Origin: Seonamhaeicola sp. ML3
Lineage (GTDB): Bacteria; Bacteroidota; Bacteroidia; Flavobacteriales; Flavobacteriaceae
Assembly (NCBI RefSeq): GCF_023273855.1
Contig: NZ_CP096884.1
Span: forward strand, 682,001 to 746,000
Length of the DNA stretch: 64,000 nt
Direction: 5' to 3'
The notes beneath the pieces were generated by a model, which had not been told where the DNA came from, ran no database searches, and saw only the letters and a list, made by a program, of their open reading frames with translations. Positions 1 through 64,000 of this stretch are shown piece by piece. The position numbers were made by a program, and so were the translations under genes. Position 1 is the stretch's first letter, and the number at the start of each line of letters is the position of its first letter.

Positions 1-1034
1 AAAATGAGATTAATCAAGAATCAGAAAAAAGGATTAAAGAAGTTAAAGAATCGGTTGAAAAACAGCTTTCAGATATAAGAAAAGACAATACTGAACAACT
101 CAATGAAATGAGAAAAACTGTTGACGAAAAACTTCAAAAAACAATAAATGACAGATTAAGTCAATCATTTGAAACGGTCGGAAAACAGTTGAAATCTGTT
201 CAAGAAGGCTTGGGTGAAATGAAAAATTTGGCATCAGATGTTGGTGGTCTAAAAAAAGTATTGAGTAACGTAAAAATGCGTGGCGGAATTGGAGAAGTTC
301 AATTAGCTATGTTATTGGAACAAATACTTGCACCTGACCAATACGAAGCGAATGTAAAAACAAAAAAAGGAAGTTCATCTACAGTAGAATTTGCAATTAA
401 ACTTCCAGGAAAAGACGATTCAAGTAGCGTTGTTTGGTTACCAATCGATGCAAAATTCCCAAAAGATATTTACGAAAAACTTCAAGATGCATACGAAGAT
501 GGCGACCCAAGTCAAATTCTTTCAGCCCAAAAAGAACTTGACGGTACAATTAAGAAAATGGCCAAAGATATTAGCGAAAAATATCTTGACCCACCAAACA
601 CTACTGACTTTGGTGTAATGTTTTTGCCATTTGAAGGGATTTACGCAGAAGTTGTCAGAAAATCAGCTTTGCTTGAGACGTTACAGAGAGATTATAAAAT
701 TATAGTTACTGGACCTACTACATTGGCCGCTATTTTAAACAGTTTACAAATGGGCTTTAAAACCTTGGCAATTCAAAAAAGAAGTAGTGAAGTTTGGACT
801 GTATTGAGCGATGTAAAAAAGGAGTTTAAGAATTTTGGCGGAATGATGCAAAAGGCTCAAAAGAATATTCAAACTGGTTTAAATCAGTTGGACGATGTTA
901 TGGGAGTTAGAACAAGAGCAATCCAAAGAAAATTGAAAAATGTAACATTGCTCGAAGAAAAAACAGAAAATATCATCCCAGAATTAAACGACAGAATTTT
1001 AGATTTCGATGATGACGAAAAAGAAAATGAATAA
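1..1034 (+). CDS. rmuC: DNA recombination protein RmuC, 3' part
   Basis: The reading frame is open from the window edge (first whole codon at nt 3), so the N-terminus is missing. The visible part begins with a charged coiled coil (about 100 residues, rich in E, K and Q) and runs into the conserved RmuC domain, with the signatures RGGIGEVQL, PIDAKFP and MFLPFEGIYAE, and ends in an acidic tail. RmuC-family proteins are predicted nuclease-like proteins that limit recombination at inverted repeats; the C-terminal core is related to restriction endonuclease folds. Usual length is 400-500 residues, so about 100 residues lie outside the window. The family call is firm; the cellular role is known only from distant homologs. 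Confidence 0.9.
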   Translation, partial: NEINQESEKRIKEVKESVEKQLSDIRKDNTEQLNEMRKTVDEKLQKTINDRLSQSFETVGKQLKSVQEGLGEMKNLASDVGGLKKVLSNVKMRGGIGEVQLAMLLEQILAPDQYEANVKTKKGSSSTVEFAIKLPGKDDSSSVVWLPIDAKFPKDIYEKLQDAYEDGDPSQILSAQKELDGTIKKMAKDISEKYLDPPNTTDFGVMFLPFEGIYAEVVRKSALLETLQRDYKIIVTGPTTLAAILNSLQMGFKTLAIQKRSSEVWTVLSDVKKEFKNFGGMMQKAQKNIQTGLNQLDDVMGVRTRAIQRKLKNVTLLEEKTENIIPELNDRILDFDDDEKENE

Positions 1035-1062
1035 TAGAGTACTGCTCACAACAAAGATGGCT

Positions 1063-1130
1063 ATAAGTAATTGCTTGTTCTCGATTACTTCTGAAAATCC
1101 TCGTGGATTTTCAGTTTGGTTTGTACTTGC
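1063..1130. repeat. Intergenic repeat element, copy A, with internal hairpin
   Basis: A 17-base block at 1063-1079 (ATAAGTAATTGCTTGTT) recurs exactly at 2739-2755. It is followed by a perfect 10-bp hairpin (CTGAAAATCC, loop TCGT, GGATTTTCAG; 1091-1114) and by GTACTTGC at 1123-1130, also present in copy B. It separates rmuC from the DUF4236 gene. I infer a mobile or cassette-boundary element; it has no T-tract, so it is not an ordinary terminator. Confidence 0.6.
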
Positions 1131-1198
1131 AAAATTAAATGCTAACCCATTTAACTATTCATATCCTATACCACTAGCACCAATACAACCAAACAACA

Positions 1199-2308
1199 AT
1201 GGGATTAAAATTTAGAAGAAGACAAAAATTATTTCCGGGTTTCTATGTAAACTTTAGTGCGAGTGGAATTAGCACTACTTTAGGTATTAAAGGATTTAAT
1301 GTTAGTCTCAATAAGAACGGAGCTTATTTAAACACTGGAATTCCAGGAACTGGAATCTATGACAGAAAAAAAATTACTGACTGGGAATCTAAAAAACAAA
1401 AATCTGAAGACTTTGTACCAGAGCTACAACAAACCGAAAACTATTTCCTTCCAGAAAATTTAAGAGGCGAAATAAAAAGTAAAAATGCTTCAGAAGTTAC
1501 TACACATGGTTTAGTAGAGTTAAAAGAGACATTAGTTGCGGCAAATAAAGAAATGGTTGCGATTAAAAAAGAAATTTCGCAACTTGAAAGAAAGGTTAAA
1601 AATTCAAATACTTTAAAAATAATCTCAAAAGTATTTTTAATTGGATTTTTAATTAAATGGTTCGATAACGATTATATCGAGAAAAAGGAATATTTAGTCA
1701 ATTTAAAAAAACAAGTTACGGAATGCCATATTGATATAGAAATCGATATGGATAGAGTTCTAGATGAAAAATATTTGAAACTAAAACTTGCTTTTGATAA
1801 TTTACTAGAATCGTCTTTAACTTGGGATATTACAAATGCAATTCCAAATGAAGATAATCGCTCTTCAGCCTACAGAGATATTGAAAGAATACGAACAAAA
1901 ATCAGATATGAAAAAATTCCATTTTTAAATTCTGTTTACGAAGCAATGTGTTTCCAAAATCAAAATGGAAGTAATATTTACATTTATCCTGGGTTTGCGG
2001 CATTATTCGATAACAAACAAAACTTTGGACTAATTGAACTAGATGAACTTGAATTGAATTTTGAGCCAATGAATTTTCTAGAGACAGAAAAAATTCCCAA
2101 AGACAGTAAAGTTGTTGGAGAAACTTGGGCAAAAGTTAATAAAGATGGTTCGCCAGATAGAAGGTTTAAAGAAAATTATAAAATTCCAATTGTCAGATAT
2201 GGAGAATTAACATTTAAAAGCGACACAGGTGTATTTGAAGTATTTCTATTTAGCAACGAAAATTTTGCCGAGGAATTTTTCGGAAAATACAATGATTATA
2301 TGGAATAA
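1199..2308 (+). CDS. DUF4236 domain-containing protein
   Basis: The first 55 residues match the DUF4236 pattern: a GLKFRRRQKLFPGFYVNFS start, then the glycine-rich GISTTLGIKG and TGIPGTGIY turns. Residues about 100-185 form a lysine/glutamate-rich coiled coil interrupted by a short hydrophobic stretch (about 138-155, FLIGFLIKWF), and the C-terminal 170 residues have no family I recognise. No function is established for DUF4236, which is often found fused to variable C-termini in accessory regions. The gene stands alone between two repeat-bearing or empty gaps, which fits a cassette-like acquisition. The domain call is good; the function is unknown. Confidence 0.75.
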   Translation: MGLKFRRRQKLFPGFYVNFSASGISTTLGIKGFNVSLNKNGAYLNTGIPGTGIYDRKKITDWESKKQKSEDFVPELQQTENYFLPENLRGEIKSKNASEVTTHGLVELKETLVAANKEMVAIKKEISQLERKVKNSNTLKIISKVFLIGFLIKWFDNDYIEKKEYLVNLKKQVTECHIDIEIDMDRVLDEKYLKLKLAFDNLLESSLTWDITNAIPNEDNRSSAYRDIERIRTKIRYEKIPFLNSVYEAMCFQNQNGSNIYIYPGFAALFDNKQNFGLIELDELELNFEPMNFLETEKIPKDSKVVGETWAKVNKDGSPDRRFKENYKIPIVRYGELTFKSDTGVFEVFLFSNENFAEEFFGKYNDYME

Positions 2309-2421
2309 TATATTGGTGCTAACAAAGAACTGAGTTAAAAAAACAAACCTTTTTAGACTAATTTAGAAACAAACCGCTTTATGACGGTTATTCGAACCGT
2401 AGGGTGTATAAAACACACATT

Positions 2422-2682
2422 ATGAGTGAAAAAAAACTACTTAAAATCATACTGGGACTGTTAATCGCTGTTCTATTACACAACCTTTTCTTGAATTATG
2501 AAATTCAACAAGTTAAAGAGGAGGCTGAAAGAACTAAACGATATGCCAGTTCGGCGGAAAATCATGCTAGAGAAGCTGCTGAAAATTCTCGTGAGGCTGC
2601 TGACTACGCATCTGAAGCCGCAAATCAAGCTGCAACTGCTGCATACAGGGCGTTTGGTAACCAATGTAGTTACTGCCCTTAA
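2422..2682 (+). CDS. Small membrane-anchored Ala-rich coiled-coil protein
   Basis: An 86-residue protein. The ATG at 2422 (MSEKKLLK) is preferred over an in-frame GTG at 2404. One hydrophobic segment (about residues 7-24, IILGLLIAVLLHNLFLNY) is followed by a heptad-like helix with repeated AAENSREAADYASEAA-type units and a short C-terminal CSYC pair. It resembles alanine-zipper or coiled-coil stalks held to the membrane by an N-terminal anchor. I recognise no named family. Composition and clean punctuation suggest a real gene, although it is short and isolated. Confidence 0.55.
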   Translation: MSEKKLLKIILGLLIAVLLHNLFLNYEIQQVKEEAERTKRYASSAENHAREAAENSREAADYASEAANQAATAAYRAFGNQCSYCP

Positions 2683-2738
2683 TTAGTAAAAAGTTTAAAC
2701 AAGTACAAAAAGAGTCAAAAAATGCACCCAACATAGCA

Positions 2739-2776
2739 ATAAGTAATTGCTTGTTTTCCGGTTGGTGCGTACTTGC
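2739..2776. repeat. Intergenic repeat element, copy B (short form)
   Basis: It shares ATAAGTAATTGCTTGTT (2739-2755) and GTACTTGC (2769-2776) with copy A at 1063-1130, but lacks the central hairpin found there. It lies between the small coiled-coil gene and the metallopeptidase gene. The same block order with a deleted centre suggests a repeat family that varies in its hairpin. Confidence 0.55.
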
Positions 2777-2847
2777 TAAGTTAAGTATTAAACAACACAA
2801 CTACACATAGGTTTTGTGTTAAAAATCAGTTATAACATTGAAGAATT

Positions 2848-3909
2848 ATGGATATAGATTTTATGTATAAACTTAAAGAATATAACATAATTGACAATCC
2901 TTTTGACTACAAATATTTGGATGCTGAAATTATTGAAAAGTATCAGTTTTTTGCAGATCAATTTGAGAAATTATATGAAGAAAAAAATGAACGTTATAAT
3001 TTAACAGATTGTTTTTTTTATATAAGAGACGACATATCTTGTAATGCATTTGCCAGAAACAAAAGAGGCTATAATATAATTGGAATTACCAAAGGATATG
3101 CTGTTCAAATGTTAGAGGCTTTTGACGAAAAAATAATATCAAATAATTCTATTAATAAATTAATCGAATCAAATAATGGAAGTATTTCATCTGGATATAA
3201 AAAGCTACTAAAAACCAATGATTTTAGCGTCTCTAAATTCATGCTAAATTGTTCAAATCAATTTACTTTCGGACATGAATTTCAACACATATTACAATTT
3301 AATAGTTCGAAAATAATTGTTGAAAATTACATTTCTGAAAACATTGATTTATCTAACTTCTGTATTAAAAGGCATGCCTGGGAGTTAGACGCTGATTTCT
3401 TTGCTACCTGGGATGTTTTTGGATACATCCTAAACGTCAAGAATGGTTATTATTTCAAGAACAAACAAGATATTAATGAAAATGCATTTATTTGTTTACT
3501 ATTTTTAGGAATAGGCAGTATTTGTATTACAAAGACATTCTCCTATTTTGGAAAATGGAATTACAAAAATGACATTAAAAAGATTAATTTTTACACAAAA
3601 AAACATTCACATCCACATCCTCTTGTTAGAATACTCCACATTCTTGATAGTTACCATGACCAAATCAAAGATAGTTTTCCTTCTTTAAAAATTGACAAAC
3701 AGGGTTTATTGAACAATGTTATGTTATTAATGGAAATATATTTTAAAACACAGTCACCAAATAAGAAAATATTATCTTCATTTTTTAAAGATATTGACAG
3801 GTATTTAAATATTGCTAATGAGTATAAAGATGAATTGTATGATATTGCAATAAAAGATGAAGCAATAAGAACTTTACTTAATAAGAGAAATATTAAGTTT
3901 AAAGAATAA
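2848..3909 (+). CDS. Putative zinc metallopeptidase (HExxH), possibly Lit/U49-like
   Basis: A 353-residue protein with no signal peptide. A zincin motif, HEFQH, lies at residues 143-147, followed about 32 residues later by a second acidic motif ELDAD (179-183), which could supply the third zinc ligand. A C-terminal HSHPHPLVRIL stretch is of a kind common downstream of the active site in such peptidases. The layout resembles cytosolic gluzincins such as peptidase family U49 (phage-exclusion protease Lit, which cleaves EF-Tu), but I cannot confirm that family by eye. It stands next to, but is not co-transcribed with, the defence operon on the opposite strand. Peptidase-like fold: fairly confident. 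Substrate: unknown. Confidence 0.55.
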   Translation: MDIDFMYKLKEYNIIDNPFDYKYLDAEIIEKYQFFADQFEKLYEEKNERYNLTDCFFYIRDDISCNAFARNKRGYNIIGITKGYAVQMLEAFDEKIISNNSINKLIESNNGSISSGYKKLLKTNDFSVSKFMLNCSNQFTFGHEFQHILQFNSSKIIVENYISENIDLSNFCIKRHAWELDADFFATWDVFGYILNVKNGYYFKNKQDINENAFICLLFLGIGSICITKTFSYFGKWNYKNDIKKINFYTKKHSHPHPLVRILHILDSYHDQIKDSFPSLKIDKQGLLNNVMLLMEIYFKTQSPNKKILSSFFKDIDRYLNIANEYKDELYDIAIKDEAIRTLLNKRNIKFKE

Positions 3910-4088
3910 AAACTAATCCCAACTAAGTACAACCGGAATTACGGCAGAATGGACTACGTCCGAATGCACCCCGAATTGCCATCAACAGCCTAAAAATTTA
4001 TTATTAACCTGTAGCCTATTTCAGGACTAGACACTTTGGAACGTTCTGCCATTTTAATTAAATTATTTGGGTTATTGGAGTTATTCAA

Positions 4089-6455
4089 CTAAACCTTTAC
4101 ACCATACTTCTTTAACTTTTTGAGAGAATCATCAACTATTTTCATTCTTTTTAAGTCAATGTTTTCCTTTCTTTTAAGTTTTTGTCTGACGGTTTTAATG
4201 ACACTCAATTCTTTAAAAGTAAATGTACCTGTTTGTTCTCCTAAATCTATAATTTGACGCCATTTAGCCTCATCTATCAAAAGGAGTCTATTATATAATG
4301 CGGATGGATCTATGCTTTCACATTCATCAAGTTCACTTAAAATTGTAATATCTTTAAAATTTACTTTTAATTGTTCTAACTTTTTAATAATTCTTACTCC
4401 AACTGAAATTTCATTTTCTGTAAAATTTCCAGAATATTTCATTTTTCTCCGAATACTTGACAACATATTATCTTCATATTTTGATAGTACATTTGTTCTA
4501 ATATTATACTTGAATAGGCCATCCCAAAATCTAAGCCCTAAATCTGAAATTCGTTTTAAATTATCATATTTACGGATTTCTTCACTATCATCCTCATTCT
4601 GCTCATACCTTTGTTTATAATCCCTTTCACTTACTATATATGGTTTTAATATATCGAGATCAAAAGGGCATTTTTTCTGTTCTAATAACTTGAGCCATGT
4701 CTTTTCTGATTTTGCAGCTTCACTAATTAGTAAAACATTTAATGATGTAAAATATTCATATACATAGATTAGTCCCTTTTTCAACTCCGTTTTGAAAGAT
4801 TCATCTATAATTTGCTTATTCCATATTTTACCTAAATCAATTTTCCCATCTGTTAATTCATGTAAAAGAGATAAAGTATATGCAACTGTGTGAGATTTAA
4901 TATTTGTATCTCCTATTGGATCCTGATTCTTTCTTCCAAAAAGTTTATCAGTTGTCTTAAACAGTATAGCATTAGCAACTATATCTTCCCACATTATACG
5001 TGTAGGTTTCTTTTTTTTATACTCTTTCTCTGCTTCTCTAAGATAAATATTGTAGTTCTTCTGTGCTCCTTTAGATACATGATAAGGTATTCTATCATAA
5101 ATATTCATGTACTTAGCTACCTCAGATTTCAATATCTTCTGAGAGGTTGGATATTTTAATTTAAAAGCTCTTTGCTTACCGGCTGTAGGTTCTTTATTTA
5201 ATGATTCTTTATATTGACCTTTAACTCTTTCGAAAAACCAAATAGACTGTTTATTTCTATCATCAGGATCAATAGCATAAGTTGTTCTCGATAATTCCTC
5301 TAGCTTTATTAAAAAGGGATTATTAGAACTCAAATCTAGCTCAGAAACCTTATTTTGACTATTGGCATATCGAGAAATATTCGGGACCATTTCATTCTTT
5401 TTTTCTTCGTCTTTGATTACTGTCAATTTCATTTGAACGAAGACTTCAGAAAGGTCAGATTTAAATTTTTTGAAGGTATGAAACAAAGATGCTGTGGTTT
5501 GTCCTCCATTAACAATTTGAAAATCTTTAACACTTGTGATAAAATTTCGCCCCCCTATTTGCTCTGTTTTCACATCTATTGCCGTAGTAGCTAAACCATT
5601 ATTATATGGTAAAAACATTTCAGGATTTTCACGAATAGTATCTCTTATTCCACGATTAACCTTTCCGGTTTGTTGTAAAAAAGCCCTCACGTTACTTTCT
5701 AATAGTCTGGTACCATAATTTTTGTACAAGGCAGCAAGGGCGTCTCCTGGAACAATTGCTAAATAGCATTCATAAAGATTATTTTTTGAGGGCATTTCTA
5801 GACATGGAATATCAACACCTAAAGTTTCCCTAAAATCAATTTCGATGGGCTCTCGGTTATATTTGGATTGAGATAAACGGTGTAAGCGTTCTAAATCCCA
5901 TATATGGACATTTATTAAAAGATCATCAAATCCTTTTATTTTAGCTTTTGGGGCATCAAAAGGAATATTACCATTTGAGATAACAAAGATGTTTATTCTA
6001 ATAAAATCATTTCTATGCTTTTTTATAAGGCTTGCTAAACCATACGCTTCCGTTGAAGGCTCTATCTCGTCCAAATGACCTTTCAACGCTGCATTCAAAA
6101 ATTTAGCTGACCATTTTAACAATCCGTCAAATTCAGGTTTTCTTAAAGAGTAAATATCATTGGTATCTGAATAATGAGTTATAAAAAGGTCTACACTTTC
6201 AAACCCTTCTTCAATAGAATAACCATTAATTTTAAGATCAATATTTTCAAAGCGATTCTCTTTAACATAAGGACATAATCTAATACCATCTGTTTCTCCT
6301 GCTTCAGCTAAAATCTCCATTATGTATTCGGTGAACTTATCCTCTTTAGACGCTCCATCTTCATCTGAATAAGCTAATGAATTTACTTCATGGAACACTT
6401 CTTGTGTGTATTGTTCTAATTCAAAATCGGAATGTTGAGTGGTTATATTGCTCAT
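4089..6455 (-). CDS. AIPR (abortive infection phage resistance) family protein of an Mza-type defence operon
   Basis: A 788-residue protein and last gene of the five-gene operon; its ATG overlaps the preceding stop by 4 nt. The AIPR core is recognisable around residues 280-340: PYNNGLATTAID, then FQIVNGGQTTASLFHTF, the hallmark of PF10592. The N-terminal 200 residues look like the mixed alpha/beta region that precedes AIPR in other members, and the C-terminal third is lysine-rich and helical. AIPR proteins occur in abortive-infection and restriction-like operons; their biochemical activity is not well established. The partners (methyltransferase, GHKL ATPase, Z1, PD-(D/E)XK) place it in the MutL-Z1-DUF4420-AIPR class. 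Confidence 0.88.
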   Translation of the reverse strand: MSNITTQHSDFELEQYTQEVFHEVNSLAYSDEDGASKEDKFTEYIMEILAEAGETDGIRLCPYVKENRFENIDLKINGYSIEEGFESVDLFITHYSDTNDIYSLRKPEFDGLLKWSAKFLNAALKGHLDEIEPSTEAYGLASLIKKHRNDFIRINIFVISNGNIPFDAPKAKIKGFDDLLINVHIWDLERLHRLSQSKYNREPIEIDFRETLGVDIPCLEMPSKNNLYECYLAIVPGDALAALYKNYGTRLLESNVRAFLQQTGKVNRGIRDTIRENPEMFLPYNNGLATTAIDVKTEQIGGRNFITSVKDFQIVNGGQTTASLFHTFKKFKSDLSEVFVQMKLTVIKDEEKKNEMVPNISRYANSQNKVSELDLSSNNPFLIKLEELSRTTYAIDPDDRNKQSIWFFERVKGQYKESLNKEPTAGKQRAFKLKYPTSQKILKSEVAKYMNIYDRIPYHVSKGAQKNYNIYLREAEKEYKKKKPTRIMWEDIVANAILFKTTDKLFGRKNQDPIGDTNIKSHTVAYTLSLLHELTDGKIDLGKIWNKQIIDESFKTELKKGLIYVYEYFTSLNVLLISEAAKSEKTWLKLLEQKKCPFDLDILKPYIVSERDYKQRYEQNEDDSEEIRKYDNLKRISDLGLRFWDGLFKYNIRTNVLSKYEDNMLSSIRRKMKYSGNFTENEISVGVRIIKKLEQLKVNFKDITILSELDECESIDPSALYNRLLLIDEAKWRQIIDLGEQTGTFTFKELSVIKTVRQKLKRKENIDLKRMKIVDDSLKKLKKYGVKV

Positions 6456-7435
6456 ATCATTTTACTTATAACAGATTCGAGTTCAGTTTCAAAAGGTTCT
6501 AGAGCCGTTAAATCTATTTGGTATTTTACATTATGAATAGCTTCATTATTAATGGTATCATTAATTAATACAGGAAAACCATTTTGCACCTTAAACACTC
6601 TTTGAGAACGAATAATAAACTCTATTTCATCATAATGCTTCTCTTCTCCAAGAGGAATACCCGAAAGATCAAGTTTCTCCTCAAACAACCGCAATAAATT
6701 AGGGTGCTTAGCCACTTTTTGTTTAATGCCTTCAATCAGTTTTTTTAAAGTATCTGAGCCATTACTTAATTCATCAAGATGAATCACATGTAAAAAGAGG
6801 TTATCCAATATAGTCCAATCTAATTGCAATTCACTAGCAATATTAACCGTTGGTTTAGTTGCCCTAGAGCTTTTTACTTCAACTGCTGATAGTCCATTGC
6901 TGAAATCTTGATTTGAACCCTCAGGACCTGTCCAAGAAGAAATTGTCTTTACAAAATCATTGGAACTATTCAATAAAGTGTTTAAAAATATTAATTCCCC
7001 ATAAAGGCCTCGTTGTCGTTCTTTGGAAAGTAATTCCCCTTTTATTTTTGCAAATAATTTTCCCCAATACCCAACTTTTTCATTTAAGATTAGCGGTATG
7101 CTGTTTTCATTATCTAAATTTTTAAGACTACTAATCAAATCTTCAAGAAAAAGTATGAATACGTCTATTAGGTCATTATCCGATAGTATAATTGTAACGT
7201 CCTTCTTTCCCTTTTTTGAATCCAAAACTCTAATCTCAACCCCATGAAATCGCTTCAAATAATTCTTATGTATTGGTGTTGATTCATTTAATTCAATTTG
7301 AAACATTTTTGCATTAGACACACCGATACGCCCAACAAAGCAATTAAAACCTACATGAACAGCAAAATGTTCACGTAACGTGATTGATCCTGAATTTAAT
7401 TCCTGATTTATCCATATGTCCTTAATATTACTCAT
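6452..7435 (-). CDS. PD-(D/E)XK motif protein (DUF4420) of the Mza-type operon
   Basis: About 327 residues from the chosen start, ATG at 7435 (MSNIKDIW). An in-frame ATG at 7453 is possible but would overlap the Z1 gene by 26 nt instead of 8. The nuclease-like core is visible as GLYGEL (Glu about 147 from this start), then SNQDFSNG (Asp about 177) and VEVKSS (the E-x-K motif, about 186-188), in the order expected for PD-(D/E)XK folds. All three candidate catalytic residues are present, so it may be an active nuclease. It is translationally coupled to Z1 upstream and AIPR downstream. Confidence 0.82.
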   Translation of the reverse strand: MSNIKDIWINQELNSGSITLREHFAVHVGFNCFVGRIGVSNAKMFQIELNESTPIHKNYLKRFHGVEIRVLDSKKGKKDVTIILSDNDLIDVFILFLEDLISSLKNLDNENSIPLILNEKVGYWGKLFAKIKGELLSKERQRGLYGELIFLNTLLNSSNDFVKTISSWTGPEGSNQDFSNGLSAVEVKSSRATKPTVNIASELQLDWTILDNLFLHVIHLDELSNGSDTLKKLIEGIKQKVAKHPNLLRLFEEKLDLSGIPLGEEKHYDEIEFIIRSQRVFKVQNGFPVLINDTINNEAIHNVKYQIDLTALEPFETELESVISKMI

Positions 7436-10172
7436 CGTCTGCTTTATCATCACTTTGTTGTGGCTCTTCTTCGAATTCAGGGTTCAATGGACGTGCAGCA
7501 TACTCAAATTTTTTCTCTGACTCAAATATTGGAAACATTAACCCAAATCCTATTATTGGTTCTTCATTAGATATGCCTTCATATTTTTCAGGATCAGGGT
7601 TCATTGGAACAATAACCAAAAGAGGCTTTCCATACCTTTTTCTATATTCTCTAATATCCTTTTCTGACAAAGATTTTTTCGTTGTATTTAAATCGACCAC
7701 TTTATGTTCTTTAAAAAGGATTGCCCTCTTATTTGCTGGAACAAATATTTCATCTGCAGTTTGACCTAGGTTACGATCTGACAAACCAACATCAATCTGA
7801 CCGTTTGCCCAGTTTAACTTTATGGATTTCTTCGGTGATGTATTCAAAGAAATAGCAATTGACCATTGGTCTAATAAATCATGTTGATTTTGCTTTTCAA
7901 TGTATGATTTGATAATATCAAAACGATGGTAGGAATTACGATATGTTGAAATAAAATCAATAACCAAATTTGAATTCATATCCTTCCATAAAAGGAAATT
8001 TACAGCTCCTTTACTATTCGTCTTTAATTCTGGCTCAGGTAGTCTCGAAATTAAGTATTTGAAGTCATTATAATTTGCAGTAATTTCAGATTTATTGAAT
8101 CCGAATGTTTGAATCAATTTACCGGAGAATCCTACCTGAATCTTTTCATGTTCCCTCATTTTTGTTAGAGACGTCACCATCAACATGCCAGGGTGTGTAC
8201 GAACCTTCAATTGATAATCTTTCGGGACCATATTATTAGCCGCCATCTCATCAAAATCATTACGCATTTCTTCGGTTGCCATTGTTACGTGCCTATACCA
8301 GTTAATCAGTTGAGATGTCGTATACAATCTACACAAATCAGCATAACCAGGACGATATCCAAACCAACGCCCCATTTGCATAAGTGAATCATACATTCGA
8401 GTTGTTCTTAAATAATAACTAACTGAAAGTCCCTCAAGTGTAATACCTCTAGCTAATTTATTTCCCCCAACTGCAATTACTGAGAGCCCTACTTCTTTAT
8501 GAGCATCATAATCAATCTCTTCAATTCTATGATATTCAAGAGAACCTGTTCTTTTAAGACCGTGGACAGCACGTACTTCAATCTTAGTCACTGCAGCAAT
8601 TAATTCTTTCTTTACTTCATCCCAAGTATGCGTCCTTATTTTTGGGTCGTTATACGAAATATTATTCTTCACCTCTTTAGTTGTAGGTGTAAAATCATCA
8701 TAGAAAATCTCTTCAAGATCATATAAGATATTACCTTGACCTGATTTTATTTGATTTTTGTATCCTCTTAATATTTCATTTACTAACCAAGCAACTCTAT
8801 CAATCCACAGAACTCTCAAAGCAACATGCACTAACATTGAAGAATGTTTATTTCCATGTCCCCTCAATCTACGCATGGCATTGGTTAAAATAAATGCTTT
8901 TATTGCCTCTTTTAAAGTCTCAGGGACATCATCTGGTAAATCTTCTGCATTATGCTTATTGATTTTTTTTGGGATCCATGGTTCCTGGTCTTCAGCAAAC
9001 CTAATTATGTCCAATCCTTCAGCAGATTCTCCTGTATTTTCATTTTCAAACCCAAATACTTGAGCAGCTCCTACATAATTAGAGGGCGGTGGAATATTTA
9101 CTATAAAATCTCTTGGGAATAAATCTTCTCCAACATTTAATTTTACATCTTTAACATATGTTTCAAGATCTTCACTCCATGAAGATGGGATATATAAATT
9201 AGCATAAGGCGTGGCTGTATATCCAATAAAAGTGTTTTGATTGAATAAATTCAACAAAGTTCTAATCAATCGGTTAATTGTTCTAACATCATATTGGGTT
9301 CCAGAATTTACAGACGCATTATCAGCCTCATCATCAATCACTAGCATTGGAACATCCATTAATTTCCTCTCGCCATTGACATCAGATGCGAATTGATTAA
9401 GCCAAAGGATTAAATTTTCTAAAATACTTTTATTCTTTTTGATAACCAGAACAGTAGGGCTTTTACCTCCTATCGGAACATTTATTCTGCTTGCAATTGA
9501 ACGATTGAAATCTCCTTTGTTATCTGACGAAGTATAAGAGTATATTTCAGTATCACATGCATAATTCCCAACGCCTACTTTTACATTTTTTTGGCGCATT
9601 ATGAAATCTGAACTCTTTCTACCTATATAACCTTCATCAACTCTTAACTGAGTCTGGGACCTTAGTGAATTATGAATACCAGCGATTACTATAATAAGTT
9701 TATAACCAGCATCTGTTGCCTTATTAATCAATCCAGTGTAGTTAGCTGTTTTACCAGATTGAACATTTCCAACAACCATACCTCTTCTATCCCAACTTCC
9801 TTTGGTTTTTGGATTAACACACTTATCTAAAATTTTATCAGTTAGATCATCAACACTATCTACTGGAAAAGATCCATCCTTAGCTCTTAAATGTAATTTA
9901 TAACGATCCCATAACTCCCATTTGACTGATGATTTGACATCACTTAACCAAGGTTTAACATCTTTTTCTACCAATTGGGTAGCCTTACCAGAGTATATAT
10001 TTAAGTCAGCCTCCAATTGGATGATTAAATCATCTCTATCTACCTTATCAAATCCATTCATCTTAAACACATTGTTAATCTCAGTTTGAAGAATATCAGT
10101 ATTTAATTCTTCCTTACTGTATTTTGCAAGTAGAACATGAGCTATATTTCGTGCACTTTCAAATTGATTCAT
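7428..10172 (-). CDS. Z1 domain protein, helicase-like ATPase of the Mza-type operon
   Basis: A 914-residue protein. A Walker A motif GNVQSGKT lies at about residues 135-142, a DEAD-type Walker B (LVIDDEADNAS) at about 277-287, a FIGYTATPYA motif III-like segment at about 318, and a QMGRWFGYR arginine-finger segment near residue 590, preceded by KLARGITLEGL. This is the full Z1 (PF10593) signature; Z1 proteins resemble superfamily 2 helicases and are found with MutL/MORC-type ATPases and DNA methylases. The start codon overlaps the preceding stop by 1 nt (TAATG). I infer it is the DNA-translocating or remodelling component of the system. Confidence 0.92.
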   Translation of the reverse strand: MNQFESARNIAHVLLAKYSKEELNTDILQTEINNVFKMNGFDKVDRDDLIIQLEADLNIYSGKATQLVEKDVKPWLSDVKSSVKWELWDRYKLHLRAKDGSFPVDSVDDLTDKILDKCVNPKTKGSWDRRGMVVGNVQSGKTANYTGLINKATDAGYKLIIVIAGIHNSLRSQTQLRVDEGYIGRKSSDFIMRQKNVKVGVGNYACDTEIYSYTSSDNKGDFNRSIASRINVPIGGKSPTVLVIKKNKSILENLILWLNQFASDVNGERKLMDVPMLVIDDEADNASVNSGTQYDVRTINRLIRTLLNLFNQNTFIGYTATPYANLYIPSSWSEDLETYVKDVKLNVGEDLFPRDFIVNIPPPSNYVGAAQVFGFENENTGESAEGLDIIRFAEDQEPWIPKKINKHNAEDLPDDVPETLKEAIKAFILTNAMRRLRGHGNKHSSMLVHVALRVLWIDRVAWLVNEILRGYKNQIKSGQGNILYDLEEIFYDDFTPTTKEVKNNISYNDPKIRTHTWDEVKKELIAAVTKIEVRAVHGLKRTGSLEYHRIEEIDYDAHKEVGLSVIAVGGNKLARGITLEGLSVSYYLRTTRMYDSLMQMGRWFGYRPGYADLCRLYTTSQLINWYRHVTMATEEMRNDFDEMAANNMVPKDYQLKVRTHPGMLMVTSLTKMREHEKIQVGFSGKLIQTFGFNKSEITANYNDFKYLISRLPEPELKTNSKGAVNFLLWKDMNSNLVIDFISTYRNSYHRFDIIKSYIEKQNQHDLLDQWSIAISLNTSPKKSIKLNWANGQIDVGLSDRNLGQTADEIFVPANKRAILFKEHKVVDLNTTKKSLSEKDIREYRKRYGKPLLVIVPMNPDPEKYEGISNEEPIIGFGLMFPIFESEKKFEYAARPLNPEFEEEPQQSDDKADDE

Positions 10173-11656
10173 TAGCTAAAGTATTGTTCCAATTCTGGAA
10201 ATTGATTAAAAGGTTCGATATTAAAAATTTGTTTCAATGCAGTTTGATTATTTAAACCTTGAGACTTAAGCGACTCATACATTAGGGAGGCAACCTCTAT
10301 TGTTCCTTGGTCTAATTCATTATTTGTATCTCTTAACTCATGACACTGTGGCTCTTCACTATGAAACTGAATGATTGACTCAACGGGTATTGTTTCTCCA
10401 ATAATTTTTAAGACAGACTTCATTTCTTTCGTAGAAATAGATTCTTTCTCAAGTAAATTCTTAATAATAGAATGGTCTCGATTTATATAATAGTGTCTAA
10501 CTTCTTCCCTAGTCTTTCTTGCTTTCCAAACAGATTGAAAATCAAACGAACTGATAGTGTCATCGAGCATAATCTGATTACCCCTAAATTTATGGATTGA
10601 ACCTGCCCTAGACCTTGTTAGCTTACCTAATCTTACTAGGTCTTTTCTTATAGTGAATGAAGGTGTTGCAGTTGCTTTTTTAATATCTATTTTCCAATCG
10701 TGATCTAATTTATTTGGAATATCAATTAGGATTCTTGCATTTTTAAAATGTTCATTTTTTGAGAATAAGCCGAGCCAATCACCATGTAGCAATAAGCGGT
10801 TTTGACGGTATATATAAAACCCTTGAAGTTTATACCAATCTTCAGTTTTTGCTTTTTTCCTTTCTTCAATAGTCAATTTCGAAATATGTGGCAAAACATA
10901 ACATTTAACACTAACTTGCCCTTTGTCTAGAGATTCATTTGCAACGAGTTGGCCACCATCAGATTGCTTCATAAATGGGTCCCAAGGTTCTAGCTTATTA
11001 CCGTTTAAATAAATCGCAACCTTTTTTTGTTCCAAATATCTATGAAAAACAAGGCTTAAATGATCTTCTACTGCAGCAAATTCATCGAGAAACACATTCA
11101 TAGCTGCTTCATTATTCTTGTTTGCATTACCGACAAGTCGATCCATCTTTTCCCATATCACTGTTGTACCAGAACTTAATTCCTCTAATTTATTTACTAG
11201 TGATTTATCAGATATATAATCTAATAAGGACCATTTCTTCGTTTTATTTACATAATCTAAATCCCAACAACGATTAATAATCTTATAGCCATCACTTTTA
11301 GAAACAACTGTCAATCTTTTGCACTGAGAGAATGATGAGGTTTTTAGACCTAGTCCAAATCTACCTAAATCATGTTCTTCACGATCATCTTTTGGGTCTC
11401 TACTTCCGGGTGTCATTGCCAATTTTAATTCGCCAAGATTCATTCCCAATCCATCATCAGTGATTGTAACCCATGAATCTGCTCCATCCCACTTGTATTC
11501 AATCCAGATATTTTCTGCTTTAGCAGAAATACTATTATCAATTATATCAGCAATAGCAGTCCTTAAATTATATCCAAAAGCCCGAAAGGTATTAATCATA
11601 GCACTAGCTTCTGGCGGCGTTTCTTCTTGTGAAATATTTTTATAATCTATATCCAT
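10172..11656 (-). CDS. GHKL-type ATPase (MutL/Hsp90/MORC-like) of the Mza-type operon
   Basis: A 494-residue protein with the complete N-terminal GHKL ATP-binding site: IADIIDNSISA (Asp40-Asn41), TDDGLGM (Asp67 to Gly71) and GRFGLGLKTSSFS (98-110). This spacing and the FGLGLKxxxF form are those of the MORC-like group described from restriction-type operons. No zinc finger or C-terminal nuclease is visible, and the last 150 residues are charged and helical. Such ATPases usually act as ATP-driven DNA clamps. The gene is joined to the methyltransferase stop by a TAATG overlap, so the stoichiometry may be fixed by coupled translation. Confidence 0.9.
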   Translation of the reverse strand: MDIDYKNISQEETPPEASAMINTFRAFGYNLRTAIADIIDNSISAKAENIWIEYKWDGADSWVTITDDGLGMNLGELKLAMTPGSRDPKDDREEHDLGRFGLGLKTSSFSQCKRLTVVSKSDGYKIINRCWDLDYVNKTKKWSLLDYISDKSLVNKLEELSSGTTVIWEKMDRLVGNANKNNEAAMNVFLDEFAAVEDHLSLVFHRYLEQKKVAIYLNGNKLEPWDPFMKQSDGGQLVANESLDKGQVSVKCYVLPHISKLTIEERKKAKTEDWYKLQGFYIYRQNRLLLHGDWLGLFSKNEHFKNARILIDIPNKLDHDWKIDIKKATATPSFTIRKDLVRLGKLTRSRAGSIHKFRGNQIMLDDTISSFDFQSVWKARKTREEVRHYYINRDHSIIKNLLEKESISTKEMKSVLKIIGETIPVESIIQFHSEEPQCHELRDTNNELDQGTIEVASLMYESLKSQGLNNQTALKQIFNIEPFNQFPELEQYFS

Positions 11657-13221
11657 TAAGCGTTCTTTTGATTTAAAATATCTGCAACTAATTCAGCTAT
11701 TTGATATGCCAAATAAGGAGGTACAGCGTTACCAACTTGATGGTATTGGGCTGTCCTACTTCCTCTAAATAGGTAATTATCTGGAAACGTTTGGATACGC
11801 GCAGCTTCTCTTACCGTTAAAGATCTGCATTGAGCTGTGTCATAGTGAATAAAATAATGTCCATCTTTAGAAATATGACTTGTAACTGTTGTTGCTGGTT
11901 TGTCTGGAACTTGAACCCTAAATCGATCTGCAAATTTTCCTGAGTCTACATTGGCATGATCCGGTAATAAATCTTTACTGTGCTCAGCATAATCATTTAA
12001 ACGAGGGAATCTTTTGTGTTTCTCAACGTAGAGTCCTGCAAATAAATATCGCATCAAATCTTGGGTAAGATGTGATCTAGACTCATGATTTACAACTCCC
12101 CTTAACCTTTTATCAATGTACCAATCTTTTAAAATATGGTTTCTCGGAATTAAGTTATTAGCTTTAAGGTACTCAGCACCGGTATCTAATTCTATTTCTC
12201 TTGGACCATCGGTAAGTCCATTTAATTCCAATTCCCCCCATACCTTTATCTGTTTAATATTTTTAGACATTTCCTTTAGCCAATTAACGCTTGAGTCAGG
12301 CACATTTTCATATAGTCGCTTAGGTTTACCATTTTTATAAACCTCAGTTGAATGATAGTGGGTAAAACTTCTATTTAAGCCACTTCTCACTTTTGGCAAA
12401 TTGTCAATTACCGATTTTAACGTAACTTCTTTCTTCTCTTTTAAATATTCTCCATTATGACTAAAATCTTTTCTAACCCCTAAAAGAATTACCCTATGAC
12501 GTTTTTGAGGCACACCATACTTCTCTGACTTTATTAGAAAATCTGAATCTTTTGCAATTGGTTTAACCAATGAATGTATTTCGTAACTGTTACCAACTTT
12601 TAAATCTCGTTTCATCCAATCAAAAACTTTTTCCCCATCTATCTTTGCAGAAAGAAGACCTTTGACATTTTCCATAACAAAAACGGCCGGCTTATGTTTT
12701 TTAATGATTCTTAGGTATTCTTCATACAAGTATACCCTGTGATCTTCTTTATAAATACCTCCAACTCTTGACCTTCCTACATTAGAATAGGCTTGACATG
12801 GCGGACCACCTATTAACACCCAATTCTTCCTGTTACTTAATTGGGAATTAATTATTTTATCCACCTTTTTTGAGGGCCAATTTTCACCTCCCAATTCAAT
12901 TAATCTTGCTTCTTTTTTTGCTAAAACTCCCTCCTCATACTTATCTAATATTTCTTCTATAAATGATTCTCTTTTTATTAAGTCTGGTTCCCTTAGAGCT
13001 CTATAGTAATCTTCAGGAACTCTCTTATTATTCTTAATAAATTGCCTAAAAAAACTTCTAAAGGTTAAAGTTTTATGCGCGTTTTCCTCTTTCTCTATAG
13101 AAAGTTTAATATCAAAAACATTTTCCCTATCATTATCCTTTAGAGACATAAAACCTTCACCAAGTCCTCCAGGGCCGGCAAACAAGTCAATTATTGGAAT
13201 TTTGCTATTAATTTTCATCAT
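11656..13221 (-). CDS. DNA (cytosine-5) methyltransferase, first gene of the Mza-type operon
   Basis: A 521-residue Dcm-type C5-methyltransferase. Motif I is DLFAGPGGLGEGF (12-24), motif IV is GGPPCQAYSNVGRSR with the catalytic Cys142, motif VI is MENVKGLL (about 183-190), motif VIII is QKRHRVILLG, and the C-terminal motifs IX/X are RSLTVREAARIQTFPD and QVGNAVPP. An insert of about 80 residues between motifs I and IV makes it longer than simple type II enzymes. It presumably marks host DNA for the downstream ATPase/nuclease proteins. The target recognition sequence cannot be read from the sequence. Confidence 0.95.
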   Translation of the reverse strand: MMKINSKIPIIDLFAGPGGLGEGFMSLKDNDRENVFDIKLSIEKEENAHKTLTFRSFFRQFIKNNKRVPEDYYRALREPDLIKRESFIEEILDKYEEGVLAKKEARLIELGGENWPSKKVDKIINSQLSNRKNWVLIGGPPCQAYSNVGRSRVGGIYKEDHRVYLYEEYLRIIKKHKPAVFVMENVKGLLSAKIDGEKVFDWMKRDLKVGNSYEIHSLVKPIAKDSDFLIKSEKYGVPQKRHRVILLGVRKDFSHNGEYLKEKKEVTLKSVIDNLPKVRSGLNRSFTHYHSTEVYKNGKPKRLYENVPDSSVNWLKEMSKNIKQIKVWGELELNGLTDGPREIELDTGAEYLKANNLIPRNHILKDWYIDKRLRGVVNHESRSHLTQDLMRYLFAGLYVEKHKRFPRLNDYAEHSKDLLPDHANVDSGKFADRFRVQVPDKPATTVTSHISKDGHYFIHYDTAQCRSLTVREAARIQTFPDNYLFRGSRTAQYHQVGNAVPPYLAYQIAELVADILNQKNA

Positions 13222-13271
13222 TAAAGTCTAGACTTCACTATTATTAATGTACTAACGGGTTACTTTTATCA

Positions 13272-13301
13272 ATAATAGCGACCTGAGAAAGTCGCTATTA
13301 T
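13272..13301. promoter_or_regulatory. Perfect 11-bp hairpin upstream of the defence operon
   Basis: ATAATAGCGAC and GTCGCTATTAT form an 11-bp perfect inverted repeat around an 8-base loop, 50 nt ahead of the methyltransferase start. Read on the minus strand it has no following T-tract, so it is a poor terminator for the upstream gene; it could be an operator or leader structure. Confidence 0.45.
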
Positions 13302-13387
13302 GAATTTTTCGTGAGAGTTTTTAAAGTTAAAAAAGAAATTGAAAACAATCATATTCCTATTTGATTTTCTCCCAATAATCCTGGGAT

Positions 13388-13759
13388 TTAATTAAAATTA
13401 GGTGCGCACTTTAAATTATCATTATAAGGTCGAATGTATTTCCAAAACGCTTTACCAGCAATATCTAAATAATTCATAGAATAATACAATTTGGCTTTCG
13501 AACCTACCTGATAAATGTATTCAGAACATTTATATGAATAATCTCTTTTAAAACACACAATAGCAAAATGATATGTCCGATAATCAATATATACATCATA
13601 AAATGTCACCTTAGAAATTGCGTCACTAGTATAACTTGTATATGCTGTTCCACGACTTTTAGATTTTACAAAGCTTATCATTTCATCACAGGATTGAGCA
13701 CAGGATTCCAAAGAGGACAAAAAGGTGAAAACCACTAAAGGGAGTGAAATTTTCTTCAT
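13388..13759 (-). CDS. Small secreted protein or lipoprotein, KTSC-like
   Basis: A 123-residue protein from the ATG at 13759 (MKKISLPLVVF), which begins a normal signal sequence; an upstream in-frame ATG at 13852 adds 31 residues unlike a signal peptide. Two cysteines follow the hydrophobic stretch (SLESCAQSC) and either could be a lipobox cysteine. The body (SDAISKVTFYD, then TYHFAIVCFKRDYSYKCSEYIYQV, ending SMNYLDIAGKAFWKYIRPYN) is reminiscent of KTSC domains, small beta-rich domains of unknown role, but the match is weak. A TACGG-N4-CCGTA palindrome lies 121 nt upstream, at 13880-13893. Confidence 0.55.
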   Translation of the reverse strand: MKKISLPLVVFTFLSSLESCAQSCDEMISFVKSKSRGTAYTSYTSDAISKVTFYDVYIDYRTYHFAIVCFKRDYSYKCSEYIYQVGSKAKLYYSMNYLDIAGKAFWKYIRPYNDNLKCAPNFN

Positions 13760-13879
13760 GACAGAATTGGGACTTCGATTAAGGTTTAAATATAATTTCA
13801 AACTTGTAGATATTTCATGACATGAATCATAAGCAATAGTTATTGTTCTCAAATTTATAATGGTTTAAAACACCGAGAT

Positions 13880-13893
13880 TACGGATATCCGTA
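13880..13893. promoter_or_regulatory. TACGG-N4-CCGTA palindrome, site 1
   Basis: TACGG-ATAT-CCGTA, extended to a perfect 16-base palindrome by flanking T and A. It lies between the end of the envelope operon (13919) and the start of the KTSC-like gene (13759). The same 14-base pattern recurs at 20870, 21431 and 21611 (and once inside the kinase gene at 22377). I infer a regulator-binding site. Confidence 0.5.
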
Positions 13894-13918
13894 AGTAGTC
13901 GTATTTTTTTTTTACGGA

Positions 13919-14281
13919 TTAATGCTGATAACACCGACCATTAGCATTTTTGGTCATCCTTTTGCATCTGCTGCCGGATTTTGTTATCCCTATACACCTT
14001 GTAGAGGTAGTATTCTTAGACGAAGGACTATTTACTTTAGCATTGGACAAGTTGTTACGCAATTTTCCTTTACTCCCTTTTTCTGGCTTACAAACCGAAC
14101 ATGCCGAATAACCATATTTCAGTGCCTTTTCCAAGGTTATTTCCTTCTTAGAATATTTTAAATAATGGCATTTACTTTTATGATATTTTTTTCCTGTTTT
14201 AGTTATATAAACAGTTTGAGCCTCGACCTGCATAGAGACTCCTGCAATAAAAACAAAAAGAACAATTCTTATGAATTTCAT
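13919..14281 (-). CDS. Small secreted Cys/His-rich protein with two metal-binding-like motifs
   Basis: A 120-residue protein with a clear signal peptide (cleavage near VEA-QT, residue about 22). The first motif is YHKSKCHYLKYSK followed by ACSVC about 30 residues later, similar to the small zinc-binding region found after secreted nucleases and in Ada-like fingers. The second, at the C-terminus, is CIGITKSGSRCKR followed by GRCYQH, a C-x8-C-x11-C-x2-H arrangement common as a terminal module in Bacteroidota. It is coupled to the thermonuclease-like gene by a TAATG overlap, so the two may act together outside the cytoplasm. No defined function. Confidence 0.7.
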   Translation of the reverse strand: MKFIRIVLFVFIAGVSMQVEAQTVYITKTGKKYHKSKCHYLKYSKKEITLEKALKYGYSACSVCKPEKGSKGKLRNNLSNAKVNSPSSKNTTSTRCIGITKSGSRCKRMTKNANGRCYQH

Positions 14282-14772
14282 TACTTGCTTTTTCTTTTAG
14301 ATGAACGCCATTCCCAAGGAGCCATGGCATGAGGATCCTGCCACAATCCTACTTTATTTTTCCTTGCTTCATCATGCAAATCTTGCAATACAGAATCTTT
14401 AGAATATTTTAAATAATGCCATGCAAATCCATTCTTGAGGAGCTCCTGACTTAAATCTAAGGAATCGTCATATTTTACGAGAGCCACGAGTCTTCCATAA
14501 CGGTCTTTTTTTATAACCTCTAATTTTACTCGTTTATCAAATATTTCTTGAGAGGTAAATTGTTTAGCTTTTTGATAAAAAGGCTGTTTTCTCTCTGGAC
14601 AATCTATGTTTGCTACCCTTACCCGAACGAGTGTAGAATCTTGAGTTAATAATTTAAATGTGTCCCCGTCTGTAATCGCAACTGTCTTTCCTTCTATATG
14701 CTCTATTGTATAATATGAACTGGCATTAACTAAAAATAAAACCGATAAAAATGTTAAAGCTACTTTTTTCAA
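14281..14772 (-). CDS. Secreted thermonuclease-family (SNase-like) nuclease
   Basis: A 163-residue protein with an N-terminal signal sequence (MKKVALTFLSVLFLVNASS). The staphylococcal-nuclease fold is recognisable: DGDTFKLL, VRVRVANIDCPE (catalytic Arg and Glu region), FDKRVKLEVIKKDRYGRLVALV (second catalytic Arg) and the terminal GLWQDPHAMAPWEWR, typical of the family. All expected catalytic positions appear present, so it is probably an active Ca2+-dependent nuclease of the envelope or outside. It follows the repeat lipoprotein gene after 5 nt and overlaps the next gene by 1 nt. Confidence 0.9.
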   Translation of the reverse strand: MKKVALTFLSVLFLVNASSYYTIEHIEGKTVAITDGDTFKLLTQDSTLVRVRVANIDCPERKQPFYQKAKQFTSQEIFDKRVKLEVIKKDRYGRLVALVKYDDSLDLSQELLKNGFAWHYLKYSKDSVLQDLHDEARKNKVGLWQDPHAMAPWEWRSSKRKSK

Positions 14773-14777
14773 AATTC

Positions 14778-15701
14778 CTAATTTGAAGATATATAATAAG
14801 TACTTGAATATTCGCCGTGTAAGTTTTCTACACCTGCAAAATTCCTGACTCCAGCGGCGTTTACAGAAGCCGTAACTTTATAAACACCACTTTTAAACTT
14901 CACTGACTCTAATGAGCCTGGTGAAATATTTATTTTTCTCACCTCGGGTCCGCTATATCTTAAGGTTAAAGTGTATCTGGTATCATTAGTTATTTGGATT
15001 GTAGAAACCTCATAGTTCTTAGTCCCTGTCAATTGAGAAGGGGGTATTTCACCATACTCCCCAGAAAATATTTCTTCAATTTCCAAAACAACAATGTTCT
15101 TTGTGATTTGTTCCTTTTCTGGGTGATTTGGATAATCATTTAAAAATTTCTTCCACGTTTTAGAATCATTTACCGCTTGGGCATTCAAATAAGCATTTCG
15201 CTTATTTTTTTCTTTCAACTCAACTAATCTCTCATTGGCAAGATCCGCGTGAGCATTAAACCCTTGAGAATTGAGATAATCTTCTAATTCTTTTATGCTA
15301 TTAGAATCACTAATGATATCCTCTATTTTCTTATTAGCAATTACTCTCACATCTACATCACTCACATTTTCAACTAGCACCTTTATTGTATCTATGCTTT
15401 GGGAATTATTAATTCGTTTTATCAACAGCTTTAAATTAAGATTCTCCAATATACTATTGGCTTCAACAACTTCCTGGTATGTCCCAAAGTTATTAATGAT
15501 TATAATCAATTTATCCTTAGCCTCCTCATACCTTCCTTTTTCAATTAGAACCCTTGAAAGAGTTAACAACTCCCTCACACTGTCCTGCTCTTTTTTCAAT
15601 AATTCATCAGTATTAAACCGTTCAATCTTATTGCCCTGTTTGCAAGAGACAGTTAACGACAATACCACTAGTAAAACTTTAAAAAATATTAAACACCTCA
15701 T
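14778..15701 (-). CDS. Lipoprotein with helical repeats and C-terminal beta domain, unknown function
   Basis: A 307-residue protein from the ATG at 15701 (MRCLIFFK); the lipobox LTVSC puts the lipid on Cys20. The middle (about 30-205) is made of short helix pairs, including SRVLIEKGRYEEAKDKLI, which is TPR-like. The last 90 residues look beta-rich (YEVSTIQITNDTRYTLTLRYSG, ending in YSSTYYISSN). The gene overlaps the previous gene end by 23 nt and belongs to the envelope operon. An upstream in-frame ATG at 15725 would spoil the signal sequence. I do not recognise a named family. Confidence 0.7.
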   Translation of the reverse strand: MRCLIFFKVLLVVLSLTVSCKQGNKIERFNTDELLKKEQDSVRELLTLSRVLIEKGRYEEAKDKLIIIINNFGTYQEVVEANSILENLNLKLLIKRINNSQSIDTIKVLVENVSDVDVRVIANKKIEDIISDSNSIKELEDYLNSQGFNAHADLANERLVELKEKNKRNAYLNAQAVNDSKTWKKFLNDYPNHPEKEQITKNIVVLEIEEIFSGEYGEIPPSQLTGTKNYEVSTIQITNDTRYTLTLRYSGPEVRKINISPGSLESVKFKSGVYKVTASVNAAGVRNFAGVENLHGEYSSTYYISSN

Positions 15702-16143
15702 TCTTTGAAATTTGAATATACACAAAGTTGAACAACATAACGATAATCGAATTTAAGCATAGCCAGATGATGGAAAAAATTATAGAGTTGACCAACCTTA
15801 AACCTATTTTCATTACAAATAATGTAATTAAATAAGAAGCTAATAAAGTGCAGGCATTAACTATTAGCACCACAGATGACCAACTTAAATAACTCATAAA
15901 ACCATGGTCACCTCCTAATTTGAATGTCACCATATTTATTAGGGTGTCAAACAAAATAAAATTGGATAACAAAAAACTAGTATTCAAAGAAATTAAATAC
16001 GGTACCTTAGACTTAATTTCTTCTTCATTTAAGCTTTTGCTTTTTAAACCGCCAAAAAGTAAAAATCTATTTGCCAAAATTAAGGTCACTAAAAAATATA
16101 CAAGTATTAATAACCCTAAAACATAATAACTATCTTGATTCAT
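15679..16143 (-). CDS. Four-helix membrane protein, unknown
   Basis: A 154-residue protein from the ATG at 16143 (MNQDSYYVLG), 5 nt after the preceding stop; an ATG at 16170 would overlap that gene. Hydrophobic segments lie at about residues 7-27, 50-68, 80-105 and 118-142 and cover most of the chain, so it is an integral inner-membrane protein with short loops. It has no conserved motif I can name. Its place between the transglutaminase-like membrane protein and the repeat lipoprotein suggests that it is a structural partner of them. Confidence 0.65.
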   Translation of the reverse strand: MNQDSYYVLGLLILVYFLVTLILANRFLLFGGLKSKSLNEEEIKSKVPYLISLNTSFLLSNFILFDTLINMVTFKLGGDHGFMSYLSWSSVVLIVNACTLLASYLITLFVMKIGLRLVNSIIFSIIWLCLNSIIVMLFNFVYIQISKNEVFNIF

Positions 16144-16148
16144 AATGA

Positions 16149-17969
16149 TTAATTTAAATTCATATTCCAATATCTTACATCACTTATTTCTTTTGGTATT
16201 TTACCAACTTTAAAACCCATTGAAGTAGTTTCCCATAAGTAATACTTTTTCTGTCCATATTTCTTAAACACCCCTAAATCTCTATCAATCTTACCAAATG
16301 ATATTCCTAAAACAGAATGCTGGTATACCTCACTACCAAAAATTGCAACATCATACCCAAATTGCTTGAGTAAGGAATAAAGAAACAATGTTCTAGTATC
16401 GCAATCACCTTTAATATCCTTCAAAAATTCTGAAGGAGATTTGATTCCAAACTTAACATACCCTTGACAAGGGTTATTAAGCAACAATTCTCTCATTGAC
16501 TGATCTCTATAATCATAAGGGTTACAACTATCATCTAATATTGCATAATAGGGAATACTTTGTACCATACTCACCATTACCATAGGAAAATCGTAGCGTG
16601 AAATATTATTTCTCACTCTAATTGAATCCAATGAATTGACAACATGATAAAGGGACTCATTAGAAGCCTGATTTAATCTTTTTAAAATCAAACTATAATC
16701 AGCTTCAGACCTCATACCAGGTAAGGTTTGTTTTAAATTTTGTTCATAAGCTACAAAATCACTATTCACCCTAAGATCAGTCTCATACTCATTACTTTTA
16801 TAATCCTTCCACTTTATATGGTGAACATAATCTTTAGTTGAATTTTCACGCTCTTCTACCTCGGTATCCGGAATAGTTCTAACCTCGTTAACATCTGGCA
16901 AACCTGATTTGATTCCTGAAATGAAATTAAATAAACTGAATCCAATGAAAAGAAAGAAAACAACGTTAAACAATACTCTGAAAAAGCTAAGTAAGTTAAT
17001 TCTGCTTGAAAGAAAAGACCCCCCAAAAAAGAAAAGTAATACAAGCCCCAAATATAACAGGCCTAAACCAAATGCCTTGATCAAAGCTAAAACGGATACT
17101 ATAACAATTAAGCCATAAAACAAATATCCGATTATGGTAAAAACAACAGATATTAAATCTCCAAAACCTCCCCATGCACTTCTCCCTCTATGTAAGTGCC
17201 TGTCACGTATTTTGCCTGACCTAGATTCGGGGTTCAACACATTCTTCCAATATTTTTTTGAAGACGCATTTCTTAAAACGTCATTAAAACCATTCTTAAA
17301 TTGACTACCTTCATTTAATTTGACAAAATTAGCTTGAAATTTATAATCCTTATCTATTGTAATCTCCAATTCATTAGAAACAACTCTTTCAAAATCTTCA
17401 TCCCACCCAACAAAGCTAGAATTCTTATCTGGTAGAGCCGTAATCTTCACCTTTTCTCCTATTTCGTATAAATCTTTCTTTGGTTCAATTAAGATTTTGC
17501 CTGGCCCCTTAACCTCATCAAACAACTCATAAAACGTAACCTTTTGAATTTCTGTCCTAACCTTTTTAATTAGCCCATAACCTTCCAAAGTCAAAGTAGA
17601 AAAAATAACAGCACCATCTTTAATTGAGTTCTTCCTCTCTACCCTCAAATATCCATTCTCTGAAACATATTTGTCATTGCAAATAATTTTATCAAATTTA
17701 ACACTGTACCCCTTTGCTGAATCATCAGACAAATAGACTACGGTCTCCTCAGGTAAATCCAACCCAAAAACCCTATTCTTTTTTATTCCACTAGGTATGT
17801 TAGGCGCATTATATTTCCTTAAAACATTAAACTTGACGGACAATACATCCCTAACATCAAATTCCTCATTGAAACCATCATTAATTTTCTTACCTGACAC
17901 CTTCAGCTCAAGAATGCCAGAGACATAATGAAAGTCCTCAAAATCTATATTAACTTCAATTACCTTCAT
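16149..17969 (-). CDS. Membrane protein with InlB-type repeat and C-terminal transglutaminase-like domain
   Basis: A 606-residue protein with an unusual layout: a beta-rich N-terminal region (1-150); a divergent InlB B-repeat/Listeria-Bacteroides-type module (about 155-217: GKILIEPKKDLYEIGEKVKI, FVGWD, FQANF); three or four hydrophobic segments (about 271-352); and a C-terminal papain-like transglutaminase domain (about 430-606). The last holds GDCDTRT (Cys523), YQHSVLGI (His551) and YLWETTS (Glu580 region), in the order of the Cys-His-Asp/Glu triad. I infer a membrane-bound peptidase or cross-linking enzyme. It overlaps the upstream DUF4407-like gene by 14 nt. The family of the whole protein is unknown to me. 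Confidence 0.7.
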   Translation of the reverse strand: MKVIEVNIDFEDFHYVSGILELKVSGKKINDGFNEEFDVRDVLSVKFNVLRKYNAPNIPSGIKKNRVFGLDLPEETVVYLSDDSAKGYSVKFDKIICNDKYVSENGYLRVERKNSIKDGAVIFSTLTLEGYGLIKKVRTEIQKVTFYELFDEVKGPGKILIEPKKDLYEIGEKVKITALPDKNSSFVGWDEDFERVVSNELEITIDKDYKFQANFVKLNEGSQFKNGFNDVLRNASSKKYWKNVLNPESRSGKIRDRHLHRGRSAWGGFGDLISVVFTIIGYLFYGLIVIVSVLALIKAFGLGLLYLGLVLLFFFGGSFLSSRINLLSFFRVLFNVVFFLFIGFSLFNFISGIKSGLPDVNEVRTIPDTEVEERENSTKDYVHHIKWKDYKSNEYETDLRVNSDFVAYEQNLKQTLPGMRSEADYSLILKRLNQASNESLYHVVNSLDSIRVRNNISRYDFPMVMVSMVQSIPYYAILDDSCNPYDYRDQSMRELLLNNPCQGYVKFGIKSPSEFLKDIKGDCDTRTLFLYSLLKQFGYDVAIFGSEVYQHSVLGISFGKIDRDLGVFKKYGQKKYYLWETTSMGFKVGKIPKEISDVRYWNMNLN

Positions 17970-18897
17970 CGAGAAGCCATTTAGTAAATTCTTGCTCTGT
18001 TCCCAATTTAGGTTTGTCTATTTTGATAGTGTTATAAGGTGGGTCCTTGTAAGCAGTGGTATATTGCAAATTGAATTCGGGATATTTTTTCTTCAAGATA
18101 TTGTTATAATCCAATAGGAATTGCTGGTAAGTCCGCTCTATTAGGTTTCTTTGAATTTTTGTTTTATTCCTATAGTAATTATCGTCAAAATCAATTCTTA
18201 GTTTTAGATAAAAAGGCAAAGAAAAAATCACAACAAACAGTATCGAAAAAGGCCAAATATAGATAAGATTCCTATCCATTAGAATCATCTTTTCAATAAA
18301 AAAATTTCTTGAATATTGATAATCAATAAATTGGTTTAAGGCCACCTCCTTCTCCAATTTATATTTAGTTATTATAGATTTTGGATTCTCTTTAGAATAT
18401 TTAATTTCCTCCCTAGCTTTTAATGAAAAATCAAGATTTAAACTTTTACTTTTTTCATGGATAGATTCAACAATTTTTTCATTCATTAAATCATCAATTT
18501 GGCCTGAAAACAGGTAATATTCAATAGGCTGAGAAGCTAACAAACCTAAAATAAAAATAAATCCAAACCTAAGTAAATAAGATGTTGTAATTTCTATTTT
18601 CTTTCCTTTTTTATGGGGAAGAACATCCTTGGTTAAGGTATATTGGATAAACAAATAAAGAAACATTACTAAAACGGAAGTATAAACCCCTATTAAAAGC
18701 CCAATATAATAAGATTCTAATAGCTCATAGACGCCGTACGAAACACTAACAAAAGTCGCAATCATCACAACAAGAACCACAAGACCAATTAAACTAAATC
18801 TAACCCGAACATCCCTATTACAATTATTAAGTATTTCAGAATCTTCCCCTGCAAACCACCAAAGAAATTTATTGTATTCGAAAAACCTTTTAACCAT
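17956..18897 (-). CDS. DUF4407-like membrane protein (second of two)
   Basis: A 313-residue protein. It opens with FLWWFAGEDSEILNNC, the same aromatic-GxD opening as the next gene upstream, then has hydrophobic segments at about 31-55, 62-88, 107-126 and 211-230. The region between segments three and four is a charged helix (about 135-195), shorter than in its neighbour. The layout (two helices, a third with SQPIEYYLF, coiled coil, last helix) is that of DUF4407 proteins, whose role is unknown. It starts 5 nt after the first DUF4407 gene ends, so the two probably form a pair by duplication and divergence. Confidence 0.7.
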   Translation of the reverse strand: MVKRFFEYNKFLWWFAGEDSEILNNCNRDVRVRFSLIGLVVLVVMIATFVSVSYGVYELLESYYIGLLIGVYTSVLVMFLYLFIQYTLTKDVLPHKKGKKIEITTSYLLRFGFIFILGLLASQPIEYYLFSGQIDDLMNEKIVESIHEKSKSLNLDFSLKAREEIKYSKENPKSIITKYKLEKEVALNQFIDYQYSRNFFIEKMILMDRNLIYIWPFSILFVVIFSLPFYLKLRIDFDDNYYRNKTKIQRNLIERTYQQFLLDYNNILKKKYPEFNLQYTTAYKDPPYNTIKIDKPKLGTEQEFTKWLLDEGN

Positions 18898-18902
18898 ATT
18901 TA

Positions 18903-20180
18903 TTACGAATATTTAATAAAGTCTTCAGGGTTTTCATCTATTTTTCTTTTCTCAGATTCTTCAAACTTTTCGATAGCATATTTGGTTATCCGCATCTGAG
19001 CATCATGAAATTCCTTTTGTTCATTAATAAGCTTTTCCGCTTTTAAGAACCTAACTAATTCTCTTTGCACCCCTTCTTTATCCTCATAATAATCTTCCTC
19101 AATATATACTCCATTATTTGCCAGTTCTAAGGACTTATAATTTTCAGACATATAATCGTATGGAGATTTAATAAGCATTAGTTTAAAAAATATTGGCGTT
19201 AATTCAATTGCCAAAAACAATAGTGTTAAGAACCATGATACAGTAGGGTATTCTTCCTCAGCTATTGTTATGCGCTCAGCAAGACCATCAAGTCCAGACA
19301 AGCTAAAACTCAAATTGTCAATTTCTTTATTTTTCTCATCAATATAGCCCTTGATTTCATTATTCAATTCTGTAATTAGAGGCTCCAAATTGGAACGCAT
19401 TTTATCCCTTTCTTTCTGGCGATCCTGCATAATTAAATCCAGTCTTTTCGCCTGAGGACCATACCCTCTATTACCTTCCTGAGTCATCTCTGCATTCAAA
19501 TTCATTTCGGCTTGAGTTAGGGCATCTTCCGCCTTATCAATTTGCTTTTGATAGTCGGCAATTTTAGTGTTTTTTTCTGCTATTCTTGCAGCATATTTGT
19601 CTTCTATACCCTTAATTGCATCTTGTTTAAGCTCTTCCTGTTTTACTTGAAGTTTAGCATCAATTTCACCTTTAAGAATCCTTATTTCTAAAGGTTTTGA
19701 AATGGAGATAGCAATAATACACCCCATTATTATTCTAGGTAAGGCACTTTTAAATTCACCCCATGTTATGGCCTCGGTACCATCCCCCTTACCAGTACTA
19801 GTTACTATAAACCTATCAATATTGTAAATAATTAACCCCCATATGATCGCAAAAACTAGAGCAACTAACATAGTACCTATATCTGTTGATTCAGTAAACC
19901 CAGAGATATTATTAACAGCCGAACTTCCTTCTGCTAATTTCCACAGTTCGGTTACATTTGATTTCTTGGGTTTGAAAATAGTATAAAAGGCATAACCTCC
20001 TGAAAGACCAGCCATTATAGCCGTAGCTATAACAATTCCTCCCAAACAAAAATATTTGATTTGATCACTATATGTTGATTGGCTTAAAATATAGTCATCA
20101 CCTCCAGCAGCTTTCCAAAAAAGCTTCATTACTTTTGATGGTTTTGGTGTTTTGTAAATTAAATTATCCATATTGTTCAA
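18903..20180 (-). CDS. DUF4407 membrane protein (first of two)
   Basis: A 425-residue protein with a DUF4407 opening (KLFWKAAGGDDYILSQ), transmembrane segments at about 47-70, 103-125 and 150-168 (with SISKPLEIRILKGEID at the end of the third), a long coiled coil (about 175-300) that would lie outside the cytoplasm or in the periplasm, and a fourth membrane segment near 315-335 (FLTLLFLAIELTPIFFKLM). This is the standard DUF4407 architecture. The coiled coil has regular EKNTKIADYQKQIDKAE-type heptads. It overlaps the 5' gene by 17 nt. No activity is known; a scaffold or stress-sensor role is only a guess. Confidence 0.85.
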   Translation of the reverse strand: MNNMDNLIYKTPKPSKVMKLFWKAAGGDDYILSQSTYSDQIKYFCLGGIVIATAIMAGLSGGYAFYTIFKPKKSNVTELWKLAEGSSAVNNISGFTESTDIGTMLVALVFAIIWGLIIYNIDRFIVTSTGKGDGTEAITWGEFKSALPRIIMGCIIAISISKPLEIRILKGEIDAKLQVKQEELKQDAIKGIEDKYAARIAEKNTKIADYQKQIDKAEDALTQAEMNLNAEMTQEGNRGYGPQAKRLDLIMQDRQKERDKMRSNLEPLITELNNEIKGYIDEKNKEIDNLSFSLSGLDGLAERITIAEEEYPTVSWFLTLLFLAIELTPIFFKLMLIKSPYDYMSENYKSLELANNGVYIEEDYYEDKEGVQRELVRFLKAEKLINEQKEFHDAQMRITKYAIEKFEESEKRKIDENPEDFIKYS

Positions 20181-20685
20181 TAATATTTTTTAGGTTATAA
20201 TTGGGATTTGTAGAAATAGCTTTTGATTGAAAAACAGCTTTACGGTGAGCATATTTTAATTCCACCACATTGGCATAAGTAATTGTTGAAATATCAATGC
20301 TAGCCTCCTTAGGAATTTCACTAATTAAATATGACCTTATTTTCCTAACATAAAACAGTTCTTTAATTTTCGAAAAACTATTACTCTTAACCGACTTAAA
20401 AATTGGAGAATTAAAATCTATACTATTACTAGGGTTAACTTCAATATATACCTGTTCCTTAAAAAGGATATTGCGAAATTCAATCAAAACCTTATTAGTT
20501 CCTTTCAGGGTTGAAACGAGGTATAAATCCATTTTAGGTACTTTGACACCATTAATTTTTAGGTGGATGGCTCCTACTAAATTTAAACGAAGAGTATACA
20601 GTTGTTTATCGTTTGTTTTGAAGTTACAAACTTGGTAATCAGCCAGATTTGGTTTTAAAAAAACACTAAGAAATCTCCTCATCAT
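20164..20685 (-). CDS. Protein of unknown function, first gene of the envelope operon
   Basis: A 173-residue protein from the ATG at 20685 (MMRRFLSVF); an ATG at 20718 adds 11 residues with no obvious value. It has no signal peptide or membrane segment beyond a weak N-terminal hydrophobic patch. Residues about 20-95 alternate beta-like hydrophobic strands (LYTLRLNLVGAIHLKINGV, then LYLVSTLKGTNKVLIEFRN); the second half is mixed and basic. I recognise no family. A TACGG-N4-CCGTA palindrome lies about 185 nt upstream, within the terminator of the preceding gene. The 17-nt overlap with the DUF4407 gene ties it to the operon. Confidence 0.6.
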   Translation of the reverse strand: MMRRFLSVFLKPNLADYQVCNFKTNDKQLYTLRLNLVGAIHLKINGVKVPKMDLYLVSTLKGTNKVLIEFRNILFKEQVYIEVNPSNSIDFNSPIFKSVKSNSFSKIKELFYVRKIRSYLISEIPKEASIDISTITYANVVELKYAHRKAVFQSKAISTNPNYNLKNIIEQYG

Positions 20686-20854
20686 TGGTTGGTAAATGAG
20701 ACTTAAAAACACTACCAAGAACTACAGTTTTTACGATACACCATTGAAAGATATATATTTCTTTTATCAAAACCAATTCTCACTATTTTTAAAATTTATA
20801 ATCATCAAAAATGACCGCTTCTACTATTGTTTAGCCATTCAAACATAACTACAG

Positions 20855-20892
20855 AAAACAACAAAGCCTTACGGTTTTCCGTAAGGCTTTGT
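20855..20892 (-). terminator. Rho-independent terminator of the PEGA lipoprotein gene; contains palindrome site 2
   Basis: A 14-bp perfect stem (ACAAAGCCTTACGG / CCGTAAGGCTTTGT, 20861-20892) with a 4-base loop; on the minus strand the stem is followed by a T-rich stretch (TTTGTTTTCTG). The top of the stem, 20870-20883, is itself TACGG-TTTT-CCGTA, the palindrome seen at 13880, 21431 and 21611. Confidence 0.85.
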
Positions 20893-20912
20893 TCATGTGG
20901 GTTGGATAACAA

Positions 20913-21371
20913 CTAATTGTTTAAAACAATTACAGTTTCAATAAGCTTTTTATCCGTATTAATAGAAACCTTTTTTATCTCACCATTATCCAAATAATTT
21001 TCTACTGCCACAGATTTTGATTGATTCTCCATATCCACCTTTACATATTTAGTGTCAACTCTTTTTAAGGAACCAGTGAGAGCATCTACACCCCAACCAA
21101 TAATTGACAAACCGTTAAGGATAGATACAAGATTAAAATTACTATCCATAACCACCACCCTTTCCTTGAAGCCATCTAACCTAAAATCAATTCTATCATC
21201 GGCCTTTACCTTTATTTGCGCTGGGGTAACCCCTTTTTCAAAACCGTTAACATAAACTTTAGCTCCAGATGGATTAGATTCAAAAAGAACGTTTCTTTTG
21301 GAACCCGTAAAAATGGAAGCACAACTTGAAAGTGTCAATATTGCAACACTTAATACAATCAATTTTTTCAT
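20913..21371 (-). CDS. PEGA-domain lipoprotein
   Basis: A 152-residue lipoprotein: signal MKKLIVLSVAILTLSSC with the lipid on Cys17. Residues about 28-72 form a PEGA module (VLFESNPSGAKVYVNGFEKGVTPAQIKV, followed by LDGFKERVV), a small beta domain common in surface and envelope proteins. A conserved ILNGLSIIGWGVDALTG stretch follows, resembling the glycine-rich hydrophobic segment of similar small lipoproteins. It is a single-gene unit ending in a strong terminator, with two TACGG-N4-CCGTA palindromes upstream (60 and 240 nt before the start). The role is unknown; placement suggests control by the adjacent two-component system. Confidence 0.8.
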   Translation of the reverse strand: MKKLIVLSVAILTLSSCASIFTGSKRNVLFESNPSGAKVYVNGFEKGVTPAQIKVKADDRIDFRLDGFKERVVVMDSNFNLVSILNGLSIIGWGVDALTGSLKRVDTKYVKVDMENQSKSVAVENYLDNGEIKKVSINTDKKLIETVIVLNN

Positions 21372-21430
21372 TTAAATATTTTTAATAGGTTAATACACTT
21401 CAAACCTACTTTTAAACCAGAGAAGTATTT

Positions 21431-21444
21431 TACGGGCATCCGTA
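21431..21444. promoter_or_regulatory. TACGG-N4-CCGTA palindrome, site 3
   Basis: TACGG-GCAT-CCGTA, centred about 66 nt upstream of the PEGA lipoprotein start, where a transcription-factor site would be expected. It shares all ten fixed bases with sites 1, 2 and 4. Confidence 0.5.
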
Positions 21445-21503
21445 ATGGATTAATAAAAATTAAATACTAATACATATACCACTGATTTACCAAACTGCTA
21501 GAA

Positions 21504-21540
21504 ATAAAAAACCTTCACAATTCAATTGAACCGTGAAGGT
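21504..21540 (-). terminator. Terminator of the two-component operon
   Basis: ACCTTCAC (21511-21518) pairs with GTGAAGGT (21533-21540). Between them TTCAATTGAA is self-complementary, and two G-U pairs complete the hairpin on the minus strand, where it is followed by TTTTTTA. It lies about 95 nt beyond the response regulator stop. Confidence 0.8.
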
Positions 21541-21610
21541 CATGATAATTCTCTCTCTAAAGAATTTATTAATAGCACTACAATAATAAACGTAATTAAG
21601 TCTTCTGCAT

Positions 21611-21624
21611 TACGGGATTCCGTA
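21611..21624. promoter_or_regulatory. TACGG-N4-CCGTA palindrome, site 4
   Basis: TACGG-GATT-CCGTA, 10 nt past the stop of the response regulator gene and about 240 nt upstream of the PEGA gene. Confidence 0.45.
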
Positions 21625-21634
21625 TAACAAAGTT

Positions 21635-22300
21635 TTAAATGAGACCGATATCTTTTGTGATTGCAACTAAATGTATGGCGTTATTTGCTTGAAATTGAAT
21701 CTTAAGCTTATTCAGGCGTTTTTCGATGGAACTTAAACTACTCGGCTTTAAATCCTTAGCCTTTAATATCTGACTAATTTCTTCTTGTGAATCTCCCTTA
21801 GCAAGATGTTCGAGTAATAACACATCAAAGTCATCAATTTCCATTTTTGATTTCCGTTTCAATGCTGGGCTGACCTGTTCTGAAAAAAATGTATCATTAT
21901 TGTAAACTACTTGAACTGCTTTAGTAAGTTCATCCAATCCCTTTCTGCCCTTGCACACATATGCATTAATTTTATATGATTCCACGAGCCTTCGAACCAT
22001 TTGTATGCGATCTTCAATGGAATAAACAATTATTTTCAAATTTGGATATTCATTTCTTAAAGCTTTAACAAGATCTTCTCCAGAGGTGTATTTTTGCTCC
22101 CTATGATCCTTCTTAAAAGATAAATCGGTTATCAGTAAATCATAAGGATCCATATCAAAAGAACCTTTTTTAATTCTTAAATAAGCGTCATCACAATATT
22201 CAACTCTTTCTACATTTAGTATCCCCAAATGTTTTGCAATTGTAATTACTCCCAAATTTATACTTCCCAAATCATCGGCTACCAATACTTTCTTGAACAT
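21635..22300 (-). CDS. NarL/LuxR-type response regulator
   Basis: A 221-residue protein. The N-terminal receiver domain carries the acidic pair Asp9-Asp10 and the phosphoacceptor Asp59 in LLITDLSF, with the later conserved residues at VYSI and a Lys (CKGRKG). The C-terminal part (about 155-221) is a LuxR-type helix-turn-helix of the flavobacterial form (LLLEHLAKGDSQEEISQ, then SSLSSIEKRLNKLKIQF). It follows its kinase gene after 2 nt. DNA-binding dimers of this family recognise short inverted repeats, so the TACGG-N4-CCGTA palindromes on its downstream side and further along are natural candidate targets (inference). Confidence 0.92.
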   Translation of the reverse strand: MFKKVLVADDLGSINLGVITIAKHLGILNVERVEYCDDAYLRIKKGSFDMDPYDLLITDLSFKKDHREQKYTSGEDLVKALRNEYPNLKIIVYSIEDRIQMVRRLVESYKINAYVCKGRKGLDELTKAVQVVYNNDTFFSEQVSPALKRKSKMEIDDFDVLLLEHLAKGDSQEEISQILKAKDLKPSSLSSIEKRLNKLKIQFQANNAIHLVAITKDIGLI

Positions 22301-22302
22301 AA

Positions 22303-23961
22303 CTATATCATTATTTTAGCTCTGAAACCGTTGCCAGGTTCCGATTCAAAAGTAATAGTTCCCTTCAAGGTCCGAATACGGTTTTCCGTATTATGAAGTC
22401 CATTCCGCTTTTTAATATTACAACCAATGCCATTATCAGAATAATGAATCAGCACCTTCTCGTTAGATTTCTCAAATGCAAGAACAACCAGGGAGGCTTT
22501 ACTGTGCTTTCTCATATTTGTCATTAATTCTTGCAAAACACGGTAAAGTGCGGTTTTCTTTAATTTACCAATTGAGGACCATTTAATAGTTGTTAAACTT
22601 TTTGTTATAACCCTTATATTTTCAGTATTGTAATTTTGTAATAAATCGGATAATATTTCTCCAAAATCTTCATCAAAATCGATAGATTCGTTTTCTTTGG
22701 AAATATCCCTGGTCTTAATATAAATATGCTCTAGGTCATCAAGCAAATCGTCTCCTTTACTTTTATATTTGGTCATCACATGATATACGTCATTAGCAAC
22801 CTCATCATGAATCTTTTTGGAGATTCTCTTTTCTGTTATATATACTTGCTGGAGATTATCCTTTTTATGCCTTGCCCTTAAATAGAAATATAGAAACACT
22901 GAGGACAACAAAACGAACAGTCCACCAAATAAATATACCAGCGTTTTTTTCTTTTGTTTTTCATTTTGAATCTGGGCATCCTTTAATCGACCCTCACTTT
23001 CCGCAATATTGTATTTAATAGCGGCATATTTGTTCTTCCTTTGTTGATCTTCTAGGTCTATTTTGGATTTTAAATCGAGGTACTTTTCCAGTAGTTCATA
23101 TTTGCCTAGTTTCAGGTTCAGCTTCATTGCTTCCAATTGGTACAATGGACTATCCAAATCATTAGCTATTTTAAGGGCATTTTCAGCATAATACCTGGCC
23201 TTTTTATTATTTCCTACTTGCTCGTAAAAATTTGACAAATGCCTGTAACTAGAAAACAGGCCAGTTTCATCCTTTAACTTATCTCTTATACCCAAAGCCA
23301 TTTGCATGTGTTCAATACCCTCAGTAATATTTAACTTTGATTGATAAAATCCCAGGTTATCAATATAATTAGCTTTGATATAAGAATCCTTAAGTTTTAA
23401 TGCCTCCTCATAAAATGGTTTTAATAAGGTAATAGCCCCCTGAAAACTACCTCGGTCAGCATCTATATTTGCGGTATTGGTGACAATTGCAATTTTATCG
23501 ATTGTTTCGGAACTTAAATCCATAGCCTGACCATAAAACCTAAGTGCATTATCATAATCCCCTATTTTCCTGTAGATCATACCCAATTGATTGGTTAAAC
23601 GCTCTCGAGCAGCATCACCTTCAGGATTTGAATTTTTCTTTTTTAAATGACTAAGGGCTTTTATAGTTGTTGTTTCGCTTTCGCTATAAAAGGCCAGTTT
23701 AAATTGTCCCAACGATACCAATTCCAGATATTTAGCTACCTCTGAACTATCACTTGAAATCAGAGCGTTTTTAGCTTCTTGTTCAAAAAAACCGAGAGCA
23801 TAAATCGTATTGTCTACGTCCTTGATGTTTATTATTGCATTGTAGTAAAATAGCAGACTATCTTGATTGATTTGGCCTGAGGAGGAATCTGTTTTCTGAG
23901 CATTGAGTGCTATAGCCAGAAGCAGGCATAAAAAGAGGAATGAAACTCTTATGTTTTTCAT
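22303..23961 (-). CDS. TPR-containing sensor histidine kinase
   Basis: A 552-residue protein: signal peptide (cleavage near LNA-QK, about 21); an extracytoplasmic region of TPR helices (about 75-330, for example MIYRKIGDYDNALRFYGQA); one transmembrane helix (about 341-361, LVYLFGGLFVLLSSVFLYFY); a HisKA_3-type dimerisation helix with phosphoacceptor His385 in KKIHDEVANDV; and a HATPase_c domain (ELMTNMRKHSKA, HYSDNGIGCN, ESEPGNGFRAKI). It is the typical flavobacterial TPR kinase paired with a LuxR-type regulator, here immediately downstream. It probably senses a protein or envelope signal through the TPR region. One TACGG-N4-CCGTA match (22377-22390) falls inside the coding sequence. Confidence 0.93.
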   Translation of the reverse strand: MKNIRVSFLFLCLLLAIALNAQKTDSSSGQINQDSLLFYYNAIINIKDVDNTIYALGFFEQEAKNALISSDSSEVAKYLELVSLGQFKLAFYSESETTTIKALSHLKKKNSNPEGDAARERLTNQLGMIYRKIGDYDNALRFYGQAMDLSSETIDKIAIVTNTANIDADRGSFQGAITLLKPFYEEALKLKDSYIKANYIDNLGFYQSKLNITEGIEHMQMALGIRDKLKDETGLFSSYRHLSNFYEQVGNNKKARYYAENALKIANDLDSPLYQLEAMKLNLKLGKYELLEKYLDLKSKIDLEDQQRKNKYAAIKYNIAESEGRLKDAQIQNEKQKKKTLVYLFGGLFVLLSSVFLYFYLRARHKKDNLQQVYITEKRISKKIHDEVANDVYHVMTKYKSKGDDLLDDLEHIYIKTRDISKENESIDFDEDFGEILSDLLQNYNTENIRVITKSLTTIKWSSIGKLKKTALYRVLQELMTNMRKHSKASLVVLAFEKSNEKVLIHYSDNGIGCNIKKRNGLHNTENRIRTLKGTITFESEPGNGFRAKIMI

Positions 23962-24000
23962 TCCTCTAAAATAAAAACTATTTTCTTTTAAAAACTATTT

Positions 24001-24168
24001 TTATCCACCTCCTCCAGTTGGTGGTGGCGGTGGTATTGGACTATCATCTCCACAACATGCTACTTCCTCATTTGAACCAGAACTTCCATCATCGTTAGAA
24101 CTTGGCGTGCATGAGAAAACAAACACATTAAGGAAAACCGTAAACGCAAATAACAATATTTTCTTCAT
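24001..24168 (-). CDS. Small Pro/Gly-tailed lipoprotein
   Basis: A 55-residue protein, too short for most gene callers. It starts MKKILLFAFTVFLNVFVFSC, a signal with lipid on Cys20, then a Ser/Asn/Asp-rich linker, a CCG pair, and ends in IPPPPPTGGGG. It lies 39 nt upstream of the kinase gene in the same direction and so probably belongs to the same transcript. Signal, lipobox, stop and spacing all support a real gene. It could be a ligand or accessory factor for the kinase, but nothing in the sequence shows that. Confidence 0.65.
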   Translation of the reverse strand: MKKILLFAFTVFLNVFVFSCTPSSNDDGSSGSNEEVACCGDDSPIPPPPPTGGGG

Positions 24169-24510
24169 TTTGTATTATTTAAAATTGAACACTAGTGTGG
24201 CTGTCCGAACTCGATAATCAGATTCAGATATCATGCAGAACAACTACACGTTAAAGGAGGAGACGTCTCTCCGTTTTGGGAAGTGTCGGAGCGCAGAAGT
24301 AAAGAAGTAATAACACTTCCCGGGGTTATACCACTCTACTTTGCAACTCCTAAATTGAATTAACAAAAAGCTAAAAGCACTTTGTTAATTCTGATACAAA
24401 TGAAAGAAGATTTGGTTTTGAACGTTGGAAATCTCATGGAAACTAAGGGGAAAATAATTTCCATTTATTTTCCTTGGAATTTGTAGTTTTATAACAACTA
24501 AATATTTATA
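24169..24510. other. Gene-free divergent region with inverted repeats
   Basis: This region separates the kinase operon (minus) from the membrane protein gene (plus). It holds GGGAAGTGT (24278-24286) facing ACACTTCCC (24313-24321), a perfect 9-bp inverted repeat over 26 nt; a short palindrome GAGACGTCTC just before; and GGAAAATAA (24449-24457) facing TTATTTTCC (24465-24473) near the plus-strand start. It presumably carries promoters and regulatory sites for both sides. I see no convincing gene. Confidence 0.4.
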
Positions 24511-25194
24511 ATGTATAAAGATGTAGTTATTAAATCATTCGAAAAGGCGGAAAAAGAGATTCATGGAAAAACTACTACCAATAATATTTCCGAACATATC
24601 TCTAATTCCTTGCTAGATGACTTTCAACACCAACTAAGCGGAAGAAGACTTCGTACATTTTATAAGGATTCACTATCGGACACTGAAAACGACATCAGCA
24701 TTTATTCAAGTCATATAAATGCTTTGGCTAATTATTTAGGCTATAAGGATTATGAGGATTTTTTAAGGAGTAACATCTCCCATAACGAGGGTAAAGAAAA
24801 AAACAAACTCACAAATTTATTAAAGGATAATAAAATCGGCTTAATCATTGGTACAACTGTACTTTTATTGGTCTATTTCCTCAACACCTTCAATAAACAA
24901 AGATGGATGACATGGCAAAAAACGGAATATGTTGAAGTAGATTTTGACGCCCGAAAATATTCGAAGGGCATCTTAAAGTTATACGATTCTAATATTATAG
25001 ATAATTTAAGAAAAATTGAAGCTGACTGTGAAACGAAAATTTTTGATGAGAATAAGGAAGCCGTTTTATGGTATGGCAAAAATAAAGTGGGGGAATATGA
25101 ATTTTTTAATGATGTTGGCAAACATCCGGAAACTGGAAAAACCCTAAAAGCGGTAACGCCTTATATGTTTAAAAAATATATCTGCCCTGATTAA
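24511..25194 (+). CDS. Single-pass membrane protein, unknown
   Basis: A 227-residue protein. The N-terminal 90 residues carry a pattern seen in many flavobacterial proteins (SGRRLRTFYKDSLSD, then HINALANYLGYKDYEDFL), which may be a small helical DNA-binding or signalling domain. A transmembrane helix spans about 108-127 (KIGLIIGTTVLLLVYFLNTF). The outer part (130-227) has no known motif. It is transcribed away from the two-component operon across a region with inverted repeats and has no downstream partner. The function is unknown; a membrane-bound regulator is possible. Confidence 0.65.
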   Translation: MYKDVVIKSFEKAEKEIHGKTTTNNISEHISNSLLDDFQHQLSGRRLRTFYKDSLSDTENDISIYSSHINALANYLGYKDYEDFLRSNISHNEGKEKNKLTNLLKDNKIGLIIGTTVLLLVYFLNTFNKQRWMTWQKTEYVEVDFDARKYSKGILKLYDSNIIDNLRKIEADCETKIFDENKEAVLWYGKNKVGEYEFFNDVGKHPETGKTLKAVTPYMFKKYICPD

Positions 25195-25580
25195 TAAATT
25201 ATTTTTCATTTTAGAATTTACACAGTTCGACCTAACTGAAAGTTTCTTGCAAAACCTTGTAACAACACCATCAACAAAAATCAACGATCTATTTACGCGA
25301 AATCACAAGAAAACACCAGTTTTATGATTATAGAAATAATCAAATCAACATAACATCAACAAAAAACCAACAAAAAATCAACAACTTTTTTATGATTAGA
25401 ATTGTAATCAAAAAAGTGAAATGTTGAAAAACGGTGTAAAAAGTTGCGTGAAATGATGGGTAAAATTGTGCAAAATGGCGTGTGAAATTGCCTAAAACTG
25501 GGTGAAATTGGGTGTTATATGGGGTATAATTGGGTAAAATTGTGCAAAATGGCGCGTAAAATTGCGTAAAACAGGGTATT
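25195..25580. repeat. Gene-free repeat-rich region next to the recombinase operon
   Basis: Two 46-base direct repeats, 25458-25503 and 25532-25577, differ at four positions and share their first 23 bases exactly (both begin GGGTAAAATTGTGCAAAATG). Around them are many shorter TGAAATTG/TAAAATTG units. Upstream are two imperfect palindromes of the form TTTTATGATTA...TAATCAAA (about 25319 and 25388) joined by CAACAAAAAA-type runs. No gene is visible. I infer a recombination or attachment region, or iteron-like protein-binding sites, for the adjacent recombinase pair. Confidence 0.6.
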
Positions 25581-26279
25581 CTATTCCACTTTAAAAACCT
25601 TCTTTAATAATTCCTTTCTTGCATCTTCTTTGGTCAACAAAGGTTCCTTGCGCTTTCTGGTGGTTTTTTCACTTGGACTTGCAGATTCTGGTAATTTAAG
25701 CTTAGGCACTATTATAGGTTTTTGAATTTTATCCACCTTTCTGGCAAAATCTTGGAAATAAGTTTCCACGAATTCATGGGTATTTAAATTTTTCTTGGGA
25801 ATGGATGTCTTGAGCGGAAAAAATTCCTTTATCAACTTTTCAAAGTGGCTTTTGGAACTAATATGTTGCATTTGAAAAATACTGGAAACGGCTTCATCCG
25901 CATTCAAATGGTTTTCATAATTCTTGTAGAACCAATCAGCAATATAAAAATGAAGTTCCGCTAAACCATAATAGTCTTCCAATGCATATTGAAACTCTTG
26001 TTCGCTGAGTTCATGCTTGTGTTCAAAAAGTGCCAGAATGTTATTTTCCAGTTTGCCAGCTTTTACCAGAAGTTGCGATTTCCTTTCCTTGTTATGAGGA
26101 ATTGGCCCTTCATGGTAATCGATAACATGTACCAGATTAAATGGAATATCTTGATTTAACAGCTTTATCATACCCAAAGTCTCAGGACTGATATCCTTAT
26201 CTGGTATGTAGAAGTAGAATTCCACAAGGATGTTACCCATTAAATTGCTCCGAAGCTCTGTCAACGTCTTTTTACTCAT
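25581..26279 (-). CDS. Protein coupled to the recombinase, unknown function
   Basis: A 232-residue protein from the ATG at 26279 (MSKKTLTELRSN). This ATG lies inside the end of the recombinase gene (8-nt overlap, ATGAGTAA), a typical coupled start; an ATG at 26348 would give a long unlikely overlap. The chain has no signal or membrane segment, is mixed helical, and ends in a strongly basic tail (TTRKRKEPLLTKEDARKELLKK). I know no family. By position it may be a recombination accessory or directionality factor, but it is larger than usual excisionases. Confidence 0.6.
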   Translation of the reverse strand: MSKKTLTELRSNLMGNILVEFYFYIPDKDISPETLGMIKLLNQDIPFNLVHVIDYHEGPIPHNKERKSQLLVKAGKLENNILALFEHKHELSEQEFQYALEDYYGLAELHFYIADWFYKNYENHLNADEAVSSIFQMQHISSKSHFEKLIKEFFPLKTSIPKKNLNTHEFVETYFQDFARKVDKIQKPIIVPKLKLPESASPSEKTTRKRKEPLLTKEDARKELLKKVFKVE

Positions 26280-27684
26280 CTTCTTTTTTAAACAATTCTG
26301 AATAATCCTCTGGCAAATAAGCATCCATATCCCTAAGATATTTATCAAGGGCAGCCATGGTTCTATGGCCCGTGATGGTCATAAGCTTGCTCTTGGCTTC
26401 AAAAGGCGGAGCGTCCTTCAATAAAACCCTGTAAAGCTTGGTAGCGAAGGTATGCCTAAAACTATATAGCCCATATTCCCTTCCGAGCCCGAACGGTTTC
26501 TTGACATCCTCCCTAAACCTTTCCGAGAAGACTTGTCGCTTGTGGTTTTCATCGGCATCCCACTTACCACCTATTTTATCTGGAGTAAATAAATAGTCAT
26601 CGGCATTAAATTTAGATAGATCTGGTAATTCATCCCACAATATTTTAGGTATAATCTTGACCCTTGAAGCTCCACCTTTAGCAATATATTGGAAGGTTTT
26701 GTTATTTTGGTCTATATCCTTAATCTGAATCCTACAGACTTCTATAGGCCTTAAAAAATTATACGATACAAATTTGATGAACAGCAACAGTACAGGATCG
26801 CTTTTCTCCAAGTGGTCAAAAATAGCCTCTTGCTCCTGCATGGTATACCGCTTATGCATCTTCGGTTTGGACTTCAGTTTCGGTATTTTTTGCAAGAAGT
26901 TGGATTGTACTATATCATTATCCGCAAGCACTCCCACCAGGCTGCTTAGTTCCGTTCTATAATTGTTCCTGTACCTAGCAGAGTTTTTTATACTGATATG
27001 GTTCAAAAATGACACAAAGACAACTTTATCAAGCTGTTTAATGAATTTGATTTCGGGGCACTCTTTACCCTGCCACTCCAGAAAGTTTTTGACCTTATGC
27101 TTGTAGTCTATTATAGTCCTAGGGCTTACAACGTTCGATTTTAGCTTCAAAGCAAAATCAAAAGCCTCCCTAAGGGGCATTCCCAAGTTTTCCGGCTTTG
27201 TGGTTTCTTGCACTTCATGCACTTCTTCTTGTACTTTTGCTTGCACTCCTGGCACATTTTCTGGCACCAGCCCTGGTACCTGTTCTTGTGCTTTACCTGG
27301 CACCTGTTCTGGCGAAACTTGTGGAATTTCTTGTGGTCTGCTTTCCTGCTTCGCATAAAGCTTGTTAAATAGGGCTGCATTATCCTCAAAAGGATTGAAG
27401 CCTTGCTTTAGTAGATCGTGCAAGACCCTACGGTATACGGACAGTACTTCCATACGTTCTCCCTTAGTCTTGTACTTGTGCGCACATCCATAAAAGGGTG
27501 TTACCCGTTTCATCTTCCCTGTTTCGGGATGTCTAAATGAAAAATACACGTACCAGCGCTTGTTAAGGTCGCCATTGGCCATATGGATTTTAGGGATAGA
27601 ATAATTTTTCTTTTGGGACAAATCGTATGCACTTTCGTATTCAGAAACGTATGCAAAAGTAAGAATTTGTTTCAAGCTGAGCAT
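26272..27684 (-). CDS. Tyrosine recombinase / integrase
   Basis: A 470-residue protein. An N-terminal arm domain (about 25-65, NKRWYVYFSFRHPETGKMKRV) is followed by a Pro/Gln/Glu-rich linker with repeated QVPG/NVPG units (about 115-165), a SAM-like core-binding domain (about 165-275) and the catalytic domain. Catalytic positions seen: Arg in NFLRPIEVCRI, RHTFATKLY (the usual first His of HxxR is Tyr here, YSFRH), and GHRTMAALDKYL with the nucleophilic Tyr. The given start lies directly after the tRNA-fMet terminator T-tract, with no room for a leader; a later start (for example Met35 at 27582) would cut the arm domain. It is likely responsible for integration at the tRNA. Confidence 0.88.
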   Translation of the reverse strand: MLSLKQILTFAYVSEYESAYDLSQKKNYSIPKIHMANGDLNKRWYVYFSFRHPETGKMKRVTPFYGCAHKYKTKGERMEVLSVYRRVLHDLLKQGFNPFEDNAALFNKLYAKQESRPQEIPQVSPEQVPGKAQEQVPGLVPENVPGVQAKVQEEVHEVQETTKPENLGMPLREAFDFALKLKSNVVSPRTIIDYKHKVKNFLEWQGKECPEIKFIKQLDKVVFVSFLNHISIKNSARYRNNYRTELSSLVGVLADNDIVQSNFLQKIPKLKSKPKMHKRYTMQEQEAIFDHLEKSDPVLLLFIKFVSYNFLRPIEVCRIQIKDIDQNNKTFQYIAKGGASRVKIIPKILWDELPDLSKFNADDYLFTPDKIGGKWDADENHKRQVFSERFREDVKKPFGLGREYGLYSFRHTFATKLYRVLLKDAPPFEAKSKLMTITGHRTMAALDKYLRDMDAYLPEDYSELFKKEDE

Positions 27685-27715
27685 AAAAAAACGGTTAAGG
27701 AAAACCTAAACCGTT
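27684..27715 (-). terminator. Terminator of tRNA-fMet, abutting the recombinase start
   Basis: AACGGTTAAGG (27690-27700) and CCTAAACCGTT (27705-27715) form an 11-bp stem with one mismatch and an AAAA loop, followed on the minus strand by seven T residues. The last T is immediately followed by the recombinase ATG. Confidence 0.85.
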
Positions 27716-27739
27716 GAATTTGCTGGACTTTTGTCTTAG

Positions 27740-27812
<73 letters not shown>

Positions 27813-27823
27813 ATATTGGACAG

Positions 27824-27856
27824 CAAATATACAACCCTTTTTAGATTTAACAACAA
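27824..27856 (-). promoter_or_regulatory. Bacteroidota-type promoter of tRNA-fMet
   Basis: On the minus strand TATATTTG (27831-27824), matching TAnnTTTG, follows TTGTTG (27856-27851) after 19 nt, the usual -33/-7 arrangement for the Bacteroidota primary sigma factor. The tRNA begins 11 nt downstream. Confidence 0.8.
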
Positions 27857-27872
27857 TTAATATCGAAAAAAA

Positions 27873-28055
27873 TTATTGCTCGATGCTAACCGCTTGAAAA
27901 TCTTGAATCTCGCCTTCACAAAAGGTTACAGTTATTTGAATTGGATTACAACAAACTTCGCAATCTTCTATGTATCGCTGCTCTAAAACCGAAGTATCAA
28001 TGAGCATAGAAATAGATTCCCAACAGTATGGACACGTAAAATAATGTTCATTCAT
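27873..28055 (-). CDS. CPXCG motif-containing cysteine-rich protein
   Basis: A 60-residue protein from the ATG at 28055 (MNEHYFTCPYCW); the in-frame ATG at 28082 lies in the preceding terminator. Two zinc-knuckle-like pairs, CPYCWES and CEVCCNPI, are separated by 28 residues, the layout of the CPXCG family widespread in Bacteroidota and Proteobacteria. The C-terminus is acidic. No function is established. It is a stand-alone gene just upstream of the tRNA. Confidence 0.85.
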   Translation of the reverse strand: MNEHYFTCPYCWESISMLIDTSVLEQRYIEDCEVCCNPIQITVTFCEGEIQDFQAVSIEQ

Positions 28056-28063
28056 AGCGTTAA

Positions 28064-28093
28064 AATAAAAAAAAGCGACCAAAAAGGTCGCTT
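28064..28093 (-). terminator. Terminator of the leucine-rich repeat gene
   Basis: AAGCGACC (28073-28080), loop AAAAA, GGTCGCTT (28086-28093); on the minus strand followed by an eight-T run. It lies about 40 nt beyond the leucine-rich repeat gene stop. Confidence 0.85.
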
Positions 28094-28133
28094 AACAACT
28101 AACTAACTATAAAACTTTATACGTGATAAAAAT

Positions 28134-28955
28134 TTATTCTTTTTCTATATCTAATACGGCAGTAGCGTTTGTGTTAATCGACATAATCCCTGGAGGATTT
28201 TTGCCAGACACACTAATGTATTCTTGTTTAAGATTATTATCGCTGACCATTACAGTATTCAATTTTGTTAAATTCACAATCTCTATCGGCAAATCTCCAG
28301 TAAGATTATTTGAAGATAATAATAACTCTTCTAAGTTACCCAATTGTGCAATCTCAGTTGGTATTTCACCTTCTAGCTTATTGTCCATCAAGCTAAGTTT
28401 TTGAAGCTTTGACAGTGCATTGATGTTCGTTGGTATAGTTCCTGTTAAAAAATTACTTCCAAGCAAAAGCTCTTTAAGATTGGTTAATTCCATTAACTCT
28501 GTTGGAATGTCTCCAGATAATTTATTACTGTATAATTTTAGAGATTGTAATTTCTTTAATTCTGATAATTCTGAAGGAATGTTCCCCTCTAAGGCATTCA
28601 TAAACAACTCTAAAGAGGTTAACTCTTTCAAATTACTTAACGAAGCAGGAATAACTCCTGATATTTTATTAAAACCTAAGTTTAATTTTTTAAGGTTTGT
28701 AAGTGTCCCTATTTCCTGTGGCAACTCACCTTGTAAGTTATTGAAAGGTAAGTTTAATTCAACAATGCTATTGTTTTCAATTGTAACACCATACCAAGTA
28801 GAAACATCGGCACCTAAGTCCCAAGAAGCGTTCCATTGGTCTCCATTAGTTGAATTATAAAATGCAATAAGGGCTTCTTTTTCTGAAGAAGAGATACTTG
28901 CAAACGAGTACGCAGTAGTAAATAAACATACTGCTATTAGTTTTAAGGTTTTCAT
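28134..28955 (-). CDS. Secreted leucine-rich repeat protein
   Basis: A 273-residue protein from the ATG at 28955 (MKTLKLIAVCLFTTAYSFAS), which starts a signal peptide; the ATG at 29018 adds an unrelated leader. An N-terminal cap (LIAFYNSTNGDQWNASWDLG) is followed by about eight plant-type LRR units of 23-24 residues (LxxLxxLxLxxNxLxGxIPxEL), as in receptor-like LRR proteins, common among secreted flavobacterial proteins. No C-terminal sorting domain of the type IX secretion kind is evident. It probably binds other proteins at the surface or outside; the ligand is unknown. Confidence 0.88.
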   Translation of the reverse strand: MKTLKLIAVCLFTTAYSFASISSSEKEALIAFYNSTNGDQWNASWDLGADVSTWYGVTIENNSIVELNLPFNNLQGELPQEIGTLTNLKKLNLGFNKISGVIPASLSNLKELTSLELFMNALEGNIPSELSELKKLQSLKLYSNKLSGDIPTELMELTNLKELLLGSNFLTGTIPTNINALSKLQKLSLMDNKLEGEIPTEIAQLGNLEELLLSSNNLTGDLPIEIVNLTKLNTVMVSDNNLKQEYISVSGKNPPGIMSINTNATAVLDIEKE

Positions 28956-29053
28956 TGTTAGAATAGATTTGGGATTAATTCTAGTACGAAAATAACCTAA
29001 AACAGGATTAAAAACCACTTTAATCGATGAAATACATATATTTTTAACAATTG

Positions 29054-30964
29054 TTACTCGTTAAACTGCTCAATTTCCTCATGAACGGCCTCCCATTTTT
29101 CCATTAAAGCATCTAAATCAGACTTTTTCTTATGGTAATTATCGAAAAAATTTGATTGAGAAGTTACCTCTTCATAATTAATTTCCAACTCTAAATCTAT
29201 GGCTTTAATTTCATTTTCGAGCGTATTAATTTGGGCCTCAACATTGCTCAATTTATTATTCAGGGATTTTAGCTTTTTTTGCTCTTCGTAAGTTCTTTTC
29301 TCTTTCTTTTTAGGTTCATCTTTTACAACTGTTCTTTTCTCAACCTCTCGTAAACTTTCAACCTTTCTTTGCTCTAGGTAATAATCTATATCCCCTAAAT
29401 ACTCTTTGATGTTATGGTCTTTAAACTCATATACTTTATTGGTTAGGCCTTGCAAAAAGTCCCTATCGTGAGACACTAATATCAAAGTGCCTTCATAACG
29501 CTTCAGGGCTTCTTTAAGAACATTTTTAGATTTAATATCTAGGTGGTTGGTAGGCTCATCCATAATCAACACATTAAAAGGCTGTAACATCAATTTAGCC
29601 AAAGCCAATCGGTTTCGTTCCCCACCAGATAGTACTCTAACATATTTTTCAACCTCGTCTCCCCTAAAAAGAAAAGATCCCAAAATATCTCTAACCTTAC
29701 TTCTATTGGTTTCATTAGCAGCATCAATCATGGTATCTAAAACCGTTTTGTTGCCATCTAAATATTCGGCTTGATTTTGAGCAAAATAACCCAGTTGTAC
29801 ATTATGCCCCAACTTTAAACCACCCTGATACTTTATATCTCCAACAATGATTTTAGCCAAAGTAGATTTTCCTTGTCCATTTTGACCCACAAAAGCCGTT
29901 TTGCTATCGCGTTCTATATGTAAATCGATTTTTCTAAGAACTTCTTTATCACCGTAGTTTTTTGAGACGCTTTCTGCCTCTACAACAACTTTACCAGGTG
30001 TAATTGAAACTGGAAAATTAAGTGTCATCACACTATTGTCGTCTTCATCTACTTCTATACGTTCAATCTTATCCAATTTCTTTATAAGCGATTGGGCCAT
30101 TGAAGCCTTTGAGGCCTTTGCCCGGAACTTCTCAATAAGTTTCTCGGTGTGTTCTATCTGCTTCTGCTGATTTTTTTGTGAAGCCAACTGTTGTGTTCGT
30201 ATTTCCTCTCGAAGTACCAAGTATTTTGAATAGGGTTTTGGGTAATCGTAAATTCTTCCCAAAGAAATTTCAATAGTCCTATTGGTTACATTATCCAAGA
30301 ACATTTTATCGTGCGATACAATAACCACAGCTCCTGCATAATTCTTCAAAAAGTTTTCTAACCAAATTATAGACTCAATATCCAAATGGTTTGTTGGCTC
30401 ATCGAGTAACAGCACATCATTACTCTGCAGAAGTAACTTAGCCAACTCTATACGCATACGCCAACCACCAGAAAACGTATCGGTTAGTTTATTAAAATCT
30501 TCACGTTGAAAACCTAAGCCTTGTAAAATCTTTTCGGTGTCACCTTGATAATTATAGCCCCCTAAAATTTCATATTGATGTTGTAACTCGTTAATATCTA
30601 TCATTAATTGGTTATAACCCTCACTTTCATAGTCGGTACGTTCAGACAACTGTGTATTAATAGATTCCATTTGAGCTTCCATTACCTTAATTTCGGTAAA
30701 AGCTTCATAAGATTCCTCAAGCACGGTTCTTCCAAAATGAAAATCGATATCTTGTTTTAGAAACCCTATTTTCAATGCTTTATCTGTTGCAATCTGCCCT
30801 GAATCTGGTTCCAGTTCTTTAGACAAAATCTTGAGCATGGTTGATTTACCGGCACCATTTTTTCCGATAAGCCCAACCCGATCCCCATTGCCTAACTTAA
30901 AGGTAATATCCTCGAATAGGTACTCCCCTTGAAATGAAATAGATAAATTGTGAATGTTAAGCAT
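29054..30964 (-). CDS. ABC-F family ATP-binding protein
   Basis: A 636-residue soluble protein with two ABC ATPase domains and no membrane segment. First domain: Walker A GKNGAGKST, signature FSGGWRMR, Walker B LLLDEPTNHLD. The second repeats these as GQNGQGKST, LSGGERNR and LIMDEPTNHLD. A linker of about 70 charged residues lies between them, and a coiled-coil C-terminal tail (EKRTYEEQKKLKSLNNKLS) resembles the Uup type. ABC-F proteins act on ribosomes. This is a housekeeping form; nothing marks it as an antibiotic-resistance version. Confidence 0.93.
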   Translation of the reverse strand: MLNIHNLSISFQGEYLFEDITFKLGNGDRVGLIGKNGAGKSTMLKILSKELEPDSGQIATDKALKIGFLKQDIDFHFGRTVLEESYEAFTEIKVMEAQMESINTQLSERTDYESEGYNQLMIDINELQHQYEILGGYNYQGDTEKILQGLGFQREDFNKLTDTFSGGWRMRIELAKLLLQSNDVLLLDEPTNHLDIESIIWLENFLKNYAGAVVIVSHDKMFLDNVTNRTIEISLGRIYDYPKPYSKYLVLREEIRTQQLASQKNQQKQIEHTEKLIEKFRAKASKASMAQSLIKKLDKIERIEVDEDDNSVMTLNFPVSITPGKVVVEAESVSKNYGDKEVLRKIDLHIERDSKTAFVGQNGQGKSTLAKIIVGDIKYQGGLKLGHNVQLGYFAQNQAEYLDGNKTVLDTMIDAANETNRSKVRDILGSFLFRGDEVEKYVRVLSGGERNRLALAKLMLQPFNVLIMDEPTNHLDIKSKNVLKEALKRYEGTLILVSHDRDFLQGLTNKVYEFKDHNIKEYLGDIDYYLEQRKVESLREVEKRTVVKDEPKKKEKRTYEEQKKLKSLNNKLSNVEAQINTLENEIKAIDLELEINYEEVTSQSNFFDNYHKKKSDLDALMEKWEAVHEEIEQFNE

Positions 30965-31005
30965 AGAAATGTGACTTTAGTTACAAATTTTAAAACAATA
31001 TCAAC

Positions 31006-31013
31006 TAATTTTG
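31006..31013 (+). promoter_or_regulatory. -7 promoter box of the DUF983 gene
   Basis: TAATTTTG matches TAnnTTTG, 34 nt upstream of the DUF983 start and in the divergent gap next to the ABC-F gene. Confidence 0.5.
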
Positions 31014-31047
31014 TTTTTATAACGGAAGCAAAAATACATTAAATTAA

Positions 31048-31431
31048 ATGTTTAAAAAAGGAACAAAACTATACAGTATTTTAACGGGCAGTTGTCCTAA
31101 ATGCCACCAAGAATCGATGTATACAAACAAAAATGCCTATGCTATCTCCGAAACACTTAAAATCAATGAACGTTGTTCGCACTGTGGTACCAAATACCGT
31201 ATTGAACCTTCATTTTTTTATGGCGCCATGTATGTAAGTTATGCTGTAGGTGTAGCCTTTGCTGTTGCCGCTTTTATAATTAGTTATGTCTTCTTTGAAA
31301 CTAGTTTAAAAGTCACCTTTATTTCTATTGTTGGAACATTAGTTGTATTTATGCCCGTAATAATGCGACTTTCTAGAAATATCTGGATCAACTTTTTTAT
31401 GCACTACGACAAGGACATAATTAAGAAATAA
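31048..31431 (+). CDS. DUF983 membrane protein
   Basis: A 127-residue protein. The N-terminal zinc-ribbon-like pairs CPKC and CSHC are about 30 residues apart, followed by the conserved RIEPSFFYGAMYVSYA segment and two transmembrane helices (about 60-86 and 90-110). This is the DUF983 layout; the family has no proven function, though members neighbour respiratory genes in some bacteria. Start and -7 box are consistent. The downstream gene follows after 47 nt. Confidence 0.85.
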   Translation: MFKKGTKLYSILTGSCPKCHQESMYTNKNAYAISETLKINERCSHCGTKYRIEPSFFYGAMYVSYAVGVAFAVAAFIISYVFFETSLKVTFISIVGTLVVFMPVIMRLSRNIWINFFMHYDKDIIKK

Positions 31432-31478
31432 TTTACTATATTGTGGGTATATCTTACAATAAAGTAAACTATTTCTAA

Positions 31479-31943
31479 ATGAAAAACTTCTTATGTATCG
31501 TGTTTTTTGCTTTTGCCTTAAACACATTCGGTCAAGATTTCGCTACACTTCAAAATTATGAATTCAAATCGGTTGAAAGTTACAAGACCCAAGAGAGTGA
31601 AGTCTTAAAATGCGCCAATTATTTATTCGGTAATCCAGCCGATAGTTCTGAATTGAATCGCTTAATTAGTGCCCAATTTATTATGAAATGGATGGAAGGA
31701 ACACCAGACTATACTTTTAGCATTGACCAAAAAGCTATGGAACTTACTAAAGGAAGTACTGACCTGTTAGGATTATATTTAGCCGCTATGAGTAAAACAG
31801 TCCTTGAAAAACCAGATACAAAACTGAGTAACGATGAAATATATAATGCTTCTGAAAATCTTCTTGTCACTTATTGTAGTAACAAAGCAAACAATATAAA
31901 ACCCTCCAAACACATTAAAAAATTACTTAAAAGCAAAAAGTAG
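31479..31943 (+). CDS. Secreted protein of unknown function
   Basis: A 154-residue protein with a signal peptide (MKNFLCIVFFAFALNTFGQ, cleavage before DF). The mature part is mostly helical with no cysteine pairs beyond two single ones, contains LKCANYLFGNPADSSELNRL and ends in a lysine-rich tail. It looks like a conserved flavobacterial periplasmic protein. I recognise no named family. It is convergent with the FAD oxidoreductase gene, separated from it by 4 nt. Confidence 0.7.
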   Translation: MKNFLCIVFFAFALNTFGQDFATLQNYEFKSVESYKTQESEVLKCANYLFGNPADSSELNRLISAQFIMKWMEGTPDYTFSIDQKAMELTKGSTDLLGLYLAAMSKTVLEKPDTKLSNDEIYNASENLLVTYCSNKANNIKPSKHIKKLLKSKK

Positions 31944-31947
31944 CTAG

Positions 31948-32988
31948 TTAAAACCTAGCAATATCGACCTCTTTATCTAGGGGCATGTTGTGCTCGATAT
32001 AATTATAAAGCTGTTTTGCTGCATAAGGGCCAATCATCACCCCTCTTGTACCCAAACCATTTAACAGAAACATATTTTTGTAATCCTTGTGGTGACCAAC
32101 AAGCGGCCTTCTGTCTTTTACGGTAGGCCTTACTCCAGCAACTTGATTAACTACTTCGAAGGGACATGTTATGAGCCTCTCTAATTTAGATAAGAGTTCG
32201 TTTTTTCCTTTAGCGGACACATTATTTGTTAAATCTTGCCATTCGTAAGTAGCCCCTACGATATAGTGATCGTTTTCTAAGGGAATCAAAAATGCAGCCG
32301 ATTTTAAAACAACATCTAGTTTTAGTTCAGGCGCATGAATAATCAATAATTCCCCTTTTGCGGGAACTAAAGGCATGTTTTTAAAAAACGGATTACACTG
32401 TATACCAAAACCTTCGGAAAACACAATATATTTGGCTTCAATGTTATTATATTTTACAACATTAGGCTCAACGACCAGAGCGTCATAATCAATCCGTTCT
32501 TCTAATAACCTTTTGCTTTCTTGAAGAAAAACTTTATACTTGGCAATTAGTGTTTTTGTATCAATCCGCCCTGTTTCGAGTACTTTACCAAAACCAAAAG
32601 GCGCTTCTATACTTGGATTTGTATTCTTTATAATTTCATCTGAAAGATAGGGCTTAAGCAAAGGTTTATCTGCAGCTATAAACCAATTGTTTTGTTCTTC
32701 GGTTGAGGCAAATTTTCGATACACTGGAATTTTATAATCCAGTTTTACATTTAAAAGTTTTTCGAGAGTAGCGTATATAGGTAATGCAATTCCTAATTGC
32801 TCTTTAGCTTTCCAAACTCCGGTGAAACGTTTAAGTACCACAGGATTGTAGAGCCCTCCGGCTACGACCGAAGACTTCTGCGAACCATCATCAAAAACCA
32901 CAAAACTTTTATTGTGCGCTCTTAACTGTTCACAAAAATTAATACCAGCCAATCCTGCGCCTACCACAATGTAATCTACTTGCTGCAT
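31948..32988 (-). CDS. FAD-dependent oxidoreductase (DAO family)
   Basis: A 346-residue protein. The N-terminal dinucleotide site VDYIVVGAGLAGINFCEQL, followed by the second-strand acid FVVFDD, marks an FAD-binding Rossmann fold; the C-terminal GVRPTVKDRRPLVGHH and LNGLGTRGVMIGPYAA are characteristic of D-amino-acid oxidase/glycine oxidase-like enzymes. It has no signal peptide, so it is cytoplasmic. The substrate cannot be read from the sequence. It lies beyond the gldN terminator and is probably transcribed separately. Confidence 0.88.
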   Translation of the reverse strand: MQQVDYIVVGAGLAGINFCEQLRAHNKSFVVFDDGSQKSSVVAGGLYNPVVLKRFTGVWKAKEQLGIALPIYATLEKLLNVKLDYKIPVYRKFASTEEQNNWFIAADKPLLKPYLSDEIIKNTNPSIEAPFGFGKVLETGRIDTKTLIAKYKVFLQESKRLLEERIDYDALVVEPNVVKYNNIEAKYIVFSEGFGIQCNPFFKNMPLVPAKGELLIIHAPELKLDVVLKSAAFLIPLENDHYIVGATYEWQDLTNNVSAKGKNELLSKLERLITCPFEVVNQVAGVRPTVKDRRPLVGHHKDYKNMFLLNGLGTRGVMIGPYAAKQLYNYIEHNMPLDKEVDIARF

Positions 32989-33039
32989 ACTGCGAAGATA
33001 TAAAACGGATTACTGCCAAAACATAAATGGCAAAAAATA

Positions 33040-33066
33040 AAAACGCCCACTTAAAAAGTGAGCGTT
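33040..33066 (-). terminator. Terminator after gldN
   Basis: AACGCCCACTT (33042-33052) and AAGTGAGCGTT (33056-33066), an 11-bp stem with one mismatch, end the gldKLMN transcript. The flanking A and T runs on both sides could make it work in either direction. Confidence 0.75.
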
Positions 33067-33087
33067 TTTTGTTTTATTGGATGTGAA

Positions 33088-33978
33088 TTAATAGGTCCAC
33101 ATATCTAATTCAAAATCTCGTATTTTATCCTTGATCCTTTCAGATTCGAGCAATTGCATTAATGAATTGTCTGAGACATATTCGCTAATGGCCCTATCGC
33201 CATGTACATTTTCCTCTTTATAAATAAAGCCGTGAAAACGTCTTGAGTTTAGGACATGATCAAAAGAGAACGGTAACGAACTATTGGCACTGTTAAAGGA
33301 TTTGGCCTCATGAAGCACTTCTCTCGCATCTGGAAAGAATACCCAAAATAATGGCACTAAATCTGGGTTATCTGTATCAATAAAGTTAACATCTGGTGCT
33401 ACAGGCGCAATTCCCAATAGTCTGTATTTCATTTCAGCTTGGCGTTTATCGAAATACCATAGCCCTTTAACACGGTATTCTACAATATCGGCTGCTGTTA
33501 TATCTCTTCTGTTTATGTACTCGGCAGATACCTCTTCTCCGGCGTTTAATTGCTCAATACCTAATTCGGTAGTATCAACTCTTACCAAGGCAGCTTCGAT
33601 ATCTTTGAGTGTACGTTTTGTAGAAAAATATGAATCATCATAAATGTTCTTTATTTTACCATTTTTAATGTTCTTCATAAGTACATCATACAAACAACGT
33701 CTGTCTTTACCAATGTTGTTGGTATCTATAGGGTAGTATAGCGGGAAGTTTACTCGCTCATCGAGAACTACACGCTCCCAAGTCATTTTTGCGAATAACA
33801 CATCTCTATCGTCTACATAACCATATTCTAAAGGCTTGTCGTTGTCTACAGCTTTTTGCTCTTCGGTTCTAACCCCAATTTCATCTGGGCTTTTAGCGTT
33901 TAAGATATTTGCCTGTGCAAACATACCTGAAGCTGTAAATACAGTTGCTACGGTTAATAAAAAACTTTTTAAATTCAT
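33088..33978 (-). CDS. gldN: Gliding motility / type IX secretion protein GldN
   Basis: A 296-residue periplasmic protein with a signal peptide (MNLKSFLLTVATVFTASGMFAQ). It has the GldN/PorN-type features DDRDVLFAKMTWERVVLDERVNFPLYYP, RRCLYDVLMKNI and VEYRVKGLWYFDKRQAEMKYRLLGIAPV. GldN and GldK form the ring-like periplasmic assembly of the type IX secretion machine associated with the outer membrane. It is last in gldK-L-M-N and follows gldM after 39 nt. Length is normal for the family. Confidence 0.96.
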   Translation of the reverse strand: MNLKSFLLTVATVFTASGMFAQANILNAKSPDEIGVRTEEQKAVDNDKPLEYGYVDDRDVLFAKMTWERVVLDERVNFPLYYPIDTNNIGKDRRCLYDVLMKNIKNGKIKNIYDDSYFSTKRTLKDIEAALVRVDTTELGIEQLNAGEEVSAEYINRRDITAADIVEYRVKGLWYFDKRQAEMKYRLLGIAPVAPDVNFIDTDNPDLVPLFWVFFPDAREVLHEAKSFNSANSSLPFSFDHVLNSRRFHGFIYKEENVHGDRAISEYVSDNSLMQLLESERIKDKIRDFELDMWTY

Positions 33979-34017
33979 TTTCTTTTCTTTTGTTTATTAG
34001 GTATTACCCTTATAATT

Positions 34018-35583
34018 CTAGTTTGTAAGCTCTATAGAAACTGGGGATACTTTTTTGATTTTCACACTAACACCAGAAGCCTTAGCCTGAATATCGAACA
34101 CTTGTACTATAGATCCACGTTTTGCTTTGCGTAATGCTGCTTTTGCTCTTGTATCTAACTTACTACCTTTTACAATTATTGTAGGTTGACCAGGAACTTT
34201 AAACTTAAATTCTGCGACACGTAATGGTAATTCGAAATCGAAATCATCGAATTTAGCACCAACGGTTGAGATTTCAAGCGCACTCTTTTGCATCTTAATT
34301 AAACCATCTTCACCTCTTACCGTACCAGTTGGTTTTGGTAAATCTTTGATTCTGAATTTAGCATTATCAGAAACTTTTTGACCATCAGGTAAAGTACCTG
34401 AAACATTGATAGTAATCTCTCTACCTGGAGCCTTAGTAACATCCATTACATATTTACTTCCGCCTGTTCTATTCAAATAGCTACCCGCATTGGCAACAAC
34501 CTTATTATCAGAAACTCCTGCAAATGAAATGGTCATTGGGTTTTTAACACCTCTATATACCACATTCATTTTATCAGCAGAAATTGTAGCCGAGTTTGGT
34601 TTAGGAACCGTAGCGAAAGTTTGACTTACAGGAACTTCTATCTCCTCACCATCTTGAGCAAATATTAATTTCCCTTCTATTTTATGCTCGCCAGCTCGAC
34701 CAGCTCCAACATTAAGTTTTACTTTACCATCCTCGATAGTATACTGTCCTTCTTTTAAAGGAGTACCATCTAAAGTTAGTTCAACTCTGTTTGGTTTTGT
34801 AGAGGCATCTTTTCTACCTAAAACGATTTCTCCATCAAACTTCTCTCCATTAAAGTATGCAGCTTTTGATGTTTCCATTAAGGTAGTATAGTTATTCATC
34901 GAAACCTCACCGGCTAATGTACCTTGTAACATTGCAGATAACACCTGAGACTCTGTAGTTTTGATATCTGCCTGTAGTTGTGTCATCTTAGTTAAAGAAG
35001 CCACTAAAGGAAATCCTTTGTAATGATAATCCAACCACTGTACTGGTCTTCCATCACGATTGATAACATCATCAGTATTGAAATTCTTTTGGACATCTTT
35101 TATGATACCTTCCATTCCGTTTTGTCCTTCGAGTACTTCTGCAACACCTTCACGAAAATCTTTCATTTGTTCTAAAAAATCAAGACCTTCATCTTTGATT
35201 ACATCCCCCTTGAAAAAGTTTTCATCTAGATAATCGCCTTTGTCCATGATTTCATAATCTGTAGGATCTTCTATTTTAGCAATCATCTTGCTTTTTAAGT
35301 CTTCAAGATAGTTGTCGAATTTTGTTGCTAAAAGATCTATCTGGTGCGCTTTAGCCTTTAAAGGCTTATACTTGTCAGGTTGATCGTTTGCCTTTTGATC
35401 TAAACTCGCTACAAATGCTTCATTTCTGGCTGTTGCTGCTTCGTTAGATTGCGTAAGCTTTTCGTTCATTAATCCGAAGGCGGATAGCACCTCCTTAGAC
35501 ATATTTAATGCTAACATCGCAATGAAGATTAAATACATCAGATTAATCATCTTCTGTCTTGGTGATAAATTATTTCCTGCCAT
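34018..35583 (-). CDS. gldM: Gliding motility / type IX secretion motor protein GldM
   Basis: A 521-residue protein. It begins MAGNNLSPRQKMINLMYLIFIAMLALNMSKEVL, giving a single transmembrane helix at about residues 12-33; the rest is a large periplasmic region of four domains ending in immunoglobulin-like strands. GldM pairs with GldL in the inner-membrane motor that drives type IX secretion and gliding with proton motive force. Lies 49 nt after gldL, with no sign of truncation. Confidence 0.97.
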   Translation of the reverse strand: MAGNNLSPRQKMINLMYLIFIAMLALNMSKEVLSAFGLMNEKLTQSNEAATARNEAFVASLDQKANDQPDKYKPLKAKAHQIDLLATKFDNYLEDLKSKMIAKIEDPTDYEIMDKGDYLDENFFKGDVIKDEGLDFLEQMKDFREGVAEVLEGQNGMEGIIKDVQKNFNTDDVINRDGRPVQWLDYHYKGFPLVASLTKMTQLQADIKTTESQVLSAMLQGTLAGEVSMNNYTTLMETSKAAYFNGEKFDGEIVLGRKDASTKPNRVELTLDGTPLKEGQYTIEDGKVKLNVGAGRAGEHKIEGKLIFAQDGEEIEVPVSQTFATVPKPNSATISADKMNVVYRGVKNPMTISFAGVSDNKVVANAGSYLNRTGGSKYVMDVTKAPGREITINVSGTLPDGQKVSDNAKFRIKDLPKPTGTVRGEDGLIKMQKSALEISTVGAKFDDFDFELPLRVAEFKFKVPGQPTIIVKGSKLDTRAKAALRKAKRGSIVQVFDIQAKASGVSVKIKKVSPVSIELTN

Positions 35584-35632
35584 TTCTAATTAGGTTTTTT
35601 GGTTAATCAATATAAATTTGGGTAACCCCTAA

Positions 35633-36271
35633 TTAGTCTTTGTTCATTGCAGATAACATTCCACCGTATACACCGTTTAATGAAGACAGGTTAGATGCTA
35701 AAGATTGCATTTGCTCTTTTAATTTGGCCGCATTTTCTACAGACTCCTCGTTAATTGAAGTTTGTTTGTTAATGCTTTCTAATTGTACTTTATACATACT
35801 GTTTAAAGATTCCATTTGAGCTGCTGCTAAAGATAACTCTTCACCATATTTTTTAGTGGCTTCGATAGAATCTACAGTAGATGACATGTTTTTTGCAGCA
35901 CCTTCAAAATTCTTGATGCTTTCCCCTAAGCTAGAAATAAGTTCCCCATCTATTTTAGCTTCTTTTAATAAACTGTCTAATTTTTGAGATAATAATCCTT
36001 GAGGATTTTCTTCTCTTTCTTTTGCTGCTGCTTGACCTCCTGCTAATTCTGGATATACCAAAGACCAATCTAACTCGTCGTCAACTGGTTCGAATGCAGA
36101 GATTGCAAATATGATAGCTTCGGTTACAAGACCTATAGTTAACATTACATTACCCGTTAGAGGTCCAATTTCAAAGTGTATGATTTTGAAAAGTGCTCCA
36201 ATAATTACAATTGATGCCCCTAACCCGTAAGCTAAATTCATAAACTTTTTGTTTGCTTTTGACTGTGCCAT
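35633..36271 (-). CDS. gldL: Gliding motility / type IX secretion motor protein GldL
   Basis: A 212-residue protein with two transmembrane helices (about 11-30 and 36-58: LGASIVIIGALFKIIHFEIG, GNVMLTIGLVTEAIIFAISAF) joined by a short loop holding the conserved Lys and the Glu in LVTEAI, implicated in proton use. A long cytoplasmic coiled-coil tail (about 100-205) follows. It forms the inner-membrane motor with GldM. It is second in the cluster, about 90 nt after gldK. Confidence 0.97.
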   Translation of the reverse strand: MAQSKANKKFMNLAYGLGASIVIIGALFKIIHFEIGPLTGNVMLTIGLVTEAIIFAISAFEPVDDELDWSLVYPELAGGQAAAKEREENPQGLLSQKLDSLLKEAKIDGELISSLGESIKNFEGAAKNMSSTVDSIEATKKYGEELSLAAAQMESLNSMYKVQLESINKQTSINEESVENAAKLKEQMQSLASNLSSLNGVYGGMLSAMNKD

Positions 36272-36362
36272 AATTTCTCGGTTTTTAAAAATTTAAGTAG
36301 GTTCTTTACTTAAGTAGGTTAATTAAATAGTATTTAAATTTGATTTGATTAATGTTCTTTTC

Positions 36363-37730
36363 TTATTTGCTACCGTTACTTGTTACTTTAGTTCCCATAT
36401 AATCCTGTACGGTTCTAAATCCAATATAACTTCTAGCTGAATCTGCATATTCGTAATCTCTTGAACTTACTTGTAAGAAGTAAGCAACATCTTTCCATGA
36501 GCCACCTCTAATAACTTTTCGTGTATTATCATCGTCGTTAACACTTGGGTTAATGGTTGAAGTATACTCGTAAGACGCAGGATCGTAAGATGCATTTACC
36601 CATTCTGCCACGTTACCGGCCATGTTATACAAATTGTAATCGTTTGGTTCGTAAGACTTAGCCTCTACAGTGTACAATGCCTGATCTGCAGCATAATCAC
36701 CTCTTACAGGTTTAAAGTTTGCCATAAAGCATCCTCTATCACTTTTAGTGTAAGGACCTCCCCAAGGGTAAGTAGCAGCTTGCAGACCGCCTCTGGCCGC
36801 ATACTCCCACTCTGCCTCTGATGGCAATCTAAATCTGTTTACCAAAGCGGCACCTTTTTTAGATTTTTGATATGAGTTCTTGTTAATGGTACGCCACTCA
36901 CAAAAGGCTTTAGCTTGTTTCCAGGTCACTCCTACTACAGGATAATCGCTGTAAGCATCATGCCAGAAATAATCATTGTGCATTGGCTCATTATAGGAAT
37001 AAGCGAAATCCCTGATCCAAACTGTAGTATCTGGATAGATTTCAACTTCGTCTTTCTTTATAACATCTTTTCTTGCTACACCTCTATTTTTGGCAGCCTC
37101 TTTAATGTCCATGTAGTTGTATTGGAACTTAAATTTCTTTACATCCCAAGTACGTTGTCCATTATAAGATTCTTCCATAGGCAAATACATCGTATCCATT
37201 ACTTCTGCGTAATACATATCTATATATTCTGAAGTATCGTAAACTAAATCGATGTCTTTATTAATTTTTCTTCCCTCGTAACCTGTTGGACCTAATCCTG
37301 TATAATTCTCGTACATATACTTCTCATATACAGACATATCGGTGGTATCTGCATCTTTAAATGCATATTCACCGATTGTTCCTTCATCTTCAGGTGTTAA
37401 TCCAACCTCATCGGCAAGAACCGCCAGCTTCATTCTTAGGATAGAGTCTCTAACCCAATGAACAAATTGACGATATTCACTATTAGTGATTTCGGTGGCA
37501 TCCATGTAAAAGGCTCTTACAGTAACCGTTTTAGCAGGAGCATCTTGCACACCAGCTAAATCGTCGTCGGCCTTACCCATTATAAATGCACCTCCTGGAA
37601 TAAGCTCCATCCCATAAGGTTTTTCAGGGTGCCATTTTTTACCTTTAACACCTACCAGTTCTCCTCTATCTTTAGAGCCGCAGCTGGTTAAAATTGTTAT
37701 TGCTAAGGTTAATAAAAAAATCTTCTTCAT
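36363..37730 (-). CDS. gldK: Gliding motility / type IX secretion lipoprotein GldK
   Basis: A 455-residue lipoprotein (signal MKKIFLLTLAITILTSC, lipid on Cys17) with a formylglycine-generating-enzyme-like fold: PGGAFIMGKADDD, YMDATEITNSEYRQFV, RLPSEAEWEYAARGG, NMAGNVAEWVNA, VIRGGSWKDVAYFLQVSSRD. It is the outer-membrane-linked partner of GldN in the type IX secretion ring. It is first of gldK-L-M-N; the enzyme-type active cysteines are not expected in GldK. Length fits the family. Confidence 0.97.
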   Translation of the reverse strand: MKKIFLLTLAITILTSCGSKDRGELVGVKGKKWHPEKPYGMELIPGGAFIMGKADDDLAGVQDAPAKTVTVRAFYMDATEITNSEYRQFVHWVRDSILRMKLAVLADEVGLTPEDEGTIGEYAFKDADTTDMSVYEKYMYENYTGLGPTGYEGRKINKDIDLVYDTSEYIDMYYAEVMDTMYLPMEESYNGQRTWDVKKFKFQYNYMDIKEAAKNRGVARKDVIKKDEVEIYPDTTVWIRDFAYSYNEPMHNDYFWHDAYSDYPVVGVTWKQAKAFCEWRTINKNSYQKSKKGAALVNRFRLPSEAEWEYAARGGLQAATYPWGGPYTKSDRGCFMANFKPVRGDYAADQALYTVEAKSYEPNDYNLYNMAGNVAEWVNASYDPASYEYTSTINPSVNDDDNTRKVIRGGSWKDVAYFLQVSSRDYEYADSARSYIGFRTVQDYMGTKVTSNGSK

Positions 37731-37891
37731 GTCTATAGTAAACTCGAGGTTAATTAATTAAGCTTCATTTTGAGGCGTAAACATATCTATATATTTTCGA
37801 AAAAACAACTTTTTAAACAAAAAAAATACGTTTCGTCGTTAAAAAATGTCGTTTCACCGATAAAATTTCCCGTTCAACCATACACTTTTAA

Positions 37892-39058
37892 CTACACGCT
37901 ATTCTTTCGTATGGCTTTGTACCAGCGCTCTGGCACCTTATTTTTACAGGCTTCCAAGTAATCTTCGTGCGTGCAAGGTAATAACGTATGTCTTTTTAAT
38001 TTATTATTGACTTCAGACAAAAATGGAATTTCAATCCACCATCGTCCTGTTTTATTGCTTTTGTAGAAAACCAATTCCTCGGTATCTACAAGTGTGATAT
38101 ACTTTTCGAAATAGCGTTCATCTGAAAAATCGTCGTCCTTAACTCTATAATTCACACCTTCTATAAAATACCAAAGCATTTGGGAGATTAACATAGACGT
38201 TATTTCATCATCATTAGAAGGCTTGTACTCATAAATACCAAAAGAGGACACCTTATTACTTATTCCTGCATATCGGGCAATGGCACAAATCTCCTTTCCG
38301 TCTAATCCATTCGGAGAAAATTTTTGTTTTGAACTGAGCTCTGAACCTTTAACAGATGTTAAATCTACGCTTACAATATTGGCATCTCTTAAAACTGGCT
38401 CTACCAATGCTATGTTATTTGAAACTTCCCCCAACCTGTAAGACTCGAAATAAAGGCTAGCCATTAAATCGATTTCCTCTTGGGAATTAAAGTAAGTTTG
38501 ATAACCAATGGTAGCATAATTAAAAAGATTATAAGGCTGTTCTAAGACCACTTTACCTATAAAGCTATTATTTTTGATGGGTTTAGACGAATCGCCTAAA
38601 TCGAACTTACTGTCTACATTAACTATGTTGACCATAGGGATTAAATCATCATAAGCCCTGTAATTTGCATAAGTAAGGTCTTGGGAACCCCCAATTATTA
38701 TAGGAATTATATCTTTTTTTACGAGTATGCTTATGGCTGTCTTTAATGCAAAATAAGTGTCTTCTACACTTTCTCCCTTGTGTATATCGCCCAAATCGGC
38801 CACTTGTGTGTTCCAACTTCCTGGAAAGAGCGCATAAAATGTTTTCCTTACCTCATCTAGATTAAACGTTGTACCAATGTAGTTTACATCGTTTCTATTT
38901 TCCAGAACACCAATTATAGCAATGGAAACACCTTCTAAATCGGGAATTCCATTTTGTTCGGTATGAATTTTAATTTTTCTTCCTAATGCTTGCGTGGCTA
39001 ATAACTCGTTATGGGCTAGCACTAAATCTGAGACAGGCGAAAGAAAACTAAAGTTCAT
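37892..39058 (-). CDS. Ureohydrolase (arginase/formimidoylglutamase)-like protein with altered metal site
   Basis: A 388-residue protein matching the arginase/formiminoglutamase fold over residues about 30-355. The three metal-binding motifs are changed: the usual GGDHS is IGGSQDLTYA, DAHxD is NVDSKFDLGD, and SxDxDxxDP is SVDLTSVKGSE, so the key histidines and one aspartate are missing. The later glutamate motif remains (GIYEYKP). Flavobacterial orthologs are commonly labelled formimidoylglutamase. I infer a non-catalytic or changed-function relative, perhaps structural. It lies between topA and gldK on the same strand. Confidence 0.75.
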   Translation of the reverse strand: MNFSFLSPVSDLVLAHNELLATQALGRKIKIHTEQNGIPDLEGVSIAIIGVLENRNDVNYIGTTFNLDEVRKTFYALFPGSWNTQVADLGDIHKGESVEDTYFALKTAISILVKKDIIPIIIGGSQDLTYANYRAYDDLIPMVNIVNVDSKFDLGDSSKPIKNNSFIGKVVLEQPYNLFNYATIGYQTYFNSQEEIDLMASLYFESYRLGEVSNNIALVEPVLRDANIVSVDLTSVKGSELSSKQKFSPNGLDGKEICAIARYAGISNKVSSFGIYEYKPSNDDEITSMLISQMLWYFIEGVNYRVKDDDFSDERYFEKYITLVDTEELVFYKSNKTGRWWIEIPFLSEVNNKLKRHTLLPCTHEDYLEACKNKVPERWYKAIRKNSV

Positions 39059-39219
39059 CTAAAAAATGGTAGTTGTTTTTTTGTAATGAATCACAAATAT
39101 CAATAGAATTAATGAGTATTTCATCAATTTAAAACTTAAAATATCGACGAAATACCATTTTTTTCTAAAAACTAAGACTTAAACCACACAAAAAAGTTTA
39201 AGACCACCTGAAAAATAAA

Positions 39220-41709
39220 CTATTTCTTTTTGGCAGTTGCCTTTTTTCGAGTTGTCTTTTTCTTTGGCGCGTTGGCCTCTATGATAGCCTTGGCCTCATC
39301 TAAAGTCATTTTGGAAACATCAACAGTTTTAGCTAATTCAACTTTAAGTTTTCCTTGAATTACATTGTGTCGTCCCCATCTTGCCTTTTCCACACGAATA
39401 CCTTCGGCCTCCCAATGGTGAATTAACTTATCTTTTTCTTTTTGAATTTTATCTTCAATCAATTCGACGATGTCTGAATCTGACAAGTTATCCCAATCAT
39501 ATTTCTTGTTCACGTTAATAAACATACTGTTCCATTTAATAAATGGCCCAAAACGTCCTTTACCCTTTTGAACTGGCAAGTCTTGATACACATAAATAGG
39601 AGCATCTGCTTTTTGCTTTTCTTTAATTAGAACAATAGCATCATCTAAATCGACACTTAGAGGGTCTGCACCTTTTGGTAGGGAGACAAATGTTTTTCCG
39701 AATTTTACATAGGGCCCAAAACGGCCGTTATTCACTTGAATTTCCTCACCTTCATATTCACCTAAACTTTTTGGAAGCTGAAATAAATCCATGGCCTCTT
39801 CAAAAGTAATTGTTGTTAATTGTTGGTCTGGAGTTAAACTCGCGAACAAGGGTTTTTCCTCTTCATCAACAGTCCCTATCTGTACCATAGGCCCAAATCG
39901 ACCTAAACGTACACTAACCTGTCTTCCCGTTTTTGGATCTACACCTAAAATACGTTCACCTGATTCTCTTTCGGCATTTTCTTTAACATCTTCTACCTTA
40001 GGATGAAAATCTTTCCAGAACGACTTCATCATTTTGGTCCAATCTTCTTCGCCCTCGGCAATACTATCGAAGTCTTCTTCTACTTTCGCTGTAAAATTGT
40101 AATCTAATATCTGGTCGAAATGATTCACCAAGAAATCGGTCACAATCATACCAATATCTGTAGGCACTAATTTTCCTTTATCGGACCCTACTTTTTCAGA
40201 AAGCTCTTTTTCGGTAACAGCGCCATTGGTTAATGTAAGTTGGGCATATTTTCGTTCTACACCTTCAACAGTACCTTTTTCGATATAATTTCTATTTTGA
40301 ATTGTTGAAATTGTTGGCGCGTAAGTAGACGGGCGCCCAATACCTAGCTCCTCGAGTTTCTTAACCAAAGATGCCTCGGTAAATCTTGCCGGCGGCCTTG
40401 TGTAACGCTCTGTTGCAGTTATGTAATTATTTAAGAGGCTTTCACCGGTTTTCATTGCCGGTAACATTCCTTCTTGTTCAACATCTTCATCGTCTGTCCC
40501 CTCTAAGTAGACTTTTAGGAAACCATCAAAAGTAATTACCTCACCATTTGCCGTAAAGGTTTCACTATGCGTTGAGGCACTAATCTTTACATTGGTTCGT
40601 TCTAATTGCGCCTCACTCATTTGAGAGGCAATGGCACGTTTCCAGATTAACTCGTACAAACGGGCTTGATCTCTGTCTATATTAACGGTGTGTCTTGAAA
40701 AATCGGTAGGACGAATGGCCTCGTGAGCCTCTTGAGCCCCTTTAGATTTTCCTGAATAATTTCTAGGTTTACTGTAATTGGAACCGTACGCCTCTTCGAT
40801 TTCTGCTTGAGCGCCTTGCCTAGCTTCATCAGATAAATTTGTACTATCTGTTCTCATATAAGTAATGAGACCGGCTTCGTAAAGACGCTGTGCCATGGTC
40901 ATGGTTTTACTTACAGAGAAATATAATTTACGTGAAGCCTCTTGCTGTAATGTCGATGTTGTAAACGGCGCAGCTGGTGATTTTTTAGCTGGCTTTTTTT
41001 GTAAATCGGCTACTTTGTAATTGGCGTCAACATTCGCTTTTAAGAATTGTTGCGCTTCTTCTTTCGTAGAAAAGTTCTTTGGCAGTTTTGCTTTAAAGGC
41101 TTGTCCGTTTTCATTTGAAAACTCGGCTACCACTCTGTAAGAAGGCACTGGTTTAAAATTGGTAATCTCACGCTCTTTTTCCACAATTAAACGCACTGAA
41201 ACCGATTGTACTCTACCCGCAGAGAGACCGCCTTTTACCTTTCGCCATAACACCGGAGATAATTCGTACCCAACGATTCTATCTAAAACACGACGGGCTT
41301 GTTGCGCATCTACCAAATCGTAATCTATGCCTCTTGGGTTTTCTATCGCTTTTTTTATGGCCGACTTAGTAATTTCATGAAAAACAATACGTCTTGTCTT
41401 TTCCTTGTCTAATTTTAAAGCCTCAGCTAAATGCCATGCAATTGCCTCTCCCTCGCGGTCTTCATCACTTGCTAACCATACCATTTCAGCTTTCTTGGCT
41501 AACTCTTTCAGTTTTTTTACAACCGCTTTTTTATCTTTAGATACTTCGTATTTTGGTTTGAAATCACCGTCTACATCAACCCCTAACTCCTTTGAAGGCA
41601 AGTCTGATATATGCCCAAAGCTAGACTCTACTTTAAAATCTTTTCCTAGAAATTTCTCAATGGTTTTTGCTTTTGCAGGTGACTCTACAATCACTAAATT
41701 CTTCGCCAT
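39220..41709 (-). CDS. topA: DNA topoisomerase I
   Basis: An 829-residue type IA topoisomerase. TOPRIM region at the start (LVIVESPAKAKTIEKFLG, then LASDEDREGEAIAWHL), the nucleophilic tyrosine in GLITYMRTDSTN, and the PSTYAPTIS and RPTDFSRH motifs. Instead of four-Cys zinc fingers, the C-terminus carries GRFGP-type topoisomerase repeats (GRFGPMVQIG, GRFGPYVKFG, GRFGPFIKW) and ends in a lysine-rich tail, as usual in Bacteroidota. It relaxes negative supercoils. A -7 box lies just upstream. Confidence 0.98.
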   Translation of the reverse strand: MAKNLVIVESPAKAKTIEKFLGKDFKVESSFGHISDLPSKELGVDVDGDFKPKYEVSKDKKAVVKKLKELAKKAEMVWLASDEDREGEAIAWHLAEALKLDKEKTRRIVFHEITKSAIKKAIENPRGIDYDLVDAQQARRVLDRIVGYELSPVLWRKVKGGLSAGRVQSVSVRLIVEKEREITNFKPVPSYRVVAEFSNENGQAFKAKLPKNFSTKEEAQQFLKANVDANYKVADLQKKPAKKSPAAPFTTSTLQQEASRKLYFSVSKTMTMAQRLYEAGLITYMRTDSTNLSDEARQGAQAEIEEAYGSNYSKPRNYSGKSKGAQEAHEAIRPTDFSRHTVNIDRDQARLYELIWKRAIASQMSEAQLERTNVKISASTHSETFTANGEVITFDGFLKVYLEGTDDEDVEQEGMLPAMKTGESLLNNYITATERYTRPPARFTEASLVKKLEELGIGRPSTYAPTISTIQNRNYIEKGTVEGVERKYAQLTLTNGAVTEKELSEKVGSDKGKLVPTDIGMIVTDFLVNHFDQILDYNFTAKVEEDFDSIAEGEEDWTKMMKSFWKDFHPKVEDVKENAERESGERILGVDPKTGRQVSVRLGRFGPMVQIGTVDEEEKPLFASLTPDQQLTTITFEEAMDLFQLPKSLGEYEGEEIQVNNGRFGPYVKFGKTFVSLPKGADPLSVDLDDAIVLIKEKQKADAPIYVYQDLPVQKGKGRFGPFIKWNSMFINVNKKYDWDNLSDSDIVELIEDKIQKEKDKLIHHWEAEGIRVEKARWGRHNVIQGKLKVELAKTVDVSKMTLDEAKAIIEANAPKKKTTRKKATAKKK

Positions 41710-41728
41710 ACATCCAATTTTGAAGCTA

Positions 41729-41736
41729 CAAATGTA
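41729..41736 (-). promoter_or_regulatory. -7 promoter box of topA
   Basis: TACATTTG on the minus strand matches TAnnTTTG, 20 nt before the topA start. A matching -33 element is not obvious. Confidence 0.5.
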
Positions 41737-41792
41737 TGTGAAAAAAAATTTATCTAGTGCATTTTAAAGTCTAACTGTTTAATAATTTTAAA

Positions 41793-41830
41793 AAAACGCC
41801 CGTATTTAACCTGGTAAATACGGGCGTTTT
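41793..41830 (-). terminator. Strong terminator after the 259-aa membrane protein gene
   Basis: AAAACGCCCGTATTTA and TAAATACGGGCGTTTT form a perfect 16-bp stem with a 6-base loop and a T-run on the minus side. It lies 19 nt beyond the stop of the membrane protein gene and may also block transcription from the other direction. Confidence 0.9.
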
Positions 41831-41848
41831 AAAATATTGTTAAAAAAT

Positions 41849-42628
41849 TTATTCTTCTATCAATCCTATTTCATCTATAGCGTTGGTTTCTTCAAAACCT
41901 ACAACTTCCTTATAAATTAAATAAATAGGATGATATACAAATGTTGCTGTAAATAAGACACCTATACCACAAGCTAAAAAACCGACTATTTGCGCTAAAA
42001 ATGAAGAAACAATGACCAATCCAAAAGTTAAAAACCATTTTTTATTCCCTAGTTTAAAACTTGCCTTAACGATTTCTCCAACACTTAAATCTGGGTTAAA
42101 AGCAAATATAACCGCAAAATAGGTTAAGGGAATCACCACATAAAACACAGGAAAATAGCACAATAAAGCTGCCAGTATAGATATCCCCACAGAAGCTAAC
42201 ATCAACATGAAAATCTTACTTAAATACTTTGCTTTGATAAAATAGAAGAAGTCTGATGCTGAAGTTTGCTCATTGTTATCCAACTTTTTCATAATTCTAT
42301 AAAAACCTGCATTTAACCCTAGTGAAATAGTTCCCAGCACCAAAATCCCTACAATCACAAAAAGCACGTAGAACAGAGATATACCTGCAATAAAATTTTC
42401 TACAGCACCATTATTATACCCTCCTTCTTGTTGAGCTAAAACAAGGCCTATTAAAGGAACGTAAAGCACAATTATTAATGGTAACATAACTATAAAGGTG
42501 AATAATTGAAGTAAAAATCCCTGAAGCCAAGTTTTCTTAAAAAGCTCGATAGATTCACTAAAAATATTACCAAAATCTAATGCCTTGGCGGCATTTATTT
42601 TTTCAATTAATGTGTTTACTGTATTCAT
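41849..42628 (-). CDS. Multi-pass membrane protein, unknown
   Basis: A 259-residue protein with about five long hydrophobic segments (near 35-68, 83-115, 145-182, 190-215 and 215-235). The opening AAKALDFGNIFSESIELFKKTWLQGF and later GEIVKASFKLGNKKWFLTFGL are features of the small DUF975/YciC-type membrane proteins of unknown function. It is flanked by terminators on both sides, so it is a single-gene unit. Confidence 0.7.
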   Translation of the reverse strand: MNTVNTLIEKINAAKALDFGNIFSESIELFKKTWLQGFLLQLFTFIVMLPLIIVLYVPLIGLVLAQQEGGYNNGAVENFIAGISLFYVLFVIVGILVLGTISLGLNAGFYRIMKKLDNNEQTSASDFFYFIKAKYLSKIFMLMLASVGISILAALLCYFPVFYVVIPLTYFAVIFAFNPDLSVGEIVKASFKLGNKKWFLTFGLVIVSSFLAQIVGFLACGIGVLFTATFVYHPIYLIYKEVVGFEETNAIDEIGLIEE

Positions 42629-42700
42629 TGTAAATGTTTTTGGTTAGTTTTTTACACTTTAAAAGTAACCGTTTTTTATTAATCGCTTTATCTTATAAAC

Positions 42701-42726
42701 AAAAAAATCTGCCCGTAGGCAGATTT
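42701..42726 (-). terminator. Terminator of the LVIVD-repeat lipoprotein gene
   Basis: AAATCTGCC, loop CGTA, GGCAGATTT: a 9-bp stem followed on the minus strand by a seven-T run, just after the stop at 42748. Confidence 0.85.
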
Positions 42727-42747
42727 ATAGTCAAAGTTTAGTTTAGC

Positions 42748-44001
42748 TTAATTAAGCGTAAATGCACTTAAAAAGCTAATATTGTTTTCTAAATAACTGT
42801 ATTGATATAGCGTATTATCTCCAATCATAATTAATTTGTCTTGTAGTGGAATAACATCGGTTGCTTGAATATCACCAATAGTTCTTACCAAATCTAAATC
42901 TACCGGCGTATTCCTATTAAAAAGTTTTAAACCCGCTGTGCCGTCACACACGTAAAGCATATTACTTTTTATACCCAAACCATAGGGGTTTTCTAATGTG
43001 TAGCGCTTTGCCAATGTTGGATTGGATTTATCATGGATATCAATAACCTCCAAAACACTTTCTATCTGTCCGCAAGCATTTCCGCCACGCAATGTAAGAT
43101 AAGCATAATCACCATCGACCACAACTGGATCACAACCTTCCCAATGCACAAATTCAGAGACATAGGCTGGTTCTGCAGGATTGTTTAAGTCGTAAATATA
43201 CATACCATTTGTACTGCCCAAGTATAAATAATCGTCTGCCTCGAACATGGTTTCTATATTCCAACCGGCATATTGTGTATTCTCTAAAATTGGACTCCCT
43301 AAGTTTTTAATATTAAAAATAGCCATACTGTAAGACCCCACAGTGTACAAATAATCATCCTTTATTTGAAAGCGTGCTAAAGAACCACCCGTCCCCACAT
43401 TAGATTCTGCTGCACTGGCCAGCACGGCATCATTAAACATCACACCCCTGTCTATCAAAATATTTGGCTCAACATCTTCTCTTGGTTTTTGTTCTAGCTT
43501 CCAATCTATTATAATATCGGTATCCCAATTAAAGTCGCTATAATCGGTAGCAAAAGCCTCTTCTGGAATTCTGTAATTGTAAATCTCAAATACGTTTTCC
43601 AATCGCTCTACTTGAGTAATATCATTTATATTAGAGATATTAAAAACCACCAAATCTGTAGCACTATCGGCATACAGGTAATTATCTTTAATTGAAATAT
43701 CTTCATTTCCTGGAATAGTAATATACTTAATGGCTTTTGGTGACTCAGGATTGCTATTATCTATGATATGAACCCCTTTATTGACATCGTTAACAAAAAT
43801 GTAATCGTTGTAGGCATATATTTTCCCAGCCTGTTTTACAGGCCTAGGAGGAACTATATCCACCATTTTCCTAAACTCTGTTTTACTAACAAATTCGGGA
43901 GTGGCTACAGTTACTAAATCTAGATTTTCATCGTCGTTTTTGTTGCAAGAATATAAAACAACAAACATGGATAAGATTAAAAGAATACGTTTCATTTTCA
44001 T
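42748..44001 (-). CDS. LVIVD-repeat beta-propeller lipoprotein
   Basis: A 417-residue lipoprotein (signal ILLILSMFVVLYSC, lipid on Cys19). The rest is built of LVIVD-type repeats of about 45 residues (KAIKYITIPGNEDISIKDNYLYADSATDLVVFNISN, and later DNYLYLGSTNGMYIYDL, GDYAYLTLRGG), which fold as a beta-propeller. Such proteins sit on the outer membrane or surface; no enzymatic residues are obvious. It is not linked to a particular pathway. Confidence 0.85.
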   Translation of the reverse strand: MKMKRILLILSMFVVLYSCNKNDDENLDLVTVATPEFVSKTEFRKMVDIVPPRPVKQAGKIYAYNDYIFVNDVNKGVHIIDNSNPESPKAIKYITIPGNEDISIKDNYLYADSATDLVVFNISNINDITQVERLENVFEIYNYRIPEEAFATDYSDFNWDTDIIIDWKLEQKPREDVEPNILIDRGVMFNDAVLASAAESNVGTGGSLARFQIKDDYLYTVGSYSMAIFNIKNLGSPILENTQYAGWNIETMFEADDYLYLGSTNGMYIYDLNNPAEPAYVSEFVHWEGCDPVVVDGDYAYLTLRGGNACGQIESVLEVIDIHDKSNPTLAKRYTLENPYGLGIKSNMLYVCDGTAGLKLFNRNTPVDLDLVRTIGDIQATDVIPLQDKLIMIGDNTLYQYSYLENNISFLSAFTLN

Positions 44002-44071
44002 TTATTTTTTTGGAATTCTAAGATTCAGACATTTAACCAAGCGAAGGCTTAATCAATATAACCACAAAATA

Positions 44072-44512
44072 CTAATACGAATACTCTAAAGGTTGCTCTA
44101 CACCTTCTACATGAAGTATCACTTTAGAACTTCCCTGTACTCTAACTGGTGTAAGATCGAACGTTATGGTTCTTTCAAAAAAAGCCAAGCACAATTCTTC
44201 ATTATTAAAGTCTAGCTTCAAATACCGCTGCTCTGGAAAAGATTCTGCAACAGCACCAGAATCCACAAGACTAAAACCCCAAGTAGACCCATCGCAACCA
44301 GAAGCTCCAATTTTAAGAGACAGGCAATCATCTTCAATTTTAGCGTTTATAAAAGTTACACCTTGACTAGATGCCGAATCGTACAAACTATTGCTAACTA
44401 TTGTTTTGAAATCACAATCCTGGCTTACGGCAACATCGTCTTCGCATTGCGTGTTGGTAAAACAAAGGAGGCTAACCAAAACAAAAAAAAATTTTCTAAT
44501 AAATTGTAACAT
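44072..44512 (-). CDS. Small secreted or lipoprotein of unknown function
   Basis: A 146-residue protein. The ATG at 44512 (MLQFIRKFFFVLVSLLCF) begins a signal sequence, and TNTQC puts a candidate lipid on Cys22. An open frame further upstream to 44725 runs over the miaB promoter and has no signal, so it is not used. The mature protein is beta-rich (FINAKIEDDCLSLKIGASGC, LKLDFNNEELCLAFFERTITFDL) with five cysteines that could form disulfides. No named family. Confidence 0.65.
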   Translation of the reverse strand: MLQFIRKFFFVLVSLLCFTNTQCEDDVAVSQDCDFKTIVSNSLYDSASSQGVTFINAKIEDDCLSLKIGASGCDGSTWGFSLVDSGAVAESFPEQRYLKLDFNNEELCLAFFERTITFDLTPVRVQGSSKVILHVEGVEQPLEYSY

Positions 44513-44607
44513 AAGCCAAGTAAATTGAGTTATTATGAAGATGCATGTATTCCATTTTGGTTGCGCGAATAAACGTATAAAATTCAATTCAAAATAAACA
44601 TGACACT

Positions 44608-44639
44608 TTGTCACAAAAACCAAATTAATTGTATCTTTG
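44608..44639 (+). promoter_or_regulatory. Promoter of miaB
   Basis: TTG (44608-44610) and TATCTTTG (44632-44639) match the -33 and -7 elements with 21 nt between them. The leader that follows starts in a CCTGC/GCAGG-rich palindromic stretch (44643-44665) that may fold in the mRNA. Confidence 0.7.
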
Positions 44640-44695
44640 CACCTGCTTACCTGCAGGCAGGCACGAATATTGACCAATTTTGGTACAAGTAAATT

Positions 44696-46144
44696 ATGGA
44701 AAAGATAATAGACGAAAAAAAACAAGGAGAAGCTTTATCGCTTAAGCAGAAAGAAGGTAACGCACGTAAACTTTTTATTGAAAGTTACGGTTGCCAAATG
44801 AATTTTTCAGATAGTGAAATAGTAGCTTCCATCCTTAATAATCAAGGATATAATACAACTCAGAATTTAGAAGAGGCCGATTTAGTTCTGGTCAACACCT
44901 GTTCTATTAGAGACAAGGCAGAACAAACTGTTCGTAAACGCCTAGAGAAATACAATGCCGTTAAACAAGAAAGCAACCCGAACATGAAAGTTGGTGTTTT
45001 GGGATGTATGGCCGAACGTTTAAAAAGTAAGTTTCTCGAAGAAGAAAAAATAGTGGATTTGGTTGTAGGACCAGATGCTTACAAAGACCTCCCTAACCTT
45101 TTAGCCGAAGTTGAAGAAGGTAGAGACGCTATAAATGTTATCTTATCTAAAGAAGAAACATATGGCGATATTTCCCCAGTACGTTTAGACAGCAATGGCG
45201 TAACTGCTTTTGTATCGATTACACGTGGTTGCGACAACATGTGTACGTTCTGCGTGGTTCCCTTTACAAGAGGAAGGGAACGCAGTAGGGACCCACAAAG
45301 TATTATTGAAGAGGTAAACGATTTATGGAACAAGGGATACAAGGAAGTCACACTTTTGGGACAAAACGTTGATAGCTTTTTATGGTATGGCGGCGGACTT
45401 AAAAAAGATTTCGACAAAGCCAGTGATATGCAAAAAGCTACGGCCGTTAATTTTTCTATGCTGTTAGAAATGTGTGCCACTGCTCAGCCCAAAATGCGTT
45501 TTAGATTTTCAACATCAAATCCTCAGGATATGACATTGGATGTTATCGAGACCATGGCGAAATACAAGAATATTTGCAACTACATTCATCTTCCCGTGCA
45601 AAGTGGCAGCAACCGTATTTTGAAAGAAATGAATCGTCAGCATACACGAGAGGAATACTTCGAACTAATCGATAACATTAAGCGTATTATCCCAGACTGT
45701 GCCATTAGCCAAGATATGATTTCTGGTTTTCCAACAGAAACAGAAGCAGACCATCAAGACACCTTGAGCTTAATGGAATATGTTAAGTACGATTTCGGAT
45801 TTATGTTTGCTTACTCTGAAAGACCAGGCACTTTAGCCGAGAGAAAACTCGAAGATGATATTCCATTAGACACAAAAAAACGTAGGCTTAACGAGATTAT
45901 AGCGCTTCAGCAAAAACACAGTTTAATGCGCACTCAAGAGCATGTAGGCAAAGTTGAAGAAGTACTCATCGAAAAGGCTTCTAAACGTTCCGACAAACAT
46001 TGGGCGGGAAGAAATAGCCAGAACACCATGGTAGTTTTTCCTAAAGGGAATTATAACATTGGTGATTTTGTAAATGTAAAAATCACGGATTGTACCAGCG
46101 CTACTTTAATTGGAGAAGCGATTAGTCTTTCTGAAAACAATTAA
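44696..46144 (+). CDS. miaB: tRNA (N6-isopentenyladenosine 37-C2)-methylthiotransferase MiaB
   Basis: A 482-residue radical-SAM methylthiotransferase. The N-terminal UPF0004 domain carries YGCQMN and later VLGCMAERL; the radical-SAM Cys triplet is [13 protein letters not shown]; the C-terminal TRAM domain ends the chain ([15 protein letters not shown] onward). The three extra cysteines of the first cluster are visible (Cys in YGCQMN, NTCSIRD, LGCMAER). It thiomethylates i6A37 of tRNAs reading UNN codons. It is followed by an extragenic repeat before the sigma-54 activator. Confidence 0.97.
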
Positions 46145-46152
46145 AAAGCATT

Positions 46153-46220
46153 TGTCATTCCGCACTTGATGCGGAATCCACATAAACCTAAAAAAGATTC
46201 CTGCCTTCGCAGGAATGACA
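46153..46220. repeat. Extragenic palindromic repeat, GTCATTCC family
   Basis: Begins TGTCATTCCGC and ends GCAGGAATGACA, perfectly inverted over the outer nine bases, with an inner arm pair GCACTTGATGC and CCTGCCTTCGCAGG. It lies in the 84-nt gap between miaB and the sigma-54 activator gene. Confidence 0.8.
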
Positions 46221-46228
46221 GAAAATAA

Positions 46229-47500
46229 ATGGAATCAATTCAAGCAATAAAACAACGTTTTGGCATAATAGGCAATACACCATCCTTGAATCGTGCTATT
46301 GAAAAAGCCATTCAAGTTGCCCCAACAGATATTTCTGTATTGGTAACGGGCGAAAGTGGTGTTGGTAAAGAAAGTATTCCAAAAATCATACACCAGCTAT
46401 CCCACAGAAAGCACAATAAATACATTGCTGTAAACTGTGGTGCAATACCCGAAGGCACCATAGACAGTGAGCTATTTGGGCATGAGAAAGGTGCCTTTAC
46501 AGGAGCCACCCAAACTCGCAGCGGTTATTTTGAAGTGGCCGACGGCGGAACAATTTTCCTCGATGAAGTTGGAGAATTACCACTAACAACCCAAGTACGT
46601 TTGTTGAGGGTTCTTGAAAATGGTGAATTTATAAAAGTAGGATCCAGCAAAGTCCAAAAAACCAATGTACGCATAGTGGCCGCTACTAATGTTAATATGT
46701 TTGAAGCCATTGAAAAGGAGAAGTTTCGAGAAGATTTATACTACCGTTTAAGCACCATCGAAATTCATTTACCGCCACTTCGTGAGAGACAAAATGATAT
46801 CCACTTACTTTTCAGAAAATTTGCCAGCGATTTTGCTTTGAAGTATAAAATGCCAACCATAAAACTTTCTGATGATGCCGTACAAATACTCTTAAAATAC
46901 CGTTGGAGCGGTAATGTAAGGCAGTTGCGTAATATTGCAGAACAGCTTTCTGTTCTGGAACAGAACAGAATTATTACGGCTGAAGTTCTAAGAAGCTATT
47001 TACCAACAACAGCGTCTACCAACTTGCCGGCAGTAATAAAAACATCTAAGTCTGAAAGCGATTTTAGCAGCGAACGAGAGATTCTTTACAAGGTCCTTTT
47101 TGATATGAAAAGCGATTTGAACGACCTAAAGAAACTCACCATGGAACTCATGAAAAGTGGCAGTGTAAAAGATGTAGAAAAAGACCATGAGCATTTAATT
47201 CAAAAAATTTACGGTAACGAAAGCGAAGAGCCAACCGTATACCAAGAACCTGTTGAAGACACCGAAGTACTATCGATACCTGAACATACAAACAATATTG
47301 AAAGTGTAGAAAGTCAGCAAGATAAATACCATTTTGCCGAAGAAATTCAAGAAGAGGAAACATTATCGCTGCACGACAAAGAATTAGAATTAATTAAAAA
47401 ATCGCTTGAAAGGCACAACGGAAAACGTAAATTAGCAGCAGCTGAATTGGGTATAAGCGAACGCACATTGTACCGAAAGATAAAACAGTACGACTTGTAA
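46229..47500 (+). CDS. Sigma-54 dependent transcriptional activator
   Basis: A 423-residue protein that starts almost directly with the AAA+ domain, with no receiver or other sensor domain: Walker A GESGVGKE (about 39-46), GAFTGA (about 91-96) for sigma-54 contact, Walker B GGTIFLDEVGELP (about 108-120) and RWSGNVRQLRN. A linker rich in Glu follows, then a Fis-type helix-turn-helix at the end (HNGKRKLAAAELGISERTLYRKIKQY). The Walker A lysine is present. It must act with RpoN. A close sigma-54 promoter match lies 2.1 kb downstream at groES. Confidence 0.95.
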   Translation: MESIQAIKQRFGIIGNTPSLNRAIEKAIQVAPTDISVLVTGESGVGKESIPKIIHQLSHRKHNKYIAVNCGAIPEGTIDSELFGHEKGAFTGATQTRSGYFEVADGGTIFLDEVGELPLTTQVRLLRVLENGEFIKVGSSKVQKTNVRIVAATNVNMFEAIEKEKFREDLYYRLSTIEIHLPPLRERQNDIHLLFRKFASDFALKYKMPTIKLSDDAVQILLKYRWSGNVRQLRNIAEQLSVLEQNRIITAEVLRSYLPTTASTNLPAVIKTSKSESDFSSEREILYKVLFDMKSDLNDLKKLTMELMKSGSVKDVEKDHEHLIQKIYGNESEEPTVYQEPVEDTEVLSIPEHTNNIESVESQQDKYHFAEEIQEEETLSLHDKELELIKKSLERHNGKRKLAAAELGISERTLYRKIKQYDL

Positions 47501-47561
47501 TTAACAGTTCAAAAGAATTAGGAATTCACAACAATGTAAAAAAGAAATCGTTTTTATAATC

Positions 47562-48104
47562 ATGAACTTAAAATCACGCGTAGTGCCATCGAGATACATA
47601 GTTAAAAGAATTAAACTGCTTTTTTTAATGCTGTTATTGGCTACGATTCAATCTTGTGGCTTCTATAGTTTTACACCACCAACATCCATTAATGCCGAGA
47701 CTTACCAAGTCAATCAATTCGAAAACACATCCCTTTTATTCGAACCCGGCCTAGATCGAGATTTCAAAATCGCATTAGAAGATTTAATCCAAAACCAAAC
47801 AAATTATAGACTTGTTCCTTCTGGCGGCGATTTAATTTACGAAGGAGAAATAACAGATTACAGAATAGCACCAACAACAGCTACTGCTCAAAATACCGCC
47901 GCGCAGAACAGGCTTACCATATCTGTTAAAGTTCGGTTTTACAACACCAATAACGAAGAAGACGATTTAGACCAAATGTTTTCGTTTTTTTATGATTTTC
48001 CCGGTAGTGCACAATTAACTGGAACTCAAAAAGCAACAGCACACGAAGAAATATTAGACCGATTAACACAAGATATATTTAACGCCACTTTGGCAAAATG
48101 GTAA
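47562..48104 (+). CDS. lptE: LPS assembly lipoprotein LptE family
   Basis: A 180-residue lipoprotein (signal hydrophobic LLFLMLLLATIQSC, lipid on Cys32 from the first ATG; a start at a later codon would shorten the basic leader). The GFYSFTPPTSINAETYQVNQFENTSLLFEPGL opening and SGGDLIYEGEITDYRIAPT are typical of Bacteroidota LptE. LptE plugs LptD and helps place lipopolysaccharide in the outer membrane. It sits after the sigma-54 activator, before a TPR-like gene and secG. Confidence 0.88.
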   Translation: MNLKSRVVPSRYIVKRIKLLFLMLLLATIQSCGFYSFTPPTSINAETYQVNQFENTSLLFEPGLDRDFKIALEDLIQNQTNYRLVPSGGDLIYEGEITDYRIAPTTATAQNTAAQNRLTISVKVRFYNTNNEEDDLDQMFSFFYDFPGSAQLTGTQKATAHEEILDRLTQDIFNATLAKW

Positions 48105-48202
48105 ATTCAGTGATCAGTAGGCAGTCGCAGTAGAATTATAAAATTCCATTATATCACAAACACTGAACACTAAAATAATTATAAGTAAATTTGGCTAAGC
48201 CA

Positions 48203-49165
48203 ATGAATTCATCCGATTTTATAGACATATTACAACATCCTCAAGATATTACGAATCAACAAGCTGATGCTGTTAAATCTATTATTGATGAATTTCCTTA
48301 TTTTCAGTCTGCAAGAGCGGTATATCTCAAAGGGTTAAAAAATCAAAACAGCTTTAAATACAATCAAGAATTAAAAACTACAGCGGCCTACACTACAGAC
48401 CGAAGTATCCTGTTTGAATTTATAACCTCGGAAGCTTTTGTTCAGAATGAGATTTCTGAACATATCAAACTCAACACAGGCCGATTAAAAGACATCGATG
48501 TTACCGCTGAAGACATTTCAATAGATAAAAGTATCGCTTCAAGCGAAACGCTAAGTCGCCAAATAGAAGATACCAAAGGTGTTTTAGATCCTGCATTGTT
48601 TCAACCCAAAGAGGAAGCTACCAAAGATGAAACAGCAATTAATTTTAAACTGGATGACCCTGAAGCTATTAAAGCATCAGGAGAAACTAAAGACACACCT
48701 GAACTATCTGCGCAAGAGATTCTTAACCTAGGTAAGCCACTTCAGTTTGATAAAAACGAGAAACACTCTTTTAACGAGTGGCTGAAGCTTACACGCTACA
48801 AACCTATAGAACGCAAAGAAGTTTTTAAAGAGCAAACAACTACCGAAACTGAATCTGATGACGTTCCTTCAACTTCAGGAAAAGCAAGAAAGTTTGAGCT
48901 CATAGATAAGTTTATCACCGAAAACCCAAAAATCTCACCAACCAAAACACCATCTAAAAAAGGAAACTTGGCCAAGGCACAAATGATGCAGCCCGAGGCT
49001 TTAATGACAGAGACTTTGGCGCGTATTTATGTGGAGCAAAAAAACTATAAAAAGGCCATTCAATCTTATAAAATTTTAAGTTTGAAATATCCAGAAAAAA
49101 GTAGTTTCTTTGCAAACCAAATTAAGGCAGTAGAAAAATTACAAGAACAAAACAATAACGAATAA
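48203..49165 (+). CDS. TPR-like protein, conserved in flavobacteria, unknown
   Basis: A 320-residue protein from the ATG at 48203 (MNSSDFIDILQ); an in-frame TTG at 48191 is less likely. The N-terminal part (1-100) holds DEFPYFQSARAVYLKGLKNQ, which recurs in flavobacterial proteins of this locus, then a long acidic, low-complexity middle. The last 60 residues contain a TPR-like helix pair (LARIYVEQKNYKKAIQSYKILSLKYPEKS). It has no signal or membrane helix. It overlaps secG by 1 nt (TAATG), so it may help in export, but no activity is known. Confidence 0.75.
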   Translation: MNSSDFIDILQHPQDITNQQADAVKSIIDEFPYFQSARAVYLKGLKNQNSFKYNQELKTTAAYTTDRSILFEFITSEAFVQNEISEHIKLNTGRLKDIDVTAEDISIDKSIASSETLSRQIEDTKGVLDPALFQPKEEATKDETAINFKLDDPEAIKASGETKDTPELSAQEILNLGKPLQFDKNEKHSFNEWLKLTRYKPIERKEVFKEQTTTETESDDVPSTSGKARKFELIDKFITENPKISPTKTPSKKGNLAKAQMMQPEALMTETLARIYVEQKNYKKAIQSYKILSLKYPEKSSFFANQIKAVEKLQEQNNNE

Positions 49166-49506
49166 TGAGTTTTACAATATTTCTAGTACTAATTGTTGTC
49201 GTAGCATTTTTATTAATTGTAGTAATCATGGTACAGAATCCAAAAGGTGGAGGATTATCTTCTACATTTGGAGGCGGAGGCTCACAACAACTTGGTGGCG
49301 TAAAAAAGACCACAGATTTTCTAGATAAAAGTACATGGTATCTAGCCACTTTTTTATTGATATTAATATTGGCTTCGAATGTGGCCATAAACAGAGGAGA
49401 TAACACTTTAGACTCTAAAGCTTTAGATCAGGACGCTAATCAGCTACCTCCTATAACAATGCCTACAGGCAACGACACTGCTGCAGATTCTACTTCTGCC
49501 AAGTAA
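49165..49506 (+). CDS. secG: Preprotein translocase subunit SecG
   Basis: A 113-residue protein with two transmembrane helices (about 2-23 and 50-70), joined by the conserved loop VQNPKGGGLSSTFGGGG, and a hydrophilic C-terminal tail rich in Asp/Thr. It is the accessory subunit of the SecYEG channel. It is coupled to the preceding TPR-like gene and followed by a strong terminator. Confidence 0.95.
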   Translation: MSFTIFLVLIVVVAFLLIVVIMVQNPKGGGLSSTFGGGGSQQLGGVKKTTDFLDKSTWYLATFLLILILASNVAINRGDNTLDSKALDQDANQLPPITMPTGNDTAADSTSAK

Positions 49507-49526
49507 AAAGTGTGACAAAAATTTAA

Positions 49527-49560
49527 CAAAAATGCCAACTTCTTTAAGTTGGCATTTTTG
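49527..49560 (+). terminator. Terminator after secG
   Basis: CAAAAATGCCAACTT (49527-49541), loop CTTT, AAGTTGGCATTTTTG (49546-49560): a perfect 15-bp stem with a T-run, separating the secG transcript from groES. Confidence 0.92.
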
Positions 49561-49611
49561 TTTTTACAAATAACGTTTATTAAGTCTGAAAGTTTGTCAG
49601 TCTCAAAGCAT

Positions 49612-49627
49612 TGGCACATTTTTAGCA
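49612..49627 (+). promoter_or_regulatory. Candidate sigma-54 promoter of groES-groEL
   Basis: TGGCAC-ATTTT-TAGCA agrees with the sigma-54 consensus TGGCAC-N5-TTGCA at all but one position, with the key GG (49613-49614) and GC (49625-49626) ten bases apart as required. It lies 51 nt upstream of the groES start in a gap that holds no TAnnTTTG box I could find. Control by the activator at 46229-47500 is possible but not shown. Confidence 0.55.
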
Positions 49628-49677
49628 TAACGCTAAAGCGTTAATTTAAATCAGTTAAATAAAAACTATATAAGAAA

Positions 49678-49953
49678 ATGGGCTTAAACATTAAACCATT
49701 AGCAGACAGGGTACTTATTGAACCTGCTGCAGCCGAAACTACTACGGCATCAGGTATTATCATACCAGACAATGCAAAAGAAAAACCACAAAAAGGAACT
49801 GTTGTTGCTGCAGGACCTGGCACAAAAGACGCTCCTGTTACAGTTCAAGTAGGTGACACTGTTTTGTATGGAAAATACGCTGGAACAGAATTAAAATTAG
49901 AAGGTAACGATTATTTAATCATGCGTGAGAGCGATATTCTTGCGATTGTTTAA
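49678..49953 (+). CDS. groES: Co-chaperonin GroES
   Basis: A 91-residue protein of normal length: [40 protein letters not shown], including the mobile loop (ETTTASGII), and the C-terminal [17 protein letters not shown] and DILAIV. It caps GroEL for folding. It precedes groEL by 98 nt, a gap occupied by an extragenic repeat. Confidence 0.99.
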
Positions 49954-49961
49954 AACCTACC

Positions 49962-51683
<1,722 letters not shown>

Positions 51684-51717
51684 GTCGAGAGCTTCGACAC
51701 ACAAATAATAAATTATA

Positions 51718-51750
51718 AAAAACGCTTCCTGAATCTGGAAGCGTTTTTTT
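51718..51750 (+). terminator. Terminator after groEL
   Basis: AAAAACGCTTCC and GGAAGCGTTTTT form a 12-bp stem with a 7-base loop, followed by more T residues. Confidence 0.92.
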
Positions 51751-51770
51751 GTACTACAAGAGACCAAGAA

Positions 51771-52127
51771 TTATTCTTGTTTATGCGCTCCTTTTACATC
51801 TTCATCTCTATATTTACAACAAGGATGCACTTTAGCATAAGCCTCATCTGGTGCTTTTGTGTCTTTAACATCGTGCCCAGCTTTTAACACACTGGCTTCT
51901 ATAGTTTTCAAATTGGTTTTACGCTCGTCGAAAATCAAACTCAATTGATGTGTTTCAACATCCCATTTAGCAAACTTTACCCCTTTAGTATTTAGGCAGG
52001 CTTTTTCGATACGTGCCTTACACATACCACAAACACCATCTACTTCTGTAGTGGCTTTAGCATTTTTGTTCTGAGCAAAAATTGTGCTCCCTGTTAGTAA
52101 CAAAGCAATTATTAGTAATTTTTTCAT
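51771..52127 (-). CDS. Periplasmic heavy-metal-associated (HMA) domain protein
   Basis: A 118-residue protein from the ATG at 52127 (MKKLLIIALLLTGSTIFAQ), a signal peptide; the frame upstream to 52181 has no such signal. The HMA fold is visible with the metal motif VDGVCGMCKARIEKA (the usual MxCxxC as VCGMC), then GVKFAKWDVETHQLSLIFDE. A second Cys pair, VHPCCKYRD, lies near the end. It probably binds Cu(I) or a similar soft metal in the periplasm, and lies beside a TonB-dependent receptor and a second HMA protein. Confidence 0.85.
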   Translation of the reverse strand: MKKLLIIALLLTGSTIFAQNKNAKATTEVDGVCGMCKARIEKACLNTKGVKFAKWDVETHQLSLIFDERKTNLKTIEASVLKAGHDVKDTKAPDEAYAKVHPCCKYRDEDVKGAHKQE

Positions 52128-52145
52128 GTTTTTATTTTTATGGTT

Positions 52146-52215
52146 GTCATTGTATAATTTTACTAAAGCGGCATTAATCATTAGATTACAACGTCGCTTT
52201 ACTCCTCGTAATGAC
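52146..52215. repeat. Extragenic repeat, GTCATTG...AATGAC type
   Basis: Opens GTCATTGT and closes CCTCGTAATGAC; the inner part ATTACAACGTCGCTTTACTCCTCGTAATGAC closely matches 54537-54567. It lies between the TonB receptor and HMA genes and is related to the repeats after 54485. Confidence 0.65.
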
Positions 52216-52217
52216 GG

Positions 52218-54485
52218 TTAATTATTATTTATCCTATATCGAATACCAGCGTAATACATACTTCCAAAAATAGGACCATATACAAACGTTGTATCAAAAT
52301 TTGAACCAAATGGATCATCAGCAGCCAAAATCGGGTTTGGTTGTCTAACATTAGTAATATTCTCCCCGCCTATATATACCTCAAATCTGGAGGAAAACAC
52401 TTTGGTTACTTGAGCATTTAAAGTTGAAACCGTTGGTGTTCTATCAGATAAGCGATACTGAACGGGGTTTGTTAATGTAGACGAAAACCGTTGTTCTCCT
52501 AACCAATTAAAGGTTGCATCGAACTTCCACCTGCCTCCTGTTTCGGTTAAAGCGGTTTTATAGCCCATATTAGCAAAAAACCGATGTTTCGGCGTTAAAG
52601 GCCTGGTAAGTTTTCCAGACCTATAGTCGGTTTTAACATCATAAAACTTGTAGGCTGTTCGGAAATCAAAACCTTGGAAAGCATTATAATTAAATTCGGC
52701 CTGAAAACTATTGGCATAACTTTTTCCTTCCAAATTATAAAAATTTATTTCCAGCGGATTTTCATAATCTACGACGACTTGATTTTGGAAATCGGTTTTA
52801 TAAAAATCTACAGTGATATCGGCTTTCTTTCCAAAAAGATTAAAACCCTGTAAGTAAGACACTCCATAATTCCAAGCGATTTCGGGGTCTAGCCCATAAA
52901 TATTTCCACCTACATCATCGATAATTATATTTCGGGATGTCGCAAACATCTTTTGGTTTTCGGTAAAAATATTGGCGCTTCGTTTGCCTCTTCCAAAAGA
53001 CGCCCTAAAGGCCGACTTACCCCAAGGAGAGTAACGCGCATGCACCCTTGGAGTTATAAAAGTTCCCAATAGATTATGGTAATCAATGCGTATGCCTGCT
53101 GTTAAATTAAACAGCTCTAAGTTGTCATGCGAATACTCGAAGAAACCACCTACCGATGTTTCTGTTCGTTCAAACGCATTCAAATTCACCAATTCGTTAT
53201 AGTAGTCGTAGGTATAACTCACACCAGTCTTAATTTTATGTCGAGAGTCACTAATTATAGAGTTATAAATAGCGTTAGCATACAAACTATTATGGGTGAT
53301 ATCATAATCGTTCAATCCAAAATACGATTCTTGTTTATGGTTACTGTATGCAGTTTGTACTCCTAGACTTTGCCATGGTACTTCGGGATTTACATACCCT
53401 AGTTTAGCAGCGATTTCAAACCTATCGGTAAAAATCTCACTGCCCCAAACGTCGTCTCCGCTCAGTACAGGATCGTTTGTAGTTAACCTATCCGTATCGG
53501 GATTAAAACCCAATTGCCCTGTAAGTTTCTCGTCTGTTAGAACCTTTAGGTTAATAAAACTAACAAAGCCCTTTTCAGGATTGGTATACTGCCAACGGTT
53601 CATCACATTTATTTGATGGTATTTAGGCATATCCATAAAACCATCGTGGTTAACATCATGTTCTTTTTGATGTGTATTCCCATGCAAATAAAGCCCCATA
53701 TCCCACTTATCGCTCACTCTAGAATTTATATGGGCATTTAATTCCATACGCTCGTTCGTGGCTCCAAATAAATTTAAGAACAACCTATTGTCTGTAGAGG
53801 GCTTAACCAATTCTGTATTGATTTGCCCAGCTATACTTTCAAAACCATTCACAACACTGCCGGTACCTTTGGTAATTTGAATGCTCTCTACCCAAGTTCC
53901 TGGAATAAAGCTTAAACCAAACGCTTGAGAAGCTCCACGGATAGAGGGAATATTCTCTGTTGCAATCAAAATGTAAGGACTAGTAAGACCTAACATTTTT
54001 ATTTGTCGTGTGCCAGTAACCGCATCAGCAAAATTAACATCGATTGACGGGTTGGTTTCAAAGCTTTCAGACAGATTACAGCAAGCCGCTTTGAGCAATT
54101 CTTCACTACTAACTGTCAATACATTTTGCGCTGTTAAATAAGATTTTGCAGTGGCCTGCTTTCTTGTGGTTATGGTAACCTCGTCTAAATCGCTTGTTGG
54201 CTGCAACCAGTGACGGATAAATTTGGGAGATTCAACCGTAATGGTATCGGTTTTAAAACCTACGTAACTTATAACTAATTTGGAGTACGCTTTAGAATAC
54301 GATACTGTAAACTTGCCATCAATATCGGTTACTGTTCCAATATCTGTGTCTAACCAATACACATTGGCACCAGCTAAACCGATGTGTTCGTTTTTTTCAT
54401 TTGCTTCCATAATCATACCACTAATACTTTCTTGGGAAAATGTTAGTAGTGGAATTACGAAAAATATGTTTAATATGTTTTTCAT
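52218..54485 (-). CDS. TonB-dependent outer-membrane receptor, probable metal uptake
   Basis: A 755-residue protein: signal peptide, N-terminal carboxypeptidase-like CNA-B-type domain (about 20-105, GMIMEANEKNEHIGLAGANVYW), plug domain (about 115-230, with SSEELLKAACCNLSESFETNPS and GSVVNGFESIAGQIN), and a 22-strand beta-barrel ending in MYYAGIRYRIN. The vicinal cysteines AACCNL in the plug are unusual and could bind soft metals. The neighbours (two HMA proteins and an HYC_CC_PP protein) suggest transport of copper or a related metal; the substrate is inferred from context. Confidence 0.88.
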   Translation of the reverse strand: MKNILNIFFVIPLLTFSQESISGMIMEANEKNEHIGLAGANVYWLDTDIGTVTDIDGKFTVSYSKAYSKLVISYVGFKTDTITVESPKFIRHWLQPTSDLDEVTITTRKQATAKSYLTAQNVLTVSSEELLKAACCNLSESFETNPSIDVNFADAVTGTRQIKMLGLTSPYILIATENIPSIRGASQAFGLSFIPGTWVESIQITKGTGSVVNGFESIAGQINTELVKPSTDNRLFLNLFGATNERMELNAHINSRVSDKWDMGLYLHGNTHQKEHDVNHDGFMDMPKYHQINVMNRWQYTNPEKGFVSFINLKVLTDEKLTGQLGFNPDTDRLTTNDPVLSGDDVWGSEIFTDRFEIAAKLGYVNPEVPWQSLGVQTAYSNHKQESYFGLNDYDITHNSLYANAIYNSIISDSRHKIKTGVSYTYDYYNELVNLNAFERTETSVGGFFEYSHDNLELFNLTAGIRIDYHNLLGTFITPRVHARYSPWGKSAFRASFGRGKRSANIFTENQKMFATSRNIIIDDVGGNIYGLDPEIAWNYGVSYLQGFNLFGKKADITVDFYKTDFQNQVVVDYENPLEINFYNLEGKSYANSFQAEFNYNAFQGFDFRTAYKFYDVKTDYRSGKLTRPLTPKHRFFANMGYKTALTETGGRWKFDATFNWLGEQRFSSTLTNPVQYRLSDRTPTVSTLNAQVTKVFSSRFEVYIGGENITNVRQPNPILAADDPFGSNFDTTFVYGPIFGSMYYAGIRYRINNN

Positions 54486-54620
54486 TTTAATTCTTAGGTC
54501 ATTGTGAGACTTTGAAAAAGTGGTGACAATCTCTAGATTACCACGTCGCTTTGCTCCTCGTAATGACTAAAGTTTTTAATTCTTAGGTCATTGCGGATTT
54601 CTGCCTTCGCAGGAATGACA
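54485..54620. repeat. Tandem pair of extragenic repeats
   Basis: Two units each introduced by TTTAATTCTTAGGTCATTG (54487 and 54573 onward). The first ends CCTCGTAATGAC (54567), the second GCAGGAATGACA (54620), so both known end types occur side by side. They fill the gap between the HMA-MauE gene and the TonB receptor. Confidence 0.75.
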
Positions 54621-54623
54621 GCT

Positions 54624-55319
54624 CTACTTCACTAACATTATTATTGCCATAACAATCATGATACTATTTTCAATGAAAGTCGCTTTGGTCATAGGGAGTT
54701 TTAAAGCTGTTCCTAGACAAGCACATTGAATACTTTTTTTATCCAACAATACTTTTGCAACACCTATTGTTGTGACACCAAGAATTATTAATGTAACTAT
54801 TAATGCGGATGGAATTTCTACACGCATTAAAAACATGATTCCAAGAGCTACTTCTATAAAAGGATAGATCCATCCATAAAGCGGCATTAGCTTTGCTAAT
54901 GGATCGTACATTCTAAATGATTGCGGAAAACCTTTTAAATCTAATAACTTAAAAAAGCTGAAAACGATGTAAAAAAGCCCCATGAAATCGAGCATAAAGC
55001 CATTAGTATCCCAAGGCTTGTAGTTTAATAGAATACTTACAGCAAGTATGTATCCGAAAATAAGGAACAACGGATACAATTGTTGTAATTCTGTTTTTTC
55101 CTTAACAAGCACTTCTTCCTTTTCTTTGATAACGTATTTACTAGAAAGCGCCTTTTGTAAAGTTGCAATGGAAACGTGCTTGGACATTGAAATTCCAACT
55201 TGAGCAGCTTCTAGGTCTACAATAGCTTCGGTTACATCAGAAAGTTTGTTCAAAGCCTCTTCAACCGATACTTTGCAACCACCACAGGTCATACCTGTAA
55301 CTGTATATGTATGTTTCAT
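54624..55319 (-). CDS. HMA domain fused to a MauE-like membrane domain
   Basis: A 231-residue protein. Residues 1-65 form a heavy-metal-associated domain with GMTCGGCKVSVEEAL (metal Cys pair at about 12 and 15). The rest has four transmembrane helices (about 78-97, 105-122, 150-170, 175-198), an arrangement like the MauE/DoxX-related membrane domain, plus IQCACLGT between the last two helices. A copper- or other soft-metal-handling role in the inner membrane is likely. It lies 102 nt after the HYC_CC_PP gene and before the TonB receptor. Confidence 0.82.
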   Translation of the reverse strand: MKHTYTVTGMTCGGCKVSVEEALNKLSDVTEAIVDLEAAQVGISMSKHVSIATLQKALSSKYVIKEKEEVLVKEKTELQQLYPLFLIFGYILAVSILLNYKPWDTNGFMLDFMGLFYIVFSFFKLLDLKGFPQSFRMYDPLAKLMPLYGWIYPFIEVALGIMFLMRVEIPSALIVTLIILGVTTIGVAKVLLDKKSIQCACLGTALKLPMTKATFIENSIMIVMAIIMLVK

Positions 55320-55378
55320 TTTGATAAAATAAGATTAATAATCTTTTGTGCTTCCATATCAAATATGGTATGCAAGTT

Positions 55379-55403
55379 GTAGATTCCCATTTCGTGGGAA
55401 TGA
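55379..55403. repeat. Partial GTCATTCC-type repeat
   Basis: GATTCCCATTTCGTGGGAATGACA contains the hairpin TTCCCATTTCGTGGGAA, a single right-hand end of the repeat family seen at 46153 and 49962. Confidence 0.6.
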
Positions 55404-55420
55404 CAAAAATGACTATTAAA

Positions 55421-55831
55421 TCAAATCAAGAAGACTTGGTCTAAAACAAGAATGTTCCTGACCAAATTAGGCGGTGAATAATCTTTGTGAGGAACTATTT
55501 TTTTTGGAGCCCCTTCAAAAGGATTTAAATAAGAATAGACTAGTGATATTATAAAATGTTGTTGTTCAATATTAAAATCATTGAACGATTTTAGCAGTTC
55601 GTCTTGGCCTTCAACAACATCAATTTCGTCTTTACAACAGGATTTTTTGGCAAATTCAGTGTTTGTGATTTCCGATTCATCCATCCCGCAATTATCCGCT
55701 CCAGTAAAAACTGCAACATCAACCAAAACATCTCCACAAAAGTGTTTTTCAAAAGTTACAGACACTGTTGAAAACAGCACTAGCAATGCCAATAACACAG
55801 AAAAAGATTTATATGTAAACTGTTTAACCAC
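55421..55831 (-). CDS. HYC_CC_PP family protein
   Basis: A 136-residue protein if translation begins at the GTG at 55831 (VVKQFTYKSF). The frame could also open with a TTG at 55844, but that overlaps a likely -7 box (TACTTTTG, 55843-55836). A signal-like stretch (FSVLLALLVLFSTVSVTF) is followed by the three family motifs: HFCGD, SCCKDE and the later DYSPPN. This family is known only from Bacteroidota and usually adjoins metal-handling and TonB-receptor genes, as here. The function is unknown, probably metal binding. Uncertainty concerns only the start. Confidence 0.8.
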   Translation of the reverse strand: MVKQFTYKSFSVLLALLVLFSTVSVTFEKHFCGDVLVDVAVFTGADNCGMDESEITNTEFAKKSCCKDEIDVVEGQDELLKSFNDFNIEQQHFIISLVYSYLNPFEGAPKKIVPHKDYSPPNLVRNILVLDQVFLI

Positions 55832-55889
55832 TACACAAAAGTACAAAACCTTTAAATTCCATTCGCCTTTTTATTAAATGATTAACATA

Positions 55890-56318
55890 TCATTTTTTAA
55901 TCTTATGGTAATAGAACGCCGGCAATAACAGGATAAGTATTATGGGTTGAATTAAAAATCTTCGAACATTAAAAAACATATAATAGTCCTCCTGTTTTGG
56001 GTTAATCACAAAATACATATAGACAATAAGAAGTATTACAAATGCTATGACATATATGACACTAGCAAACTTAATAACACTTTTATTCCTAAAAACCATA
56101 TAAATAATCCCCAATGAAATTATAGTGTTTAAAAAGTACCGTAATGTGGTAAAACCAATTAGTTTGGCCACTTCACGTCTCGGACTGTCTAAATACAAAT
56201 AATCATTCTGAAAGAAAACCAAATAAGGGTCGTAAAACAGCTGTTCTTCAAAAGCTCTAATTAGAATAAGCAATCCAACAAGAACAAACAATAATATGTA
56301 TTTAAGCAGTTTATTCAT
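55890..56318 (-). CDS. Exosortase F system-associated membrane protein
   Basis: A 142-residue protein with four transmembrane helices (about 7-25, 48-70, 76-98, 110-135). It matches the small membrane partner that accompanies exosortase F in flavobacteria (VFFQNDYLYLD, KLIGFTTLRYFLNTIISLGIIYMVFRN). It overlaps the exosortase gene by 8 nt. It presumably assists substrate handling in the membrane. Confidence 0.85.
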   Translation of the reverse strand: MNKLLKYILLFVLVGLLILIRAFEEQLFYDPYLVFFQNDYLYLDSPRREVAKLIGFTTLRYFLNTIISLGIIYMVFRNKSVIKFASVIYVIAFVILLIVYMYFVINPKQEDYYMFFNVRRFLIQPIILILLLPAFYYHKIKK

Positions 56319-56859
56319 GCCTACTACTTTTAGAGAACCTATTCACCCAGTAAAACCACAATAAAAACATCATGCCGTAAATTATTGCAGGAAACACAAT
56401 TGTATGCAACACATGCTCATGTTGGGGATAATGAAATAAACCTATAGACAACAGCGCAATCCTAATTAGATTTACAGAATACAGGAGTACACTTCCACAG
56501 AGCATGAATAAAATCGTTGCCTTAAACTTCCCTGAAAAAGCAATTACAAAAGAAACAAACAAAATAATCACACTAAAAGCATTACAGCCTTCTACAACCC
56601 TACCCAAATAATTTCCGTTTAACACAATTTTGATTGATGGTTCGTTTGCATGCGGAATCATTTCAACATGATACCCAAAAGTTTCAATCAAAGCCTCTGT
56701 TTGCTTTGCTACTAGATTAGTAATGTAGTCTGGGTAAAATTTTGAGCCATCAGATAAATCTAAAAACAAGCTGTACAAGAAGGACAAAACAATGTATACC
56801 AACAAAAAAGTAATAATAAATTTTACAACCGCTTTGTATTTAACGAATAGTGCTCTCAA
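56311..56859 (-). CDS. xrtF: Exosortase family protein XrtF
   Basis: A 182-residue membrane peptidase-like protein with the exosortase catalytic triad: Cys in VVEGCNAFSV, Arg in NLIRIALLS and His in HEHVLHTIVF, each at the end of a membrane helix as expected. About five transmembrane segments. Exosortases cleave C-terminal sorting signals of secreted proteins at the membrane. The downstream gene is its usual partner. No candidate substrate with a recognisable tail lies within this window. Confidence 0.93.
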   Translation of the reverse strand: MRALFVKYKAVVKFIITFLLVYIVLSFLYSLFLDLSDGSKFYPDYITNLVAKQTEALIETFGYHVEMIPHANEPSIKIVLNGNYLGRVVEGCNAFSVIILFVSFVIAFSGKFKATILFMLCGSVLLYSVNLIRIALLSIGLFHYPQHEHVLHTIVFPAIIYGMMFLLWFYWVNRFSKSSRHE

Positions 56860-57040
56860 GGTTTTGAATTACAAATCTGAATTCCGAAAGTACATCTTTT
56901 TTAAATACTTTTCTTTAGTAAAAAACTAAATTTTTGCATGCAATAAATCACAAATCTTAGCCTCTTTTCAGTAACCACTTTGTTAATCCATACAATTATT
57001 TCATTTCGTTTACATGAACTTTCAAACGAAATAATTCATG

Positions 57041-57048
57041 TACTTTTG
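57041..57048 (+). promoter_or_regulatory. -7 promoter box of the GAF-domain gene
   Basis: TACTTTTG matches TAnnTTTG, 15 nt upstream of the GAF gene ATG at 57063. The short distance implies a very short leader. Confidence 0.55.
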
Positions 57049-57062
57049 CATAAATTTTGAAT

Positions 57063-57521
57063 ATGAATTTTGAACAGTTAAAACCCGAAGTATCATATAT
57101 AATTGCTAAAAAAAACTTCTCTACAGACCAACGACTACTCAGCATTTGTGAGTTATTGGAGCAACATATAGACTATTATAATTGGGTTGGTTTTTACTTT
57201 AGAAACGGCGATAAAGAAGAACTAAAACTAGGCCCTTATGTTGGCGAACCTACTGACCATACGATTATTCCCTTTGGAAAAGGGATTTGCGGACAGGTTG
57301 CTGTTAGCAATAAAAATTTTGTAGTTCCAGATGTTAATGCTCAAGATAATTATATCGCCTGTAGTATTACTGTGAAAGCTGAAATTGTAATCCCAATTTT
57401 TGTAAATGGTGAAAACATTGGTCAGATCGATATAGACTCCAACACACCTGACCCTTTTACGGAAGAAGACGAACGTTTTCTTGAGTTTGTTTGTAAAAAG
57501 GTCTCTGAAATGATTTCTTGA
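57063..57521 (+). CDS. GAF-domain protein, probable free methionine-(R)-sulfoxide reductase
   Basis: A 152-residue protein from the ATG at 57063. A single GAF domain with the fRMsr pattern: YNWVGFYF, GPYVGEPTDHTIIPFGKGICGQVA and, 30 residues later, NYIACSITVKAEIVIPIF; the two cysteines (ICG and IAC) are the conserved catalytic/resolving pair. It ends with DIDSNTPDPFTEEDERFLEFV. It would reduce free methionine-R-sulfoxide using thioredoxin. Strong family match; activity inferred. Confidence 0.85.
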   Translation: MNFEQLKPEVSYIIAKKNFSTDQRLLSICELLEQHIDYYNWVGFYFRNGDKEELKLGPYVGEPTDHTIIPFGKGICGQVAVSNKNFVVPDVNAQDNYIACSITVKAEIVIPIFVNGENIGQIDIDSNTPDPFTEEDERFLEFVCKKVSEMIS

Positions 57522-57885
57522 TTTGACCTCCTCGAATTCTGAGTTACAAAATCAGAATCCACCCCTCCTTAATAAATAGGAGAATTGATGACAAAAAAAC
57601 TTCCTTCCCTTCACAAGGGAAGGTGTCACGAAGTGACGGAAGGGTTCTGCAATTTTTAAAAATCCAAACCCCAAATATATTTTTAACTCCATTTTGGAAT
57701 TTGATTTCACCTGTTAACAACTCTTTCCCATCGTTGAAAAGTCATTGTTTTTTTACCTAAATAAAATCGTTTTTCTGCTTTAAATAACTACTTTTGCACT
57801 TTAATACAAAACACATCAATTTTTAACTTAAAAATAACCTTAAATACTCATTTTCACAACAATGAGTATTCATAATTAAACAGGA
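57522..57885. other. Gene-free region before purH with palindromic repeats
   Basis: It contains CCTTCCCTT-cac-AAGGGAAGG (57603-57623, 9-bp perfect stem) directly followed by GTCAC-gaa-GTGAC (57625-57637), a compact double hairpin typical of a dispersed extragenic element, then about 150 nt of T-rich sequence leading to the purH promoter. No coding sequence is visible. Confidence 0.6.
57789..57796 (+). promoter_or_regulatory. -7 promoter box of purH
   Basis: TACTTTTG matches TAnnTTTG, about 90 nt upstream of the purH start, implying a leader of roughly 80 nt with GAGTATT/AATACTC-type pairing (57845-57868 region). Confidence 0.55.
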
Positions 57886-59418
57886 ATGAGCAACGAAAAA
57901 ACTATCAAATCGGCCCTAATTTCAGTATTCAGCAAAGACGGTTTAGAACCAATTGTAAAAAAATTAGATGAGCAAGGCGTTACCATCTACTCGACTGGTG
58001 GTACTGAAAAATTCATTAACGATTTGGGTATTAATGTAGTTCCTGTAGAAGATGTGACGTCTTATCCTTCTATTCTTGGCGGACGTGTAAAAACACTTCA
58101 CCCAAAAGTATTTGGCGGTATTTTAAATAGACAAAACAACGATTCTGATGTTGCAGAGTTAGCCGAATTTGAAATCCCTCAAATTGACGTAGTTATTGTG
58201 GATTTGTATCCTTTTGAAAAAACCGTGGCTTCAGGCGCTAGCAATCAAGATATAATTGAAAAAATAGATATCGGTGGTATTTCGTTGATTAGAGCTGCAG
58301 CAAAAAATTATGCCGATGTTATCTGTGTATCTTCAGTTGATGATTATGCTGAATTTTTAGAATTAATTACGGAGAAGAACGGTACACTTTCCGAAGAAGA
58401 CAGAAAACGTTTTGCTACTAAATCGTTTAATGTATCCTCTCATTACGATTCAGCCATCTTCAATTATTTTAATACTGATAAAGAAGAAACTGTTTTAAAA
58501 ATAAGCGAAACCAAAGGAAAAGTTCTACGATATGGTGAAAACCCACACCAAAGAGGTTTCTTTTTTGGAGATTTCGATGAATTGTTTACAAAACTCCACG
58601 GTAAAGAACTTAGCTACAACAACCTATTAGATATTGATGCCGCAGTAAATTTAATGTTAGAGTTTAAAAACGATGCTCCTACTTTCGCTATTTTAAAGCA
58701 CAATAACGCATGTGGCTTAGCACAAAGAGACACCATAAAACAGGCTTATGTTGATGCTTTAGCGGGTGACCCTGTTTCTGCATTTGGCGGTGTTTTAATA
58801 AGTAATACCGAGATTGATCTAGCCACTGCTGAAGAGATACACAAACTATTCTGCGAAGTGGTTATTGCGCCATCTTTTGCAGCAGATGCGTTAGAATTAT
58901 TAAAAGGGAAGAAAAATAGAATCCTACTGGAAATTCATGATGTAGAGATGCCTGCCATGAACGTTAGAACATGTTTAAACGGTATTTTACTTCAGGACAG
59001 AAACAATATTACAGACAAAGCCGAAGACTTAAAAAGCGTTACTAATATAGCGCCAACAGAGGCTCAAATAGAAGACCTCTTGTTTGCTTCTAAAATTTGC
59101 AAGCATACAAAATCCAATACCATTGTTTTGGCAAAAAACAAACAATTATGTGCTAGCGGAACAGGACAAACAAGCCGCGTAGATGCCTTACAACAAGCCA
59201 TCCATAAAGCAAACTCTTTCAATTTCGATTTAAATGGTGCTGCTATGGCAAGTGATGCTTTTTTCCCATTCCCAGATTGTGTAGAGATTGCTAAAAATGC
59301 TGGGATTACCTCTGTAATTCAGCCTGGCGGTTCTATTAAAGACCAGTTAAGTATCGATTATTGTAACGAAAATAATGTCGCTATGGTGATGACGGGGACA
59401 CGTCATTTTAAGCACTAA
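57886..59418 (+). CDS. purH: Bifunctional AICAR transformylase / IMP cyclohydrolase
   Basis: A 510-residue two-domain enzyme. The N-terminal MGS-like cyclohydrolase holds ALISVFSKDGLEPIVKKL, YSTGGTEKF and GGRVKTLHPKVFGGIL; the C-terminal transformylase holds RYGENPHQRGFFFG, KHNNACGLAQ, DPVSAFGGVL and ends ALAMVMTGTRHFKH-like (VAMVMTGTRHFKH). It performs the last two steps of purine synthesis to IMP. It has no operon partner here and stands between the GAF gene and mreB. Confidence 0.98.
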   Translation: MSNEKTIKSALISVFSKDGLEPIVKKLDEQGVTIYSTGGTEKFINDLGINVVPVEDVTSYPSILGGRVKTLHPKVFGGILNRQNNDSDVAELAEFEIPQIDVVIVDLYPFEKTVASGASNQDIIEKIDIGGISLIRAAAKNYADVICVSSVDDYAEFLELITEKNGTLSEEDRKRFATKSFNVSSHYDSAIFNYFNTDKEETVLKISETKGKVLRYGENPHQRGFFFGDFDELFTKLHGKELSYNNLLDIDAAVNLMLEFKNDAPTFAILKHNNACGLAQRDTIKQAYVDALAGDPVSAFGGVLISNTEIDLATAEEIHKLFCEVVIAPSFAADALELLKGKKNRILLEIHDVEMPAMNVRTCLNGILLQDRNNITDKAEDLKSVTNIAPTEAQIEDLLFASKICKHTKSNTIVLAKNKQLCASGTGQTSRVDALQQAIHKANSFNFDLNGAAMASDAFFPFPDCVEIAKNAGITSVIQPGGSIKDQLSIDYCNENNVAMVMTGTRHFKH

Positions 59419-59574
59419 AAGGCGATACTTAAATCTAAAAATCGATTAAAAACGTATAACATTGGAGCGCCTAAAATTAATAACATTTTAGACACTCGTT
59501 AAGCACGTAATTATACTAAGTTTTATTACATTTACAAGATTTCATTTCTAAACCAATAAAACCACACAAATCAC

Positions 59575-60603
59575 ATGGGCTTTTTTGATTTCTTAACCGA
59601 AGAAATTGCAATTGACTTAGGTACTGCAAACACTTTAATTATCCACAACGACAAAGTTGTTGTCGATGCACCCTCTATCGTGGCAAGAGACCGGATTTCG
59701 GGGAAAATTATCGCTGTTGGCCAAGAAGCAAACTTAATGCAAGGTAAGACCCATGAGAACATAAAGACCATAAGACCCCTAAAAGACGGGGTTATTGCTG
59801 ATTTTGATGCTTCTGAGCAAATGATCAGTATGTTTATTAAAAACATACCGGCACTAAAAAAGAAGTTTTTCACTCCTGCCTTGAGAATGGTTATCTGTAT
59901 TCCTTCGGGAATTACCGAAGTGGAAATGCGTGCAGTAAAAGAAAGTGCTGAGCGTGTTAATGGTAAGGAAGTATACCTAATTCACGAACCTATGGCAGCC
60001 GCTATTGGTATTGGCGTAGATATTATGCAACCTAAAGGAAACATGGTTGTGGATATAGGTGGTGGTACAACTGAAATTGCTGTAATAGCATTAGGCGGAA
60101 TTGTTTGTGACAAATCGGTAAAAATTGCAGGTGATGTATTTACCAGCGACATTGTTTATTACATGCGTACACAACACAACCTTTATGTTGGAGAGCGTAC
60201 TGCTGAAAAAATAAAAATTCAGATTGGGGCAGCAACCGAAGATTTGGAATTACCTCCTGAAGATATGAGCGTTCAAGGTCGTGATTTACTTACAGGAAAA
60301 CCAAAACAGGTTTCTATTTCGTATCGTGAGATTGCCAAGGCTCTAGATAAATCTATATTACGTATTGAAGATGCCGTAATGGAAACCTTGTCGCAAACTC
60401 CTCCAGAACTTGCCGCAGACATTTACAATACAGGAATTTATTTAGCAGGAGGTGGATCTATGTTGAGAGGCCTGGATAAGCGTTTATCTCAAAAAACAGA
60501 TTTACCGGTTTATATCGCAGAAGACCCCTTACGTGCCGTAGTTAGAGGTACTGGTATTACACTTAAAAACTTACCGAAATACAAAAGTGTATTGATAAAA
60601 TAA
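59575..60603 (+). CDS. mreB: Rod-shape protein MreB
   Basis: A 342-residue actin-like protein: IDLGTANTLIIH (phosphate 1), VVDIGGGTTEIAVIALGG (phosphate 2), GIYLAGGGSMLRGLDK (adenosine) and the C-terminal RAVVRGTGITLKN. It polymerises under the membrane and guides the elongation machinery. First of mreB-mreC-mreD-mrdA-rodA. Confidence 0.99.
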   Translation: MGFFDFLTEEIAIDLGTANTLIIHNDKVVVDAPSIVARDRISGKIIAVGQEANLMQGKTHENIKTIRPLKDGVIADFDASEQMISMFIKNIPALKKKFFTPALRMVICIPSGITEVEMRAVKESAERVNGKEVYLIHEPMAAAIGIGVDIMQPKGNMVVDIGGGTTEIAVIALGGIVCDKSVKIAGDVFTSDIVYYMRTQHNLYVGERTAEKIKIQIGAATEDLELPPEDMSVQGRDLLTGKPKQVSISYREIAKALDKSILRIEDAVMETLSQTPPELAADIYNTGIYLAGGGSMLRGLDKRLSQKTDLPVYIAEDPLRAVVRGTGITLKNLPKYKSVLIK

Positions 60604-60624
60604 AATTAGGAATACCTACTAAGC

Positions 60625-61452
60625 ATGCAGCAGATTATAAATTTTATACTTCGGAATAAAAACTTTCTGTTGTTCTTCTTGTTATTTTCTGTTTCTGTTG
60701 TATTTACGATACAATCACACTCCTACCATAAAAGTAAATTCATAAACTCTGCCAATTTTTTTAGTGGTGGTATTTACAGCTCAATAAATAACATTAGTGA
60801 ATATTTCAGTTTAAAGTCTCAAAACGAAATTCTGGCAGAAGAAAACAATACACTCAGAGAATTACTGCATAACAACCATCTGGAATCGGAGTCAAATATA
60901 GACTCTATTATAAAACGCACTCATTTTTTCAATGAATCCTTCCGGTTTTCTAATGCCAAAATCATAAAAAACAGTTACTCAAAAACAGATAACATACTTT
61001 TGATCAATAAGGGTAAAAATGACAGTATTCAGGAAGATTTTGGTGTTATTACTTCAAAAGGAATTGTTGGGATTATCGATAAATCCAGTGCTAGATACGC
61101 CACCGTTATTTCAATTTTAAACATGTCTAACAGCAGTATTAGCGCAGGATTAAAACAAACCTCACACTTTGGTTCTTTAAAATGGGATGGGAATAACCCA
61201 GAACTTATTCAGTTAATTGACATTCCAATTAACGCCCCTGTAAAACAAGGTGATACTATTGTTACCTCAGGACAATCCTCGATTTTCCCCAAGGGTATAC
61301 CCATTGGTACTATTGAGAGTTATAAAAATGATGCCGCCGAAAACTTTTACGAGATTAATGTAAACCTGTTTAACGATATGACTAATCTTGAGCATGTTTA
61401 CATCATAGAAAATAGACATAGAGCTGAAATAAACAACCTTATAAATGAATAG
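60625..61452 (+). CDS. mreC: Rod-shape protein MreC
   Basis: A 275-residue protein: one N-terminal transmembrane helix (about 12-30), a periplasmic coiled coil (about 55-80, KSQNEILAEENNTLRELL), then a beta-rich MreC domain with INKGKNDSIQEDFGVITSKGIVGIID and VKQGDTIVTSGQSSIFPKGIPIGTI. It links cytoplasmic MreB to the periplasmic synthases. It overlaps mreD by 8 nt. Confidence 0.96.
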   Translation: MQQIINFILRNKNFLLFFLLFSVSVVFTIQSHSYHKSKFINSANFFSGGIYSSINNISEYFSLKSQNEILAEENNTLRELLHNNHLESESNIDSIIKRTHFFNESFRFSNAKIIKNSYSKTDNILLINKGKNDSIQEDFGVITSKGIVGIIDKSSARYATVISILNMSNSSISAGLKQTSHFGSLKWDGNNPELIQLIDIPINAPVKQGDTIVTSGQSSIFPKGIPIGTIESYKNDAAENFYEINVNLFNDMTNLEHVYIIENRHRAEINNLINE

Positions 61453-61948
61453 TTCTATCACCGGAAATATAATTCGTTTTATTCTATTGGCTTTGGTTCA
61501 AATTTCAATATTTAACAATATTGATTTTTTAGGGTACATAAACCCCTATGTTTATATTTTATTTATAGCATTCTTCCCTGTTGGAAAAGACAGATTATTA
61601 CTTATATTTTTGAGCTTTTTTCTGGGCTTAACAATTGATATGTTCTTAGATTCAGGTGGCATTCATGCCGCAGCTAGTGTATGTATTGCCTATGCTAGAC
61701 CTGTGCTATTAAAGTCTGCCTTCGGAACCATGTATGAACACCAAAGTGTTAAATTCGATTCGATAAATCTAGGACAAACAATAACCTATATCGCTCTATT
61801 AACTTTGGTTCATCATGTCGTTTTATTCTCTTTAGAAGTTTTTAATCCTTCCAAAGTAATTTTAATCCTCAAAAAAACGTTATTCTCTGGTATATTTACT
61901 ATTTTATTGTGTGTGATAATTTCCATTATTTTCAATAGAAGAAAATGA
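61445..61948 (+). CDS. mreD: Rod-shape protein MreD
   Basis: A 167-residue membrane protein with about five helices covering the chain (about 8-28, 32-52, 55-78, 110-135, 140-163), including LLIFLSFFLGLTIDMFLDSGGIHAAASV, the pattern of MreD. It is the small membrane partner of MreC. It overlaps the next gene by 4 nt (ATGA), so the genes are tightly coupled. Confidence 0.93.
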   Translation: MNSSITGNIIRFILLALVQISIFNNIDFLGYINPYVYILFIAFFPVGKDRLLLIFLSFFLGLTIDMFLDSGGIHAAASVCIAYARPVLLKSAFGTMYEHQSVKFDSINLGQTITYIALLTLVHHVVLFSLEVFNPSKVILILKKTLFSGIFTILLCVIISIIFNRRK

Positions 61949-63864
61949 GACAGCTTTTACTTTTTGGCACCGTAATTCTTGTTGGGGTTTTATTTGTTTC
62001 TAGACTTTTTTATCTCCAGATTTATTCCTCTGGTGGCAACGATTTATTTGATGACAATGCCATAAGATCTGTTTACGACTATCCTAAACGTGGTTTTGTA
62101 TACGATAGAAACGGAAAATTGTTGGTTTCCAACCAACCCTCTTATGATGTCATGGTTATCCCCAAAGATATTGACAGTTTTAACATTGTAGAGTTCTGCG
62201 ATTTATTAAAAATTGATACTCTTCAATATAACAAAAGGCTAAAACGCGCCAAAAATTATTCGCCATGGCTATCTTCTGTTTTTCTTTCTCACCTTTCTAA
62301 GGAAGATTTCGCTTTTCTTCAAGAAAAAATGCGAAAGTTCAAGGGGTTTTATATTCAAAAACGTTCTTTAAGACACTACCAAAGAGAAGTTGGCGCCAAC
62401 GTTTTAGGATATATTGCCGAGGTTAATCAAGGTGAAATAAAAAAAGACGGCTATTACCTTAGTGGAGACATTATTGGCAAACAAGGTATCGAGAAATCTT
62501 ATGAAAAAGAACTTCGAGGTGTTAAAGGCGTAAAACGCTACCAACGTGATCGTTTTAATAAAAATATTGGTTCCTACAAAAATGGAAAATTTGACACTTT
62601 ACCAGTACCTGGCAAAGATATTACCATAACCATAGATGCCGAACTTCAAGAATATGGAGAGTTTTTAATGCAAAATAAAGTAGGTGGTATTGTAGCTATA
62701 GAACCCAAAACTGGGGAAATATTAAGTCTAGTTTCGGCACCATCATACAATCCCAATCTGCTAGTAGGCCGAAAACGATCAAAAAACTACACAAAACTCC
62801 ACAACGATTCCATTCATCTGCCACTTATAGACAAAGGTCTTTTAAGAATGCACGAACCGGGATCGCCTTTTAAAACCCTTATTGCACTTGCTGCATTGCA
62901 AGAAGGCGCAATAGATGAACGCACTTCGGTAAGATGTACTGGAGCTTATTATTACGGAGGAAGTCGCCCAATGGGCTGCCATTGTGGTGCAGGTACCCGA
63001 GTGCTCAATAACGGGATTTCCAAATCTTGTAACTCCTATTTTGCTAATGCCTTTAGAAAAACTATTGACAAATATGATAATGCCGTGGAAGGCATGGACG
63101 TGTGGAGTAAGCACATTAAAAGTTTTGGGCTTGGGAATTATTTAGGTTATGATCTTTCCATTGGAAAAAAAGGCAACATCCCAGATGGCGCCTATTACAA
63201 CAAGTGGTATCCAGATTTTCGTTGGGGTGCAACTACGATAATCTCAAACTCCATTGGCCAAGGAGAGGTTTTAGTTACGCCTATTCAATTAGCCAATATG
63301 ATGGCCGCAATTGCCAACAGGGGTTACTACTACACACCACATATTATAAAGCACATAGAAAACGACACTATCCCTTCTAAATACACATTTAAACACAAAA
63401 CAACCATTGATAAAAAACATTTTGAACCAGTAATTGAAGGCCTTCATGATGTTTACGGACCTCATGGAACCGCCTGGTTTTTAAATGCTCCTGGGATTGA
63501 AATCTGTGGAAAAACTGGAACAGCAGAAAATTTTACGAAAATTGATGGTGAAAGAAAACAATTAACAGACCATTCCATATTCGTAGCCTTCGCACCAAAA
63601 GACAATCCTAAAATTGCGCTTGCTATACTTGTTGAAAACGGTTACTACGGTGCGAGGTTTGCTGGTAGAATTGCTACTTTAATGATTGAAAAATATATTA
63701 ATGGTTCAATAACACGAAAAGATATTGAAAACTGGGTTTTAACCTATACGCTAGAACACGAATACGATAAACCTTTCCTTGGAGAACCTTTTGAAATAAA
63801 TGCTAAATCCAGAATGATGACCGTAGAGGAATACGAGTCTAAAAAGACACTAAGAGAACAATAA
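61945..63864 (+). CDS. mrdA: Penicillin-binding protein 2 (peptidoglycan transpeptidase)
   Basis: A 639-residue class B penicillin-binding protein: N-terminal membrane anchor (about 4-25), dimerisation domain (RGFVYDRNGKLLVSNQPSYDVMV) and transpeptidase domain with all three motifs, SPFK (catalytic Ser in EPGSPFKTL), SCN (KSCNSYF) and KTGTAEN. A FRWGATTIISNSIGQGEVLVTP segment is typical of the PBP2 type. It cross-links peptidoglycan during elongation together with RodA, whose gene follows directly. Confidence 0.97.
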   Translation: MRQLLLFGTVILVGVLFVSRLFYLQIYSSGGNDLFDDNAIRSVYDYPKRGFVYDRNGKLLVSNQPSYDVMVIPKDIDSFNIVEFCDLLKIDTLQYNKRLKRAKNYSPWLSSVFLSHLSKEDFAFLQEKMRKFKGFYIQKRSLRHYQREVGANVLGYIAEVNQGEIKKDGYYLSGDIIGKQGIEKSYEKELRGVKGVKRYQRDRFNKNIGSYKNGKFDTLPVPGKDITITIDAELQEYGEFLMQNKVGGIVAIEPKTGEILSLVSAPSYNPNLLVGRKRSKNYTKLHNDSIHLPLIDKGLLRMHEPGSPFKTLIALAALQEGAIDERTSVRCTGAYYYGGSRPMGCHCGAGTRVLNNGISKSCNSYFANAFRKTIDKYDNAVEGMDVWSKHIKSFGLGNYLGYDLSIGKKGNIPDGAYYNKWYPDFRWGATTIISNSIGQGEVLVTPIQLANMMAAIANRGYYYTPHIIKHIENDTIPSKYTFKHKTTIDKKHFEPVIEGLHDVYGPHGTAWFLNAPGIEICGKTGTAENFTKIDGERKQLTDHSIFVAFAPKDNPKIALAILVENGYYGARFAGRIATLMIEKYINGSITRKDIENWVLTYTLEHEYDKPFLGEPFEINAKSRMMTVEEYESKKTLREQ

Positions 63865-64000
63865 ATGAACTCTAACAGAACTCGATATTTTAAATTTGAC
63901 TGGATAACCATTATCCTTTTCTTTTTGCTTGTGTGTTTTGGCTGGTTAAACATTCTATCGGCTTCACATACGGGTGAGACTTTAAATTATTTCGATTTAA
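63865..64000 (+). CDS. rodA: Peptidoglycan glycosyltransferase RodA, 5' part
   Basis: The ATG directly follows the mrdA stop. The 45 visible residues (MNSNRTRYFKFDWITIILFF, then LVCFGWLNILSAS) show the first transmembrane helix of a SEDS protein; the window edge cuts the rest. The position right after the PBP2 gene is the usual place for rodA. Confidence 0.9.
   Translation, partial: MNSNRTRYFKFDWITIILFFLLVCFGWLNILSASHTGETLNYFDL

Follow-up and report, generated by a model that had tools for sequence, protein, structure and literature searches.

In the LapD/LapG system, a periplasmic cysteine protease is under inside-out control. The 64,000-nucleotide stretch of the Seonamhaeicola sp. ML3 genome analyzed here (contig NZ_CP096884.1, positions 682,001 to 746,000; hereafter the window, in whose own numbering all positions are given) contains a cluster of eight minus-strand genes, A to H, and the product of D is proposed to resemble LapG, being a periplasmic cysteine enzyme of the transglutaminase fold under the control of a protein of the inner membrane that receives its input in the cytosol. 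The best PDB neighbors of D include LapG structures, whereas in D a single polypeptide holds both the enzyme and the membrane input domain. Neither a c-di-GMP receptor domain nor a LapA-type adhesin was found in A to H or among the best 25 of the 129 families matched by 140 neighboring proteins, no D protein gave a LapG-type Pfam match, and no solved LapG was recovered by profile. In TgpA-type membrane transglutaminases, as in D, an enzyme domain comes after N-terminal transmembrane helices; the PDB entry 4xz7, with the title TGase, which we take to be TgpA, is among the structural neighbors of D (Z 7.0), and a D protein lacking the enzyme (locus L094) weakly matches TgpA_N (7.6e-4, below cut-off). 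D differs from this type in its N-terminal beta domain (J-domain in 15 of 59 proteins), three predicted transmembrane helices, and constant neighbors A, B, C, and E. The YjfL/DUF350 operons of the extended PSP network, as portrayed in the available excerpts of PMC11237479, are also envelope operons in which a DUF350 partner accompanies a lipoprotein and a beta-rich protein, but no PspA, ATP-grasp, or spermidine-synthase gene was recognized in A to H.

DUF4407 (PF14362) appears as a table entry in the parts of the literature available. B (E=5.7e-65, 220 bits) and C (E=1.6e-13, 51.1 bits) both exceed the Pfam cut-off of 31.3 bits, in agreement with the first-pass annotation, which had described paired DUF4407 proteins. 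The family is matched in 201 of 299 genomes from the same family as the window; in the four other loci mapped it is encoded by a single 366-aa gene amid unrelated chromosomal genes, unlike the two different paralogs paired here with an enzyme. The adjoining operon that had been noted as a defense system is Mza (4089-13221, with matches to MzaB-E), a known system unlike A to H, the likeness being adjacency on the same strand; no regulator-type promoter was found in it. A literature search found no described system with this gene set, as had been supposed, and none was matched in our searches; the set and its control thus appear to be new, and the function proposed below is drawn from sequence.

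Core genes and variable cargo

All eight open reading frames lie at the positions reported and are as closely packed as claimed. A (20164..20718, ATG at 20685) overlaps B (18903..20180) by 17 nt, B and C (17956..18897) are 5 nt apart, C overlaps D (16149..17969) by 14 nt, D overlaps E (15679..16170) by 22 nt, E overlaps F (14778..15725, ATG at 15701) by 23 nt counted from the F ATG, F and G (14281..14772) are 5 nt apart, and G overlaps H (13919..14281) by 1 nt. These tight junctions support the earlier view of A to H as one transcription unit, as does the promoter scan, which placed a single site of the regulator type ahead of A and found no other as far as H. The unit looks larger than A to H, also taking in a histidine kinase, a response regulator, and a PEGA-domain lipoprotein upstream and a small gene, X, downstream.

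Genes A to E recur in the same order and strand at 82 loci, 60 of them scored complete (80 loci from one scan of 84,980 genomes, one from a further genome, and the window). Because this order recurs across Bacteroidota, the arrangement is not due to chance, and on gene order A to E are the conserved core of the locus. The five-gene membrane system is present in a minority of Bacteroidota, with operon-type B found in 4 of 299 genomes of the same family and in 4 of 395 from the phylum at large, and a quick tree of B mixes families. The earlier placement of the locus in an accessory region is supported.

A is a small, fast-evolving first core gene; a 100-250 aa open reading frame, assigned by position, takes its place in 79 of the 82 loci, and one weak Pfam match was obtained among 78 members. 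B, characterized by Pfam, an alignment of 79 rows, and a structure prediction (pLDDT 77), is a long membrane protein with a predicted long coiled-coil hairpin and no Foldseek match at E<=0.001. Its membrane orientation is ambiguous by charge, which counts against the topology proposed below. C is a second, divergent DUF4407 membrane protein by Pfam, and a second DUF4407 open reading frame was measured beside B in 77 of the 82 loci.

By alignment and structure prediction (pLDDT 86), D combines a beta domain, an Ig/InlB-like repeat, three predicted transmembrane helices (residues 269-300, 303-320, and 327-355), and a transglutaminase-fold domain (approximately 369-606) containing Cys523, His551, and Glu580, which are invariant in all 59 aligned D proteins, rows that were chosen for having the Cys motif. 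VIA-align neighbors include LapG, PNGase, TglA, PeiP, and transglutaminases at Z 7-9, against a background of 7-8 stated for the tool; the best neighbors of residues 370-606 include, from the entry 4u65 of a LapD-orthologue complex, chain E (Z 8.9, 138 residues, rmsd 3.6) as well as LapG 4fgq (Z 8.6, 133 residues, rmsd 3.4). The predicted fold is transglutaminase-like, with modest support given a best Z slightly over background, and Foldseek by itself returned no match for D at E<=0.001. The triad and predicted fold uphold the earlier claim of a membrane system with a Cys-His-Glu enzyme, and the claim of an InlB/transglutaminase protein stands for these features, whereas the InlB-like repeat is weak (E=1.9e-4, below the Pfam cut-off) and the transglutaminase-like part has no Pfam match.

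The DnaJ fusions seen in 15 of the 59 D proteins suggest that the N-terminus of D is cytosolic, and the enzyme probably acts outside the inner membrane. Simple hydropathy gave three transmembrane helices in 47 of 74 D proteins and two in 21; with two, the enzyme domain would be cytosolic, which argues against a periplasmic placement. The ends of D are variable and exchangeable between loci. The first-pass annotation did not include this exchangeable end, the J-domain fusions, the linkage of the enzyme to E, or the two-component pair and promoter boxes.

E is a small protein with several transmembrane segments, placed in a DUF350-related family through its relatives: 25 of 62 aligned E-position proteins match DUF350 (PF03994; best 1.3e-13), while E of the window has no match to this Pfam model. 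An E-position gene follows all 61 enzyme-type D genes and none of the 10 others, and at least three changes of D type are forced on the tree. Outside the core, the enzyme gene has an E-family gene beside it at all 28 loci examined, of which one is operon-borne (L032). Across the sequences compared, the D enzyme domain and gene E come together or not at all.

The remaining genes are less constant. F, a lipoprotein gene, has a family member directly after E in 13 of 82 loci on reading of the locus maps, 6 of these being the window and its nearest relatives. G encodes a secreted staphylococcal-nuclease homolog (SNase, E=1.7e-24 by Pfam; 1.2e-10 against the PADLOC SNc+LTD model), and such a gene comes straight after E in few other loci (L110, L119, L124, L125, and L143). 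H encodes a secreted Cys/His protein with a KYH-C motif and a weak DUF5763-like motif (E=1.9e-4, below the Pfam cut-off). At the same regulator locus, proteins like G and H also adjoin systems unrelated to this one (L223 and L217), and judged by these neighborhoods G and H are cargo common to other systems. F, G, and H had been taken as fixed parts, which these counts do not support. X (13388..13852, minus strand, likely ATG at 13759) encodes a small protein with a signal-like N-terminus and has relatives in L109 and L119; its putative promoter, P5, would place it in the same regulon.

That the transcription unit also encodes a secreted nuclease and Cys/His protein, and that the ends of D vary, would fit a toxin-delivery or contact-antagonism locus in which the complex exports or activates G and H as effectors against competitors and the enzyme matures them. 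We regard this as highly improbable, since G and H travel without the core and A to E have no clear secretion-apparatus family match, weak TrbL matches being found in 2 of 59 D proteins.

The two-component pair and its proposed promoter box

Upstream of A on the same strand lie the PEGA-domain lipoprotein gene (20913..21371; PEGA 1.5e-6, lipoprotein by eye and a weak LPAM_1 match), a response regulator gene (21635..22300; C-terminal output region and receiver domain, Response_reg 1.8e-6, 28.5 bits, slightly under cut-off), and a histidine kinase gene (22303..23961; TPR_12 4.7e-11, HATPase_c 2e-6, signal-like N-terminus and transmembrane segment by eye). The kinase cluster (c3) is present in 25 of 51 full-flank core loci, upstream in 23, compared with 3 of 40 random loci under the same rule, and the regulator cluster (c4) in 23 of 51 compared with 0 of 40.

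The locus contains five promoter-like sites that share one unusual architecture, TACGGN4CCGTA followed after 22 bp by TANNTTTG, all on the minus strand: P1 (22347..22390, ending in TACTTTTG) before the regulator gene and within the kinase 3' end, P2 (21581..21624, TATTATTG, with a single mismatch) ahead of a short stretch resembling a terminator, P3 (21401..21444, TAGGTTTG) before the PEGA lipoprotein gene, P4 (20840..20883, TATGTTTG) before A, and P5 (13850..13893, TAAATTTG) before X. Each palindrome thus stands 22 bp before a Bacteroidota -7 element, perfect in four cases and with one mismatch in the fifth, and these are the five copies of TACGGN4CCGTA in the 3.47-Mb genome. The perfect composite is found in 82 of 120 same-family genomes with the regulator versus 4 of 179 without it (Fisher p 2.7e-38, species kinship not corrected). 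A relaxed composite gave 88 sites in 38 of 80 core loci and 41 sites in 14 of 15 regulator loci, compared with 1 in 40 random loci. As far as sequence association can indicate, the two-component sensor encoded in the cluster apparently activates it through this shared box.

Several observations weigh against such a regulon: the composite is absent from 42 of 80 core loci within the sequence covered, the regulator is absent within ~10 kb in 28 of 51, and in two core genomes (G107 and G036) it lies 28 kb off or on another contig. In genomes with the regulator the palindrome alone was still no commoner than its reversed control (ratio 1.10; 0.32 in genomes without it), and the composite allowing two mismatches was at control level. 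Many sites lie between cargo genes, and P4 falls within a 15-bp inverted repeat that has features of a terminator (20860-20893), as would be expected if the palindrome were a recombination, insertion, or terminator element that gathers cassettes, with the kinase and regulator as passengers. This is improbable given that TANNTTTG lies exactly 22 bp away at 40 of the 58 oriented sites (another 2 have it at a different distance and 16 lack an exact copy) as well as at all five window sites (one mismatched), that the palindrome is enriched at spacer 4 only, that a site recurs in the kinase 3' end ~40-110 bp before the regulator, and that the association with regulator presence is strong.

Proposed role and significance

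We read the cluster as a predicted regulator-controlled, island-borne, inside-out envelope enzyme system. The TPR domain of the kinase, probably periplasmic, would sense envelope trouble, and the response regulator would activate the cluster promoters by binding the palindrome, which would stand in for the -33 element normally used. B and C may form a membrane scaffold with long coiled coils, and D, with a cytosolic beta domain and a periplasmic transglutaminase-fold domain, would relay a signal from inside to outside, whereupon the activated Cys-His-Glu enzyme would cleave or cross-link a periplasmic or outer-membrane target. E would be the obligate membrane partner of the enzyme, as a gate or anchor, and F, G, H, and X would be cargo within the same regulon. 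The most likely purpose would be to protect against agents, phages for example, that attack the envelope or pass through it.

The hint of defense comes from genes under the same promoter type in relatives and from the abutting Mza operon. This promoter type precedes a GmrSD restriction gene in L110 and, in L219, a vWA-like lipoprotein gene heading an operon with a ZorA-matching protein, and a weaker site precedes a ThsB-type TIR gene in L080. PADLOC 2.0.0 gave no model match for A, C, D, or E and a weak coiled-coil match for B (E 0.046). The 140 core neighbors include three type I methyltransferases, two HEC-05, two PDC-M55C, and single hits among the best 25 of 101 matched families, and 130 random open reading frames gave nine defense families with one member each; the enrichment is modest, which counts against a defense role.

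Defense is the likeliest role, and its main rival is envelope stress or repair, modeled on how PspA/YjfL-type operons are thought to act, in which the same regulated complex would respond to physical or chemical stress by mending or remodeling peptidoglycan, outer-membrane proteins, or lipoproteins, with no part in phage resistance. This is a serious possibility, if one we would not bet on. It fits the J-domain fusions of D, the TPR type of the kinase, and the pairing of the enzyme with E beyond the core, where the three loci mapped have neighbors in common. It also fits the statement, given in the same excerpts of PMC11237479, that DUF350 (YjfL) proteins belong to PspA-linked operons which also encode lipoproteins and a beta-rich protein predicted to be intracellular. 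It fits less well with the patchy distribution of the core and its family-mixing tree, with the restriction- and Zorya-like genes that this type of locus also carries behind promoters of the same type, and with the lack of any PspA or PspC Pfam match in A to H. We favor the defense reading, and to the full explanation, in which A to H are one module of a two-component-controlled variable locus with a role in defense, we assign a probability of roughly 45%. A bolder form is rather doubtful: that Bacteroidota have a two-component-switched defense locus in which a single kinase/regulator pair and a single promoter code, TACGGN4CCGTA-N22-TANNTTTG, turn on interchangeable immune modules, the DUF4407-transglutaminase-DUF350 set being a new module that would sense intrusion from inside and answer with a periplasmic Cys enzyme, its outer domain swappable for a metal-binding-like domain.

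These results turn a list of unknown genes into a testable system, with a five-gene core, a catalytic residue, an enzyme-linked partner, and a promoter code that names a likely regulator and its targets. DUF4407 and DUF350, both function-unknown families in Pfam, gain a shared context. Should the regulator locus prove to serve defense, it would offer a clear example of defense modules under a shared sensor-regulator, and this would bear on when bacteria switch immunity on.

A conserved five-gene core and its distribution

The eight minus-strand ORFs that the first-pass annotation had described as one envelope operon (13919-20685; here genes A to H) were recovered by ORF calling of the window, with the overlaps and gaps as claimed, and Pfam bore out the paired DUF4407 proteins (B and C) and the staphylococcal nuclease (SNase; G), while giving weak hints for D and H. 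The surrounding genome is a single contig of 3.47 Mb, of which the window covers bases 682001-746000. Homologous loci were collected with an alignment of operon-type DUF4407 proteins in a single pass over 84,980 species genomes, and the 80 taken, the best 80 of 463 candidates, are all from Bacteroidota by their titles and are not independent of one another. With one further genome and the window itself they make up a set of 82 loci; L066 was omitted from the counts, as it lies on the same contig as L148. By mechanical ORF calling, which makes gaps and distances to starts approximate, and profile searches, the order A, B, C, D, E is kept on one strand and is almost gapless. With A, C, D, and E assigned in part by position and length, 60 of the 82 loci scored as complete A-E (one of these, L147, wrongly for E, its 104-aa ORF not being E), 10 as A-D, and 12 as having fewer parts. 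D was not called in 8 loci and is cut by the contig end in 2 (L123 and L150), and the exceptions in layout are extra genes between B and D in L067, a split C in L118, and a gap between C and D in L122. A is a small variable protein, for which Pfam gave 1 weak match among 78 members.

The neighborhood check called for by the first-pass annotation upheld A-E but not the remainder. By our own count from ORF and profile maps, a lipoprotein of the F family stands immediately behind E in 13/82 loci, among them, beyond the clade nearest to the window, L090, L095, L098, L121, L131, L132, and L136, although the F profile was iterated and some of these ORFs are short. SNase and H-like clusters occur in the flanks of 9/51 and 8/51 core loci with full flanks, respectively, compared to 0/40 random loci for each. 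Because F, SNase, and H-like genes accompany only a minority of loci, the recurrent machine is A-E rather than A-H. G and H as fixed parts of a complex can be rejected, as the same cargo families are found at regulator loci with no core in the stretch covered.

Operon-type B is present in 4 of 299 genomes of the same family (G000, G107, G036, and G046; at least 250 bits versus at most 105 for the rest), each of which has a D relative on that contig too. In a sample of 395 genomes from the phylum it is likewise present in 4 (at least 368 bits versus at most 212). A DUF4407 match of any kind is found in 201/299 same-family genomes, and the four non-operon loci mapped hold a 366-aa gene amid unrelated chromosomal genes; on these results we rejected the idea that the lone chromosomal gene represents the same system. 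Families are interleaved in the B tree, a quick tree with open forks and long branches for L076, L067, and L150, and no B relative was detected in viral contigs or plasmids at the sensitivity used. We read A-E as an accessory, horizontally moving system. A different DUF4407 protein (448 aa) lies in L155:7211-12219 beside kinase-, PP2C-, and vWA-like genes that by eye resemble a TerY-P triad. In the passages of the literature covered, DUF4407 appears as table entries.

A predicted periplasmic enzyme and its probable partner

From the N-terminus onward, the structural model of D (mean pLDDT, 86; pTM, 0.51) predicts a beta region, a small Ig/InlB-like repeat, three membrane helices between residues 269 and 355, and a C-terminal domain at 369-606. 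Cys523, His551, and Glu580 are invariant in 59/59 aligned D proteins, which were selected by the Cys motif, and Cys482 and Cys501 are likewise unvarying. VIA-align neighbors of the C-terminal domain are LapG entries (Z 8.9 and 8.6), PNGase, TglA, pseudomurein endoisopeptidase, and transglutaminases, where Z differences within 1 count as tied and the values are not far above background. Neither D nor B had a Foldseek match at E≤0.001, and PDB profile searches with both gave chance-like or coiled-coil matches only. At these modest Z values, the modeled domain appears to group with transglutaminase-fold enzymes. For B, we make no claim of a fold, because its VIA-align rows resemble generic helix or coiled-coil matches.

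An N-terminal J domain in 15/59 D proteins implies that the N-terminus should be cytosolic, and a three-helix topology would then place the enzyme in the periplasm; counter to this, simple hydropathy gives just two helices in 21/74 D proteins. In seven loci D has an alternative ending, a Cys/His 'KYH...CRGL..C' stretch shared with small proteins whose N-termini are signal-like, and D of L083, L094, and L140 carries yet other tails (TPR-like by eye only).

DUF350 is matched by 25/62 members of the E set; in the PSP paper PMC11237479, DUF350 proteins are described in PspA-linked operons. Excluding L123 and L150, where D is cut by the contig end, and the 8 loci without D, an E-position gene follows enzyme-type D in 61/61 cases versus 0/10 for other D types, and the topology of the B tree requires no fewer than three switches of D type. 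L124, with D split into two frames and an E-type gene behind it, was kept out of this comparison; on the tree it is scored as enzyme type. A solo enzyme gene also exists outside the operon in same-family genomes, and an E-family gene adjoins the enzyme gene in 28/28 loci inspected (L007-L034, which include one operon-borne case). From this joint presence in core loci and beside solo enzyme genes, we infer that the enzyme and E form one functional pair.

A two-component regulator and its proposed composite promoter

Under the same rule, a TPR histidine kinase (HK) family was found near the core in 25/51 full-flank loci versus 3/40 random loci, and a response regulator (RR) family in 23/51 versus 0/40. 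Both lie mostly upstream on the same strand, in a split applied to HK and RR only that counts ORFs overlapping the core end as upstream. The RR is present in 120/299 same-family genomes at E≤1e-20, the threshold that also defines the RR-positive set in the comparisons below.

Searching the regulator region of the window for repeats yielded the palindrome TACGGNNNNCCGTA, whose five genome copies are all in the cluster (13880, 20870, 21431, 21611, and 22377); its reversed control has a single copy in the whole genome, and other spacer lengths are at background level. The Bacteroidota -7 element, TANNTTTG, begins exactly 22 bp after the palindrome at 40/58 oriented sites of core loci, with two of the remainder having it at other distances and 16 lacking the exact element. 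All five window sites carry it, four perfectly and one with one mismatch; no perfect composite beyond these four exists in the genome, where composites with two mismatches are no more frequent than control. Relaxing the rule to at least 9 of 10 for the palindrome and 5 of 6 for the -7 element gives 88 composites in 38/80 core loci, 41 in 14/15 regulator loci, and 1 in 40 random loci (640 kb). The palindrome averages 4.07 copies per genome with the regulator and 0.92 without across the 299 genomes, and alone it is not above control, because the reversed pattern averages 3.7 and 2.9. The perfect composite is found in 82/120 genomes with the regulator versus 4/179 without, with 147 sites listed in the 299 genomes against three reversed-pattern matches, and a regulator gene lies within 20 kb of 98 of the 147. 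Among the genes behind composites are those for the regulator, for HSDR_N-like proteins, and for small Cys/His proteins, as well as a GmrSD restriction gene in L110 and, by our own reading at nine sites, gene A of the core; a ThsB-like TIR gene lies behind a weaker site in L080. The palindrome before gene A is central in a perfect 15-bp inverted repeat (20860-20893) that resembles the terminator of the PEGA lipoprotein gene as well.

Regulator and core can be separated, lying ~28 kb apart in G107 and on separate contigs in G036. Fifteen regulator loci hand-picked from the 120, including two from these genomes, which bear the core elsewhere, contain the cargo families seen at core loci along with further multi-gene sets, with no core in the stretch. 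L223 and L217 each carry genes that by eye are TerB-like, ~420-aa membrane, and vWA-lipoprotein-like; SNase comes next in both, and L223 adds an H-like protein. In L219:7075-16000, a regulator-type promoter precedes an operon that is headed by a vWA-like lipoprotein and includes a tubulin-like protein (both named by eye) and a MotA/ExbB-type protein matching ZorA, possibly a further system. Upstream of HK in the window lies a divergent plus-strand gene (24511-25194; 227 aa) for which Pfam gave no match, and divergent genes of similar size are seen near the same place in several regulator loci.

Behind the window's promoter-like site at 21611 is a candidate small RNA of ~65-80 nt (21501-21579, minus strand), whose 5' end (GCTATTAAT) is conserved and which includes a terminator-like hairpin. 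Elements resembling it stand at composite promoters in L125, L217, L218, L219, L220, L223, L224, and L231. Rfam had no match in 20000-24600, candidate included, and a covariance model contained no base pairs and clearly matched its own training sequences only.

Proposed mechanism and possible role

Our best reading of A-E is a regulator-switched envelope module with an inside-to-outside signal to a predicted periplasmic cysteine enzyme. The regulator would switch the module on, and a signal would pass from the cytosolic domain through the membrane to the enzyme, with the DUF350-type protein acting as the enzyme's partner and the paired DUF4407 proteins perhaps serving as scaffold. In outline this would work like LapD/LapG, of which A-E is not a member. 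Searches of a library of published papers found the palindrome strings in no paper and, on combined terms, nothing relevant to an A-E system.

The defence operon that the first-pass annotation had placed alongside is Mza (4089-13221, minus strand; MzaB, 7.6e-102; MzaC, 2.7e-158; MzaD, 1.9e-20; MzaE, 5.9e-88) and also includes a cytosine methyltransferase. Envelope stress is a serious rival as the role of A-E, consistent with the lack of any significant PADLOC match in A-E and with an enrichment of PADLOC families among core-locus neighbors that is modest among the family tallies listed. We favor a role for A-E in defence, given the patchy spread of the core, the company it keeps behind promoters of one type, and the adjacent Mza operon.
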